Source: Cladocopium goreaui (Eukaryota; Sar; Dinophyceae; Suessiales; Symbiodiniaceae). Taken from it: a stretch of DNA of 64,000 nucleotides. The stretch is taken from NCBI GenBank assembly GCA_947184155.2, contig CAMXCT020006568.1, forward strand, positions 62,001-126,000, read 5' to 3'. The position numbers were made by a program, and so were the translations under genes. Below, one piece after another: positions 1 through 64,000 of this stretch (position 1 is its first letter; each line of letters begins with the position of its first letter). Below the pieces are notes generated by a model. It made no database searches, was not told where the DNA came from, and saw only the letters and a list, made by a program, of their open reading frames with translations.

Positions 1-127
1 CGTGCCTTTCTACACTGGTTAAGAACGGGCCCAGTTCATGGACTCCAATCATCCCCAATTTATTTTGCAATACTCTATATATAAAACAACCAATCAATGG
101 GTTTTGCCATGTGTTGAACATTTCCAG

Positions 128-328
128 GAGCCGCGAGGTCGCAAGACGCGGCCACCCAGCTCTAGCGCTTCGCCGCCGCCGAAGAAGGCCACGCCCAAGC
201 CGAAGCCGCCGGCGCCGTCGCCGGTGAAGACGGTGAAGGTCGCGAAGACGGCGCCGGTGAAGACGCTTGGAGCATGGTGGACGTTGGGTGTCTTTGAAAG
301 TGGTGGAAATGAACATAATCCACTTTGA
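128..328 (+). CDS. Lys/Pro/Ala-rich exon-like island (copy 1)
   Basis: A GC-rich island follows a good splice-acceptor-like ttccag. It reads as a basic, Pro/Ala/Lys-rich peptide (KKATPKPKPPAPSPVK then VKVAKTAPVKT), resembling the tail of a histone H1-like or other nucleic-acid-binding protein. Copies 2 and 3 lie at 15146-15344 and 36695-36883. Copy 3 lacks 12 bases here, which removes four residues and keeps the frame, weak support for coding. The open frame runs to 328, but the true exon may end near 287. No family can be named, and homology to H1 is not shown. Confidence 0.4.
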   Translation, partial: EPRGRKTRPPSSSASPPPKKATPKPKPPAPSPVKTVKVAKTAPVKTLGAWWTLGVFESGGNEHNPL

Positions 329-401
329 TAGTACCCCATTTTTAATATTTTCAATCAAACCCATGTTGGGATCGTATCATGTGTTTGTTTTTTGTTGAAG
401 G

Positions 402-466
402 GTATCCGGTGTGCCCCTGATGATCCGATTCCAAGGAAAACTATCACCAAGAAGACGCAGAAAAAG
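402..466 (+). CDS. Small basic exon-like island with clean splice donor (copy 1)
   Basis: After a tgaag acceptor-like sequence there is a short open stretch reading ...PDDPIPRKTITKKTQKK. It ends exactly at AAG followed by GTCAGT, a textbook donor. The same island is present in copies 2 and 3 (about 15419-15483 and 36957-37021). If joined to the preceding island it would extend the same Lys-rich protein. The frame is inferred from composition only. Confidence 0.35.
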
Positions 467-1428
467 GTCAGTCCAAATTCTTCAACGTTCCTTGGCGCGT
501 GATGATGGTTTTGTTGGTACGAGTAGATTCCAACCGGCTGGGGTGTGGCCCTTTAGCCATCCAACGGGTATAAACCACTCCACCCCACTTCTTTTTTTCC
601 CTTCACGTCTCGGGTTGAAGGACTAGTACTCAGCTGTTCAGCTGGTTTCAATGAAAGGTTTCAGGAAGGGCTAATACCATGCAATACCCTGGTGCAAACT
701 GTACGGTTGCTTGAGATATCATCCAGTTGCATCAAACAGGCCGTTGCGAGATGACAAACAGTGTTGGTTCCTTCATGTTTTGGAAGTGTTAAGTGGGATG
801 GAACATGTTCTGAAATGCAAGCATGCTCCTTAGCAAGATGAGGCTGCAGATGGTGTGTAAAGTTATAGACTGTAGAATTAGTATCAAAATACAGCATATC
901 AAACACAATCAATGTTTGGGTTCATCAAGTCAGGTTGACTCGCTGTCATCTAGATGTAAGCTGTTTAATTAGACTAGACATATAATCATGTAGTTTTACA
1001 TATCATTTCATTATCACCGCATCATACTCACATCATAATCCCAAATAACCCCATTGAAATTCCATGATTATCACCTTACCCTTTGGTAAACTAACATAGC
1101 TATGTACATCCCCATGAAATTCGTAGGTAAATCGTTTGTCACAAACTGGGCAAAAAAGACTGTTCGCAAAATGTTAACCGGAGCCCAGGGTATATCCGCA
1201 TCATGTTTATGATTGTTTATTCGTGATATAAACTCTGGATTATTAACCAAGTTTTTTAACCATTATTGTGATTGTGAAATTGATGTTAAACTATACTAAT
1301 TATGTTTTAACACAACATAAATAAACATCAATGCACTGTGCTTCATAGTTTTGTCCATGAATTATTGTTAACTAAACATGGATTCTTCGCGATGATCATT
1401 AACAAAGATCACCGAAACCAAACCGCAG

Positions 1429-1602
1429 GTCCCCAGTGCCGGTGCCGGCAGTGCCGGCGGTGCCGGCGCCGGCTGTGGCGAAGGGCACGAAGAAGACGAC
1501 CAAAGAGGCGAAGGTCACAGAGAGCAAGGCTGGAATGGGAGAAGGCTGGGACATGATGGAAACATATAGGGAAATTGACCTTTTCCCTTTGGTAAACTAA
1601 CG
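1429..1602 (+). CDS. Ala/Val/Pro then Lys/Thr-rich exon-like island (copy 1)
   Basis: A third GC-rich island begins at a cgcag acceptor-like site. In one frame it gives alternating Val-Pro-Ala followed by AKGTKKTTKEAKVTESK, a short Met/Glu/Trp stretch and a stop near 1602. The composition matches the two upstream islands, so it could be the last exon of the same small basic protein. The other two frames are also open (Arg/Cys-rich and Gly/Ala-rich), so the frame is not proven. Copies lie near 16507-16680 and 38041-38210. Confidence 0.35.
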
Positions 1603-2394
1603 GTTTGCTATTGGAAAATAAAAAATCAAATATATATATATATTAATTGTAAGCCAGCTAGCCATGGAAAATGAATATTCAAAATGATGAAACAATGGGG
1701 CCTTCAAGCATCAAAACAGTTATCAACATGATTTGGTGGGGATTGTTTTTGGATATAACTAACCGCCAACCGTCTATGTTTCATGTGTCTGAACATGGTG
1801 GATGCCACACACATGTTGAGTAAAGTGGGGAAGCTGATGAGCGATCAGACTTTTGGGTACCGCATGTTCAGCAGGGATGAACACCAGGATAGCAGGGTTT
1901 TGACCCGTAATCATATGTGAATGTAGCAACCCCAAAAGGATAGACCAGGAATTTGGAAACGGATTTGTCAAATGTTTTGGGGATTGCTACAATATTGAAT
2001 AGTAATACCGATGCGGATGCGATATATGTAAATTGGTAATCGGACTCGGTCATCTCTAGCATACATGATTCTAGATCATATATCTAAAATCCAATTTGGC
2101 AGATATGATATGAATGTGAAATGGATCCTGCTTCACCCTCAAACCTGGCCTTCCCCGTTGGTGCAGGAGAAGGGCAAGACTCCCAGTAGCGTCAACAAGG
2201 AGCCTGGACTGTCCAGAGTTGGACATACTTTTTTTGGTTCTGTACCAGTACCGCACAAGGCGGTAGCGGAAGTTTCAAGGATAGGACACTATAGGAGAGG
2301 TGAGTTGTTGTGATGCATGGATGGCAGAGCGAATCCACTGATGGACGGAAAGGTGGTTGGAGTTGTGTTTTTTGGAGTGGTTGCAATGGGTGCT

Positions 2395-2740
2395 GTGTGG
2401 TGTAGTGCAGTTGTAGTTGTAATTGTAGTGTAGTGGAGCTGTAGTTGTAGTGTAGTGTGATTAGCGTAGTGTAGTTGCAGTTGCAGTTGCAGTTGTGGTG
2501 TGGTGTAATTAGTGTAGCGGCGTAGCGGCGTAGCGTCGTGTAATTAGTGTAGCGTAGTGTTGTGTCATGTAGTGTAGTTGTAGTTGCAGTGTAGTGTAAT
2601 TGGTGTAGTGTAGTGTTTTGTCATGTAGCCTAGTTGCAGTGTAGCGTAGTGTAATTGAGGTAGTGTAGTGTAATGTAGTGTAGTTGTAGCTGCAGTTGTA
2701 GCAGTTGTTGTAGTTGTCGTTGTAGTGCAATTAGTCTGCA
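2395..2740. repeat. GTAGT-rich low-complexity tract
   Basis: Hundreds of bases are built from gtagt, gtagtgtagtg, gtagttgtagttgcag and gtagcggc variants on the plus strand. The same tract closes copy 2 (about 17308-17640). A truncated version closes copy 3 (38962-39003). The Tyr/Thr/His-rich frames on the minus strand are by-products of the repeat. Confidence 0.9.
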
Positions 2741-3282
2741 CAAATTATAGCGAGGACAAACGAGGCAACGAGGTGGGTAAGTCAGATTTAACGAGGTAAA
2801 GATTAATTTGGTTCTGTGAATTAGCCAACTCGACGAGGTAGCCTTGTATTTATCACTGTTCGCAATTTGGGGTGTAGATCCGTTAGGTTTAGATCCGCTA
2901 CCTTTCAAATCTCAAAAAATCCCAAAAACTCCTAGAAGTTCATGTCTCACTGTGGTATCACCAAGAGGCAGTAATGAAGCAAAAGAAACTGCGGGCATGA
3001 ACGGTTTTTCCTATCAAAGCACTGCGTTTTTTTTTCGGGAGAAGCCGTTGATTTGAACAACGGCAACCAATCTAATGACAAGTGATTCCTGTCAGTTGAA
3101 ACTGACGATTGAAGGTTCTGAATGTAGCAGCAGGCATGACCTCGGCTCAATTGACACTGACCTTAAGCCCATGCAACAATAGACACCGGCAACAGCAATG
3201 CCAAGTAATGACAACTTTCGCACCTGTATATGCAAGAACATCACCCCTTTAGACACTTGCTGGCCCATTGTGAGACATTTTG
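2741..3282. other. Stretch without recognised gene
   Basis: Up to about 2850 the sequence still matches copy 2 (acgaggcaacgaggtgggtaag). Beyond that I see no gene, repeat or RNA signature. Confidence 0.5.
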
Positions 3283-3432
3283 ATTTTTTTTTGAGACAGT
3301 TTGAGACATTTCGAGCAATTTTGAGCAGTTTTGAGCAAATGAACAAATTTGAGCAAATTTGAGCAATTTTGAGCAGTTTTGAGCAATTTTTTCGGGCCAG
3401 CTTGGGTCATGTCGAGCAATTCTGAACAATTT
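3283..3432. repeat. GAGCAATTTT / GAGCAGTTTT degenerate tandem tract
   Basis: About ten near-tandem variants of a 10-11 base unit, gagcaattttgagcagttttgagcaaa, follow a gagacatttt tract. Short Asn/Cys/Ser/Lys-rich minus-strand frames across it are a by-product of the repeat. Confidence 0.8.
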
Positions 3433-3640
3433 TTGGAAGCACGATATGGCATTGTTGACCTCGGACAGTGCTCAAAATGCCTCAAGTGCGGCTGCTTTGA
3501 GACATCTTACTTTGGCTGAAAAAGGTAGCTGATGTAAACCCCACGGATCTAGACCCTAAAACGAGATCAGTGAATTTAAGTGCCTACGGCAAGCCCGCCG
3601 GCCATAGCCTGTGCTTTTCTGTTAAGGTTCTTTGGTCTGT

Positions 3641-4275
3641 GTGTAAAAGCTTCGGTGTGTCAAAGCTTCGGTGTGTCAAAGCGTCGGTGTGTCAAAGCTT
3701 CGGTGTGTAAAAGCGTCTGTGTGTAAAAGCTTCTGTGTGTAAAAGCTTCTGTGTGTAAAAGCGTTTGTGTGTAAAAGCTTCTGTGTGTAAAAGCTTCTGT
3801 GTGTAAAAGCTTCTGTGTGTAAAAGCGTGTGTAAAAGCGTGTGTAAAAGCGTTTGTGTGTAAAAGCTTCTGTGTGTAAAAGCTTCTGTGTGTAAAAGAAT
3901 TTGTGTGTAAAAGCTTCTGTGTGTAAAAGCGTATGTGTGTAAAAGCGTCTGTGTGTAAAAGCGTCTGTGTGCAAAAGCGTCTGTGTGCAAAAGCGTCTGT
4001 GAACTTCTGTGTGTAAAAGCATGTAAAAGCTTTTGTTTAAGCTTCGGTGTGTAAAAGTGTTTGTGCGGAAAAAACACCAAAAATCCTGCACCCTGCTGGG
4101 GGAGAGCTTTTTTGACGGAGGGGCGGGAAAGCCTCTGTGTGTAAAAGCGTCTATGTGTAAAAGCGTTTATGTGCAAAAGCTGCTGTGTGTAAAAGCGTTT
4201 GTGTGTCAACGCGTTTGTGTGTAAAAGCGTTGGTGTGTAAATGCGTCCGTGTGTAAAAGCTTCTGTGTGTCAGAG
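3641..4275. repeat. 16-bp VNTR (GTGTGTAAAAGCTTCT type)
   Basis: About 38 degenerate units of a 16-base repeat, gtgtgtaaaagcttct with gcgtct and gcgttt variants, span 640 bases. A non-repeat insertion at about 4035-4130 interrupts them. Sixteen is not a multiple of three, so each reading frame shows a 16-residue period every three units, which gives artefactual His/Thr/Phe-rich long frames on the minus strand. Confidence 0.93.
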
Positions 4276-4282
4276 CTTCTGA

Positions 4283-4390
4283 CGAGTCGAAGCCGGAGTC
4301 GCGTCGGAGTAGGCGTTGTGGGGGTAGTAGGAGCAGGAGTAGGAATAGGAGTAGGAGTAGTAGTGAGGGGGGGGAGGGGGTGAAGAGGGG
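4283..4390. repeat. Purine-rich GGAGTA tract with G runs
   Basis: A gagtcg/ggagtagg repeat passes into gaggggggggagggggtg. The plus strand is almost pure purine and could form triplex or G-quadruplex DNA. No coding signal. Confidence 0.7.
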
Positions 4391-5247
4391 AACTAGCGTC
4401 TAGTATAGATCAGCTAGAACGTCTTCCCAAGACAGCTTCACACCCTTTTACTCTCAGCTTATTGCCAGTCGGTGTGGTGTCCACAGGGTTACTCTATATC
4501 CCTCTTGAGCCTTGAAGGAGGCGCATATAAATGTGCTCAATACTCATGCATAGTACCTGGTAGGTATTAGGTCGAAACAAAAACACAGGCACAAATTCAA
4601 AAGCAATGAGTAGAGCACTACGCCTTGTCGTACTCAATCGGAACTAAGAGTATCATCCCGTGTTAGCTACACAATGGCAAATCGGCAAAAACTATACGAA
4701 GTCTTAAAAATCGGCTACACAGTGGATTCGAAAAAGAAAACGTCTTGAAATTGCGGGATGTCTTTAAGACATGTCGAGGTGAAAAACAGTCAGCAGATTC
4801 GCTCATTTTTCCCGGCATGACCAGTGGTGCGCTAGGCACGGTCTCTCCAAGCAAAGTGCTCGCTCTACCGGTGTGGAATGTGACTCTTTCGATGCAAGAT
4901 TCAGACATGTTTGGTCGACGAAAAACAATGGACCGAATCACTAAATAAACGGAAGTAGCGGATCTCCAAAGTTGCTCATTCAAGCGAACGATGGACTGAA
5001 ATCGAAATTGATATATTGGACTCTCTCCATTCGGAGGTGTTCTGCTCAACGGAAGGTTGACGGAAATAATATGTGACAGTGTCTCTATCTATAGGAGTCT
5101 CTATCTACATTAAATTGAAATTCGGACATTATAATGACATTGTCTCCATCTAAAAGAGTATATGCCATTATCTTGGAAACAAGCTTACGCACAGAAAACT
5201 GTACAAGCCTCTCAAGCTGTGTTATCTTCATCTAAAGAAGTATACAC
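4391..5247. other. Non-coding stretch beyond the 3' end of the copia-type element
   Basis: No recognisable domain. It contains a dispersed motif of the form tctccatctaaaagagtata, seen with variants near 5080, 5140 and 5225. That might be remnants of an LTR or subterminal repeat, but no matching copy is found at the other end of the element. A 128-codon minus-strand frame (5049-4663) has no recognisable features and is not called. Confidence 0.45.
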
Positions 5248-7410
5248 TCACTTTGGTCTCCATGTCCAGGACGATGAGCTAGAAGATCCACCATAACTAG
5301 TGTTGCGTTGATCGCGTTCTGCTCGATCTTCATAGCCTTTCCTCTTATTCTGTTTCTGAATTTCCTTCCTTTGTTCCTTCCTTTTGATCTTCTGTTCTTT
5401 TGGTTTATAGGTGTTCCTCTCATTCCATGTCATAGTGGAAGGTGTCAGATGAACCAATAGAGGATTGTGAGCATCACGATCATTTGGTGCAACCATGAAA
5501 ATGTTGTGATCACCATTCAAGCAAGTTTCGTTCACCTTGAATTCAAACTCACCAATGTAGTTCAGATGATCTTCATCTTCAAACTCTGAAGGATCTTCTT
5601 CATATACCTTTCGTGACTGGCCCCACTCAACCACTGAAAGCATACAACAATCACTCTTGTCTGTTGTCTTCTTCATGAGCTCTCCAGTGTATGTAGCTGT
5701 TGTAATACCTTCAAGATGTGTCGCAAGAAAATCAAGTTCACGATAGCTGCAAGAAATGAAATGTTTGACCCTGATTGGAGGGCTAGTTGAATCAAAATGC
5801 TTGCGCTGAGCTTGTGTTGCAACTGCCATCATCTTGTTAATCCAGTATTGTAACAGGCTATGTTAATATGTGGGAACTCCCGGTGACTTTGGCATTGTAA
5901 AATATGCTGCCTTGTTGCCGTCACCTGCAATCACGTCAACTTGGTATCTTGCACATTCGAAAGCCATAATAGCAATACATTCACCAACGATACCAGCTGA
6001 TTTTGAGGCATATTCCTGTCCAACATGATAGACACACACACACACACGTGTCATCTTCATTCTTGCCCTTGTCAAGTCAATGATATCTTCTGTGTCACGA
6101 TGCTTGGTCTTACCCCAGTAGACCTCAAAGATCGCCCATGAGACTTGACGAACTCGTGTGTCATTCTCCCTTTCACAATAGCCAGCAATTTGCTTGACAT
6201 AACCTTCCTTTCCGACACGAGCAGCAACCATCAAATCTTGATAGTCATTGAAGCATACAGTCATCTTGGCCTCTTCGAGACGAGCTCTGCGAGGATAGAT
6301 TGAACCTGCTTCACAATTCATGAAAAGATGGCCTCCGAAGTTCTTGATGACATTGATGAAATAATTGTTGTATTGAGTCTTCTCATTGTCAATAGGTTGG
6401 TGATGTTCATCAATATCATAGTCGATGTGTGGAACAAATCGTTCCAGTCTTTCTGGAACAGGGCATTTGTCAAACCTTGTTCGACACCAGTTCCCTAGGT
6501 TCCAAAACATCGCTGTAAACTGTGGAGAAATCCTGTAAGGGTACTCTTCGTCATTGTACGTTGGGTCCACCAAACCACCTCCCAAATACCTAGCTGCTAA
6601 GCAGTGTAGTATGGTACAGTAAGGCAGTACTTTGTGTTCCTCAACATAACATTCAAGTACCCTGGTCAAATATTGAAAATCATCATCAATTCTGGATTCT
6701 GCTTCTTTTGAGGCTGCTTCAGATTTGTCTTGATGTCTAGGGTGCATTCTCAAATCACTACAGCCATACTCAATATTGTTCTTGAGTTCTTCTAATTCCT
6801 CGAAAGGTAGTTGACCCTTATGTCTGGCAATGTACTCAGCCATCAACTGATCATCAGTAAGGTGATACCAGAAATCTTTGTGTGAGGCCATGGTCTTCCT
6901 GTACTTGACATGCCAAAACATGTGTCGGTGATGAGGAGAAGCTGGGCAACCTTGATTGTAAAAACCTGCCCATACATCATGGTAACCATCTGGAAAACAA
7001 TCTTTCAATCTTCAAAAAACTGAATCATCTTCGCTTCCAGTGATGTCATAACCATAGTATAGTCTCTTGGCAGTTTCTTGTTCTGGGGCTGTGTCATCTC
7101 ATTGAATCTTGGGTTCCTGTTCCCCTGATTTCTCTTTCTCTGAAGAGTCTTCAGGTGGAGCTGGTGTCTCTTTCTCTGAAGAGTCTCCAGGCTTTGTTCC
7201 TGTCAAAAATGATTCATCAGTTTGACACTGCATGTCTGCCATTGTAGGTGCTGGAACTTTTGGATCACAAGGTTCATCTTCTTCCTTAACTTCAACTACC
7301 ACTTCTTCAAATTCGTCTGTTTTCTCATCTTTTGTCTCTGTCTTGACAACTCTGTCGATGATCTTCTGCTTAAGATTCTCGTTGCACATGTTCAACCATT
7401 GATAGTACAC
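5248..7410 (-). pseudogene. Second ORF C-terminal part: endonuclease/exonuclease/phosphatase-like domain
   Basis: One reading frame spans this stretch, with in-frame stops at 7099, 7011 and 5865 (most likely nonsense changes) and no shift. In order, EEP-like motifs are: FTAMFWNLGNWCR (N-terminal WN), FMNCEAGSIYP (candidate metal-binding Glu), VCVYHVGQ, VDVIAGDGNKAAYF (GDxN motif) and, near the end, DRDAHNPLLVHL (Asp-His motif). The order and spacing match an EEP fold, but individual motifs are divergent. A Lys/Arg-rich tail ends at 5248. It might nick target DNA, or process RNA together with the KptA domain; both are inference. Confidence 0.55.
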
Positions 7411-8114
7411 TCAACCAAATCATCATCATCTGCTTCCAGGATAATGTGTTTGTTTTCACGACTCAGATGTTCAACAGAATTCTTGAATTCAGGATCAGCA
7501 TTCGTTTGTACTTCAGGACGTAGAAGAGGAGTCTCAGGATTGTCATCTGCTAGTTCTGGTTCCTCTATGTCCTCGAAGTTGCTGGGCTTGATGTGTCTGT
7601 TGTTCTCCAAGACCGCCTTCATACTCATGTGTAGAACATGATAATCATCATATTCAACTGGAAACTGAATGCCTGGTCCATATAGATTCATGAAACTGTG
7701 GAATGATTCTTGGGCTAAGAACTCCATCATCATCTCTAACGATATATATGAGAGATCTCCACGTCGTATTGGTGGTCGCCCTTCCAAATCATCTTCTCTG
7801 AGAATGCCTTGTGCGCTGAGTGAAATTTCATGCAATAGTCGTTGATGTGCTGGACTGAGCTGCTTGAACAAGAATTGTCCCCATCTGTCCACAGGATCTC
7901 TAGGAGGTTCTACATCTCCCAAAGCATCTTCTTCATCATGTACCTCTTCTGCTTGTGGTTCCTCTTTCTCTGAAGAGCTTCCACTCTTTTCCTCTTTCTT
8001 CTCCTTGGACTTCAGGGTAACTTGCAATCTTGGTAGTTCATCAAAGTTCTTCATCTGGTTCATGATCATCATCATCCTGCATTTGAACATCATCAGCTTG
8101 ATCCTTTGGAACAT
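7392..8114 (-). pseudogene. Second ORF continued: acidic linker and unassigned domain
   Basis: A one-base shift near 8041-8050 separates this frame from the KptA-bearing one. Reading on from DELPRLQVTLKSKEKKE it gives a Glu/Lys-rich linker, then a compact segment (RWGQFLFKQLSPAHQRLLHE ... LSYISLEMMMEFLAQESFHS) and another acidic tail. The first codons, rich in Met, overlap the previous frame and are not expected to be translated. No family is recognised. Confidence 0.6.
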
Positions 8115-10437
8115 GTGTCATCTTCCTTTCACCTGCGATCCAAACATATCCTGCAAGCTTTGTAGATGTTGAAAGCTTCCCTGCACCAAACTCTCTAACT
8201 CGAGTGCGTGCTGTGGCAGATTCATGAAATTCTTCATGCTGGAAGAACTGATTGTAAGCATGCTCAACGAAGAATCTGTAAGACTGAGCTGTCATTTCCT
8301 TTCTGCTATCCACAAACTGTCGAAGCTTCTTGATGGCAAAAGTTGTAAATGGGCTATAGCTTGGTGGTGATTCTTCCTCATACAGATCAATTGCCATAAC
8401 CATCAGCTTTGTGGAAAACGAGAAGTGTTTTTCTGGCTCTGGAATAACTGTCTTCTTGTTCATTGGAATCCTCACACCTGGAATGGTTGTATCAATGTGT
8501 CTGTCATAGAGTTCCAATTCTTCCAGAATGTTGCCATGTCTGCCAACTCTTCTCCTGCAGAAATCTCCCCACAACTTGTCATTCTCCCTGATCAACCAGT
8601 CAAGATGCTTGGTGTAAAAGACAAAGACGGCTTCTGTGAGATAATCCATGTCGCTTTGGATTGCTAGATCTCTCTCATAGAGTAAATACTTCTCACGCCA
8701 AGTGTCTCTGTCGATCTCATGCCTGGTGTCCCAACCAGCAGGTGCGATCATACCTCGCATCCAATCTGTCCAATATAGACGACAGTTGTCAAGGAAGTTC
8801 CTCATTTCAGAGATTCTGTTTTCCTTCTTCAAACTTGCTTGATAACGTCCCATCTCCCATGATCGAGTGAGTAAGAAGCATGTGAAACCAGTCCATGGAA
8901 GCTTTTCCCAATCAGCACGACCAATGGATTGCCTCCTCAATGCTATCTTCTGTGCTGACATTAGGCAATTCCATTCTCTGAGGACAATGATCTTCTCTCC
9001 TGATTCATTCTTGACCCAGGGATTTGATGCAGAAATAGATGATTTTGTTGCTTGTTCAACTACATAGTCATCATCTGGTGGTTCTTCTGCTTCCCAAAGA
9101 TCTACTGCTTCTTCACCCATGGGATCATCATCTGTATCGGCCATTGGCTCTTCTTGTTGATTGTCCTGAGCATCTTGTGTTGGTCGATAGTTCTGCCAAG
9201 GATCATCTCCCCAAGGATCATGTTGTGGAGGTTCAGAACTTCCTGATGATGAACGTTGTTGTTCCCATTGATCGTCAGGTGTCTCTCTCTGAGTAGAGTC
9301 TCCTGATCGTCTGGATGGTTGTTCATATGGATTCCTCATTGGTTCACTGCCTTGTGCAGATGCCTCTCTCTGAGTAGAGCTTTCTGCTGTCAGGCCATGG
9401 ATAGAATCCACCGTTGGAACAAAATCACATTCCTTTGCCAATGGAAGACCAAAAACAAGTTTTCCATAGTTTGATGGAACTTTCTGACCCATGAACTCCC
9501 ATGCAGTAGTTCTGACTGTCTCTGGAACATCATCTGATCCTGGGATAAAAGCCAGTGCCTTTTCTCTTTTGGCGTGATGCCAAGTGGTGTCTGAATAGCA
9601 TGTGCCACCGGTCACAGATGGAGGTAATGAATGGCCACGTCCTTTACGAACAATGTTACAAGCAATTGTGGGAAGTTGTTCTTTGACATGAAGGTACTGG
9701 AAAGCCACATCGCCATGAAATAGAACAACACCATTCTTGGAAAGGAAAAGCTGTTGGTCCTCAATGAAACTTGGATCCAACACGAGGTACACAGTTCTTC
9801 TGTAAGATCTTGGTTGAGTAGTGCCTTCTGCCATCCTTATGTAGCCTGGACCATTATCATTGTGATACATGAAGTGTACTGCATCTCTTCCACCTTTTCC
9901 ACTTCCTTTCGCATTGGTCGTCAGTCCCCATCGTTGAATGGATTGTAAGTTCTCATAATCAGTGACATGAAAAATCCAGCCCAAACTCATAGATTCATCA
10001 TGTGTCAATGGATGGTGTGCAACAAGTGGATTCACAACTTGTTTGGAATGACCTTGAACTGCCCTGATACGAACATCGAAAGGGTATGTTGCAGCTGCAC
10101 TGTATGGATACCAAGTCCATTGCATATGGATCTCAATGTGGAATCTTTGTTTTGGATTGCTCAACAACATGGCCGCAAACTGGGCTCCAGACATATTGTT
10201 CTGCCTTGGATTATTCCAATCCATCTGGTTGAAACAATCTGCGATGTTCATACTTCCATCTGATGCAAAAATTGACTTCTGTTTGTAATGTCTCAACACA
10301 CCTGACAAAGCCTTGCTGCACTTCACGATGTGACTTTGATAGTTCTGTCGTCCAGTTGTCTCGGCATAGAAGTCATTGCATAGATTGTCAAACCATTCCT
10401 CTTCATCTTGGTCGGTGTAACCACAGAGATATTTCAA
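8041..10437 (-). pseudogene. RNA 2'-phosphotransferase (Tpt1/KptA-like) domain protein
   Basis: Residues about 38-255 of this 798-codon frame follow the Tpt1/KptA layout: SKALSGVLRH (Arg49-His50), a short helical segment, NPKQRFHIEI (94-103), IRAVQGHS (124-131), a GWIFHVTDYENLQSIQRWGL stretch (about 153-172), RDAVHF (184-189), RRTVYLVLD (213-221) and SKNGVVLFHGD (233-243). The Arg-His-Arg-Arg set known for this family appears kept. Tpt1/KptA enzymes remove the 2'-phosphate left at RNA ligation junctions, using NAD. The rest is an acidic Gln/Pro/Trp-rich linker and a roughly 330-residue helical domain I cannot name. The frame opens at a TTG, so the true start is the ATG at 10867. Confidence 0.75.
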
Positions 10438-10441
10438 AAAC

Positions 10442-10867
10442 TCAGCAATCCAGTGTAGCTAAGTCAGAAAATTCTCCATTGTCCTTACCAAAAATGAGGA
10501 TCCAGGAAATAACATCCATAAGCATCTGAACTCTGTCAAATGGGCTCATGTTGTTTGGTCCTAAGACGGTGTGGATCGTTCTGTGTTGTTTCCTCCTCAC
10601 GTGATTGTGAGCCTGAAACCACTGAGTTGTTGTTCGGTACCCACAACAGTAAGCCATGTGATCCTCATAAGCTGCTGTATCTGGCTTCCTGTCCTTGTTA
10701 TCTGGGATTGCCTCTGATCTACGCAGAGCATATCCTTCAGATGGTACCTGTCTTCGTTTTTCAGAATCATACTGTGAATCACGATATTCTTGACCTCCTG
10801 AATCAGATTGTGCCTGAGCACGGTATTCTGCGTTCGAGGTCCTTGACCACCGGTTAGAGCTCGACAT
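10442..10867 (-). pseudogene. Start of the second ORF of the copia-type element
   Basis: I choose the ATG at 10867 (MSSSNRWSR...), which follows the RNase H stop. The first 60 residues are Arg/Gln/Ser-rich and probably disordered. A more ordered part follows, containing Cys-Cys-Gly and PFDRVQMLMDVISWILIFGK. It ends at a TGA caused by a one-base shift. In the next frame the sequence continues WIAEFLKYLCGY straight into the KptA-like domain, so the two frames were one ORF. Confidence 0.65.
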
Positions 10868-10936
10868 GGTGAAGAAACAGTGCGTATCTCGAGACTCTAC
10901 TACCCTTGAAGCCGCATGCACAAATTCAAAAAATAG

Positions 10937-11407
10937 TCAAGAATCCCTCAGGGTGTCACCTAACAGGAAAACATCATGTCGGAAATCAACATGAATGCAA
11001 ACTGTTGGCAACCATGACCTGAGGTAAGCTTTGTGTTCCAGTAATGATCTGAATGGAGGATGAGCATCCACTTCTTTAAGAACACCTTGTCGAACAGCAT
11101 CAATAAGATTCTGAGGATTGGCAGATTTCTTGGTCAAACAATCAGCTAAACACCATTGAGTTCTGATATGTGACAAATCAGCAATTGAACCTGAACATGC
11201 TTCCTTCCTAAGCATCTGAATCATGTGAATAGTCTCTTGTTGTTCAGGAACATGAGTAGTACTAGCAGTAGTCACAAGATTGTTTGCATCAGTCCTCATA
11301 TGAATCTCACTTGAAAGTCCAGTAATGTCCTTGACGAGTCCTCTTAACATCTGACAAGTGCCATAACACTTCATCAATGCATACAACTCAGCAACAGTGG
11401 TGCTCAA
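10937..11407 (-). pseudogene. Copia RNase H domain
   Basis: The frame begins STTVAELYALMKCYGTCQML, the usual RNase H motif with its Glu in a helix. It continues HMRTDANNLVTT (Asp of the second motif) and WCLADCLTKKSANPQNLI (final Asp). This is the standard C-terminal domain of a Ty1/copia pol. The stop at 10937 falls 70 bases before the ATG of the next ORF, and both share the strand, so they may be carried on one transcript. Confidence 0.85.
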
Positions 11408-11444
11408 AGTGGTTCGTTTGATTTTGGTTGATTCAAAGAAAATA

Positions 11445-11690
11445 AGAGAACCTTTGGTATTTTTGCTCTACCATTGCGCGCTGTGAGGATTTGTCGCTGT
11501 TGTTCCTAAACGCTGCATCGGGCATAGCAACTAATCTAGGATCACCTTGAAGTGGCCAGGACATAAGTTCCATAGGGTCACCTACAATTTGCCTGCAAAG
11601 TTTGCTCAGCGTTTTGCAATCACCTACTGTGGGTGAAGCAGCGGCAGAAGCACAACGTGAAAACTGATAACATGACTGAATTGGGTTCTT
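11445..11690 (-). pseudogene. RT thumb/connection segment in shifted frame
   Basis: After the shift near 11690 the alternate frame is open and reads SCYQFSRCASAAASPTVGDC, then LCRQIVGDPMELMSWPLQGD and RLVAMPDAAFRNNSDKSSQ, the conserved connection to RNase H. It stops near 11445. Another frame resumes KGSLIFFESTKIKRTTLSTT into the RNase H. The shortened junction suggests a small deletion. Confidence 0.75.
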
Positions 11691-13108
11691 GATTGTAACC
11701 AGTTGATACTACCTAACAAAGACCTATAGGCAGTATGGAGATCCTTGTCATATTTCTCTTCATCCTTCATACCTTTTGGTATCAGAATCTCAGACAGTTC
11801 ACTGACACACAGTGACTGTTCAACAGTGATGTGAGATTTCTTCTTGGTCTTTTCATCAATAATCCATTTCACACGCTGACCAGTGAACATCAAGTCATTC
11901 ACATCTTCATGACCAATCTTGAATTGTGACTTGACAACCTTTTTGAACTTCTCCAGAAATTCTGGAGCGCCAGTAATGAACAAGTCATCAACATGTAAAC
12001 AACACATGCCAATAGGTTTTCTTCCCTTGGCATTACTCCCATTCACAGGGTCCATGAAGTGTTCCAAGAGTTCTTCAACAATCTCAGGTGTCAACTGTGG
12101 TGTCGTGGTAAGATATGTACGCTCTGAAGGTAAGAAGGCTGAAACAAGTACTTCAGCTTCTTCTTCCAAACTTGTGGAAACATTTTCCTTGTTCAAGTCA
12201 TGATTCACTTCAAGCAACCACCAAACTCCTTTTCTCTTCACAATAGAAGTTCTCAAATGAAACTTCTTTCGATCATATTGTGGCTCAGGAGTTCTCAATG
12301 CTTTTGCACGATAGGCAACTTGAGCATGACCATTTTCAAAGTTGTGCCAACCAGACTTGTGTTCAACAGATTCCAAGAATTTCAACATGGTTTCATCAAC
12401 AACAGGAGTCCAAGCACAATCTTCAACCTTCTTTTCCTTGAACTCTTTTCTCTGTTTCCATGTTTGGGTTTGTTGATAACAAGCTGAAAACAACCTTTCT
12501 TCAACCAAAAGAGACTTATGAACTTCCTCAGCAATGTCGGAGGATTCATCACGTGTTTCCTCAATCTCATGTGAGCTTACGCTATAATAGGACACAGGTG
12601 CGGGTTCAGTTGTCTCAGAGTCAGCAAAGCTAACTTGTTTTGGCTCCTTAAAAGCACCTTCATAGCACACATATGTGCATCTGTCCGCTCTTGTTGGTTG
12701 AATGCCAAGCGAAATCAGAAACTTGTCTAAGCGGTTCCACCACCTACGCGGTGCGTCCGCAAGTCCATAGACGGAACGAGTGCACAAACCAACCAAGTAA
12801 GGAGGCAAACCAATGTCAGTAGGCAACTGAACATGGATAACACGTCGGTCTAAGTCGTATGTTTCCCCCTGAAGGAAGGCAGTTTTCAAGTCTAAATGGA
12901 GTAAATCCCAGTACATCGAGGCTGCATGCTGAGATGCCACACGAAAACCATACCTGGTAGCAGTAGGACTATCAGTCTGTAGGTCATACTTCTGTGCATC
13001 TTGGAAGCCTCTGCATACCCATCTAGCCGCTAGCCTTGAACTTCTTGAACTGTCCATCCTTATCAACCTTGATGGTAAGCACCCATCTGCCAGTGACATA
13101 GTTATCAA
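11624..13108 (-). pseudogene. Ty1/copia reverse transcriptase (RVT_2)
   Basis: The 494-codon frame has the copia RT signature: ARWVCRGFQDA at residues 28-38, LDLKTAFLQGE at 72-82 (first catalytic Asp), SVYGLADAPRRWW at 112-124, and LHVDDLFITG at 371-380 (the VDD active site). The end, SLLGSINWLQSRTQFSHV, is also typical. A 5-base insertion (tagcg) just before ARWV breaks the join to the lead-in. A one-base shift near 11690 throws the end out of frame. About 220 residues between the fingers/palm block and the VDD motif are unusually long and charged. Confidence 0.9.
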
Positions 13109-13110
13109 TC

Positions 13111-13572
13111 TTACGACGTCTCTTTGTCTCTGAAAGTCATGGCAGTGAAATCCAGAAAACTTCTGAATTCTTCAAGCTTGGCTTCTTTGATCTCCTTAGC
13201 ATACTTCTTCAAAATTTCTTGAGTGATAACTGATTCAGCTTTCGGCTGCTTCTTTCCATTCTTGGCCAAATACTGTTCAAACTGTTTGAATCCAGTAACA
13301 TCGTATGAACCAAAATCAGGAGCAGCATGTATTTTGGGTGTCAACGGAACAAAAGCAGTACCATCGATATCGACAAAGTGAGAGTGGTCTGATGTGTAAG
13401 GTTCAGTGTCCACATCTTCTTCCTGAAGCGGAGCAATGTCTTCCTCAGTCAAACATGATTTGTTTAGATGTTTGTGTAATGCATGGTGTTTCTGGGAAAC
13501 ACTTACAACACGTTTTTTTCTCTGTGAATCAGCGTTTTGTTTAGTAGGAAGATGCGCTTTGACACTCAGCAT
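13111..13572 (-). pseudogene. Copia polyprotein, linker upstream of RT
   Basis: An open frame of 153 codons is charged and Lys/Glu-rich (...QEILKKYAKEIKEAKLEEF...). It ends at a TAA just before the RT. A one-base shift at the stop leads into the next frame, which continues R-K-I-D-N-Y-V-T-G-R-W-V-L, the usual lead-in to a copia RT. It probably corresponds to the region between integrase and RT. The Met at 13572 need not be a real start, because the element appears truncated here. Confidence 0.6.
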
Positions 13573-13575
13573 GGT

Positions 13576-13974
13576 GCTTGCTTAAACCAGGGCTTGAATT
13601 TAAACCGAAGCAGTGTGTGAACCAAGGTTCCTGAAAAAGGCTATACATAGAAAGGTTGCGCGTGTAAATTGTGTTCTGCACAAAAGCAAGTGGATTGACA
13701 GGCCACATGTATGAGGCATAGGAATGTAGAAAGTGTAAGAATGACAGAGCAAACCAATCGTGAGCACCACAATGGAAACAGCGTGGGCAGAGTCGAACCC
13801 AGCACATTGCAACGAAAGACGCAGAGGAAAAACACGAACAGGAGAGACAAAACATGGGTTTTGCGTAAGCCGGGGTTTGAGTTGAAACTGAATCATGTTT
13901 CGAAACTAAGGTTGAAACGAAAAATGATAAGCACGACGCGGAGAGGGGGGGGAGGGGTGTCATTTACGAATTTT
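13576..13974. repeat. Dispersed repeat shared with the upstream flank of copy 3
   Basis: Bases 13761-13950 (gagcaccacaatggaaacag... to ...acgacgcggagagg) match 36062-36250 almost perfectly. This sequence therefore precedes segmental copies 2 and 3 alike and is probably part of the repeat unit. Bases 13576-13760 have no second copy in the window. Confidence 0.85.
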
Positions 13975-14160
13975 TAGAATTTGGAGCTGGGAACAATTTA
14001 GAATTTTTAGAATTTTTAGAATTGAATTTTAAAAATTCTGAGCTTGGAAAAATTGAGAATTCTAAATTTGGAGCTTAGTAAAATTTAGATTTTCAGAATT
14101 GAATTCTAACAGTCTAAATGTGGAGCATGGAAAAATTTAGAATTTTTACAAGGAAAACTG
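13975..14160. repeat. AGAATTTTT / GAATTCTAA low-complexity tract
   Basis: Repeated tttagaatttttagaattttt and gagcttgg(a)aaaattt motifs. The tract is absent from the corresponding place before copy 3, so it is an insertion or local expansion in copy 2. Confidence 0.75.
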
Positions 14161-14194
14161 CGCGCGCCACATAGTACATGTTTTTTCCTCGTAC

Positions 14195-14480
14195 GGGGGG
14201 TGGGGGAGGGGGGTTCAAGTTAGACGGGGCAAAAATCCGCACCAGGGGGAAAGTCTAGACAGAGACTGAAGACTAAACAAACAGTACAACTACGAACAAG
14301 CAAGATCCACAAGACACGCCGGCAGGCCGGCGGATTCACTTAAATTGTTACTATTTCTGCTCAATGTGAAATATGATGAAATAACTCTGATAGTTTGCAG
14401 AAGTCCATTCCTATAGCAGTTGGAAATTTTACTCATAGTCTACATAAATAGACTTTATATAATTTTACAGCCCTCTCTTC
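14195..14480. repeat. Second shared block upstream of copy 2
   Basis: From ggttcaagttagacggggca through the gccggcaggccggcgg palindrome to ttttactcatagt, this stretch repeats at 36290-36560. It links the 13761-13950 block to the main segmental repeat, so the full unit is larger than copy 1 shows. Confidence 0.88.
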
Positions 14481-15016
14481 ATAGAACGGCTTGCACTATG
14501 TTTCTGCTAAGAGCCTTTAAGCCTTTTCTAGGCCCAATGGATTCCCAATTCAAACCCTGGAGAAACCCAAAAGGCTCCCAAATAATCCCACTGAACCACC
14601 AACAAAACCTAAATTGCCCCCAACAAAAACCTAAATAATTTCCGAAAATGGGCCAAGCACATCCAAGGGATCACCAACTGATTTCCAAACAATTCCCAAC
14701 CAATTCCCAAAAATGGGCTGCACCACCACCACAAACCCAATAAAACCTAAGAAAAGCTAACAGGAACCCAACAAATTCCCCAAAATTGGCTGCACCCACA
14801 TCAAAAACCAAATCAAACCTAAACAAAGCTAGGGCAAAAACAAACAAAACATAAAGTCCCCCACCCGACTAAACTCCCATAGGTGTTCAATGTGTTTTTA
14901 TTAGCTTACTTTAGTCTCTTTTGGGTTTTTGATGGGGTTTCCTTAGGGTGCATATATGGCCAAAAATACCTCTAGCAGAAACATACCCCATGCCATTCTA
15001 AGATCTCTGGTCTCTC
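14481..15016. other. Insertion specific to copy 2: CAAA/CCCAA-rich degenerate repeats
   Basis: This stretch interrupts the block shared with copy 3. It has loosely repeated ~100-base units containing caaacccaataaaacctaa, attcccaaaaatgggctgca and similar. No coding potential beyond short chance frames. Confidence 0.6.
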
Positions 15017-17758
15017 GTGCCTTTCTACACTGGTTAAGAACGGGCCCAGTTCATGGACTCCAATCATCCCCAATTTTTTTTTGCAATACTCTATATATAA
15101 ATCAATCAATCAATGGGTTTTGCAATGTGTTGAACATTTCCAGGAGCCGCGAGGTCGCAAGACGCGGCCACCCAGCTCTAGCGCCTCGCCGCCGCCGAAG
15201 AAGGCCACGCCCAAGCCGAAGCCGCCGGCGCCGTCGCCGGTGAAGGCGGTGAAGGTCGCGAAGACGGCGCCGGTGAAGACGCTTGGAGCATGGTGGACGT
15301 TGGGTGTCTTTGAAAGTGGTGGAAATGAACATAATCCACTTTGATAGTACCCCATTTTTAATATATTTCAATCAAACCCATGTTGGGATCGTATCATGTG
15401 TTTGTTTTTTGTTGAAGGGTATCCGGTGTGCCCCTGATGATCCGATTCCAAGGAAAACTATCACCAAGAAGACGCAGAAAAAGGTCAGCTCAAATTCTTC
15501 AACGTTCCTTGGCGCGTGATGATGGTTTTGTTGGTACGCGTAGATTCCAACCGGCTGGGGTGTGGCCCTTTAGCCATCCAACGGGTATAAACCACTCCAC
15601 CCCACTTCTTTTTTCTCTTCACGTCTCGGGTTGAAGGACTAGTACTCAGCTGTTCAGCTGGTTTCAATGAGAGGTTTCAGGAAGGGCTAATACCATGCAA
15701 TACCCTGGTGCAAACTGTACGGTTGCTTGAGATATCATCCAGTTGCATCAAACAGGCCGTTGCGAGATGACAAACAGTGTTGGTTCCTTCATGTTTTGGA
15801 AGTGTTAAGTGGGATGGAACATGTTCTGAAATGCAAGCATGCTCCTTAGCAAGATGAGGCTGCAGATGGTGTGTAAAGTTATAGACTGTAGAATTAGTAT
15901 CAAAATACAGCATATCAAACACAATCAATGTTTGGGTTCATCAAGTCAGGTTGACTCGCTGTCATCTAGATGTAAGCTGTTTAATTAGACTAGACATATA
16001 ATCATATAGTTTTACATATCATTTCATTATCACCGCATCATACTCACATCATAATCCCATATAACCCCATTGAAATTCCATGATTATCACCTTACCCTTT
16101 GGTAAACTAACATAGCTATGTACATCCCCATGAAATTCGTAGGTAAATCGTTTGTCACAAACTGGGCAAAAAAGACTGTTCGCAAACTGTTAACCGAAGC
16201 CCAGGGTATATCCGCATCATGTTTATGATTGTTCATTCGTGATATAAACTCTGGATTATTAACCAAGTTTTTTAACAATTATTTTGATTATGAAAATTGA
16301 TGTTAAACTATACTAATGATGTTTCATCATAGTACACCAATGGATTAGTATTAACTAACTGTAGATAATTAACAATGATTATGTTTTAATACCACATAAA
16401 TAAACATCAATGCACCGTGCTTCATAGTTTTGTCCATGAATTATTGTTAACTAAACATGGATTCTTCACAATGATCAGTAACAAAGATCACCGAAACCAA
16501 ACCGCAGGTCCCCAGTGCCGGTGCCGGCAGTGCCGTCGGTGCCGGCGCCGGCTGTGGCGAAGGGCACGAAGAAGACGATCAAAGAGGTGAAGGTCACAGA
16601 GAGCAAGGCTGGAATGGGAGAAGGCTGGGAAATGATGGAAACATATAGGGAAATTGACATTTACCCTTTGGTGAACTAACGGTTTGCTATTGAAAAATAA
16701 AAAATCAAATATATATATATATTAATTGTATGCCACACACATGTTGATTAAAGTGGGGAAGCTGATGAGCGATCAGATTTTTGGGTACCGCATGTTCAGC
16801 TGGCAGGGATGAACACTAGGATAGCAGGGTTTTGACCCGTAATCATATGTGAATGTAGCAACCCCAAAAGGATAGACCAGGAATTTGGAAACGGATTTGT
16901 CAAATGTTTTGGGGATTGCTACAATATTGAATAGTAATACCGATGCGGATGCGATATATGTAAATTGGCAATCGGACTCTGTCATCTCTAGCATACATGA
17001 TTCTAGATCATATATCTAAAATCCAATTTGGCAGATATGATATGAATGTGAAATGGATCCGCCTTCCCGGTTGGTGCAGGAGAAGGGCAAGACTCCCAGT
17101 AGCGTCAACAAGGAGCCTGGACTGTCCAGAGTTGGACATACTTTTTTTGGTTCTGTACCAGTACCGCACAAGGCGGTAGCGGAAGTTTCAAGGATAGGAC
17201 ACTATAGGAGAGGTGAGTTGTTGTGATGCATGGATGGCAGAGCGAATCCACTGATGGACGGAAAGGTGGTTGGAGTTGTGTTTTTTGGAGTGCTTGCAAT
17301 GGGTGCTGTGTGGTGTAGTGCAGTTGTAGTTGTAATTGTAGTGTAGTGGAGCTGTAGTTGTAGTGTAGTGTGATTAGCGTAGTGTAGTTGCAGTTGCAGT
17401 TGTGGTGTGGTGTAAGTAGTGTAGCGGCGTAGCGGCGTAGCGGCGTGGAGTTAGTGTAGCGTAGTGTTGTGTCATGTAGTGTAGTTGTAGTTGCAGTGTA
17501 GTGTAATTGGTGTATTGTAGCGTTTTGTCATGTAGCCTAGTTGTAGTGTAGCGTAGTGTAATTGAGGTAGTGTAGTGTAATGTAGTGTAGTTGTAGCTGC
17601 AGTTGTAGCAGTTGTTGTAGTTGTCGTTGTAGTGTAATTAGTCTGTACAAATTATAGCGAGGACAAACGAGGCAACGAGGTGGGTAAGTCAGATTTAACG
17701 AGGTAAAGATTAATTTGGTTCTGTGAATTAGCCAACTCGACGAGGTAGCCTTGTACTG
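15017..17758. repeat. Segmental repeat, copy 2
   Basis: Nearly identical to 1-2840, including all three GC-rich islands, the tatata runs and the GTAGT tract. Differences include a 60-base stretch around 16320-16375 that copy 1 lacks but copy 3 has, and absence of the 1671-1790 stretch near 16730. So copies 2 and 3 do not descend simply from copy 1. Confidence 0.93.
15146..15344 (+). CDS. Lys/Pro/Ala-rich exon-like island (copy 2)
   Basis: Same island as at 128-328, differing by a Thr-to-Ala change in the SPVK(T/A)VKVAK stretch. It is flanked by the same acceptor-like ttccag. Confidence 0.4.
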
Positions 17759-18044
17759 GTTTGTTGCATGTTTGGACTGGGTTAGAAAAACTTTTGGGGA
17801 GCCACAAAGTTTGATTTTCCGTCACTAGAGGTCCAACTCCACAAAAGGAAGGACAGAAACTTTTGCGGTGTAGGAAAGTTTTTTTGAACGCATTCTACCC
17901 GAGCTTGCTTTGCTTTCATCACTATGAGCATGAAAGAGCTGCAAAGAAAACTATAAAAAAATGTACGAGAATTTTTTGGGGGGTCAAGCTGTCGAACTTG
18001 CTCTTGTTTTAGTCACCATGACGCTCAAAGTGCTGGTGACCAGT
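17759..18044. other. Divergent leader of the satellite array
   Basis: Contains weak echoes of the 159-base satellite (aaacttttggggagccacaaag, caaactttt) but no regular period. No gene seen. Confidence 0.5.
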
Positions 18045-19500
18045 CCCCAAACTAAACTTTTCAGTGGCGAAAGAGTTTTTCTGTTCGCTTGGCTTGGGCT
18101 ACCCCACAACCTTAAACTTTAAACCCCTACTCAGAAATGACGAGGGGAAGTCTTCTGTGTTGAACATGGGAACTAGCGAGGCGTCCCGTTGTCACACGAG
18201 GAAACCCCAAAATAAACTTTTAAGCGGGGGAACAGTTTTTCTGTCGCTTGGCTTGGGCTACCCCACAACCTTAAACTTTAAACCCCTACTCAGAAATGAC
18301 GAGGGGAAGTCTTCTGTATTGAATATGGGAACTAGCGAGGCGTCCCGTTGTCACACCAATTAACCCCAAAATAAACTTTTAAGCGGGGGAACAGTTTTTC
18401 TGTCGCTTGGCTTGGGCTACCCCACAACCTTAAACTTTAAACCCCTACTCAGAAATGATGAGGGGAAGTCTTCTGTATTGAACATGGGAACTAGCAAGGC
18501 GTCCCGTTGTCACACGAGGTAACCCCAAAATAAACTTTTAAGCGAGGGAAAAGTTGTTCTGTTCGCTTGGATTGGGCTACCCCACAACTTTAAACTTTAA
18601 ACCCCTACTCAGAAATGACGAGGGGAAGTCTTCTGTATTGAACATGGGAACTAGCGAGGCGTCCCGTTGTCACACGAGGTAACCCCAAAATAAACTTTTA
18701 AGCGGGGGAACAGTTTTTCTGTCGCTTGGCTTGGGCTACCCCACAACCTTAAACTTTAAACCCCTACTCAGAAATGACGAGGGGAAGTCTTCTGTATTGA
18801 ACATGGGAACTAGCGAGGCGTCCCGTTGTCACACGAGGTAACCCCAAAATAAACTTTTAAGCGGGGGAACAGTTTTTCTGTCGCTTGGCTTGGGCTACCC
18901 CACAACCTTAAACTTTAAACCCCTACTCAGAAATGACGAGGGGAAGTCTTCTGTATTGAACATGGGAACTAGCGAGGCGTCCCGTTGTCACACGAGGTAA
19001 CCCCAAAATAAACTTTTAAGCGGGGGAACAGTTTTCTGTCGCTTGGCTTGGGCTACCCCACAACCTTAAACTTTAAACCCCTACTCAGAAATGACGAGGG
19101 GAAGTCTTCTGTATTGAACATGGGAACTAGCGAGGCGTCCCGTTGTCACACGAGGTAACCCCAAAATAAACTTTTAAGCGGGGGAACAGTTTTTCTGTCG
19201 CTTGGCTTGGGCTACCCCACAACCTTAAACTTTAAACCCCACCTCAGAAATGACGAGGGGAAGTCTTCTGTATTGAACATGGGAACTAGCGAGGCGTCCC
19301 GTTGTCACACGAGGTAACCCCAAAATAAACTTTTAAGCGGGGGAAAAGTTTTTCTGTCGCTTTGTTTTGGGCCCACCACAACCTGAAACCTTCATTCCTT
19401 ATTGAGAAATAGCGAGGACAAGCCTTATTTCCATCATGCGAATTAGCGATGCGAGGCGTTAAAGCTGGGGAACGAAATAGCACACGAGGGAGACGAGGTA
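18045..19500. repeat. 159-bp tandem satellite, about nine units
   Basis: The landmark ccccaaaataaac occurs at 18045 (variant), 18205, 18364, 18523, 18683, 18842, 19001, 19159 and 19318, a spacing of 158-160 bases. Units are over 95% alike in the middle and decay at both ends; the last one, from 19340, is strongly divergent. Each unit carries ggcttgggctaccccacaac and gaggggaagtcttctgta. The one long plus-strand frame (18064-18363) is a by-product. Confidence 0.95.
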
Positions 19501-19519
19501 AGAAATAAAGTAATTTTGG

Positions 19520-19700
19520 CAGATTAGCGTAGTGTACTGTAATTGGCGTAGTGTAGTGTACTTAGTGTAATGTATTTGTAGTTGTAGCTGTAGTAGTGGT
19601 AGTGGTAGTGGTAGGTCATCTCTCTATCAGTCTATCTATCTGTCCGTCTATCTATCCATCTCTATGTCTATCTTGCATTATCTTTCTATCTGTCTAGCTG
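19520..19700. repeat. GTAGT tract followed by TCTATCTATC microsatellite
   Basis: gtagtgta/gtagttgtag motifs up to about 19612 are followed by tctatctatctgtccgtctatc repeats to about 19695. They resemble the ends of the segmental repeats and mark the left border of the next copia fragment. Confidence 0.85.
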
Positions 19701-19719
19701 CAAGCTTGAAAACGAAGCT

Positions 19720-21750
19720 ATTCTGCGAGAGGAAGGTGAAGAAGAAGATCAACTTCATGCTCCTCAAGGTGGTTCTGAAGTGGAAGTTCAAGTTTTGGAT
19801 CCCAAGCGAAAACTAGCGCCAACTCCGGGGGAGCTCCAACTTGCTGATGGCAGCAGAAGACTTCATGGCAAACAGCATGTGGGTCGTCTTCCTCCCAGCG
19901 TCTCTAAGCTGCTGTGGACCACAACAGAGGGGAGTGCACTGGACCAGGTGGTGTCTTCAAAAACTTTGACCAGCGATCCAGATCAAAAAGGAGCCTGAAG
20001 ATGAATATGGCATGTTGGAAGGACATCAAAAACTCCAACCTGAAGCTCAAAACTACCTCCATCATCTTCAAGAACTTTGTCTTCTACAGCACAATGAACT
20101 GCGTCGTCTTCGAAGAGAGGAAACCCAAATTAGGGACTATGACATGTTGGGGCAAACATTGAAGAGCATTGATGATGAGGTTCAACGACTTGAAGGAGCA
20201 TTTCGGGGCTTAGCTAAGCATTGAGCCTACGGTCAAGGAGCAAGAGACCCTGGTTACAAAGACGCTCAAACTCGATGAAGTTTGAAGAGAGCTGGCTGAA
20301 TGGAAAGACCTCATCAAAGCGGAATATGATTCCCTCTTGAAGCACAAGGCCATCGAACCCATCAACAGAGAGCAGTACCAGGAGCTTCAAAGAACTCACC
20401 ATATCGAGGTGATTCCTTGGAAAACTTGTGGCAACAGTCAAGCCGCCCTTCAAAAGAAAAGGACGGCTTGTTGCTTGTGGCAACCAAGCCACCAATTATG
20501 AAGATGCAGAGGTGGCAGCTGGTGGGCTGTGTGCGGTGAGTACGAGGTCTCTGGTGTCAAAGGCATCTCATTGTGGTTGGGGTTGTGCGACGGTCGATGT
20601 CAAGACTGCAGCTTTTCTTCAAGCTCCAAGTTGACTTTGGTCACCCTGCCAGCAATTACCAAGGAAGTTCAAGCATGTGGCCAAGAATGGTGGCTGTTGT
20701 ATAGACTGCATGGTAGAAGTCCTCGAGACTGGGCAATCTATCGAGATGGTCAACAGTGCCGGATGTCTCCAACACTGGAGCCACACGTTTGGTCGCTTGA
20801 AGAGTTGGAAGAGAACTCCAAGGGCGAGACATGGATCGTCATCGGCAACATGGGGGTCCATGTGGATGATCTTCTTCTCGTGGCCCCAATAACATCCTTG
20901 AGGAAGCGCTGAATGTTTTCGAGGAGAGGTTCACTTTGGCTACCCCTGAATGGTTCACGGTGGACACACAGGGCTATGCCTGGGGCAAAAAATATATGTC
21001 CGCGACCTCATCGAGAAGCACAACATCTGCCAGACGTGGAATCCCATGCCCAAAGGTTGAAGAGGGACCAGAAGAACCCAGCGAGAACCTCAACGGTCCA
21101 GTACTTTAAGCTACCCAGCAGTTGTGCGGGGAGTTGATGTGGATCACAACAAGGACGCGACCTGACGTGTCGTACAGCGTGGGGGTAAGCGACCAAGCTA
21201 CGTCGTGGATATTGAACAGCAATGTTTGAAGTATCTCAGCGGGAGCGCTGCAAAGAAGTTCCGCTACAAAAGGAGTGGTCCAATCGATACGTTGGAGGTG
21301 ATGGTGGACGCAAGCTTTGGACCACCTCATGAAGGGTATATAGCTCTGTTCAAGGATCATGATGACCCATAACCCTCTCATGTGGGCGTCAACCACGCAA
21401 CCCTTGATCACCCAAAGTACAGCAGAAGCAGAGCTCTTGGCGTACAATTCAAGCGTATCAATGCGGCGAGTCAAGGGGAGCTCTTCTGAAAGTCCTTGGG
21501 TATGGGGGAGTGAAGAAGCACATGCAGGGGGACAGCATATCTGTCATGAGCCAATTCACAGCAGACACAGGTGCCTGGAGAACACGACACCTGAGACTTC
21601 GGTCAGCCAAGCTGCGGGAGGTGATACAAGATCTTGCTGAGCCATGGGCGGTGTCCTGCTCTGGTTTGGAGCTGGGGGCCGATGGTCTGACAAAACCATT
21701 GCAGGGACAAGCTTTCACTTGCTTTCTCAGCCTGCTGGAATGATGGACAA
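19720..21750 (+). pseudogene. Decayed Ty1/copia pol fragment (RT + RNase H), second family
   Basis: Scattered frames spell a copia pol of a different clade from the one at 13.1-10.9 kb. There is a coiled-coil region (about 20010-20224), then KPPFKRKGRLVACGNQATN and ATVDVKTAAFLQAPS (RT, 20428-20634), WWLLYRLHGRSPRDWAIYRD and GVHVDDLLLVAP (VDD motif, 20680-20890), and LCGELMWITTRTRPDVSYSV (about 21120-21180). RNase H follows: LITQSTAEAELLAYNS (about 21395-21450) and WRTRHLRLRSAKLREVI with GADGLTKPLQGQAF (21575-21715). At least six frame changes and several stops make it a clear pseudogene. No LTRs are seen. Confidence 0.85.
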
Positions 21751-21945
21751 GACAGATGTGAGTATCTCCAAGGTGTTGGGTCCTTCATCATCCAGTTCCT
21801 CTATGGCATCAAATGGCTTCAGCAAAGCGTTGACTGATGTTGGTGCTGCCGTGATGGGTGTTGGAATCTGGGCCGCTGGTGCTCGGTGGTTTGGCGTTGG
21901 TGGCAGTGTCTTTGTACCGCCAACACTTTGGAGCTGGAGGTGAAC
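21740..21945 (+). pseudogene. Tail of the second copia fragment with membrane-like helix
   Basis: After the RNase H a frame reads MMDKTDVSISKVLGPSSSSS, then a Gly/Ala/Val-rich hydrophobic stretch (about 20 residues, AAVMGVGIWAAGARW). It may be a remnant of a transmembrane tail at the C-terminus of the element's polyprotein. No family is recognised. Confidence 0.4.
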
Positions 21946-22450
21946 CTGGAGGACAAGGTCTCAAGGTCTACCTGATTTTGCTGAGGAGTCTCGCGACCGC
22001 ATAAGGACCACAAAGGTGGCCAACCCCAAAAAGGGAATTTGGATGAAGCGGGGCGCATCCACCCAATCCACAAAGCCCAGCCAGCACGGCAAAAAGGTTC
22101 AAAAGAAACTTTTTGTTGTAATGGCTCACAGGGCTCTTTTCCAGGTTTGGGTGGAGTAGTTGATGTCCAAGGCTTTCGAGCCGAGGATCGGGCGCACACC
22201 TCCGATCTGCGCCAGCCAATCCCACTCAGGTTGAAGAGGTCTCTGCAGTCGTCATACGGACGTGCACGTACAAGGATTAGCTCCATCACATGCAATGGGA
22301 CAAGTTCCGTGCTCGTCCAATCAAGTGCCTGGCAGGTGATTTGTCCAACCTAATGAACAGGGTGCTAGTCCCATCATTGATGTCTGGGACCGTCAGTGGC
22401 TCAATGAGAAACTTTAAAGAACCAGGCCTGAAGAAGCCACCCTTTTCTGC

Positions 22451-23446
22451 GTGTGTTTTAGAGTGGAGTTGACCGACCTCCAGGCTGCCATGCAAAAACA
22501 AGGCAAAGTTGCTCACTACATTGAGCCACGCAATCCGGATGGTCGCAGTCCCCATGGCCTTTTTCGTGTACTTTTGATCAATAAGAAAGATCGACAGGGT
22601 GTAGTTTTGGCAGCCCAGCAGACAACCCAGTGGACATGCATAGTCAGGTCTGGTATGCGCTTTGGGCTACCGGTCAAAACCGAGGATGCCCAAACTGCCC
22701 ATGAGTTCCACAAGCCCAATATTCCATTTTTGGCAACTGATGACATCATGCTGTTCCATGCTGCCGTTCCCGCAGGGATCAAATCGCAATGCACTGGTCA
22801 AGTTGTTTGCAGCTTGGGGATGGCAGGCGAGGCCCAGTCAGCCGAAAAGTCGGGCGCCAAATGGAAAAGGGGTGGTATGGGAGGTGCAAGCTGTGAGCAA
22901 ACCACCTTGTGAAGTATTCTTGCCCATGCTGACATCTTGATCACTCAGGTTGACAAGAAAGCATCCAAGAGGCCCAGTGTCACCAATGACATCCAAGGGT
23001 CAGCACGCGCGCTGGCTGCCCTGACTCAGGCAAAGCCAGTTGTTGATGCAGTTGACCCATGGGACGCCAATGACCCATGGAGTAGGTATGAAGGATCAAA
23101 GAAAGTATCCCACACTGGGCAACCTGCAGGTCTTCCACCCGATCAGCTCGAACCCATTGTTGCCAAAGTGAGTCAACGCCTTCAGCGAACCAAAATTGTT
23201 GCAGAACTTGATGCTGGAGATGCACCCATGGATGCTGATGACCTTTTTGGCATGCTTGAGGAGAGATTGTCCCACCTAGAGGAAGTGATGTATGATCAGC
23301 ACTCCAAACAGACGCAGGTCACCGCGGAACTTGCCAATCAACTTGGAAGCCTTCAGAAACAGGTGGAGAGGCAAACTGAGGCTATCCACAGTCTCACATT
23401 GACTCCAAGATGCAGGAGCAACTCACCCACATCGAGCGACTCCTGA
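22451..23446 (+). pseudogene. LINE ORF1-like region with coiled coil
   Basis: 22451-22912 gives an RVELTDLQAAMQKQGK... segment continuing LLINKKDRQGVVLAAQQTTQ. After a frame change it reads ALVKLFAAWGWQARP, then TQVDKKASKRP. 22937-23446 contains paired DPWD..DPWSRYEGSKK motifs, an acidic DAGDAPMDADDLF stretch and a heptad-rich coiled coil (LEERLSHLEEVMYDQ ... LGSLQKQVERQTEAI). Coiled coil plus basic/aromatic segments fit a LINE ORF1 nucleic-acid-binding protein; this is inference from layout, with no named domain. Two frameshifts are present. Confidence 0.5.
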
Positions 23447-23665
23447 GCAAACGGCGTGCTGAATGACATGCGCGGCAGACATCCTCTGAACAACAAGGGG
23501 TGCTGAAGCCGATCCATGATGTTGCCAAAATTTAATCACTCAGTCAATGCTGCCAATCCTGCGTAGAGTTTTCTGCCTCCAGCTTGGATAGAAACAGTCG
23601 AAGCACATGTTCACCCTGGTAGGCAAAATCCCTTTTGCCCATGGTTCATCAAATTCATCATTCTG

Positions 23666-24520
23666 ATGTTTGCAAGTATTGGTGAGGCTGCCAATCTTGG
23701 CCCGCTCACGATTGGAACATCAAATCCTACCGGAGCCCTTGGTAAGGCCCACCTTTTCCAAGAACTGCCTGGTGCCGATCATTCACGCATTTGGGGGTTA
23801 TCAGAAACCCACCTGACCACTCCAGGAATTGAGAAATTCAAGTTCGAGCTCAAGATGCAGCGATCGCCTTGGAAGATTGCATGTGGCGCTCCAGAGCCAC
23901 CATTGTCCCAGGCTCTAGGAACCATTGGAGGCAAAGCCAGCGCGACCTCTGGTCAACTCATGGCCCAATGGGGACTGACCTTCAGGTAGACTGCAGGCTG
24001 TAGCCGTGCGTGTACAGCACCAGTGTTGGAGTTTTGTATGGATATGCGAAACATGCGCGCGCAAAAGCCACCAAAGATCTATCCGACGAACTCCTTGACT
24101 CCTTGCCAAGCTTGCCCAGCGTATTGTTCTGGCCAGCAAAGGCTACAGAGCCATTGTTGGAGACTTCAATAGCCTCACGGTTTGCCATATGGAGATCTCA
24201 TGGTTTTCAGGAAATCCAGGAGCTAGCAAACCATAGGTGGCAACAGGAGATTCAACCTAAGTGCAGAAAGAAAAGCACAAAAGATCACGCTTGGATCAGC
24301 CCTGAACTTGCTGACAAGCTGATAGGAGCTTGCACTGATGACACATTCTTTGGGGATCATGCCCTCCTATATGCCACCTTTTCAGACTTGGGTCGCCCTG
24401 AGCCAATTCCAATTTGGATCAAACCAAAACCAATCCAATGGGAGCAAGTTCCCCAAGAAGTCATTGATGCTTGTGAAGTCAACGCAGACACCATGACATA
24501 CCAACAAGTCTTTTCTGCAG
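23666..24520 (+). pseudogene. LINE APE-type endonuclease (EEP)
   Basis: 23666-23989 has GTSNPTGALGKAHLFQELPG (N-terminal Asn) and IWGLSETHLTTPG (the Glu motif). A shifted frame at about 24140-24180 reads GYRAIVGDFNSLTV, the GDFN motif. 24010-24909 then continues KDHAWISPELADKL and FFGDHALLYATFSDLGRPEP, the terminal DH motif. All core EEP motifs are recognisable across two or three frameshifts. In intact elements this nuclease nicks target DNA for target-primed reverse transcription. Confidence 0.8.
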
Positions 24521-25292
24521 TTGAAGATGCCGCACATCATGCGCTGTGCAGTGCAGGTGAACATAGCCCTATTCCTCTGCAGAGGGGTAGGGGTAGTGTA
24601 GTTTTGCCAACGTTGGCCAGAGCACCTATCACACCTTTGCACCAGTCACGAAGTCATGATTTTCAGATTGATTACCAAGGAGAGAACTATCGTCACACCA
24701 AATGGTGCCGTCACGTCAGCCAAATTTTCGAGCGTTGGTTTCTTGCGGCCATGATATTCCTACCAACCGAAGCCACCAGCAGAAATTGTGGCATGCTATT
24801 CGTGCGGCACCTGGTTTTCCTAAGGGTTTCCCTACATCCTGGGCGGCTCGAAAGCAGAGGCTTCCTGGTGAGCCCCCAACATTGCCTTGTTCTCCTCCGA
24901 ATGCAGTAGTTGCCAATACAATTTACCTAGGGTTCCTTGCCGGCTTCAGACGCTTAAGAAGGCATTGCTGCGCCATCGGCGTAGCGCCACTGCCACCCGG
25001 AGGCAGCAGAATCCCAACCTGTTTTATGCAGATGTAGCTAAGCCTAGGGCCATTCCAGTACAAACAATTATGACCAAAAACATCTCTCATGTCACTGAGG
25101 TCATGAGTGAAGGAACGGTCATTAAGCACTTTCCACAGCATTTCCAATGTGATCTTCCGGTTCAATCAGATGAGGGATTGGTTTTTGTGTCCAGTCACAT
25201 TCCAGGGGAACTCCAATTTAGCCAGTCTGCAAAGCTTGTATGCTGTACCAGGCCACACTAGTAGCTCACCCCTCCGAGGTGCTTGAAGCTTT
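24521..25292 (+). pseudogene. LINE linker between endonuclease and RT
   Basis: Several overlapping plus-strand frames (24702-25037, 24887-25261) carry the inter-domain region, ending with MTKNISHVTEVMSEGTVIKH and PSEVLEA-type codons up to the break at 25292. Frame changes are frequent. Sequence resumes at 33805 with LWKPMWTKHKDAPPK. Confidence 0.55.
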
Positions 25293-25500
25293 CCCAGAGC
25301 ATCCTAGATTGAAAAAAATCAATCGCACTTGAAATTTTCAATCGCCACTTGAAAAGTTGCAAATTTCAATCGATTTTTCAAGTGGTGCAAAAATTAAAAT
25401 TTCAAGCGAAATTTCAATAGAAACAATTGTTTTTCATGTGAAAATTCAATCCAAAATTCAAGTGAAAATTCAATTGATTTTTTGTTTTTTGAAAGATTTC
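25293..25500 (+). repeat. Left terminal inverted repeat
   Basis: Begins CCCAGAGCATCC, then gattgaaaa and repeated aatcgcacttgaaa / caatcgccacttgaaaag motifs. The first 80 bases pair best with the right end; further in, only motif order is kept. The subterminal motifs may be transposase-binding sites. Confidence 0.8.
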
Positions 25501-25549
25501 CTTTTTTTGCAGTTAGTTTTTTGAAGGTTGTCCAGTTAATGCATATTGT

Positions 25550-25935
25550 CTATGTCCAGGGGCCACCCAGCCCAGATTTGAAGGCTATACCAAACCTATG
25601 TGGCTATCCAGCCCAGACTTGAAGGTTATTGAACCTAGGTGGCTATCCAGCCCATTTGGCTAAGCAGTTGTGGGGCTATCCAGCCTAGGTGGCTATCCAG
25701 ACCATGGCAAGGCAGTCCCACATGGCTAAGCAATTTTGGGGCTATCCAACCCAGACTTGAAGGCAATCCAGCCTATGTCGCATTTGTGTGGACTTAGGGC
25801 TATCCAGCCCAAAGCTGGGCTGTCCAGCCCAAAGTAGGGCTATCCAGCCCAAGGCTGTGCTATCCAACTACCCAGCCCAAAGTAGGGCTACCCAGCCCAA
25901 AGTAAGGCTATCCAGCCCAACGCAACACTGACTTT
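25550..25935. repeat. Hairpin array 1 (GGGCTATCCAGCCC)
   Basis: About a dozen copies of gggctatccagccc and close variants (gtcc, accc in the loop) occur in the 3' region beyond the transposase exons. Each can fold into a 5-bp GGGCT/AGCCC stem with a 4-base loop. All copies read ctatcc/ctgtcc on the plus strand. Confidence 0.9.
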
Positions 25936-25986
25936 TCCAAACCAGCCTCTTTGCACTCTGCCATCCTACTCTTCTTCCATGACTAT

Positions 25987-26220
25987 CTACCCTTTCATGT
26001 ACAAGTGAAACAGCAATCTAATTTTTTGACACACTTTCTCGGGCACTTTGTGACCTGGTGTTCCAGAAGTGCAAGAAGCCGCCATCTGTACCATTGAGCC
26101 CATAAAGCTTTCTGAGCCATAGGTCCAGCTGAGCCTAGGCTGCATGCTGCTCTGGGATGCTAAATGGAGAATTAGGTGGCTTTTTTGCACCAAACTCCAC
26201 AAGTGTTTTCCACTCACCAT
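25987..26220 (-). pseudogene. Transposase exon with candidate catalytic Glu (TIR element)
   Basis: The frame contains LHLASQSSMQPRLSWTYGSE then SFMGSMVQMAASCTSG. In the related second transposase the matching place reads TCFSDESFLGYLKKIA. The Glu of the S-E-S/D-E-S block is the best candidate for the third acidic residue of a DDE triad. The upstream join (near 26220-26290) is frame-broken. Confidence 0.55.
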
Positions 26221-26292
26221 GGCATCTGCTGCAAGCTAAGAGTAGTGGTCATATTCTCCACTTCTCTCACAAAATCTTGGCGTTTCTTCGGT

Positions 26293-26600
26293 TAATCTTG
26301 CCACTTGCATTCCAGGAGCTGGTGCAATCCAGTCAGTTTTTTTGCCACAGCCAATCTGTGCTGGGAAGCCTTATTCCCTGGGACACTGTGCTCCTCTGCA
26401 AGGCTCCCTGCTACAGGGGCGAAGTGTCTGAATCTGGCTGCTTTCTGGTGCTTGAGACATGGGTAGTGTTCACTGGAGTCACATAGGTCACTGAGGCTTA
26501 AAGCTCTGATTCTCTTCTGGGCCTCAATGTTGAGCTTATCATAATGCTTGGTGATCTTCTTGTTGAGCTGTGTGAGCCTGACTTCTCCTCAGTAGGGCAT
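26293..26600 (-). pseudogene. Transposase exon, helical region before the catalytic Glu
   Basis: An open frame reads RLTQLNKKITKHYDKLNIEA, then IRALSLSDLCDSSEHYPCLK and HQKAARFRHFAPVAGSLAEE, ending in a stop at 26293. The Tyr-Pro-x-Leu-Lys-x-x-Lys-Ala and RHF.P blocks are features I associate with dinoflagellate DDE transposase-like proteins. This frame was not long enough to stand out alone and is called on motif order between its neighbours. Confidence 0.55.
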
Positions 26601-26708
26601 GCAGTGGTCATACCCTCTTTACAGGTCACCAGCTCAATTACAGGGGGTGTGTCCAGAGGGCTGTCCAGCCCATGCACAATTGATAATGAAGTACACACAT
26701 GCTAATTG

Positions 26709-26880
26709 TCCTAAAATCGGTTTCTGCCTGGCAGCTCCTCCATGATGCTGTATAGCAAGGAGCCATGCAGGTAAGCTGCCACACCCAGGTCAACTGTGTG
26801 GAGCCAGTCCAGCTTCACCGACAGAATGCTGACTGAAGGTGCTGTGAAAATGGGATGGCTCTGGAACTAATTCTTTCAGC
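26709..26880 (-). pseudogene. Transposase exon with second catalytic Asp (LDWLHTVDLGV)
   Basis: A short frame reads SHPIFTAPSVSILSVKLDW, then LHTVDLGVAAYLHGSLLYSI and MEELPGRN, and stops at 26709. The D-x-x-H-x-x-D-L-G block matches the second Asp motif of CACTA/KDZ-type transposases. A one-base shift separates it from the preceding exon (27245-26870). Confidence 0.65.
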
Positions 26881-27245
26881 TGGGAATTTGAGAGGATTGT
26901 GCCTCTCCATGAAGCATTGGGTCGAAAGTCTGTGAAACTGTGCTTGCCCCCTTCTTTCATGGCATCTGCTCTGCAGTAGGGGCACAACTGGTTGGAGGAG
27001 GGGTAGGGCCAGTCAAGCTCTTGGCAGAACCACTCCAGGTCACCTGTTATGGAGTAAAGGACTCCTGGCCTCGCCCTTCTTCCCCTGTAGTTTTCCATTT
27101 GGTTGCCGAACAAGTCCTTCTTGGGGATCACTCCTGAAAAGAGAATCTCAAAAGACCAGGCCAGTAATGAAAAAACTTGCTTCATAGTCTTCTTGGTCAA
27201 ACTGGCCTTGGGAAAAGCACTTATGAGCATTTGGCTCTCACTCAC
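26870..27245 (-). pseudogene. Transposase exon with Cys-x2-Cys region (TIR element)
   Basis: The open frame includes SLLAWSFEILFSGVIPKKDL, then a basic segment, ITGDLEWFCQELDWPYPSSN and QLCPYCRADAMKEG. The CPYC block could belong to a small zinc-binding insertion between the first and second catalytic Asp. It lies 115 bases after exon 27917-27360 in transcript order. Confidence 0.65.
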
Positions 27246-27359
27246 ACTCCTCTTGCTCAGCAGGCACCTGCAGGGGCTTGCCCAAACAATAGTGAAGCAG
27301 AAACAGCTAGTCCATTGAAAATAAACTTTGGGGAAGTTGTGTGGTTTCTTTCATCCAAG

Positions 27360-27917
27360 TCAAAACCATGGCCTGAAGCTCAAAACCTGAATGGAGTCGA
27401 CTTCTGTGAAGGGGGCTCCATCACCATGAAGAAGCCATGGGATAGGCAACTGGCTTGGCATGCTACCCTTGATCATCTCTTTCAGGTCAGGTGACATCTG
27501 AGGGCTGGAAAGCTGGCTTTTCCAGAAGCAAACTAACTCCTCATTTGTGCAGGACATCTTCCCTAGCAAGTCGCTTTCTTGTAGGTGGAGAATCCATTCA
27601 TGTGGCAGCAGCAAGCTTGCCTCAAGCTCTTCAGCAACATGCAGATTTTTTTCCTCTTTCTTCATCATCTCTACCTTAGTCTTGAAGCCACTTGGAGATG
27701 TCAGTCCTCTGCAGAATTTTCTGAGAAGGTCCCTATGGCAATTTCCTGCCTGGTGTCCCATTGCACCCAAGCCTCTGAGCTCTTGGATGTCAGGGCTTTC
27801 CAACCCACTCTGCCATGCAGCTTGTGCAATCTCCTGCGCTTCTATTGCACTCAGCTTGCCAACTGCAAATTTACGCAGTAGCAGTAGGCCAAGAGCACAT
27901 GGCTCTAGATCTGTCAT
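27360..27917 (-). CDS. Transposase exon with first catalytic Asp (HGDGAPFTE)
   Basis: This 185-codon frame carries LLPHEWILHLQESDLLG, then CFWKSQLSSPQMSPDL, then PWLLHGDGAPFTEVDSIQVL. The LLPHE block and the H-G-D-G block recur in the same order in the second transposase in this window (45.25-44.4 kb), which supports both. D in HGDG is the likely first residue of the DDE triad. The ATG at 27917 may be internal, since this exon follows others. Confidence 0.7.
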   Translation of the reverse strand: MTDLEPCALGLLLLRKFAVGKLSAIEAQEIAQAAWQSGLESPDIQELRGLGAMGHQAGNCHRDLLRKFCRGLTSPSGFKTKVEMMKKEEKNLHVAEELEASLLLPHEWILHLQESDLLGKMSCTNEELVCFWKSQLSSPQMSPDLKEMIKGSMPSQLPIPWLLHGDGAPFTEVDSIQVLSFRPWF

Positions 27918-27974
27918 CTTTTCCTTGAACTAAGAGGATGCAGCAGGGGACTCACTTCTGGAACCTTTTTAATT

Positions 27975-28130
27975 TCTGGTGCTGTCCAGCCCATGCTGTG
28001 GAGGATGGGGGCTGTCCATGCTGTGGAGAATGGGGGCTGTCCAGCCCATGCTGTGGAGAATGGGGGCTATACCAGCCCATGCTGTGAAGAATTGGGGCTG
28101 TCCAGCCCATGCTGTGAAGAACAACAACAG
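27975..28130. repeat. Hairpin array 2: ~30-bp tandem units
   Basis: Five near-identical units of gctgtccagcccatgctgtgaagaatgggg lie in the space between the 28186 and 27917 exons. Each holds one GGGCT-GTCC-AGCCC hairpin. Confidence 0.88.
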
Positions 28131-28185
28131 CTAGGCACTCCACCTTTTCATCTCAAAGTCTGATCTCTCTGGTGTCTCTGGGTGC

Positions 28186-29111
28186 CTATGCTTTCAAAGC
28201 TTTGGACAACTGCAACTTCGCAGCTTTGCATTCTTTCAGACAGGACAAAGCTTTGGTGAGAACAGCCACCACCTCCTTCTTCGCACCCTTCTTGGCCATG
28301 AGCTTGGTGATCTCATCCAAGGAAACACCAGCCTTTTTGTTGACTGCCTGCACATGCTTTAGGAGTGTTTTCTCTCTATTCTTCTTCAGAGCGAATTCTC
28401 CTCCATCCAAGGTGGCCAAATCTTTGGAGATCTCAGTCTTGAACTTCATGAGTTTCTCTTGGATCTCATCTGTCTTTGTGCCATCTCCAACTTGGCTCAG
28501 CTTGGCCCACTTGTCCTCCTTTTCCTTCTTCTGATTCTTCTCCTTGTCCTTAAGACCCATCACCTTGGCAAGGCCTTTGTCTATGCCTTCAGTCTCAGAT
28601 GCATCTTCTTCTGCACCCATGGCAAAGTCATCCTCATCAACCTCCTCCAGCATCATCTGGTCGAAGGTTACCAAATCTTTAGCAGCTGCCTCACCAACTG
28701 CCTCCACCTTGGAAGACTTGGACTTGTTGACATAGGTGGCTTCCTTCTCAGAAAGCTTCTGGAATTGGAAAAAGCGCCCATCCTCTCGATTCCTCCTCCA
28801 TCTCAGGGTCCTGGCAGCCAATCTGGCTTTCATCTCATCCAGGCCCAACTCATCTTCCATCTGCTTCTTGCTCAGCCATGTCTTCTCCACTCCATGCTTC
28901 TTCTCCAAAGTGATGCTGGCAAAGGCTTTCCTGTATCTCTCAGAGCATTTGCCTCCATCCATACACCAAGACCTAAGCAGGTGTTTCTTCCTGAGTTGGG
29001 ATCCTGTGCCAGTTGTCTCTTGCTTGTACCCTCATCTCTACCCACTGACTTTCTGCTGCCTTCGAATCTCTTCCACAGAGATTGCTGCTGTTGCTCAGGC
29101 AACTTGGCCAA
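28186..29111 (-). pseudogene. Charged WKRFE-type ORF of the TIR transposon (frameshifted)
   Basis: It starts with MAKLPEQQQQSLWKRFEGSR and KSVGRDEGTSKRQ, then shifts frame near 29015 to continue GTGSQLRKKHLLRSW and MDGGKCSERYRKAF down to 28186. It includes a DGRFFQFQKL block, an acidic stretch (FDQMMLEEVDEDDFAMGAEE) and a Lys-rich C-terminal third. The layout (Trp-x-x-Phe helix, LLRSW...DGGK, DGRFF.F) is one I associate with charged proteins encoded next to dinoflagellate DDE transposases. It may bind transposon DNA; function unknown. Confidence 0.6.
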
Positions 29112-29352
29112 AGGCCTGGTGGTCCTTCAAGGCTTTCTGGGTGAGAGGTAGTCTTTTACTCTTTTGTTCTTCTTCCTCTTCATCTTCCTCCTTTGGTTCT
29201 TCCTCTTCACCTTCCTGTTCCACTTGCTCATCCTTCTTGCCTCTCTTGGAAGCTGTTTTCTGCAGGCTGGTAACAGGCCTTTTCTGCGAAGCTGGCCTCT
29301 TCATGGCTTTACTGCCTCTACCTACTTGAGTTTGAGCTTGAATCCTTTCCAT
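29095..29352 (-). CDS. Lys/Glu-rich N-terminal exon of the transposon ORF
   Basis: ATG at 29352, then MERIQAQTQVGRGSKAMKRP and a strongly acidic EEEEPKEEDEEEEEQ tract followed by KALKDHQAFGQVA. It overlaps the next frame, consistent with a single ORF broken by a small indel. Codons around the ATG are duplicated upstream (see the repeat at 29335-29945). Confidence 0.55.
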   Translation of the reverse strand: MERIQAQTQVGRGSKAMKRPASQKRPVTSLQKTASKRGKKDEQVEQEGEEEEPKEEDEEEEEQKSKRLPLTQKALKDHQAFGQVA

Positions 29353-29945
29353 AGAAGCTCATCATAGAATTATTTTTTGTTTGGGGCTATCCAGCCTTTT
29401 GTTTGAAAAAACATTATTTGGTGTGGGCTGTCCAGCCCATATGGTTTGAAAAATAAACAAATAAAAAGAACACAATAACAATACAAAAAGAAAGAAATCA
29501 CAAGAAGACAACAAAGGAAAACAAACAAAAACAAACAGAAAACAAATAAAATCAAAAACAATGAGCTTGAATCCTTCCCATAGAAGTTCATTATAGAATT
29601 ATTTTGTGTTTGGAGCTACCCAGCCTTTTGTTTGAACAAGAATATTTGGATTGGGCTGTCCAGCCCATATGGTTTGAGTTTGAAAAATATAGAAATAAAA
29701 GAAAACAGACAAAATACAAAAATAAAATAATGACAAAAAGACAAGAAAGGAAAGCAAACAAAAAACAAACACAAAACAAATACAACAAACTCATCATAGA
29801 CTTTTTTGTTTGATGCTATTTGGTTTGGGCTGTCCAGCCCATATGGTTTGAAAAATCTACAAATAGAAAGAAAACAAATGAAATACAAAAAGGAGCAAAT
29901 CACAACAAGAAAACAAAAGAAAGCAAACAAATACAGAGAGAAAAC
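29335..29945. repeat. Tandem ~215-230-bp triplication carrying hairpins
   Basis: Three successive units each contain aattattttgtttgg, gggct-gtcc-agccc, catatggtttgaaaaat and a long acaaa/aacaaa tract. Units begin near 29335, 29564 and 29795. The first two include gcttgaatcc...catagaag, which spans the ATG region of the exon starting at 29352. Confidence 0.85.
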
Positions 29946-29959
29946 AAAAAAGTAATAAT

Positions 29960-30095
29960 ACTATTTCATGAAATTTCATGAAATTTCATGAGATTTCATG
30001 GGATTTCATGTGATTTCATGTGATTTCATGGATCTTCATGGATCTTCATGGACCTTCATGAGATTTTATGTGATTTCATGAGATGTTATGCTGAT
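29960..30095. repeat. ATTTCATGAG/ATTTCATGTG 10-bp tandem tract
   Basis: About a dozen units of atttcatgaa / gatttcatgg / gatcttcatg. Low-complexity insertion in the non-coding part of the transposon. Confidence 0.85.
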
Positions 30096-30129
30096 TTTGT
30101 TTGAAACTATTTGAGATTAAACTATATGT

Positions 30130-31100
30130 GTTTTTTTCTATGGGCTCTCCAGCCCAATATTTTTAAAAACAACAGCTCAGAGCTATCCAGCCCAGTGTTT
30201 TCCAGACACTTTGGGCTTTCCAGCCCAGTCATAATTTGAAGTGAATCTCAAAAACCATGGGGCTCCCCAGCCCAATTTTTTTCAAATTGGCTCTCTCCAG
30301 CCCAGTCCAAAGTTGAAATGAATCTCAAACACCTTGGGGCTGTCCAGCCCAGTCTAAAATTGAAATTCTCCAGAGACCTGGTGGTTCTCAAGTTAGTTGA
30401 TTTGCTTTATCTTCTAAACTCTTTGGGCTGTCCAGCCCAGTGGTGTTTAATTCTGATTTCAAATTTTATGGGCTCTCCAGCCCAGATGTATTATGGGTCC
30501 TACAGCCCAAGTACCAAGGGGCTATACAGCCCAAGTCTCCAGCACTGTTTTCCTCACACTCTTTTCTGTGGGGCTGTGCAGTTTGTGCGAATTAAAAAAA
30601 ATCCTGAGCTGGTATAGGCCCTCAGCTGGCAAAAGAGGCTGATACAGCCTTTATTGTACATGGCCTCCTCAGATTGGCTGGGTCTCACAGAAAACAAAAC
30701 TTATATGCCTCATGGTTTGTTAAAATTTGGGGCTATCCAGCCCAGCCAACCTACTCTTGCAGCATTGCCCTCATGAACTGGCTGGTCTGCTCCTCAAACA
30801 AAACAGCTTTAGGTTTAATAGTTGAAAATGTTTTTCTGGTTACAATTCCTTTGGGCTCTCCAGCCCAGCCAGTTCTTGGGCTGATCCTCTACCTGTAGGC
30901 CTTCTCAATCTCCCACAAAAGCTTGTATTCTTTTGCATCCCTCACATTTCTGATGAAATCGTTAGACCTTTGGTAGCCCCTGAAGGAGTTGCAGCCAGGT
31001 CCTTGGATGGAAGTTCAAAAACAATGCTATCCTGCCCATGGGTGATTTTGGAGCTATCCAGCCCATGTGTTCTTGGGGCTATCCAGCCCAATAGTGAAAT
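30130..31100. repeat. Hairpin array 3
   Basis: About 18-20 copies of gggct-(a/g/c)tcc-agccc spaced 30-100 bases apart (for example near 30145, 30190, 30335, 30425, 30730, 30850, 31060, 31080). Spacer sequence between them is not conserved, so the hairpin itself is the conserved unit. Confidence 0.88.
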
Positions 31101-31240
31101 TTGTGCCCAAGCCCAAGGAACTAAATATGCAGGCAAGGCTCTCATACATCCTTGGCAGCTGGGCCCTCTCAAAGAGCTCTTCTTTGTAACATAGGAGATG
31201 TGATGGCAGTCTCTGCCTCAGAAGCCATCTTCCATCCAAG
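31054..31240 (-). pseudogene. Possible decayed exon of the transposon gene
   Basis: Overlapping minus-strand frames give CYKEELFERAQLPRMYESLA and CIFSSLGLG, bounded by hairpin copies. An in-frame relation to neighbours is not visible. Could be a damaged exon or chance. Confidence 0.3.
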
Positions 31241-31279
31241 TTTCAAAAAGGATGTGCTTAAACTTTGCAGGTTACAGCC

Positions 31280-31500
31280 AGGGCTATCCACCCCAAAACT
31301 AATGGGGCTATCCAGCCCAAAACTAATAGGGCTACCCAGCCCAAAACTAATGGGGCTATCCAGCCCAAAATTAATAGTGCTATCCAGCCCAAAACTAAGA
31401 AGGGCTGGAGACATGAGCGCCAAAAAAGTGCTTTCCAGCCCATATCTTTACCTATGGGGCTATCCAGCCCAGGGCTTTCCAGCCCATTGCCTAACTTAAC
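31280..31500. repeat. Hairpin array 4 (dense)
   Basis: Eight copies of gggctatccagcccaaaactaatag at about 20-25-base intervals. The intervening aaaactaat is also repeated, so this is a true tandem array, unlike array 3. Confidence 0.92.
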
Positions 31501-31520
31501 TAGGGTTTTTGAGCCCATTT

Positions 31521-31940
31521 TCAGCCCACACCCCATGGCTGCATAGTTTGGTGCACCCTGCAGAGAAACTGCCTGTAGGTCTCCTCTACCTCCTTCTGGA
31601 GTCCAAAGACCGTGGTGCAGTATCCTGCCAGCTCCCCCAGGTAGGTCTGCATGTCTATGTCTGGAAAGAAGAAGTCCTTCAATCTTTCATCTGCGCCCTC
31701 CAAGTGGCACTTCCACCACCATGCCCTTGCTTTCCTCCTCCACTCTGGCTCTCTCCAGCCCAAGGCTCCTGCCAGGCTCCCTTCTTCAAGCCCTTGCCAT
31801 AGGGACCAGACATGGCTGCTCAGGCGAAGTCTCAGCTGCTTGGGCCACTCACTCTGCAGAGGTAGCTGATGATTTCTCTCTGCATGGCAGGCTTGCCAGC
31901 CTCTGATTGATTTTTGAAAAAAATCATCAGACATGGCCAT
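31521..31940 (-). CDS. Trp-rich exon of the TIR transposon
   Basis: ATG at 31940 (MAMSDDFFQKSIRGWQACHA), then WPKQLRLRLSSHVWSLWQGL and a Trp/Arg-rich segment (EWRRKARAWWWKCHLE), ending ...EVEETYRQFLCRVHQTMQP. It is intact over 139 codons and lies between two hairpin arrays. Unrecognised; the regular Trp spacing suggests a folded helical domain. The exon probably ends a few codons before the stop at 31521. Confidence 0.5.
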   Translation of the reverse strand: MAMSDDFFQKSIRGWQACHAERNHQLPLQSEWPKQLRLRLSSHVWSLWQGLEEGSLAGALGWREPEWRRKARAWWWKCHLEGADERLKDFFFPDIDMQTYLGELAGYCTTVFGLQKEVEETYRQFLCRVHQTMQPWGVG

Positions 31941-31959
31941 GGCATGAAAAAAACCTTTT

Positions 31960-32250
31960 GTGTTTGGGTTTGGTGGGCTTCACGGCCCAAACATGTTTGA
32001 ACAGGGGGCTCTTCAGCCCAAAACTCTTGGGGCTATCCAGCCCAAAACCTTTAACCCTGTGGGGCTATCCAGCCCACAGCCCTTTGGGCTATCCAGCCAA
32101 AAAACCCTGGCCCAAAACACTTGGGGCTATCCAGCCCACAACCCTTGGGGCTATCCAGCCCAAAACCCTTGGGCCTATCCAGCCCAAACCCTTTGGGGCT
32201 ATCCAGCCCACAACCCTTGGGGCTATCCAGCCCAACACTTTTTGCTAACC
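31960..32250. repeat. Hairpin array 5 (dense)
   Basis: About ten copies of ttggggctatccagcccaaaaccc. Extended versions pair 7-8 bases (TTGGGCT with AGCCCAA). It separates the exon ending at 32281 from the one starting at 31940. Confidence 0.92.
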
Positions 32251-32280
32251 ACCACAAGACCCAAGCCATTTTTTCACCAC

Positions 32281-33300
32281 TCATTCTACTATCTTTTCAG
32301 AGAGTTTCTTCTCCTTCCAAGCTTTCACTTCGCCAAAGCACTTGCCCTTCTCAAACATCTTCTTCATCTCCTGTGCCATCTTCTTAGGCTCTTCAAATCC
32401 TTGAGGTGACACCACCTGGATCAGCTGCCTGCCATTCTTGATCCTCAGAGCACATGACTTCAGCTTCTTGTAAGGCATCACGAAGAGCTCCTCAGTGGGC
32501 CTGAAATCATCTGGAAACTTCTCATGCTTCTTCTTGCCATGGTTCTTGGAGGCCGGCTTTTTCAGCAAGGCTGCAGCAAGTCTCTTAAGCTCTTTCTTCT
32601 TTCCAACCTCTTCTCTCAGCTGAGCCTTCCTGGGAGGCACTGGCTGAGACTTCTTGGCTGAAGCCAGCAACTGATCTTCCCCAGGCTCCTCTTGAGTGGG
32701 TGGGATCTCAAACTCTTGGAGCCAACCTGGAGATCCAGCAGAGGCAGGGCTAGCTGCCTTGGCATTTGGCTTCCTCTTTTTTGGTGTAGTGGGAGACTCA
32801 GGTTCAACTTCCTGCTTTGTTTCCTCCTGCTTCTGGGACACCAACTTTTTGATCGCCTCCAGCTTCTCCACCTCGACAGAAGTCAGGTTCTTGGATGCCT
32901 CTGCAAATTTTCCCTTGTCTCTGCTGATCCTTCTGGCATGGTTGCACACAACCAGCATGCCATCTGCCAGGGATTTGGCCACATGTCCTTGCTCTGACAC
33001 TGGCCATTTCTCCTTTATCCCAGGAAACTGCTGCAGCACCTGGGTGAAGCAAGTCTTCAAGGTCGAGTATTTGAATTCCAAACTTGGGCTCACCTTGTGA
33101 AACTCTTCCAAGAGGTACAGAAGATCTGCCAAAGCAGTTCCCTTCACAGCATGTGAGGCCTCTGTCTTCATGTACTTCCCCAAAGCAAATGCACCTGCTT
33201 CTCCCACCTTCTTGACATGGCTCAGGCAAATATCTAGCAAGTGCTCCTCATCTATCTCTGGCACTGGGGTTCTCCTAGGTCCATCCCTTTTCTTGGACAT
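32281..33300 (-). CDS. Unassigned 339-codon ORF of the TIR transposon
   Basis: I choose the ATG at 33300 (MSKKRDGPRRTPVPEIDEEH) over the upstream ATG at 33321. The first 130 residues look folded (LLDICLSHVKKVGEAGAFAL ... LKTCFTQVLQQFPGIKEKW ... HVAKSLADGMLVVCNHARR). Then come a Lys-rich linker with PTTPKKRKPNAK (a likely nuclear localisation signal) and a second basic region (KKKELKRLAAALLKKPASKN, FRPTEELFVMPYKKL). It is fully open, the best preserved frame of the element. Possibly an accessory DNA-binding protein of the transposon. Confidence 0.65.
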   Translation of the reverse strand: MSKKRDGPRRTPVPEIDEEHLLDICLSHVKKVGEAGAFALGKYMKTEASHAVKGTALADLLYLLEEFHKVSPSLEFKYSTLKTCFTQVLQQFPGIKEKWPVSEQGHVAKSLADGMLVVCNHARRISRDKGKFAEASKNLTSVEVEKLEAIKKLVSQKQEETKQEVEPESPTTPKKRKPNAKAASPASAGSPGWLQEFEIPPTQEEPGEDQLLASAKKSQPVPPRKAQLREEVGKKKELKRLAAALLKKPASKNHGKKKHEKFPDDFRPTEELFVMPYKKLKSCALRIKNGRQLIQVVSPQGFEEPKKMAQEMKKMFEKGKCFGEVKAWKEKKLSEKIVE

Positions 33301-33339
33301 GGTGAAAATGCCTGCAGGCAAGAATGTATATCATGTGCA

Positions 33340-33560
33340 GCTCTTGAAGGACTATCCAGCCCAAATGTGTTGGGGCTATCCAGTCCAAAAGTGTTTAAGC
33401 TATGTGCAGCTCTTGAGGGTCTATCCAGCCCAAAACTCTTGGGGCTATACAGCCCAAAAGTGTTTGGGCTATCCAGCCCAACAGTGTTTGGGCTATCCAG
33501 CCCACATGTGTTGAGGCTACCCAGCCCAAAAGTGTTTGGGCTATCCAGATCAAAAAGTCT
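33340..33560. repeat. Hairpin array 6, upstream of the 33300 ATG
   Basis: Eight copies of gtttgggctatccagcccaa and variants, some with ctatac in the loop. It lies between the right TIR and the first ATG, that is in the likely 5' leader/promoter region. Confidence 0.9.
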
Positions 33561-33599
33561 AGCCCCATGCTGAGACCTTCAAAGGCTTTGACATATCCA

Positions 33600-33804
33600 A
33601 ATTAGGTTTCAAATTTCAATTGAATTTTCAATCGAATTTTCAATCGTTTTTCAATCGTTTTTCAATCGAAAATGTTGTTTTTCAAGTCAGAGGCAAAAAA
33701 CCTTCCACTTGAAAAATAGCTTCAATTTTCAAGTTTCAATCGCCACTTGAAAAGTTCTAATTTCAATCGTTCACTTGAAATTGTTCAATCGCGGATGCTC
33801 TGGG
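33600..33804 (-). repeat. Right terminal inverted repeat
   Basis: Mirror of the left end: tcaattttcaagtttcaatcgccacttgaaaagtt ... GGATGCTCTGGG. Includes tandem caatcgtttttcaatcg motifs at 33630-33670. Confidence 0.8.
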
Positions 33805-33949
33805 TTTGCTGACCTTTGGAAGCCCATGTGGACAAAACACAAAGATGCTCCACCTAAATGATGGGATCAGTTTGTCCAGCAGTTGCCAGCGGTCGCAGGA
33901 GCCACTGATCAAATGCCATGGCCGCCCATGCAGGTAGTAGATGAGTGGA

Positions 33950-34760
33950 AAGCTGCAGCAAAGGCAAAGAGATCCCGCACTGCCACAGGCCCTGATCGTT
34001 AGTCTCTCATATCGATGCGTTTGATGTGGATGAGCAACCTTGGCCCCAGTCTGCACCTGTTGGACACATTAATAATGTCGAAAAATGCCTTGATGCAGCT
34101 GCCCCACAGCAGTTTAGGCCCATCACTCTTCTCACAATGCCGTACCGGGTTGGGGATTGAAGCAGCTGCCCGGTTTTCTTCACTGACTTGACAAAAGCCT
34201 TCAACAATTTCCCCAGGCCAGTAGTGTATGCGTGTGCGTTGCAGTATGGTTTGCCTGTATAATTTGTTAGGGCATGGCACCACGCTCTCTCAAGAGTCCA
34301 GAGACATTTTGTCTTTGTTGTCGCAGGTGCAGTGTCCGGCCTAGTCTGGCAGCAATGGGTACCCCGAAGGGGATCCGCTCAGTGTCGTTGCTATGGTGCT
34401 GGTTAACTTGGCCATGCATCCAAGTGTTGCCAATGTTAGCCCACTTTCTCAAGTAATGAGTAATGACATTTTTTAACAGCTGGGAAGGACTTAGCCATGA
34501 AGTCAGCTCGACTTGTCGCACACTTGCAGGCATGGAAGACTTCGCAGTTTCCATTGACTTGCAGCTGGACCAGAAGAAAACGATGTTTTGGGCCAACAAT
34601 GCAGAAGACCGGAAAACATTGCGCCAGTTGGACACGCACGCAATCCTGCATGGCTCTGATTTGGGTGGCTCTGATTTGGGTGGCCATCTTAACTACTCCA
34701 GAAGGATGACCAACTACAGCTCCAGAGCAAGAATTGAGAAGAATGCAGCATTTTAGGGCG
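33950..34760 (+). pseudogene. LINE reverse transcriptase, decayed
   Basis: Translated fragments include RPITLLTMPYR (RT entry motif, about 34115), FTDLTKAFNNFPRPVV (motif A with catalytic Asp, about 34180), PKGIRSVSLL (motif B, about 34360) and FFNSWEGLSHEVSSTCRT (34470-34520). The last aligns with the motif C region, where an intact enzyme would have Asp-Asp or Asp-Asn, so the active site is lost. The following block, FAVSIDLQLDQKKTMFWANN, is typical. Frameshifts and stops are frequent. Confidence 0.75.
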
Positions 34761-35409
34761 CCCTCATGCGTAGTGCTGCGCCCATTGAGCAGAAACTACG
34801 TGCAATTGCCACAGTTGCATGTCCAAGAGCATTACATGGCATTTCAGGTGTTGCATTGGCAGGTGAACACTTTGGCCGTTTGAGGGCACATGCCATGGCA
34901 TGCCTTAGGTGGAATAAAAAGGAGTTTCCAGTGTCATCCAGTTTGGCCTAGGGCCCCCCAAGCTAGACCCTGGTTTTGTTGCTTTGCTCAACATTGTCGT
35001 CACCTTCCGCACTCAGTGTAGTCCAGACATTGCATTCCCAGTTTTGTCTGCCATTGTCAATAGTCCACCTCGTCACTTTGACCCAGGCCCTTGTAGAGTT
35101 TTTGTAGCACGTTTGCATGAGATCCAGTGGCGGTGGGAAGGAATCGGGTATCTGCTAGATCACATTCTATACGAAGGACAGGCAGATCCACACAGGAAAG
35201 ATCCCAAGCAAAGATGGTCCTTTCTGTGGAATTGAAGACAGCTTGAAACAGAGGATTTGGGAATGCCAGGCCTTGGAAGACTTGAGGCAACAAATCCCAC
35301 CTCACATCCGGCAACACCTTGACCACGTGCCTGATTGCACCAGGCTCCATGCTTGGATGGTTGAAGGCTGGACTGATGTCACATGGCGGCAAGCACTTGT
35401 TCAGCCAAG

Positions 35410-36050
35410 GGTTTGTAAACAGTTGGTTCAGCCTCCCCCTCCTGATGATGAAATGCTCCACCTTTTCACTGATGGAGGATGTCTCTCCCCACAAGCCAAG
35501 ATTTAGGTTGGCCAGCTGGGCATTTTGCATTGCCTCGCTGGGCGATGCATGTTATTTGCCAGGTGCAATTGTTAAGTGGCTTCCTTGAGGGGCTAATGAT
35601 TCCAAACCTCCATGCGTGCGGGGATCCGTGCTGCCATCGAAGCAATCCGAGATGCCATTTCTCATCAGCGACAGTTCCTTCTTTGGATAATCAGCATGTA
35701 CACAAATGTGTCAAGAGGTATGCAAGCAAACGCAGTGTCGGTCCAGGGGTTGAGCATAATGACCATGACATTTGCAAAGGGCACCTTGTTCCACCTCGTT
35801 CACCGGGCATCGCACTTGCTGCTTGATGTTGTCAAAGTGGTTTCTCACATGGACATTTCCCAGGTTGAAGGTGAAGTTGATCGATGGGTGGTGCAAGGAA
35901 ATGCCACTGCGGACAGGTTAGCTTCCTAAGTGTTTCTGCAGGTTCCTCCTGCACATGTTCAAAAGGCACTGGACAATGCATTTGCTGCCTGGTGTCTACG
36001 GAAGGAGGTATGTGAACATTTGCAGAAGTTTGTCGTAGCCATGGGACAGC
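35410..36050 (+). pseudogene. LINE RNase H domain, decayed
   Basis: MLHLFTDGGCLSP (about 35452-35490) is an RNase H motif-1 block with its Asp. Later frames give IRAAIEAIRDAISHQRQ (helix) and VVKVVSHMDISQVEGEVDRW then VVQGNATADRLAS (35835-35929), matching the H...D and GN..AD ends of RNase HI. It sits C-terminal to the RT, as in RNase H-bearing LINE clades. Confidence 0.7.
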
Positions 36051-36061
36051 GGGGGAAACAG

Positions 36062-36568
36062 CGTGGGAGCACCACAATGGAAACAGCGTGGGCAGAGTCG
36101 AACCCAGCACATTGCAACGAAAGACGCAGAGGAAAAACACGAAGAGGAGAGACAAAACATGGGTTTTGCGTAAGCCGGGGTTTGAGTTGAAACTGAATCA
36201 TGTTTCGAAACTAAGGTTGAAACGAAAAATGATAAGCACGACGCGGAGAGGGGGGGAGGAGGAGGGGGGGGGGAGGGGGGGGGGAGGGGGGGGTGGGTTC
36301 AAGTTAGACGGGGCAAAAATCCGCGCCAGGGGGAAAGTCTAGACAGAGACTGAAGATTAAACAAACAGTACAACTACGAACAAGCAAGATCCACAAGACA
36401 CGCCGGCAGGCCGGCGGATTCACTTAAATTGTTACTATTTCTGCTCAATGTGAAATATGATGAAAAAACTCTGATAGTTTGCAGAAGTCCATTCCTATAG
36501 CAGTTGGAAATTTTACTCATAGTTTGTATAAATAGACTTTATAATTTTGCAGCCCTCTCTGGTCTCTC
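36062..36568. repeat. Flanking block shared with copy 2
   Basis: Matches 13761-13950 and 14195-14480. Between the two matching parts (36245-36300) is an almost pure G/A run in place of the AT-rich tract seen in copy 2. Confidence 0.9.
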
Positions 36569-39003
36569 CTACCTTTCTACACTGGTTAAGAACGGGCCCA
36601 GTTCAAGAACTCCAACCATCCCCAAGTTATTTTGCAATACCCTCCTTATAAAACAATCAATCAATGAGTTTTGAAATGTGTTGAACATTTCCAGGAGCCG
36701 CGAGGTCGCAAGACGCGGCCGCCCAGCTCTAGCGCTTCGCCGGCCGCGCCCAAGCCGAAGCCGCCGGCGCCGTCGCCGGTGAAGGCGGGGAAGGTCGCGA
36801 AGACGGCGCCGGTGAAGACGCTTGGAGCATGGTGGACGTTGGGTGTCTTTGAAAGTGGTGGAAATGAACATAATCCACTTTGATAGTACCCCATTTTAAT
36901 ATATTTCAATCAAACCCATGTTGGGATCGTATCATGTGCTTGTTTTTTGTTGAAGGGTATCCGGTGTGCCCCTGATGATCCGATTCCAAGGAAAACTATC
37001 ACCAAGAAGACGCAGAAAAAGGTCAGCTCAAATTCTTCAACGTTCCTTGGCGCGTGATGATGGTTTTGTTGGTACGCGTAGATTCCAACCGGCTGGGGTG
37101 TGGCCCTTTAGCCATCCAACGGGTATAAACCACTCCACCCCACTTCTTTTTTCTCTTCACGTCTCGGGTTGAAGGACTAGTACTCAGCTGTTCAGCTGGT
37201 TTCAATGAGAGGTTTCAGGAAGGGCTAATACCATGCAATACCCTGGTGCAAACTGTACGGTTGCTTGAGATATCATCCAGTTGCATCAAACAGACCGTTG
37301 CGAGATGACAAACAGTGTTGGTTCCTTCATGTTTTGGAAGTGTTAAGTGGGATGGAACATGTTCTGATATGCAAGCATGCTCCTTAGCAAGATGAGGCTG
37401 CAGATGGTGTGTAAAGTTATAGACTGTAGAATTAGACTCAAAATACAGCATATCAAACACAACCAATGTTTGGGTTCATCAAGTCAGGTTGACTCGCTGT
37501 CATCTAGATGTAAGCTGTTTAATTAGACTAGACATATAATCATATAGTTTTACATATCATTTCATTATCACCGCATCATACTCACATCATAATCCCATAT
37601 AACCCCATTGAAATTCCATGATTATCACCTTACCCTTTGGTAAACTAACATAGCTATGTACATCCCCATGAAATTCGTAGGTAAATCGTTTGTCACAAAC
37701 TGGGCAAAAAAGACTGTTCGCAAATTGTTAACCGGAGCCCGGGGTATATCCGCATCATGTTTATGATTGTTTATTCGTGATATAAACTCTGGGTTATTAA
37801 CAAAGTTTTTAACCATCATTGTGATTATGAAATTGATGTTAAACTATACTAATTATGTTTCATCATAGTACACCAATGGATGAGTATTAACTAACTATAG
37901 ATAATTAACAATGATTATGTTTTAACACAACATAAATAAACATCAATGCACTGTGCTTCATGGTTTTGTCCATGAATTATTGTTAGCTAAACATGGATTC
38001 TTCGCGATGATTAACAAAGATCACCGAAACCAAACCGCAGGTCCCCAGTGCCGGTGCCGGCAGTGCCGGCGGTGCCGGCGCCGGCTGTGGCGAAGGGCAC
38101 GAAGAAGACGACCAAAGAGGCGAAGGTCACAGAGAGCAAGGCTGGAATGGGAGAAGGCTGGGAAATGATGGAAACATATAGGGAAATTGACATTTACCCG
38201 TTGGTAAACTAACGGTTTGCTATTGGAAAATAAAAACCAACTATATATTAATTGTAAGCCAGCTAACCATGGAAAATGAATATTCAAAATGATGAAACAA
38301 TGGGGCCTTCAAGCATCAAAACAATTATCAACATGATTTGGTGGGGATTGTTTTTGGCTATGTTTCATGTGTCTGAAAATGGTGGATGCCACACACATGT
38401 TGGTTACAGTGGGGAAGCTGATGAGCGATCAGATTTTTGGGTACCGCATGTTCAGCTGGCAGGGATGAACACCAGGATAGCAGGGTTTTGACCCGTAATC
38501 ATATGTGAATGTAGCAACCCCAAAAGGATAGACCAGGAATTTGGAAACGGATTTGTCAAATGTTTTGGGATTGCTACAATATTGAATAGTAATATCGATG
38601 CGGATGCGATATATGTAAATTGGTAATCGGACTCTGTCATCTCTAGCATACATGGTTCTAGATCATATATCTAAAATCCAATTTGGCAGATATGATATGA
38701 ATGTGAAATGGATCCGTCTTCCCCGTTGGTGCAGGAGAAGGGCAAGACTCCCAGTAGTGTCAACAAGGAGCCTGGACTGTCCAGAGTTGGACATACTTTT
38801 TTTGGGTTCTGTACCAGTCCGCACAAGGCGGTTGCGGAAGTTTCAAGGATAGGACACTATAGGAGAGGTGAGTTGTTGTGATGCATGGATGGCAGAGCGA
38901 ATCCACTGATGGACGGAAAGGTGGTTGGAGTTGTGTTTTTTGGAGTGGTTGCAATGGGTGCTGTGTGGTGTAGCGCAGTTGTAGTTGTAATTGTAGTGTA
39001 GTA
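36569..39003. repeat. Segmental repeat, copy 3
   Basis: Follows copies 1 and 2 throughout, with a 12-base in-frame deletion in the first GC-rich island (near 36739) and several single-base changes. Its GTAGT tract is cut short at about 39003, where a fragment of LINE RT sequence takes over. Confidence 0.92.
36695..36883 (+). CDS. Lys/Pro/Ala-rich exon-like island (copy 3, four residues shorter)
   Basis: Same island as in copies 1 and 2; SPPPKKATPKPKPP becomes SPAAPKPKPP. The indel keeps the frame. Acceptor-like ttccag precedes it as before. Confidence 0.4.
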   Translation, partial: EPRGRKTRPPSSSASPAAPKPKPPAPSPVKAGKVAKTAPVKTLGAWWTLGVFESGGNEHNPL

Positions 39004-39103
39004 GATGAGTGGAAAGCTGCAGCAAAGGCAAAGAGATCCCGCACTGCCACAGGCCCTGATCGTTAGTCTCTCATATCGATGCGTTTGATGTGGATGAGCA
39101 ACC
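39001..39103 (+). repeat. Duplicated LINE RT fragment
   Basis: gtagatgagtggaaagctgcag ... gatgtggatgagcaacc is identical or nearly so to 33938-34034 inside the LINE right half. The LINE text therefore appears on both sides of copy 3, in the same orientation. Confidence 0.9.
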
Positions 39104-39354
39104 GAGAGGATCCAACGCTGCGCTAAGGACACATGGTTCAACATACCACATCTATTTGGCCAAAACGCTCTCTCATTTTGAAAACGCTGTCGTTGGGATC
39201 GACAGAAGGTCACATTTCTGAGAACATGCACACATGTCCAGTGTCAACCTATCTTTTTCCATGCTGCTCCATGCTTCTTATGCTGAATTCCTTAAACAAT
39301 GCTTTGTCACCAACTGCACATACATCTCAAGAGGACTGATGCCTGAAAAGGGCC
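39104..39354. other. Unassigned stretch before the satellite
   Basis: No gene or repeat recognised. Short open frames on both strands without domain features. Confidence 0.4.
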
Positions 39355-41075
39355 TGAAGGTATCATTTATGAGTGTCGATGACGGGGATCTGCAACCGAC
39401 ACCTTCCCATGAAGGCCGGAAGCATTGTTAGGGTTCAACTGACGATCCTTGTGGATGACGGGGTGCTGCACCCGACACCCTTGCCATGGAGATCGAAGGC
39501 GTTGTTAGGGTTTAACTAACGATCCTGGAATGACGGGGTTCTGCAACCGACACCCTTCCATGGAGATCGAAGACGTTATTAGGGCTTAGCATGAGGGCCC
39601 ATCGAAGAGCTTTGTTCACATCGATGACGGGGTTCTACAATCGACACATCACCATTGAACTTGGAAATATGTTTTGCCACTGTGGAAGATCAAGGAATGT
39701 GCTGAACCTTGCACATACCAAACCTTCAACTTGAACCATTTTTGAACAAAAGCCTACACAAGTACCTTGCAAGATATCATCTTTGAAGGTATCGTGTATG
39801 AGCGTCGATGACGGGGATCTGCAACCGACACCTTCCCCGTGAAAGCCGGAAGCATTGTTAGGGTTCAACTGACGATCCTTGTGGATGACGGGGTTCTGCA
39901 ACCGACACCCTTCCATGGAGATCGAAGACGTTGTTAGGGCTTAGCATGAGGGCCCATCGAAGAGCTTTGTTCACATCGATGACGGGGTTCTACAATCGAC
40001 ACATCACCACTGAAGTTAGAAATATGTTTTCCCACTGTGGAAGATCAAGGAATGTGCTGAACCTTGCACATACCAAACCTCCAACTTGTACCATTTTTGA
40101 ACAAAAGCCTACACAAGTAACTTGCAAGATATCATCTTTGAAGGTATCGTGTATGAGTGTCGATGACGGGGATCTGCAACCGACACCTTCCCATGAAGGC
40201 CGGAAGCATTGTTAGGGTTCAACTGACGATCCTTGTGGATGACGGGGATCTGCAACCGACACCTTCCCATGAAGGCCGGAAGCATTGTTAGGGTTCAACT
40301 GACGATCCTGGAATGACGGGGATCTGCAACCGACACCTTCCCCATGAAAGCCGGAAGCATTGTTAGGGTTCAACTGACGATCCTGGAATGACGGGGTTCT
40401 GCAACCGACACCCTTCCATGGAGATCGAAGACGTTGTTAGGGTTTGGCATGAGGGCCCATCGAAGAGCTTTGTTCACATCGATGACGGGGTTCTACAATC
40501 GACACATCACCATTGAACTTGGAAATATGTTTTGCCACTGTGGAAGATCAAGGAATGTGCTGAACCTTGCACATACCAAACCTTCAACTTGAACAATTTT
40601 TGAACAAAAGCCTACACAAGTACCTTGCAAGATATCATCTTTGAAGGTATTGTGTAGAGCGTCGATGACGGGGATCTGCAACCGACACCTTCCCCATGAA
40701 AGCCGGAAGCATTGTTAGGGTTCAACTGACGATCCTTGTGGATGACGGGGTTCTGCAACCGACACCCTTCCATGGAGATCGAAGACGTTGTTAGGGTTTG
40801 GCATGAGGGCCCATCGAAGAGCTTTGTTCACATCGATGACGGGGTTCTACAATCGACACATCACCATTGAACTTGGAAATATGTTGTGCCATTGTGGAAG
40901 ATCAAGGAATGTGCTGAACCTTGCACATACAATGTGCTGGTGATAGGGATTTGCAACCGACACCTTCCCATGAAGGCCAGAAGCCTTGTTAAGGTTTAAC
41001 TGACAGTCGATGACGGGGTTCTGCAACAGACACCTCCCCGTGAAGGCCGGAAGCATTGTTAGGGTTTAACGTCAG
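39355..41075. repeat. Higher-order satellite: 355-bp module plus 73-75-bp units
   Basis: The landmark gatgacggggatctgcaacc following gag(t/c)gt occurs at 39378, 39807, 40162 and 40664. Spacings are 429, 355 and 502 bases. The differences are multiples of about 74, the length of the inner unit gatgacggggatctgcaacc...ttagggttcaactgacgatcc. So a 355-base module alternates with a variable number of short units. Confidence 0.92.
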
Positions 41076-42453
41076 GACATATCCAAGAGATATAGCGCGC
41101 GTTCATGAATGGTTTCTAGCACCATCATGAATTTGAATGGTGATGTGAATTCTTAGCAAATGCGTGGTTTGTCACCGCGCATGCACAGAGGAAAGCATTT
41201 TTTTCTGTTGCAAGTTTGCGCACTGCTCCCAGGCTTTGGGTATACAAAGGCTCCGCTACCAAAGTCATGCAGAGTGCTCATGGCCCGCCCATGCCCACCC
41301 TTGGCACAGGAAACCAGCTTTCCTGAAGCAGCGTGCTGTGCTTGCATGCAGGGGCATGCCTGGAGGCACATTTTTTGCAGCTGCGTGGCAACAGCAACAG
41401 AAAAGCAAGGCCAAAGACAAAAGTCTTGCACAGATATGGCTTATTTATCATATACATATGTCTTCATAAATATTTATCTATGTAAATCTATCTGTCTATC
41501 TATAAATATACATATATTATATATATGAGGTTATGATGGAAAAACCACGACGCATCTTCAAACCCTGTGATGCACATGATAAAAACATGAGGTGGCAACG
41601 GTATTTCAATTTGGATCATTACCATTAACCAAATGATTATGGAGTCCCAAGCCCAACACATAATGCGGGGTAGCCAAAAATCAAACCATGTGGGTTTGAT
41701 GGGTTTCTACTGCTTCCTTGATATGATCAACATTGGGTTTATCTTTGGTAACCCACAATCATGATAGAAATATTGTCACATGTCGGGAATTTACCGAACA
41801 GCCACAGTGGCCGCATGTTCAAACCATTTCATGGAATTATGACCATGTCCCCACCTTGAAGCCTCCAGCGCGCTGATGCAGAAAACCGTTCCCAACAACG
41901 GTGTGGATATGTTGTGTATGCATGATCTACATACATGCGCATATGTAAACATGTATATATGTACATATGTGCACATGTCAGGAGAATATATATATATATA
42001 TGAATATTGTTATGCTTGCGTGTGTATATTTACATATATTTACATATGATATATATATATGTATATATATACAAATAATTGGGGTAACAATGAGACCAAT
42101 TATGTGGATGCCGGTGCAAACCTACTTGCCGGCCGGTTACCGCCGCACATGCAGCGTCAAAATGACACCCTGAAACCATGCAGTGGCAGCTTTCCACTCT
42201 GCCATCACCAAAAAACGAGTTTACATCTTGGTTCGACCAAGGTTTCTAAATCAATACCCTGAACCACCCGCAAAAACACTGCATGATTTACCACATTTTG
42301 TTGATCAGAAAACATGAAGGTTAATCACCACATCCAAAACCAAGTTGGCAACCACCTGTCGCCTTGCTTGGTCATGCCATGGGGCTTCGCCAAAAAAGTT
42401 GACCTCTTGACCAAGCGGGGCAGCTCAGTTTTTTCAACCTCCCACCTGGTTTG
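41076..42453. other. Non-coding stretch with TATA microsatellites, 3' of the second transposase gene
   Basis: 41160-41430 is GC-richer and open on both strands (92 to 122 codons) but shows no domain. 41450-41530 and 41940-42075 are tatata/acatatg-rich. The rest has many accat/ccatgg words, as in the introns further right. Confidence 0.5.
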
Positions 42454-42771
42454 TCAGCCAGTTCTGGCATCCCGCCAACGGAGACTGAGAAACATCAAGT
42501 ATCTTTGATACAGTCTCCGCAAAACTGAAGATGAATGGCACTTTAAAGCAATCTTCTTCAGATACCCCAAAAAAGACTCGTCTGAAAAACAAGTCATTGT
42601 GTTCCGAGGGTTAACCCTGGTTCTCTCAACCAACGCCGCCAAGTGATCCAAAGCATGGTGCTTCGGTCTGAGTTTAAAAAGTTTGATGCCTTTCTGCTCG
42701 CAGCAGGCTGCCAAATGCTGCCACGCACACAAGTGGTTGCGAAAGTAGACCGCAATGTCCTGTTGCAACAA
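42454..42771 (-). CDS. Last exon of the second DDE transposase (catalytic Glu)
   Basis: Reads DIAVYFRNHLCAWQHLAACC, then KLRPKHHALDHLAALVERTR and TMTCFSDESFLGYLKKIALK, ending LSLRWRDARTG and a stop at 42454. The K-H-x-x-x-D-H block followed by D-E-S-F-L-G is the expected position of the third catalytic acid. The stop is probably the true C-terminus. Confidence 0.65.
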   Translation of the reverse strand: MLQQDIAVYFRNHLCAWQHLAACCEQKGIKLFKLRPKHHALDHLAALVERTRVNPRNTMTCFSDESFLGYLKKIALKCHSSSVLRRLYQRYLMFLSLRWRDARTG

Positions 42772-42964
42772 GGGTTCCCTAAGAGAGATTCGGCTGACAG
42801 AACTCTAATGAAATTGGACCGTCAACCCCAGCCAATGCATATGGGTTACCGATACTCATCCACAACTAATTGTATTTTGGGTAAAGGGTACGAACCATCC
42901 AATAAGTCCCATGTTTGTTTGGTGAAAAAAATGAAGATGGACATGAACATCTACCGTTTATGGC

Positions 42965-43095
42965 CACCCAATCGCCTGGGCTTCCTGCTCCAAGCAAATG
43001 ATGCCAGCATGGTCCATCGTCACAATAGCATGGTGAAAGTTCCAGATGCACGTTGAGATCAGATGCAGGACACCGTCCTGAGTAGCCACCCCATG
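42965..43095 (-). CDS. Second DDE transposase, small exon
   Basis: Open stretch GVLHLISTCIWNFHHAIVTM then DHAGIICLEQEAQAIGWP. The same helix-rich segment precedes the last exon in related genes as I recall them; placed here by order and frame only. Confidence 0.45.
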
Positions 43096-43164
43096 GTAGA
43101 AAGGCATCGCACGCACCATACACCAAATTAGATATAGCTTCCCAGAAACTATCAGGGGAAAAAA

Positions 43165-43300
43165 TTGTAGAAAAGCAACACCATGCTGAAGTCTAGATTC
43201 TTGTGGGTTTGCCTCCGAAAGTTCAACAGCTTTGGCAGCAAAAAACCATGAACATGATTTCACGAAGGCTGCCTTGAAAGCGCTCCCCAACTCTGGGTAA
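43165..43300 (-). CDS. Second DDE transposase, small exon
   Basis: Open stretch ELGSAFKAAFVKSCSWFFAA then KAVELSEANPQESRLQHGVA. Unbroken, same strand and in order between the D2 exon and the C-terminal exons. Confidence 0.45.
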
Positions 43301-43559
43301 TGAGAAGCTTTATCAAGCCCTGTGTTTGCTGCAGTGAACTTTCTGTTCGAGATAGCAATCCTCAGGAAGTATCTGAAGAGACATGTTTTTTGAAGGGTCA
43401 GGTTTCGTGAAAAACAACGTATTCAGAATCCTGTAGAACATGGTGGGTAACCCAAAGAACGAATGATGGCTACCATGATTACCCAACCTTTTTGTTACCG
43501 GTGAATAACCCAAAAAATGAATTAGGAACACCTCATCAGTTAACCATTATTATTCATTC

Positions 43560-43925
43560 CAAATAGGGGTACACCCAGTAATGAACTTGGTTTCCTGGAT
43601 AGTCCACAGTAACAAAGCTACCCCATCTAATATTCATACCTTTTTCTTTGGAGGATGGTTTGTTTAAATGCAATCCTAGACGCCCTTGTTGGCCGCTTTT
43701 CTCCTTGAGATCTTGGGAAAAGTCTCGTACCACTTCGTTTAAAGTCCCACTACCAAGGTAGCCATTACGGGCCCAGTATCCCAACATGCTTGCATAGAGG
43801 TCCTTGCACGTTCCCAGAAATAATACGTGCATGGGATCATGAAAGACCGTCTCCAGGCACCATCCAGTCACCACACGCCAAGGAGACAAGGGATGGTTGG
43901 GAGCATTCCTGATGTAGTCCGAATG
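43560..43925 (-). CDS. Second DDE transposase, exon with second catalytic Asp
   Basis: Contains HPLSPWRVVTGWCLETVFHD, then PMHVLFLGTCKDLYASMLGY. The D-P-M-H-x-x-x-L-G block is the classic second-Asp motif of CACTA/KDZ-type transposases. The counterpart in the TIR element is LDWLHTVDLGV. The rest is helical, ending NIRWGSFVTVDYPG. Confidence 0.75.
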
Positions 43926-44029
43926 ACCTGGGAAAGCAGGAATTCACACTGGGAGTCCGGGATAGTTCTAACTAAGATGTGCTATTTCGTGGTTCAAAAG
44001 AAGTTGTCATCTATCCAATGTTAGTAGAA

Positions 44030-44634
44030 CAACTTGGTGCTGGACTTATTGTCGTCAATCGATGGGCAGCGCTTGGGTAGAAGTTCTTGTAATTTAAGAG
44101 GGGCTGCCAATCCTTGTGATGCCTTTGGGCTAGGCATGCTTCGCAAATCAAAGAGTGCATGTATGACCGTTGGAACATGTTGCACTCCTTGCGGGCCTTT
44201 CCGTCACACCTGAACCCAAAGTAGCAGCCACGGTATCCACCAGCTAGCTGTTGACCTATCTGGTTTGTCCGATAAGCCCCAACGAGTTTCTGACCATGAG
44301 GGCCTTCAGATGGCCAGATCCCTTTGGTAGATTGATCCAAGCTCCATGCTACAAGCTCTGCAATGACTTGTTGAGTCTTGGTTTGGATATCCGCATCTCG
44401 AAGAGAATCAACTGGTATCACGCAAAGGGGGAACTTTGAGTCCCACACATGATTGCCATTGGCGAATATGCATTGAAGACTCCAAACCATGAACTCATTG
44501 TTCGTGTAGAATTCAGCCCCGTCAGCATGAATGCACATAGGAAGCAAACCTGGATTGGTTGAAGGTTCGAATCCAAGTTTGACTAGCTGGGATGTACTAG
44601 AAACGTTAAGGTGGCACGATCCGGGCAAAAACAA
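44030..44634 (-). CDS. Second DDE transposase, exon with first catalytic Asp
   Basis: Reads MCIHADGAEFYTNNEFMVWS (first Asp in H-A-D-G), then LCVIPVDSLRDADIQTKTQQ, a YFGFRCDGKARKECN block and CEACLAQRHHKDWQPL, a possible small zinc-binding region (C-x2-C). It aligns in layout with HGDGAPFTEVDSIQVLS of the TIR element. Confidence 0.72.
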
Positions 44635-44879
44635 TGAACACTTGACTGGTTTTTATTCGCGGTTGACCCAACCACATGATAATTCCCAAAGACTATGGTT
44701 CTACAAGTGCTCAACACATTTAACACCTCAAATCGATTGGGCCATACAATTTCCACAACCCAATAATGAATGAGAGTTTCGCTCTGTGGTTTTCATTTTC
44801 CTGGAAAGCCACTTGTAAGTAATCGTCATTGATCATGAATGGGAAAAATGAACACAGAATAATCTGCTTAAGGTTTTAG

Positions 44880-45085
44880 GAGCGGCCACGATCGATTGTA
44901 GGATCATTAAGGCATGGGTGATGCCTCCACTCGTCCAAGCTAGCGCAGTGTTGCCAAAATTCGGCAATGGCAGACTCATTGTAGGCACCAGTCATGGATC
45001 TTCCAAACTGGCAGGGTTCGACCATGAACTTCACAGCCATCTCAGGAATTCCGGTGTTGATAATACTTTCTTCAAACAGAACCAC
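44880..45085 (-). CDS. Second DDE transposase, exon after the LLPHE block
   Basis: Open frame FEESIINTGIPEMAVKFMVE, then IAEFWQHCASLDEWRHHPCL. FW...W.HHP corresponds in position to CFWKSQLSSP in the TIR element. Confidence 0.6.
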
Positions 45086-45124
45086 TACTATGGGTCATTT
45101 TTCATAATACATGATCTTTGACCA

Positions 45125-45262
45125 AACCCAATCCTGAACATCCCCTGCATGAAACACTGCATCCAGGATCTCGTGAGGCAGCAACATTGGCACTTCCTGC
45201 ACTGCTCGGCCCTCTCGTCCGGGAACCTTGCCGTGGAGCTGTGGCCGTAAGAGACATTTAGA
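45125..45262 (-). CDS. Second DDE transposase, exon with LLPHE block
   Basis: Reads LHGKVPGREGRAVQEVPMLL then PHEILDAVFHAGDVQDWV. The LLPHE motif is shared with 27917-27360 (LLPHEWILHL). Confidence 0.65.
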
Positions 45263-45519
45263 GACATGATGAAAGGTCATGGGGTACCTGGTATTGGAAA
45301 TAAATATGGTTCACCATACTTGGTTGGACAATAATAACGTATCTCGTTTGTCTTTGGTTGTATGGTAAAGCATGACTTGTTTCAAGTCTATGTGTTAACC
45401 ACACATCATGAGAACATAATATGCTTCTTTAAAAAACCATGACACCGATTGGGTCCTATGAGATGGTCATATCAGAACCCCAAAAAAAGTTTCAAATAAA
45501 AAATAACCCAAGAAACATT

Positions 45520-45762
45520 GAGTGTCAAGGACATTTCAAGCGGTTCCAGTGTCATCGAGTGCAACCCTTTGACCCAACGATGCAGATCTCTCTCTTGGTT
45601 GTTCTGATGTTTTCCGTGCCCGCCTAAAGAACTCAACCCATAAACAGCTTCTTTATGCATGCCGTCCGCCACATTGGCCCTGCTAATGTCGCATATTTCG
45701 GCAATGCCTGCTCGCCCGCAACCAATCATACCTAGGGTCAGGTAAGAAACCCCAATTACCAA
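45520..45762 (-). CDS. Second DDE transposase, upstream exon
   Basis: Reads AGIAEICDISRANVADGMHK, then GGHGKHQNNQERDLHRWVKG and LHSMTLEPLEMSLTLN. The R-D-L-x-x-W-V-K-G-L-H segment leads directly toward the LLPHE exon in transcript order. Confidence 0.55.
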
Positions 45763-46329
45763 TACATAAAGCTAAGAACCATATGATAAATCATCACAAC
45801 AATAAAAGCACATTGGGTTCATCAAATAAACCGATGCTGACATGGGTTAACCAATAAGAAACCACAGCCAGTTTTCATCACAAATAATCAAACACTTAAA
45901 AAAATAATATCAAATGAGGTGCTGAATTATCCGTATTAGCTAAATCAATTTTGAAACCCGCATGTACCGTAACAATCCGACTGTGATAAATATTGGTATG
46001 CGAAGCCACTCAACAAATCAAAAAATAGTTTCTCGAAGATACGCAAGTACTCATCAGCACTCTGGCTTTTGCCCATGGATTCAAACCTCATTCGCCTTTC
46101 AGGGTTTTTGTCCACTCAAAACTTTTAAAACCATTGTAAAGGTTTTCGAGCCCTCCACCTTTGGCCTGATGCGCGCTGCTGCTGATGACCTGCGAAGGGG
46201 GCAGCAATTGCAACACCAACATGTTGGGTTGACTTTCACCAGCTCATTGCAAAGTCTAGGCATATGACATATGATAAAACAGCTTAAATGTTTTCACTGT
46301 TATCCTGAAAGGGTCTGCGTAGGATCACG

Positions 46330-46530
46330 ATGATAACAACTTTCTGGAAACTTGATGGTTAAGGAAAGAATTGTTTTAATGCGACGGCCAATCACTCTGG
46401 CTAAGTACATCTCATTGAACTTAGACCCTGCAATGTGCTCGGCGCTACCTTTTCCTAACTTCTCTTTCAGCAATGCTCCAGCAGCTACCCCAGCAAAATC
46501 ACGTGTGCACGTGCTACCTAGTTGCTTCAC
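46330..46530 (-). CDS. Exon of the second transposon gene, unassigned
   Basis: Open stretch KQLGSTCTRDFAGVAAGALL then KEKLGKGSAEHIAGSKFNEM and YLARVIGRRIKTILSL. Same strand and spacing as its neighbours; function not recognised. Confidence 0.45.
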
Positions 46531-46980
46531 CGGTTCTGATCATGAAACAAATCATTTGACTATACTATGAATGGTCAATGATCTCATATGAGCCATGAAA
46601 AATACCCAGTCCATAAATGGTTTGAAGGCTTCGTGCTCATGGTTTATATAGGGGTTGAAATGTAATAAGCAATGATAAGATATAAAAAAACCAGCCAGCA
46701 TACAGTAAAGGGTTAGGATGGAATATATTTCATGGCTCGAATGACGAATACAGGGCTATAAGGTTTACGCAACCAGTTAGTGATTGATCTTGTCCTACCA
46801 CGCTGCGGCTATCACTGCAGAAATGAAGATATGCAGACCATACCAATGGTCTCCTACGGCTATTGGGAATTGTTACCAACAAAGCTGGAGCTGCCATGGT
46901 AAATCCTTGATGGGATGAAGATTTTTATCGACCTATTCAAATGGCAACCGTTGGCTTAACCCCAGATTGTTGCTCAAAAA

Positions 46981-46999
46981 AAAGGGCTCACAGCCCTTT
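46981..46999. other. Perfect hairpin AAAGGGCTCACAGCCCTTT
   Basis: An 8-bp stem with a 3-base loop. The core GGGCT/AGCCC is the same stem found in the arrays of the TIR transposon, but this is a lone copy with a different loop, so shared origin is uncertain. Confidence 0.5.
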
Positions 47000-47039
47000 G
47001 AAGCCTTTGGCTCTTCAGCTAGCCTGATCACCTTCAGAG

Positions 47040-47145
47040 GCCTTTGCTTTTGGCTTCGCCTTCGCTTTCGCCTTCTTTGGCTTCAAGCCTGTTTGCAGGC
47101 CCTTCGCAGCTGCCTGCCGAGATGGATGCGAGATGGTTTGATATC
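47040..47145 (-). CDS. Lys/Ala-rich exon
   Basis: A short frame reads RQAAAKGLQTGLKPKKAKAK then AKPKAKASEGDQA. The strongly basic K-A-K composition suggests a nuclear, nucleic-acid-binding linker. Borders are approximate. Confidence 0.4.
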
Positions 47146-47399
47146 GAGGGTTGCATGGAAAGGGGTCATCAATCAACACCATATAAGATATATAAGATAA
47201 AAAATCATTGTCAAGTTCACCATAAGCTTTTTTTATTCAAGACACTTCCATTGGTCATTTCTATTTGGCGTATCCTCCGGTGAATGATAGAATTGAATTT
47301 CTAATTGGAGAACTATGTACATTCAGAGATCTTGCTACAAAGGTAAATTATGTAAAACCTGTTGTTTGATAGCAGCAGAACAAATTTTGACAACCAAAC

Positions 47400-47645
47400 A
47401 TTGAGAGGCCCTACCTCCGCCTTCTCATACCATTGCGTTTTCTCATCCAAGATGGTGAAATACTTGCGGTATGAAGTTTCATCCTGGACTTTCCGGCTGA
47501 CCAAATCCTGCAAATGGTGGTACAACTTCTCCATCTTTGAGCTGAACTGCATCATCTTGTCAGCTAGGTCTCCCGAGTACTCAAGAGTACCCAGGCTGAT
47601 GGCAAACTTGCGGGCTGACGCGCCCTTGCTCAGGCATTGCTCCAT
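47400..47645 (-). CDS. Helical exon of the second transposon gene
   Basis: Reads ISLGTLEYSGDLADKMMQFS, then KMEKLYHHLQDLVSRKVQDE, ending ILDEKTQWYEKAEV. Long amphipathic helix; no named domain. Confidence 0.45.
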
Positions 47646-48288
47646 GCGATCTGCAGCTAACCTGCCGGGAAACCAAGTAGATCACGGTTTGGAAATGGCT
47701 GGAAAAACAGTGGAGTGAACTCTTTTGATTTGAATACTTAAGGTATGAGCCAGCATGATCGGTCAAAACTTGGCAAATGGGATCTATGTTGGGTTGGCAT
47801 CCAAAGCTTAGACCGCACCACTGAAGCAAACCAACCATGGTAGGAGACAAGTTGAGAAATATACCATTCATTCCATGCGAGGGTCATCCATGATTTAGTG
47901 GAAGATTATCAGTAGAAACCATGTAGACATGGGATGCTAAAATCAATGAAGGTGCCTTGACCTGTTGAGATATGTGCACATCATCCAACATTAGCTAGCA
48001 GCTAGCATCAACACTTCCATGACTAATGGTGCCCATTCCTTCAAAGTGGAACATTGGACCAACAAACACGTTTTGTGGTCAAGTAATCTTCAAGTTGACC
48101 GCTGGATGGAAGGAGCCAAGCAACAATTGTTTTCATCGATCAAAGCCGTAACATCAAAGAGGATTTCAAAGCTAAGTAATCTGTGGGAAGGACTCGTGGC
48201 CATTCTACCTTATCAAGATTATTGCAAAGAATTGGCAATGCACTGCAAGAAAAAACATTGGTGGGTAATATATGTATTGAATTTTTGC

Positions 48289-48601
48289 CTAAGTGAACCC
48301 CCATTGCACCAACCAGGGCCCCGACTCCAAAACAGTCTTTGGTTCAGCTTTGTCAGTTTTTTCCTTGGTGGGCTTTGGCTTTGGAGCCGCATTCACCACT
48401 GCATTCACCATGGCTTCAGCCAAAGCCTTCTTCCCGGAGTCCCCTGACGCATCGCAGTCAGGCAAAATTCCATTTTGCAAGGGGCCACCCTCAGTGGTCA
48501 ATGCCTCAGCCAGCTCTTGGTTGTTTTCCTCGCGAACCTTGATGGACATAGCCTCTGAAGTGATTTGCTCATTGGTCAGCTCATTCCCGCAGTTGGTATA
48601 A
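48289..48601 (-). CDS. Unassigned exon of the second transposon gene
   Basis: Reads SIKVREENNQELAEALTTEG, then GKKALAEAMVNAVVNAAPKP and KPTKEKTDKAEPK. An Ala-rich helix followed by a Lys/Pro linker. It ends near 48289, about 640 bases before the next helical exon (47645) in transcript order. Confidence 0.45.
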
Positions 48602-48707
48602 TAGAAGATTTCCTAATACAAGGCCATGATGACAAGCCAATTTGATAAGATGTCTTGGAGGTTGAGATTATTAACCATTATTGTTGAAGTGTTGAAATCC
48701 AACATTT

Positions 48708-48965
48708 TGGCAGCTGGAAATACAATCCCTTTGGGTCCTCGTGGTCATTTTCAAAGTCAGGATCGAAATAGTACATCCCCTTCTCTTTGAGTTTCTTAAT
48801 CAACGCCTCTGCCTTTTCCTTGGGGTATTGCTTCATGATGTCACGAGCCTTTGTTCCAGCTCTCTTTCGGGTCGCAGTGTTTCGGGATTCAGCACGTCGC
48901 TCAAATTCCATTGAAACCCTGAGCGAGATGGGCTGTTGGGGTATCCTGGTCTTGAAAACTATTTG
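48708..48965 (-). CDS. Exon with basic helix and YYFDPDFENDHED block
   Basis: Reads SLRVSMEFERRAESRNTATR, then KRAGTKARDIMKQYPKEKAE and LKEKGMYYFDPDFENDHEDP, ending YFQLPKC. The basic helix and terminal aromatic block mirror in order the WKRFE...DGRFFQF protein of the TIR transposon, suggesting an analogous component. Confidence 0.5.
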
Positions 48966-49189
48966 AGTCGAAAACAAATAAAGGGGATATGATGAACCAG
49001 CTATATCTTGATGGTTAAATATCAGTATTTCGAAAACCCATGAAGTTGCAAATGGTTGTTTCATTTTGTCCTAACTGGGCTGGAAAGTTATTTCATTTTG
49101 TCCATGTCAGATTCTCTTTTTGATCAACCCCCATTTGATACATAACTGGTTGAAGGAACATGGCCCCTCCAATGAGTGGTAATCACTTA

Positions 49190-50215
49190 AGTTCATGACA
49201 AATACAATCACATCTACAGGCTAGACCATGATGGAAATGATGCGAGTTACTCAATAATAAACCACCTTCCAGTTTACCATCAACAATCCCAAACTAGGTG
49301 GTTCATTGCATGTAACCCCAAACCAATCAGAGGTGGTCTGGGTAAACCACCCTATAGTGCATGATGTTTGATACATCCCGATTTGGTAAATACCCGGTGT
49401 AGCTTTATCATTGATAAACCATTGGTGGTATATATAGAAATACCACCATGTGATGTATTAACCTATCACTGAAAAACCATTGGTTGGATATCCAAGTTAA
49501 CCACCATGTGATATACCAATCATTTTTGATTGATACATATTTGGTATATGGGGTGGTCTAAGTAAACCGTCCTGTGGTATATGATATTTGACCTATCCCG
49601 ATTTGGGAAATACCCAACGTAGCTTTATCATTGATACACCATTGATGGGATATCTAAGCTAACCACCATGTAATATATAAACCTATCACTGATAAACCAT
49701 TGGTGGGGTATCCAAAGCAACCACCATGTAATGTATCAACAATTTTTGATTGATAGATATTTGGTATATGGGGAGGTCTGGGTAAACCACCCTATAGTGC
49801 ATGATGTTTGATTTATCCTGATTTGGTAAATACCCGGTGTAGCTTTATCATTGACAAACCGTTGGTGGTATATATAGAAATACCACCATGTGATATATGA
49901 ACCTATCACTGATAAACCATTGGTGGGGTATCCAAAGTAACCACCATGTCATGTATCAACCATTTTTGATTGATAGATATTTGGTATATGGGGAGGTCTG
50001 GGTAAACCACCCTATAGTGCATGATGTTTGATTTATCCTGATTTGGTAAATACCCGGTGTAGCTTCATCATTGATAAATCATTGGTGGGATATCTAAGCT
50101 AACCCCCGTGTAATTTATTTTTCGATGACCATCATTACTGAACCATTGGTGGGATCCAAGCTAACCACCATGTAATGTACAAACCATTTTAGATTGAACC
50201 CTATTTGGTACATGC
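49190..50215. repeat. 220-bp tandem repeat inside an intron
   Basis: The landmark gtaaaccaccctatagtgca (or a variant) occurs near 49336, 49556, 49777 and 49997, a spacing of about 220 bases. Each unit also has ataaaccattggtgg and accaccatgtgat(a/g)tat. It lies between the exons at 50305 and 48965. Confidence 0.9.
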
Positions 50216-50304
50216 CCAGTTGAAGGTCAACAACCAATCAAAAGGCAATTGCTCAAAACCATACTAGTTCTAACCCCACAAAGTTGCAGAAACAAAATCG
50301 TAAA

Positions 50305-50490
50305 TGCGAAAACAAACAATGGATGCTAGCAACTTTGACCAGTCCTGTGAACTGGAAAGCCAGCACCGAAACAAGTCGGTTTTATCCTTGACGTATGCAC
50401 CCGCCAAGGCAACCGGGAATTTCTTCCTGTCCATGCACTGGCGGCAGAACTTGTCCCACGAAGCCTTTTGGTTGCTGCCTGAGCTGGCGA
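50305..50490 (-). CDS. Exon with WDKFCRQCMDRKKFP block
   Basis: A frame not joined to the longer one upstream reads ALASSGSNQKASWDKFCRQC, then MDRKKFPVALAGAYVKDKTD and LFRCWLSSSQDWSKLLASIV. A ccag acceptor-like site precedes it. The paired Trp-containing helices (WDKF...LFRCWL...WSKLL) suggest a small folded domain. Confidence 0.55.
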
Positions 50491-50493
50491 GGG

Positions 50494-51934
50494 CTACTCA
50501 AAGAAGTCCATAGTTACTTGAGGTTGGCAGAAAGTTGGGAACTCATGAGTCGATCTAAGTTTAGTTTTGGTATACTTTGTACAGGCAAAAGCTTTAGAAG
50601 TCAAGGTGCTGTTGGCATTGGCGAATTCACCATACTTGTTGGCTTGCATGGCAGCCTGACTGGCAACAACCATTGGCAACGCGTCTTTCCCAACCACCTT
50701 CTCTCCCTCCTTGTTGTTTCCCTCTGCGTTTCCTTCATCTTCTTTTGCGACTTCCTCTCCATCCTTCTCCTGCATCACTAGGGCATCTTCTTTTGCTGCT
50801 TCCTTTCCATCCTTCTCCTGCATCACTAGGTCAAGTTGCTCTTCAAGGTCTTGTTCAAACTCTTCTTCTTCATCCTCCTCTTCCTCCTCTCCTTCCTCTG
50901 AAGCTTCTTCTGGCTCCTCCTGAGCATCATCAGCACTTTTACCATGGGCTTCGATGGTCTCATCCTTGGATTGGTTGGCACTTTCGCTTTCACTTGGCGA
51001 CCCCATGGAGGTTTCGCTGGATGTGTCAGAGAGCAAGGGGATGTCATCCACTTCAACCTCTCGGCTTTCTGACTCATTTTCATCTTTCTCCTTCTCTCCT
51101 CCCTTCTCTTTCATCAGAGACTTCATGTGCTCCTCAACCGTTCTTTCAAACTGCGTTCTGGACAAATCTTCCATGTAAGTCTCCAAGCTGACGCCAAGCC
51201 TGGCAGCCTCCTTTTTCCAAGCCTGCACGTTATCCAGAGAGATCTCTGAACCTGCTACGCTTGGCGACTGCAAAGTCCTTTTTGGCGACGGTGTCCTGAA
51301 ATGGTTTGGTGCAGCCACCAACGCCATCTCAGAAGGCTTGCTAGCATCTTTGTAGTCCACCGTGGTTGGCGCACCTTTGAAGGAAACTCGGCGCCGCTTT
51401 GGCTCCTCATGACTTCCCTTCTGTTTCAACGCAGACGGCCTTGTCTGAGCTTCATTTTCTGGGCTGGTGTTCTTCAAATCTTTGGCATTCCCATGCTTCT
51501 CAGCAGCACAGGTCTTGCTTGTCTCCTTCGTTTTCTTTTCCTTCGTCTTCTCTTCGGGGATCTCCTTTGCCTGCTTTTTCTTTGCCTCCTTTTTTTCAAT
51601 GCTCTTCTCCTTTGTGTTCTCAGTCACCTTCTGCTTTTTCTTGTCTTTGGCGCTCTTCTCTTCTATCTTCCCTCCCTTCTTGACATCCTTCTGACTAGAT
51701 CTCTTCTCTTCATGCTTGGGGCTCTTCTTGTTCTTCCCACTATCCTTCTTGTGACTCTCTTTCCTGCACGCTTCAGCTTTTTTCTTTTCACTTTTGAGCT
51801 TCTCTGCTTTGCTTTCACTTTTCTTCAACCTTTCTTCACGCTGAGCATCCTTCGAAATGGTCTTTTTGACGCTGAGCATCCTTCGAAATGGTCTTTTTGA
51901 CCCCTGGAGTCTTTTCCTTTCCACTTTTCGCCAT
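50494..51934 (-). pseudogene. Large Lys/Glu-rich first exon, disrupted by a 31-bp tandem duplication
   Basis: The best start is ATG at 51934 (MAKSGKEKTPGVKKTISKDA). An exact 31-base duplication (51841-51902) throws this frame off after about 20 codons. The open 476-codon frame resumes in the second unit. The protein is mostly Lys/Glu/Ser: a basic N-terminal third, a middle with PKRRRVSFKGAPTTVDYKDA (likely nuclear signal) and LGVSLETYMEDLSRTQFERT, and a very acidic C-terminal third with two QEKDG(K/E)E repeats. It looks like a disordered nuclear protein at the start of the second transposon gene. Confidence 0.6.
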
Positions 51935-52076
51935 GATCAAAACTAGCGCTTGGAATCTTCCACCGGCAAAACTCGCTGAGGCCAATGGCCACAAGAGGAC
52001 AGGGCTGAACAGGGCATGGTTGGTTACCACACAACTTGACGCCTGGATACATGACATGGTAAATTCACTTTCATGA

Positions 52077-52443
52077 CGGTATCAAAAAGGTATGCCTGAG
52101 CTTTTGGGGTCACTTACACTCATATAATGATGCTCAATATTATGCGAAAAACAACAAAGCATTTAGTTTGTCCATTTGATTGAAGAAAACCGTATTGCTC
52201 TGATTTGGAAAATCATGTGGTGACCATACATGATTTGTCTCGCCAGGCTCTCCAAAACACAAACATGACAATGAACACATAGGGGGCTTTGCTTCCTAAC
52301 CCAAAGAAAAAACCAAATACATAGGCCTTTTGATTTCATGAGCGGTTGGGGTTCCCATTCGTGGCTGATTTGACAATTGGGCACTGTCTCATCAGAGAAG
52401 CATATCATCACCCGTAGTTGCAAAATCAACATTTCGTGGCTGA
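52077..52443. other. Intergenic or 5' region of the second transposon gene
   Basis: About 370 bases upstream of the ATG at 51934. No terminal inverted repeat, promoter motif or gene was recognised. Confidence 0.4.
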
Positions 52444-52665
52444 ATGATACTGAAGATTATCAATCTTGAAGTATTTTGGTTTAAAATACAAACCGCGGCC
52501 TTTCTACACCCCACGCGGCCAATTTCTCAACACATTTACTTTGTGAGCCAACTCAATGATACTGAAGGTTATCAATCTTGAAGTATTTTGGTCAAAATAC
52601 AAACCGCGGCCTTTCTACACCCCACGCGGCCGATTTCTCAACACTACGCGGCTGAATTGTTGATG
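52444..52665. repeat. 112-bp direct tandem duplication
   Basis: aatgatactgaagattatcaatcttgaag ... cccacgcggcc occurs twice in a row (52444 and 52556) with few changes. Includes the cgcggcc palindromic stretch. Confidence 0.85.
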
Positions 52666-52689
52666 TATGGAATACAAATCATAACTTTG

Positions 52690-52870
52690 GTACCCTTTGG
52701 TTAACCATCTCCATCCATCCACCCAGTGCAGCTGGGATTGGCTTGGGAAGGAGCGTACCCTTGACCATGTGCTTGAGCACGAACCTTCCCATTGTTGGAC
52801 CTGCCGCCAGTGAGGCACTGCTGGGTTTTGGAAGGTGTCAGAATCCAAACCAGTGGGTGTGGGCAGAAAC
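52690..52870 (-). CDS. Possible exon, unassigned
   Basis: One frame reads KPSSASLAAGPTMGRFVLKH then MVKGTLLPKPIPAALGGWME. An overlapping 96-codon frame is also open. It lies between the two gene groups on the same strand. Frame and function uncertain. Confidence 0.3.
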
Positions 52871-52979
52871 ATGCTCAACCACACATGGGTTACACTTTCT
52901 GACAATGACGTGCAATATATAAAGTAGCAAATGGGGCCCCTTGTCAGCTGCTGAATTTGTACACAGTTTTAATGTGTAG

Positions 52980-53700
52980 TGTCCTCAACTTTGGTTCCTC
53001 AGTGTCAAAATGGCTCAATTGTTTTGGTTCCAAACACATATCCATTGCTATTGATTTTGAAACCCTAAGTCTGCGACAAAAGGATGCTTATAAAGACAGG
53101 CTCCAGGACAGGCATTAGCAGATTCCATTTACTGATACCCTCTCCAACTTGTGGTTCCGCAATATCTCAATGACTTGATAGTTGTGGTTCAATATGACCG
53201 TCCTTCTTTTATATGTTTGAGAACCAAACATTGTTAAACACAGGACGTTCAGAAACAAAGATTACACAGCGATTGATCAATCCAATGTATAAAAAACACC
53301 CACGGATATGATCCCTAACTAGTGGTTCCTCAAAATCGAAATGACTCGATGGTTGGGGTTCCAAATGAGTGTCCTTTTTTATGGTGTTGAACCCCAAAAA
53401 CTGTTTCAAAAAGGATACTTTGAAACAATGATACCTGTTTGGTAGACTGCATTCCAACTGTGGAAGTTTGATCAGTCAGCTATACTCATCAAAAGCAACC
53501 GCGCCAATATTGAGGATTCTTGAAACCAATGACCTGTGATTCCTCAAAATCAAAATGACTCGATGGTTGGGGTTCAATATGAGAGAAACAATGATATATG
53601 TTTGGTACCCAAGTGTGGAAGCTTCATCAATCAACTATACTCCTCCTAACGAATCATAAAGCATCCACACAAATAGCTATGAAGGATTTTCGAAACCATT
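52980..53700. repeat. Dispersed ~190-bp repeat (GTGGTTCCTCAAAATC...GATGGTTGGGGTTC)
   Basis: Degenerate copies near 52990, 53150, 53320 and 53540 share ggttcctcaaaatcaaaatgactcgatggttggggttc. No coding role seen; likely intron or intergenic satellite. Confidence 0.75.
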
Positions 53701-53889
53701 GTGAAGGATGTGATGTGTAGGGTTCTTCAAAGAGCGCGCTCATGTATTCCGTTTTTATCCTGCCAAATGTGGGGACCAGAAACCCACAGCCAAATCATGT
53801 TAGTTGGTTGCATCCATGGTGGAGCCAAAGAGCTAGATTTGCTCATGTCAGCGAATTGCTGCAAACCTTTTCGCCTAAATTTCAAGAAA

Positions 53890-54066
53890 GAAAGTCAAGA
53901 ACTGGGCCAAGTTCGGCATTCTTGATCCATCGAGCATCAGCCCTAGTGTTCCTAGGAATGCTGCGGTAAGTCTTCAAATTGTGTCTGATTGCGCTCCTAG
54001 CATTTCTTCTCACCGCATCAGCATGCTTGGTACGCAGGCGGGCCAATGCCTTGCCGAACCTGGGCT
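53890..54066 (-). CDS. DCM-like methyltransferase family, C-terminal exon
   Basis: Reads QPRFGKALARLRTKHADAVR, then RNARSAIRHNLKTYRSIPRN and WIKNAELGPVLDFLS, then a stop at about 53888. Strongly basic helix at the start. Placed as the end of the methyltransferase-like gene by strand and order. Confidence 0.5.
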
Positions 54067-54384
54067 GAAAACATGTTTCCTATACAACCTCTATTCAAAA
54101 CTTTGGTAACCAGTTGAATTTGCCTAAGATCATCAGAATACCTATTGTTGGGATGTTCAACTGTCCATTCTTCGTGATGGTTGATATCCTCGATGAAAAC
54201 ATTTTGGGGCGAGCATGTTTAACATTTTGGGGCAGACATCAAACCATAATCTTGGTTACTCAATAATAACCCAGGATTACACAATAATAAACCATGTGGT
54301 TTTGGATGGCTCACATGTACGGGTAAACCATAATATACGACATCACCTACAATAGTGGTAACATTTTTGACATTGCTTTCATAG

Positions 54385-54567
54385 GTGGAACAACTGAGGA
54401 CAGAACCCTGTTGGGTAACTCTGGCTGTTTTTCAAATCCCGGCCCCCTTTCACTCGTTTCTTCCCTGCAGAGTCAACATAGGTCACGGCCATCTGGACTG
54501 GATCAGGGGCTGGAAGCCACGATGGTTTGAAGTTCAAGATCTCGCTGATGATTTCGTTTACTGACAC
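54385..54567 (-). CDS. DCM-like methyltransferase family, exon with SQSYPTGF
   Basis: Reads VSVNEIISEILNFKPSWLPA, then VTYVDSAGKKRVKGGRDLKN and SQSYPTGF. The Lys-Asn-Ser-Gln-x-Tyr-Pro-x-x-Phe block follows the LEQP exon in this family as I recall it. Same strand, in order. Confidence 0.55.
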
Positions 54568-55009
54568 TAGACGAAGGTTTTTTGAAAAGACAGATGCAAT
54601 GGACCCAACAATTACTCGCCGATATCAACAGACCTGATTGGTGGTTTCACAACATGGTGACCGACCAGCTGAGCCATACAAGGGTCCAACATTTTGCATG
54701 ATTGGTATCTAAGTTGGGCCCATGTTGGGCCTATGTTAAGCTATTTACTGTAGGGCTATGTTGGGCCTATGTCGGGCCATTTGGGACCAGCTTAGCCAAA
54801 GACATCGAAGACACCCTAAATCACCAGGTTGGCTTGAAAAACAAGCAAAGGTAATACCAGCCCAATTATATAACCACTTGGTGTACCATGGTTCGTTGAT
54901 TAGATACCCTGGCATACTTCCCTACGAATATGGATTCCCGCAAACCCCAAACCATTTTTGGGAACTTCAAAAAATGAAACGCTTCTCCAACGTAACCAAT
55001 TGACTCGCA

Positions 55010-55330
55010 TAAAGCCATGTTGGCTTAGGAGATGGTGCACCATAATCTTGCATGGACAGGGAATGCCTCCAGGCGCGAATTTTCTTTAACACTTCCTGGA
55101 ACCTGGGGTGAAGCTCCATCATGCTCCCCCTAGGTTGTTCTAGCACCCAGAAGCACCCCAAAGCATGGGCGATCATGATGATGATCAGGGTTCTCGCAGC
55201 CAACACGTTCCCGAGCCAAACGCTCGGGTACTCCTCCTGGCCCAGAGGCCTTGATGCTGACCTTCGACTGGTGCCGGAGTTCCTGGGCAAAGGGATGACA
55301 TTCGGAGTGGGTGTGCGCGTAAGACTCATA
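55010..55330 (-). CDS. DCM-like methyltransferase family, exon with LEQP motif
   Basis: Reads TSRRSASRPLGQEEYPSVWL, then HALGCFWVLEQPRGSMMELH, PRFQEVLKKIRAWRHSLSMQ and DYGAPSPKPTWLYAS. FWVLEQP sits where C5-methyltransferases have their ENV motif. Other frames of the same DNA are also open but lack these features. Confidence 0.65.
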
Positions 55331-55639
55331 GGGCTCGGTTGGACCATTGATATTTACTGGATATTGACATACCAAGTCAAACCAACCTCAGAAAGACACC
55401 TGTCATAACATTTGGGGGAATATCCAGCTTTCGCATTCTCATCATGGAATGATACGGGGTCTTTAACAAAAAACACTTGTATGTAATTTGCAAATGGCGC
55501 TACTGGCCATCAAAAGACCAAACAAACAGTGAGGAGGATTACAAAAATAAAAGGTTTGTACAATTGGTTTTTGGCCAATACTCAAGAAAACGAATGATGA
55601 GCACACAGGGGCTGCTAGGCAACCACTTCCAGGAACCAA

Positions 55640-55800
55640 CCTGGTGGCATGGTAGACTGCGCCCAAAAATCCTTGGGGAGTCATCAGGTCCATGCTCTCC
55701 CCTCCCCAAGCAATGTCCATTGCCAGCACTTTGCGACCTTCCTGCGGCGTATCGGTGTGGGCAAAGGTTTTAACATTGTCGAGCATTGTTTTGTTTGGGG
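55640..55800 (-). CDS. DCM-like methyltransferase family, exon with APVCSSF motif
   Basis: Reads AMDIAWGGESMDLMTPQGFL then GAVYHATRLVPGSGCLAAPV and CSSFVFL. A-M-D-I is the likely acidic residue after motif I that binds S-adenosylmethionine. APVCSSF corresponds to the PCQ catalytic-Cys loop of C5-methyltransferases, with PVC in place of PC. It joins to FLS...TSRRSASRPLG of the next exon. Confidence 0.65.
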
Positions 55801-56689
55801 CTGGATCCATGCATGTGGCTCAAAATGGTTGGCCCCTCAAAGTGGATGGGTTTTCATTGAACAAAAATAAATGTTGAGGGGTGATTGATCACATTCAGTA
55901 TCACTCTTTTTAACCATAGTCACGCATCCCAAGTTGCTATCAAACACCATCGATGGAAGGAACTGTATATAGTCATATCCAGGAACTATCCAGTTGTGTG
56001 TTACTTGCATCTGGATCAGAATAGTGGCAAACACAACCATTCGCTTTGGGCTTTGGGTGTACATGAATAGTAATGTGGGCTCAGCAAATCAGCACCGAAT
56101 GAACAGTAAGAAGTAATGCAAAATAGACTAGATTGCTCGATGGAATGATGAATTCTTCCACTCTGGTGAGGTGATGAAGTTTTGATGACATCCTCATGTA
56201 CACAAATGGCAACTGGTTACCTAAAGATACTTTGGGCATTGGCAATTAGCTGGGAATATGTTGGAACAATCAGATCTACGTACCATTGACTTTGAATGAG
56301 CAAACACTCCATGATTACTATCATGATCAAACCCCCCACACTGCATAGAACAAGAGCCCCCATCAGGAAAAGTTGATACCGATGTTTTGATTTGAAAGGT
56401 TGCGAGGGGTCATATGAGCCATGGTCAATACTCCAAATATGGTTGATGGTTATTAACCATGAGTTATTGATCATTGCTCATATGACTCACATGTCCATGA
56501 AACCAGATAGCCAGTGTTTGTATAGTTCCAAGGGTTATGACTCCTTTGGCAGATTAAAGCAAGATAATCCATGCAAACCCATAAGTAAGACATTGCTGGG
56601 GCCCTTCCGAACATGTGTTAGATAACCATTGATGGTTCCATAGTTGTGTTTGGAATTTGTTTTCAACATTCCATGATGTCACCAACCCC

Positions 56690-56865
56690 GGCAGTCCATA
56701 TGTTCGGCCCTGGAAACTGCACAGTCTCCAGCGAAGAGTTCCAAATGATGCAACACATTGGACGGGGTGTAGTCCAAACCCGGCAAGCCCATGACCAGGT
56801 TGACGATGAGGGCGACAACCTTAGGTTTTTTTCAAGGGACCATCCATATCAGAGTATGATCTGGA
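56690..56865 (-). CDS. DCM-like methyltransferase family, exon with ELFAGD motif I
   Basis: A frame not evident from length alone reads PKVVALIVNLVMGLPGLDYT then NVLHHLELFAGDCAVSRAEH. E-L-F-A-G-D-C-A-V is motif I of the methyltransferase fold (compare DLFAGCGG in C5-methyltransferases). It ends near TGCCGGGGTTGG; the next exon begins about 880 bases on. Confidence 0.65.
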
Positions 56866-57129
56866 GCCTTTGGGATTACACCCCATCCCCAATTTTTCAG
56901 CATACAACACCAGCTGGGTAACCAACCACAAAAACAGATTTACTCATTGATAAATATGTACATATGTACACCGAACTATTTTAAGGTGGATACCACCACC
57001 AAATCCAACGTGAGCTGCCCAACAGTAAACCATCAATTTTCCAAAGCTAGTTGCATAACCCATCCAAAAATAGATGGTTTATGATTGGATAGCCCACTCC
57101 ATAACCCCCAGTACATGGTTTATGATTGT

Positions 57130-57430
57130 TGCAAGTTTGGACAAAGAGCAGCTGGTGCTCGCATGGCCCTCAGGCCAGCAATGATCATTCGCCGTTTCGT
57201 CTCCTTGAATGACATCTTTGGAGGACTCTCAAAGTCTGGGGTGGCACCCTTGGAGCTAGACCGGATGGTACGCATGGCGGGGAGACAGCTCTTTCCCATT
57301 GGAATCGGTGGCCCTAAGCCAAAATGAAAAGCATTCAATTGAGCCCCAACAGCTTCCATACCCTTTTGTTTTCTCGTAGCGAATATCCTCTCATGTTTGC
57401 AGAACTGATGTCCAGGAAAGTCCTTGCGTT
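57130..57430 (-). CDS. Basic exon upstream of the methyltransferase-like exons
   Basis: Reads KDFPGHQFCKHERIFATRKQ, KGMEAVGAQLNAFHFGLGPP, IPMGKSCLPAMRTIRSSSKG and KMSFKETKRRMIIAGLRAMR. It is open over 100 codons on the gene strand with even composition, so probably a real exon. Not recognised. Confidence 0.5.
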
Positions 57431-58189
57431 TTATCGCCATTTGGCAAATGTAATTTCCTTACATGCATATACATGTATACCCTTTTCCCGTCTAAACTTA
57501 CGTTTGAGTACGTTTGATTATTCTTGGGTAGCAATGGCCGTGGAAAGCAAACATGTGATGACAATCACAAAACAAAAGAGGGAGGTGGAGAAGAGAGAAA
57601 CGCAATACGCGAGGAACAAGGTATGTATAAACCACGCGCACGCGATACGTCGTACTGGCATCTATTCGATCAGTTAAAGCTTCGAAATGCTAGCTACTCA
57701 GCTCGAAACTTGGGTTCCCTTTTTTATGTCAAAAAATGGAACCCAAATTATGACCCACAGTGACCACCAATGGCCAATTAAGTGTTTAGAACCCAATTAA
57801 AATAAACCATAAGTATCCATAAGTGCTGAGTACTAACGGCACATTTAATTCAGAATGCATCACGCTGTTTTGCGCAAAGACCGCTTCAGGTTCATCCTCT
57901 ATTGATTGGGTGCTTTGCACCCTGTATGCCCGCAGGAATTGAAAGCATATGCTACCGAACAAGTTCTGACATGTTCAGCAGCTCAGCATGCTTTGTAGAT
58001 ACCCCGCACGCATCAACGCAGACCGCAGCTCAACCCCCATAAGGTTGGCGTCCCCACAAACGAAACAAACTTGGACAAATCAATGAACCTGTTATTTTCC
58101 AAACCTGGGAGCTCCTACGCTGCAGCGTATGATGCATGTTCCCAAAACTATAGAGATCCTTCAAACATGGTACTCATGGGAGTACGCCT

Positions 58190-58340
58190 GCCCTTGTGCA
58201 GGCGCAAATCCAGGCATCAGAGATCGTGGGAAACTTGCTCCAAGCAACGTGGGGCCCGGAAACGCCACCCTTCACGTAGAAAGCTCGCTGTCGGAGCAAC
58301 ACCTGAGCAGCCGAAAATGTTTGGAAGTTTATGATTTTAG
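58190..58340 (-). CDS. Possible small exon
   Basis: Open stretch AAQVLLRQRAFYVKGGVSGP then HVAWSKFPTISDAWICACTR. Called only because it is open and in order on the gene strand. Confidence 0.3.
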
Positions 58341-58444
58341 TTGTTTTCGGTAATGGTTTCATCTCTCCGATCTATCATGGTTGGTATCATTTCTTTTCTG
58401 ACCATGAATCGAATTAACAAAACACAACAAAAATCTTTTTGGTC

Positions 58445-58565
58445 CATGCTCACCTCGATCCTGGCATCACCTCGCTTCACGGTGTAGCTGTGTGCGCCCA
58501 AAGAATTGCTAGAAGGTCGTGCTTGCGAAGGGATTCCCTTGAGGCTGTATCCACGGTAGCTCCCC
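58445..58565 (-). CDS. Small exon GSYRGYSLKGIP...
   Basis: Reads GSYRGYSLKGIPSQARPSSN then SLGAHSYTVKRGDARIEVSM. A tgcag-like acceptor precedes it (agttttc...atgcag) and tgagcatgg follows. Confidence 0.45.
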
Positions 58566-58681
58566 TGCATAGGGAATTGTAAAAGATTTCACCGGTAGCT
58601 GAAAACAATTTCATTTGAAAACAATGGGTGAACCTTTTTGCAAAGACATAAGGTATAGGACATGTTTGAAATAGGATCCAA

Positions 58682-58845
58682 CCTCAGAATCACTGGGATC
58701 ATGGTCGCTGACTTCATCATCATCATGCGGCGCTGATGCATGGTCCGAGTCAGCATCCACACCACCCTCAGCACCCTTGGGACCCTTGGGGCGCTTGCCA
58801 TGACCACGGCGGAATGTGGCCTTCTTGCCATTCTTCACCTTCTTC
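58682..58845 (-). CDS. Basic-then-acidic linker exon
   Basis: Reads NPKSKKKVKNGKKATFRRGH, then GKRPKGPKGAEGGVDADSDH and DDDEVSDHDPSDSE, followed by a gag/gttgg donor-like border. Typical disordered nuclear linker with a likely nuclear localisation signal at the start. Confidence 0.5.
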
Positions 58846-59068
58846 TTGGATTTTGGGTTTGCCTCGGAAACAAAGATTGGGATGGGTTAGTTCCAAATCC
58901 ATTCAAAGCCAAAAGATAAAACCACACCCATTGAAATCACAACCTGCGTTTTACGCAGAAAGCGGCTAACATTGCCCAACTGTATTCCAATCTGAATTGA
59001 AACAACATGCTGGAAGAATGGCTCCTATACAAAACACGACTTGGGGCTGCCCCGTGTTTTCAAGTTAC

Positions 59069-59182
59069 AGGATGCTCTGGATGGCTTGGTGATACTGTGA
59101 ACTCTGCACTGGATGAGGAATGCGATGGCCAATCAGACCAATGAGGGCCACCACCCCTTCGCACCCTTGGCACTTTCCAAAC
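59069..59182 (-). CDS. Small exon with CxxC
   Basis: Reads FGKCQGCEGVVALIGLIGHR then IPHPVQSSQYHQAIQSI, ending at a GTAACTTG donor-like site. The C-x2-C pair could bind zinc with Cys in a neighbouring exon. Confidence 0.45.
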
Positions 59183-59315
59183 CTAAGTGAAATAGGGTGA
59201 CACCATTTGATTAAATTCGTTTGATTCTTGGCTTTTGGTTTTTGACAGAAATTACTGAACAACTATATAAATAAGAATGCCCTTGTATTGGTCTGGTTGC
59301 TATCATACTAATACC

Positions 59316-59517
59316 TGCCCATCCCCTGGCGTAAACCTAGTTGCCTGATTTCCGACCATTGGGGGAGAAGCGCTTCGAAGTGTGGCTTCAACGTCATTCA
59401 TCCAAGAAGGCTTTTCGAGGTGAGGCAACTTGAGTACATTCGGGGACTTGTAAGGTCGAACTTGGTTACTGGTAGTCTCCATCTCTTGGAAAAAAGCAGC
59501 AACACCATCAGAATCCT
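59316..59517 (-). CDS. Exon with clean splice borders
   Basis: It starts after tgcag (DSDGVAAFFQEMETTSNQVR), continues PYKSPNVLKLPHLEKPSWMN and ASPPMVGNQATRFTPGDGQ, and ends exactly at CAG followed by GTATTAG. This is the best-defined exon of the gene. Function unknown. Confidence 0.55.
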
Positions 59518-59774
59518 GCAAAGGACTGCAGAACAAAGGTTCACGCAACACAATCGAACATCGAAGAAAACCAAGTAACAATACGTAACACAACATCACA
59601 AACCTATGGTAATGCAAGTGATCCAATAAGAAGCTTAGTTTTGAATGGTGTAGTACACCTATGTTTGGTACCCGTGATCGTGGTTTATTTTTGGACAACC
59701 CATATTGCACAGTCAGGTTCCCTGTGTAAAGGTGAAGAAACCCAAGACACGAGTCTAACCTTCCTCAGCCACCC

Positions 59775-60470
59775 AAACACACCCATGATTTTTGTGGGCA
59801 AGTAACCAACTTGCCGTCCGGCTTCATCTCCATTCGAGAACGCGGCAAAGTCTTCATCTTCTCCTCGGACACAAGCTCCTCAGGTTCATTGATGCGTCGA
59901 CGCTTTGGTGTGACAAACAGGGCCTCATAGCAAGGGGCGCAGTCACGCCCGTCACACATCTTCCCAAACCCAAACCTCTCGCACGCACGGCCGAGAGATC
60001 TGTCACCATTGCTCCCGGAAGGCAAGGTGTCCTCGGCACCCTCAGGTTCAGGTCCCTCCCCATCACTATCCTCTGTGGGAGATCCAGAAAGCCCATCGCT
60101 GTCCCCGGCATCAGAGACACCACCAAGAACAAGGGTGGGAGCATCCAAGATCGAATCGCCATCACCTTCTCCATCATCAGGACAAGCCCCCTCATCAGAG
60201 CCATCTCCACCGTCATCACCACCATCTCCACCGTCATCAGAACCATCTTCCTCATCAGAAGATTCCTGCTCAGCTTCGGCCTCCCCACCAGAAGCCGCCT
60301 CATCAGCAGTGGCCTCATCAGCAGTGGCCGCTGCATCAGGACCACCGGCCGCCCCATCACCAATAGGCGCAGCTGGAGCGGCGCCAGCATCATCAGCAGA
60401 CCCAGGGCTGGCCGCGGCCTCACAGGCTTTGCAACCCCCTATTTGGCCAAAGTGTTCCAGTACATTGTAG
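59775..60470 (-). CDS. Acidic Gly/Asp/Glu/Ser-rich exon with Cys-containing end
   Basis: After a KACEAAAS start there are about 130 residues of Ala/Gly/Asp/Glu/Ser, including GDGGDDGGDGSDEG and SSDEEDGSDD runs. A more ordered end follows: CERFGFGKMCDGRDCAPCYE (three Cys pairs) and VTPKRRRINEPEELVSEEKM, a likely nuclear signal. The Cys-rich part may be a small zinc-binding module. The opposite strand also shows long frames; the minus strand is preferred for its agreement with neighbouring exons. Confidence 0.5.
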
Positions 60471-60649
60471 AGTACAGTAGACAACAGTGAACCATTCAAG
60501 TTAATAAGACACTTGGATCGGAAACCTCTAGGTTGTCTTTGAGTCATCGTTCATGCTGATAAACCAAATTCTATTCCCATCCAAAATACTACCAAATTAC
60601 ACCCTCAAAAATCACGCCCCACCCTGACAGCACATCACGGCTAACCCAA

Positions 60650-60750
60650 GCAGACCTCAATGTCTGCATCTTCAAGACGTCGAAGTCGATGCAGTCTGTT
60701 GGCTTCTCGCCGTGCCTCAGCAGACAGCACTAATGATACGCTCTGAAGTA
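60650..60750 (-). CDS. Small helical exon
   Basis: Reads LQSVSLVLSAEARREANRLH then RLRRLEDADIEV. A short, very basic amphipathic helix; in order on the gene strand. Confidence 0.4.
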
Positions 60751-60979
60751 GAAGGCATCATATTGGTGCCAGGTTAAAAAACAAAATATACAAAACCCTG
60801 GAAGGTAATCAACTTCAAAAAGTACCTAGTGCTGGGTCCCTATTTTTTTATCAAGTTTTGGATCAACATGACCCCCCAATGTAGCCTAACATAGGCCCAA
60901 CAAAACCATCAAAATGAGCCACTAGAGGCCCAACATCCTCCAGCCTATGATACGCCCAACAACTCAGAAACCAAATCTG

Positions 60980-61078
60980 AAGCTGAAACCCCAGATACTA
61001 TGCTCTGAGGGGAAGGTTGCAGCAGGGCCTTCAAAGAGGTCACTCTGTGATCATGGCTCGTCATACCTAACATTGGCG
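60980..61078 (-). CDS. Small exon VTSLKALLQPSP...
   Basis: Reads HDHRVTSLKALLQPSPQSIV then SGVSASDLVSELLG. The LKALLQPSP block follows the GQEAERCKKLM exon closely. Confidence 0.42.
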
Positions 61079-61439
61079 GTGAAGTAACAGCTAGGATCAG
61101 GACCCATCTTAAGAAACCATGAGTATGTTCATATGTATGCATATGCTTGTAAAAAAAAATAGTGCTCCATACAAATACACATGCGTACGTGTAAATAGGA
61201 TGATATATGAGAATACAAATCTCCATGTGTGCACCATGCATTGCCCACTGGTAAACTGCAAAGTTCTGGATGATTTTTTGTCTACTGATGGTAGCATTCG
61301 GTATATAGCATTGGGGGCGGTTTATCATTGCATAGCCCACATAATAAACATATGCATGCATATGTATGTGTGTACAAACTATAGGCTCCAAAAAAAGGCA
61401 AAGTAAACACCCGTAAGTGTGGAATCAAACATTAGAAAC

Positions 61440-61735
61440 AAATGACAGTAGGCATCAACCAAGACACTGTTCCTGTAAAGGTATCTTAAGGCACCCATGA
61501 GCTTCTTACACCGTTCCGCTTCCTGTCCTGCCTGAAGCTGCACTGGCACGCGCGGCTTGACTAAGAGACGCTTGTCGAGCAAGTCATTCAAGTAGAGCCA
61601 CACATCCGTCAGCAGGATGGCCCCTGGCACAGTGGTGGTAAACTTGGTTGCTAAGGGTTTAAGCCACACATAGTTCGCAGCGATGTCCTGCGTGATTGCA
61701 GGTAAGAGGCCATACCCAAAACGCATTGGTGGCAA
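61440..61735 (-). CDS. Exon with QAGQEAERCKKLMGALRYLYRN
   Basis: Reads ITQDIAANYVWLKPLATKFT, then TTVPGAILLTDVWLYLNDLL, VKPRVPVQLQAGQEAERCKK and LMGALRYLYRN. About 95 codons open; helix-rich. I associate the block with multi-exon dinoflagellate genes of the methyltransferase-like family but cannot name a domain. Confidence 0.5.
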
Positions 61736-62209
61736 TGAGTTAAACCAATGGATGCTAAGAGGTGATCAGTTATCAGCATTGGCTAAATTCTTTTCTGCAA
61801 ATAGGAAATCAAGTTGTACAGTTTGAAGTATGGGCTGTAATTCGGTGATGCCTTCTTAATTGCAGAATTGAATACTGAACATATCATGCAATTCTGTAAT
61901 TATTTTTTCAATGGATATCAATGACGCAATGGATATGAGTGGATATGTTCATATCATTCATATGTAATGATGCAATGGATATCAATGGCCTTGGCGCCAA
62001 ACAGTTGGTGAGAAACAATGCGCTATTTAGGAAGGAACCGATAGAAGTTGCATCATGGTCCATTGGATTTGGATCGTTTGGGGCACACGCCCAATAGGAA
62101 ACAATCATTGTAGACTTCAAGTGCAGTACCCTAGTAACAGTTACCATAACCATTACCATAAACATTACCATAAGCCATAAACAACCAACCATTATCAAAA
62201 CCATTTTTG

Positions 62210-62400
62210 GCAGACCCTGTCACGAAAGGATGGGCGGTGAATATCGCTGTCCAGTCGAACAAGATCCGTCCCAGAGAAGTCCCCATCCATAATGATCTGC
62301 TTGGCGCGTGCAGGAATGCTACGAAGCATCTCATGAGCCACACTTGCCTGAGCTTCGAGGCGATGGGTGAAGAATGTGACCCGGTGAGATTGAAACGTTG
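62210..62400 (-). CDS. Exon with MDGDFSGTDLVRLDSD
   Basis: Frame reads THRLEAQASVAHEMLRSIPA, then RAKQIIMDGDFSGTDLVRLD and SDIHRPSFRDR. It resembles a nucleotide-binding or phosphatase-like acidic loop but no family is recognised. Confidence 0.4.
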
Positions 62401-62668
62401 TCAGGCCCCCACAAAGCTGTTCTTACAGAAATGTATCTTTCCTTTTTGAGGGGTCTTCAAAAGTATTGAACCATTGAACCCCAAATATCTAATCTTGCAG
62501 CCTGGGCTCCACAAATTGCTCGGTCCACGGCACACGGCCAGGACCTTAGATAGACATCAACCCCTGAAGAAAACATAGGTTTTCAGATAGGGTGGCTTTG
62601 AAAGAAAACACAATGGCCATATGTTGAAAACGCTGTACATACTGTTGATGAAATAATATTGCGCACAT

Positions 62669-63022
62669 TTAGGTACAATTTCGAACCAGCCATTTTTGAG
62701 CATCCCAATCATGACTTATGAAAGGCCCAACTTTGCTCATCCATCGTATGCTAACCAATGGGATAAACTTCCAAGTCAGCTTAGAAACGTATCGATTTCC
62801 AATTTCCTCCTCGGTGGCCCATTTCCCGATCAAATAAGGCCATCTGGTCCATATGACGGTCCGCATCGTCACCACCGCCGGCCATTGAGAAGACACGAGC
62901 AATGTTTCAAAATCCCAACCAGAGCACCTTGCGAACCAAAATGTTCTGCATATGGGACGCCCATTGTGAGCAATGCAAACAAGGATTTCTTTACTACCGT
63001 GCAAACAATCTAATACAGGCAC
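62669..63022 (-). CDS. Possible exon, unassigned
   Basis: A 117-codon open frame (WPAVVTMRTVIWTRWPYLIG, KWATEEEIGNRYVSKLTWKF) on the gene strand. The opposite strand also has a 105-codon frame. No domain features, so weak. Confidence 0.25.
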   Translation of the reverse strand: MPVLDCLHGSKEILVCIAHNGRPICRTFWFARCSGWDFETLLVSSQWPAVVTMRTVIWTRWPYLIGKWATEEEIGNRYVSKLTWKFIPLVSIRWMSKVGPFISHDWDAQKWLVRNCT

Positions 63023-63055
63023 TATTTGCCTGAACTATTCTTCAAACTGTTGCAA

Positions 63056-63175
63056 TCAGGGATTAGCAGCTACATTGTTGATGCTCTCGATGCATCGCTG
63101 AACCCAGCGGCCATGCAGGCCTATAGAACCCGAGTAAGTTTCACGATCGCATGCCGCACTCAACCTTTGCAGCGG
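63056..63175 (-). CDS. Small exon SGSIGLHGRWVQRCIESINN
   Basis: Open stretch RLSAACDRETYSGSIGLHGR then WVQRCIESINNVAANP. Most upstream exon candidate of the methyltransferase-like gene group within the window. Confidence 0.38.
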   Translation of the reverse strand, partial: PLQRLSAACDRETYSGSIGLHGRWVQRCIESINNVAANP

Positions 63176-63279
63176 GTTGCCCACGATAGGGGGGTATGAT
63201 GTTGTAATCATACAAACCATGTGTGTAAGTACACATACCTTCGGACATATTGATGTAAACAATCTCGGTGTATGTCAAG

Positions 63280-63345
63280 GAGGATACATATATTTATATA
63301 TATATATATATCAATTAATTATAAACTATATATTAACCGGTATCA
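63280..63345. repeat. TATATA microsatellite
   Basis: A run of tatatatatatata at 63290-63310 followed by aattaattataaactatatatta. No gene. Confidence 0.85.
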
Positions 63346-64000
63346 TCACAGATATACACATACATCAATATCTATCTATTATGTGGATATGAGAAATTGC
63401 AACCTCCCACTCCTGGCGTCAAAGCGGTGGAACCATCACCAACAGGTTTGCTATCTAATGGAAAAACCGTTTGATTATTTTTCGATCACTTGCCATGAGT
63501 GACAGTTGAATGTTTAGGTAGAACATTGCGGATAACCCTCAATGAAGGTTACACAGTTCTCAGGCATTGAAACCCTGGTAGTTGCTGCAATCTTTGGGGC
63601 CACAATAGATAGCAGAAAAAAGGCCAACTATGACAAATATTATTCGCAATCATGCGCGTGATTGCTTCGTGTGCCCAATGGCTTAACCACCCCAAACAAT
63701 ACATCTGGGTTAGCGCCAACCAGCCCTTACTGAATTGAATTGGTAACCAAGGATTTACGAATGAATTATAAGGGTTCCATTCTACCCAGGCTTATGTCTA
63801 AAACACCCAGCCGGTTGCTCGCGCGCAGACCATCGGTCAGCATGGCCTCTTCGAAGCCACTGCAGGGATGGCCCAGCCTGACAGTTTTTTCGCTGAGAAT
63901 GTTGGGCATGTTTTTTTCTAGAATGGTTGGAGGCAGGCTTTCACTGGTGATTCAATGGCTTTCACTGGTGATTCAATTTCATGAACAATATATTTTTCTT
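63346..64000. other. Right end of the window, no gene recognised
   Basis: AT-rich at first, then mixed sequence with short frames on both strands. A direct repeat, ggctttcactggtgattcaat, is present at 63937-63976. Nothing else supported. Confidence 0.45.

Follow-up and report, generated by a model that had tools for sequence, protein, structure and literature searches.

Does a copia-type retrotransposon carry its own RNA 2'-phosphotransferase and, if so, what could the enzyme do for it? The question was raised by an initial annotation of a 64,000-nucleotide stretch of DNA (the window), part of which was read as a copia-type retroelement bearing a Tpt1/KptA-like enzyme. That reading is supported by matches to the Pfam families PTS_2-RNA and RVT_2, by relatives in which the parts are fused and by long terminal repeats (LTRs) that enclose the set. 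We conclude that a large LTR retrotransposon of the copia-RT type is present in the window as a damaged copy; the genome is most likely that of a dinoflagellate. The best explanation of the whole, to which we give a probability of about 0.6, is a lineage of copia-type elements with an accessory Tpt1 that is predicted to be active and to serve the element. The features are as follows.

15016..17755, minus strand: 5' LTR, start at 17755 (TACAAGG), inner end 15016 or slightly lower
13762..14478, minus strand: sequence behind the 5' LTR, taken as the leader, in pieces common to a third copy (repeat comparison)
11624..13108, minus strand: copia-type reverse transcriptase (RT) ORF, 494 aa (Pfam RVT_2)
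10937..11407, minus strand: putative RNase H part of pol (position, motifs, contiguity with RT in relatives)
10868..10939, minus strand: spacer from pol to the accessory ORF, beginning with TGA (sequence)
10442..10867, minus strand: N-terminal part of the accessory ORF, with its ATG at 10867; the frame is open up to 10921, and the part runs out of frame in the window copy
8041..10437, minus strand: accessory ORF, Tpt1 part, 798 aa (70 homologous protein clusters)
9715..10329, minus strand: Tpt1/KptA (PTS_2-RNA) domain, residues 37-241 (Pfam, Foldseek, alignments)
10291-10293, minus strand: predicted catalytic R49, aligned with LRH of solved Tpt1 chains
10288-10290, minus strand: predicted catalytic H50, aligned with the same LRH
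10144-10146, minus strand: predicted catalytic R98, aligned with K-x-R-F/Y of solved Tpt1 chains
9886-9888, minus strand: predicted catalytic R184, aligned with GRxxVH of solved Tpt1 chains
7392..8114, minus strand: accessory ORF, middle part, in another frame in the window copy (in P0005 it continues the Tpt1 part)
5248..7008, minus strand: accessory ORF, C-terminal part (5863-7008 and 5248-5832, one frame split by one TAA; relatives)
3636..4281, no strand: 16-bp tandem repeat arrays in the interval from the accessory ORF to the 3' LTR (tandem repeat search)
1..2848, minus strand: 3' LTR, starting at 2848 and running off the window start
36067..39002, minus strand: second insertion of this family, truncated, with an LTR (36556-39002) and pieces of the leader (repeat comparison)

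The RT, RNase H and accessory ORFs are all enclosed by the paired LTRs at 15016-17755 and 1-2848, which are direct repeats, 96-98% identical (49 mismatches in 2671 aligned places, 9 gaps, K2P 0.0186). Both share the start TACAAGGCTACC, with TA in place of the usual TG, and the target-site duplication is unreadable because the 3' LTR runs off the window. A third LTR copy (compared over 36568-39002) is farther from each member of the pair (K2P 0.025 and 0.028). It belongs to the second insertion, whose leader pieces correspond to those of the first copy (13762-13955 to 36067-36259, and 14195-14478 to 36279-36560). About 525 bases present in the first copy (14479-15003) are absent from the second insertion, where AGAGA marks the junction.

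Elsewhere the window holds a 159-bp tandem repeat (18045-19389; 8.5 copies, 96% matches), tandem arrays at 39374-40444 (units of about 75 and 355 bp) and 49335-50214 (220 bp), and several kilobases of short scattered GGGCTATCCAGCCCA-type repeats at 25567-28121 and 31026-33555, beside ORFs with no Pfam match. A 299-aa ORF at 24010-24909 on the plus strand, also with no Pfam match, resembles by eye the endonuclease-to-RT stretch of a LINE.

Eight ORFs of the window were scanned against Pfam; two gave families above the cut-off, PTS_2-RNA and RVT_2, and the remaining six gave none above its cut-off. A copia RT and an RNase H had initially been placed upstream of the Tpt1 ORF on the same strand. 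The RT is confirmed by RVT_2 (56.7 bits, cut-off 31.6; 13108-11624, just upstream of the Tpt1 ORF), and its frame is lost near the 3' end of the ORF, ahead of the RNase H. The RNase H region has no Pfam match and no PDB sequence match; its identity to the stretch behind RT in P0027 and P0059 is 96-98%, and by eye it has the acidic motifs and LADCLTKK. The assignment of RNase H is a putative one, based solely on position, on motifs and on its contiguity with RT in these two relatives. No Pfam match to gag, protease or integrase was found in 13000-17999 (three minus-strand frames), nor a Pfam match of any kind in 1-4999 (two minus-strand frames). The window copy seems to be internally deleted, and it is not a working element, because its frames are split and a TAA stands at 5865-5863.

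The TGA behind the RNase H of the window corresponds to Trp in five fused relatives and to Cys in P0067, and a Trp in the database proteins could itself be a TGA, depending on the code with which they were predicted. Five Tpt1/KptA-like peptides had been assigned to a single ORF starting at 10867. All five are present in the order given and the ATG is real, but they do not share its ORF, which ends at 10442; the Tpt1 motifs lie in the next minus-strand ORF, 10437-8041, whose frame is different. The start pattern of the accessory ORF, which was written after the sequences had been seen, is present in 28 of 70 relatives: in six RNase H is fused in front, in fifteen the pol-proximal spacer peptide forms the N terminus, and seven begin at the Met itself. 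In the 21 fused and spacer-bearing relatives this Met is surely an ATG codon because it is internal there. On inspection by eye, most of the other 42 start farther downstream, the spacer of P0011 is translated in a different frame, and the N termini of P0066, P0069 and P0070 differ. We infer that the accessory gene is a separate ORF with its own start, in place of env.

Toward its 3' end, the layout of the accessory ORF was pieced together from relatives. P0005 joins the Tpt1 part with ORF 7392-8114, and P0020, P0022, P0034 and P0070 extend into ORF 5863-7008. Only P0070 of these four shows a partial Tpt1 domain (Pfam, profile 90-174), and it is downstream of this match that P0070 carries a relative of the C-terminal part at 30% identity; P0034 begins only after the domain, and P0020 and P0022 begin within its last third. 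By eye, the E, GD-N and D-A-H-N-P motifs of the C-terminal part recall EEP nucleases and make it a candidate only; there was no Pfam EEP match for 5248-7008, no EEP in PDB profile searches, and no usable Foldseek match for its model (3 sequences, pLDDT 35). An NCBIfam MoaE match in the same part was discarded as chance (E 0.0023; 17.5 bits, cut-off 175).

The identity of the enzyme is clear from the translated ORF 10437-8041, which matches PTS_2-RNA (PF01885) with E = 2.2e-15 and 57.6 bits (cut-off 26) over profile positions 3-176 of 177. The lack of a significant match to this family, one of two outcomes that the initial annotation had named as refuting it, is thus not what the scan shows. 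With a model of the domain as query, 19 of 20 Foldseek matches with E <= 0.001 are titled Tpt1, KptA or tRNA 2'-phosphotransferase, and the twentieth, 1wfx (APE0204 of Aeropyrum pernix), we take to be that organism's KptA. On this modelled structure, the accessory domain has the Tpt1 fold. The domain is not filed under the prokaryotic KptA equivalogs NF002013, NF002014 and NF002015 because its best NCBIfam score, 28.7 bits, is far below the cut-off of 239. A PHROGs family of phage RNA 2'-phosphotransferases matches weakly (23.7 bits).

Judged from alignment, the Arg-His-Arg-Arg catalytic set, which we take from yeast Tpt1, is conserved in the element domain, with the placement of R184 on the solved chains weak when taken alone (stretch E-values 36 and 42). 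Conservation at the level of R49 is seen in 11 of 222 columns and at the level of H50 in 30 of 222, which places the catalytic residues among the best conserved but not alone. The HGT motif of Tpt1 reads HVT in the window, with V at that site in 49 of 55 rows, and the NAD pocket may differ for this reason, the site being presumably in the NAD-binding region of Tpt1. The conserved catalytic residues suggest that the element domain has probably kept Tpt1 chemistry. The HVT change would fit the view that the chemistry has shifted, such that an ADP-ribosyltransferase of Tpt1 fold would cap 5' ends of RNA or cDNA with ADP-ribose and protect the nucleic acid of the element instead of removing 2'-phosphates. 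The fold matches lend this view something further, since a KptA complex titled with 5'-p-ADPR-DNA (9lda) is among the best of them and the first match outside the Tpt1 family is the ADP-ribosyltransferase DarT1 (8baq, E 0.014). Since the domain conserves the residues that align with the Arg-His-Arg-Arg set, we regard such capping as unlikely, though a serious rival, and favor retained 2'-phosphotransferase chemistry.

A protein search returned 70 homologous clusters representing 874 member sequences (E up to 1e-3), the candidates being limited to 0.55-1.75 times the query length, which leaves stand-alone cellular Tpt1 outside the sample. The relatives are between 30 and 99% identical to the window protein, and P0003 is 66% identical over 98% of ORF 10437-8041. 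PTS_2-RNA is detected in 53 of 71 aligned members (E 0.5), several of the rest beginning beyond the domain, and many database copies are fragments. One relative has a gene-model name, symbB.v1.2, that presumably denotes Breviolum minutum, a dinoflagellate; the Tpt1-carrying copia element is apparently a many-copy family of dinoflagellate algae. No relatives turned up in viral_contigs, in genome_contigs or, using tblastn and the Tpt1 domain, in phages. RNase H and the Tpt1 module share one open frame in six of the 70 clusters (P0027, P0059, P0064, P0065, P0067 and P0068), two of which also have the end of RT in frame, and all four fused clusters that were scanned exceed the PTS_2-RNA cut-off. 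A tree of the domain was made from those 54 of 71 sequences that cover 180 or more residues of its region, the other 17 being too short, and the three fused proteins that qualified, P0027, P0059 and P0067, sit on three separate branches. It is therefore nearly certain, in our estimation, that the Tpt1 ORF is part of the element.

The two ends of the fused proteins have diverged to different extents. Across all six pairs of four fused proteins, RT/RNase H is 80-97% identical and the accessory part 41-70%, over stretches of unequal length. When the same stretches are compared between the window and all six fused relatives, the contrast is smaller: RNase H and Tpt1 are 99 and 66% identical to P0027, 94 and 47% to P0059, 97 and 72% to both P0064 and P0065, 97 and 68% to P0068, and 85 and 53% to P0067. 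This general contrast may be explained as well by unequal constraint. P0059 is closer than P0067 to the window in RNase H (5 and 12 differences, respectively, in 78-79 residues) and no closer in the Tpt1 part, and in the tree it falls outside the branch that unites P0067, P0027 and the window (support 100/98). We take this as a modest sign that 3' cassettes may have been exchanged between elements.

An accessory part far more divergent than RNase H, as in P0059 (94 versus 47%) and P0067 (85 versus 53%), would be expected of a module in conflict or exchange. The enzyme could accordingly be imagined to reverse a host RNA-cleavage or RNA-marking response to retroelement RNA and to be swapped among elements as defences change. 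Fast divergence fits weak constraint too, however, and the catalytic core is itself conserved, so that counter-defence appears to us improbable, though likewise a serious rival. Another reading is a captured gene that is amplified along with the element and has no function, and both the broken window copy and the many fragmentary database copies would agree with it; we nevertheless consider a dead passenger very unlikely, because the active-site columns are nearly invariant in relatives that are 30 to 99% identical to the window protein and the domain is retained across deep branches of the tree. Finally, we reject the notion, named in the initial annotation as an outcome that would refute it, that an unrelated host Tpt1 gene lies beside a copia fragment. 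This notion draws on the stop that separates the pol and Tpt1 frames in the window alone and is made extremely improbable by the six relatives in which a single frame holds pol and Tpt1 sequence (three of them could be placed in the tree, each on a branch of its own), the 15 more that begin with the spacer peptide, and the LTR-like repeats around both.

An accessory enzyme working for the element thus remains our preferred reading, and the kept catalytic residues hint at a place for RNA repair or RNA-end chemistry in the life cycle of the element. We propose that in intact copies the enzyme would be active on behalf of the element and would move phosphate from RNA to NAD. Since reverse transcriptase is blocked by a 2'-phosphate, the likeliest use would be the cleaning of RNA that has to be copied or has to prime. 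Such a 2'-phosphate could remain where a break in the genomic RNA has been ligated, or on the 3' end of a tRNA fragment that serves as primer; either would stop reverse transcription. Whether the enzyme is used on RNA for replication is in our view evenly balanced, and a specific role in healing primer or template is a tentative suggestion. We recognised no convincing primer-binding site or polypurine tract by eye in the element, and its own sequence therefore gives the tRNA-primer idea no support. Searches of the window found no tRNA genes and, allowing up to 3 mismatches, no spliced-leader relics; Rfam gave nothing at gathering score in the whole window and nothing at E 0.5 in 1-18000. The boldest version is one we consider unlikely: RNA repair would be obligatory in retrotransposition. 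Ahead of reverse transcription, the Tpt1 of an exchangeable 3' cassette would repair either ligation scars in the genomic RNA or a cleaved tRNA primer whose 3' end bears a 2'-phosphate, and the cassette would pass from one pol backbone to another like env.

Compared with Tpt1/KptA proteins (PF01885; mouse/human 7yw2 and 7yw3), the element domain is alike in fold, motif order, Arg-His-Arg-Arg positions and the QGH motif, but it is only about 26% identical to the mouse protein, has HVT for HGT and sits inside a long multi-part retrotransposon protein. With Ty1/copia (RVT_2) elements the window element shares the RVT_2 RT, a putative RNase H behind it and long flanking direct repeats; it differs in the extra ORF of several kilobases behind RNase H that holds an RNA-repair enzyme, in the TA start of its LTR, and in that gag and integrase were not found in the window copy. 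Env-carrying copia lineages such as Sireviruses also have an extra ORF between RNase H and the 3' LTR, whereas that of the window element codes for an RNA-end enzyme.

Retrotransposons with captured enzyme domains have precedents. SymbioLINE-Dnmt, SymbioDIRS-Dnmt3 and KnitGypsy-Dnmt3, as reported in PMC5890265, carry captured cytosine methyltransferases under purifying selection, the hosts being LINE and DIRS elements of Symbiodinium and a Gypsy element of a charophyte. In those LINE, DIRS and Gypsy elements the captured enzyme is a DNA methyltransferase, whereas the window element is copia-type and carries an RNA-modifying enzyme; copia elements are described in that paper as the most abundant in Symbiodinium and as lacking DNMT (PMC5890265). 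Heat-activated copia elements are mentioned in PMC11453091 from Symbiodinium microadriaticum. The word "phosphotransferase" is absent from the main text of both papers (PMC5890265, PMC11453091). A limited literature search had no "phosphotransferase Tpt1" among the matches listed, and a prior description may exist.

Tpt1 is known from tRNA splicing, and to our knowledge its role beyond splicing is an open question. A many-copy retroelement family that keeps the Tpt1 active site would offer a setting in which another role of Tpt1 could be tested. Besides the DNA methyltransferases described in PMC5890265, the enzymes captured by retrotransposons would then also include an RNA-modifying one.
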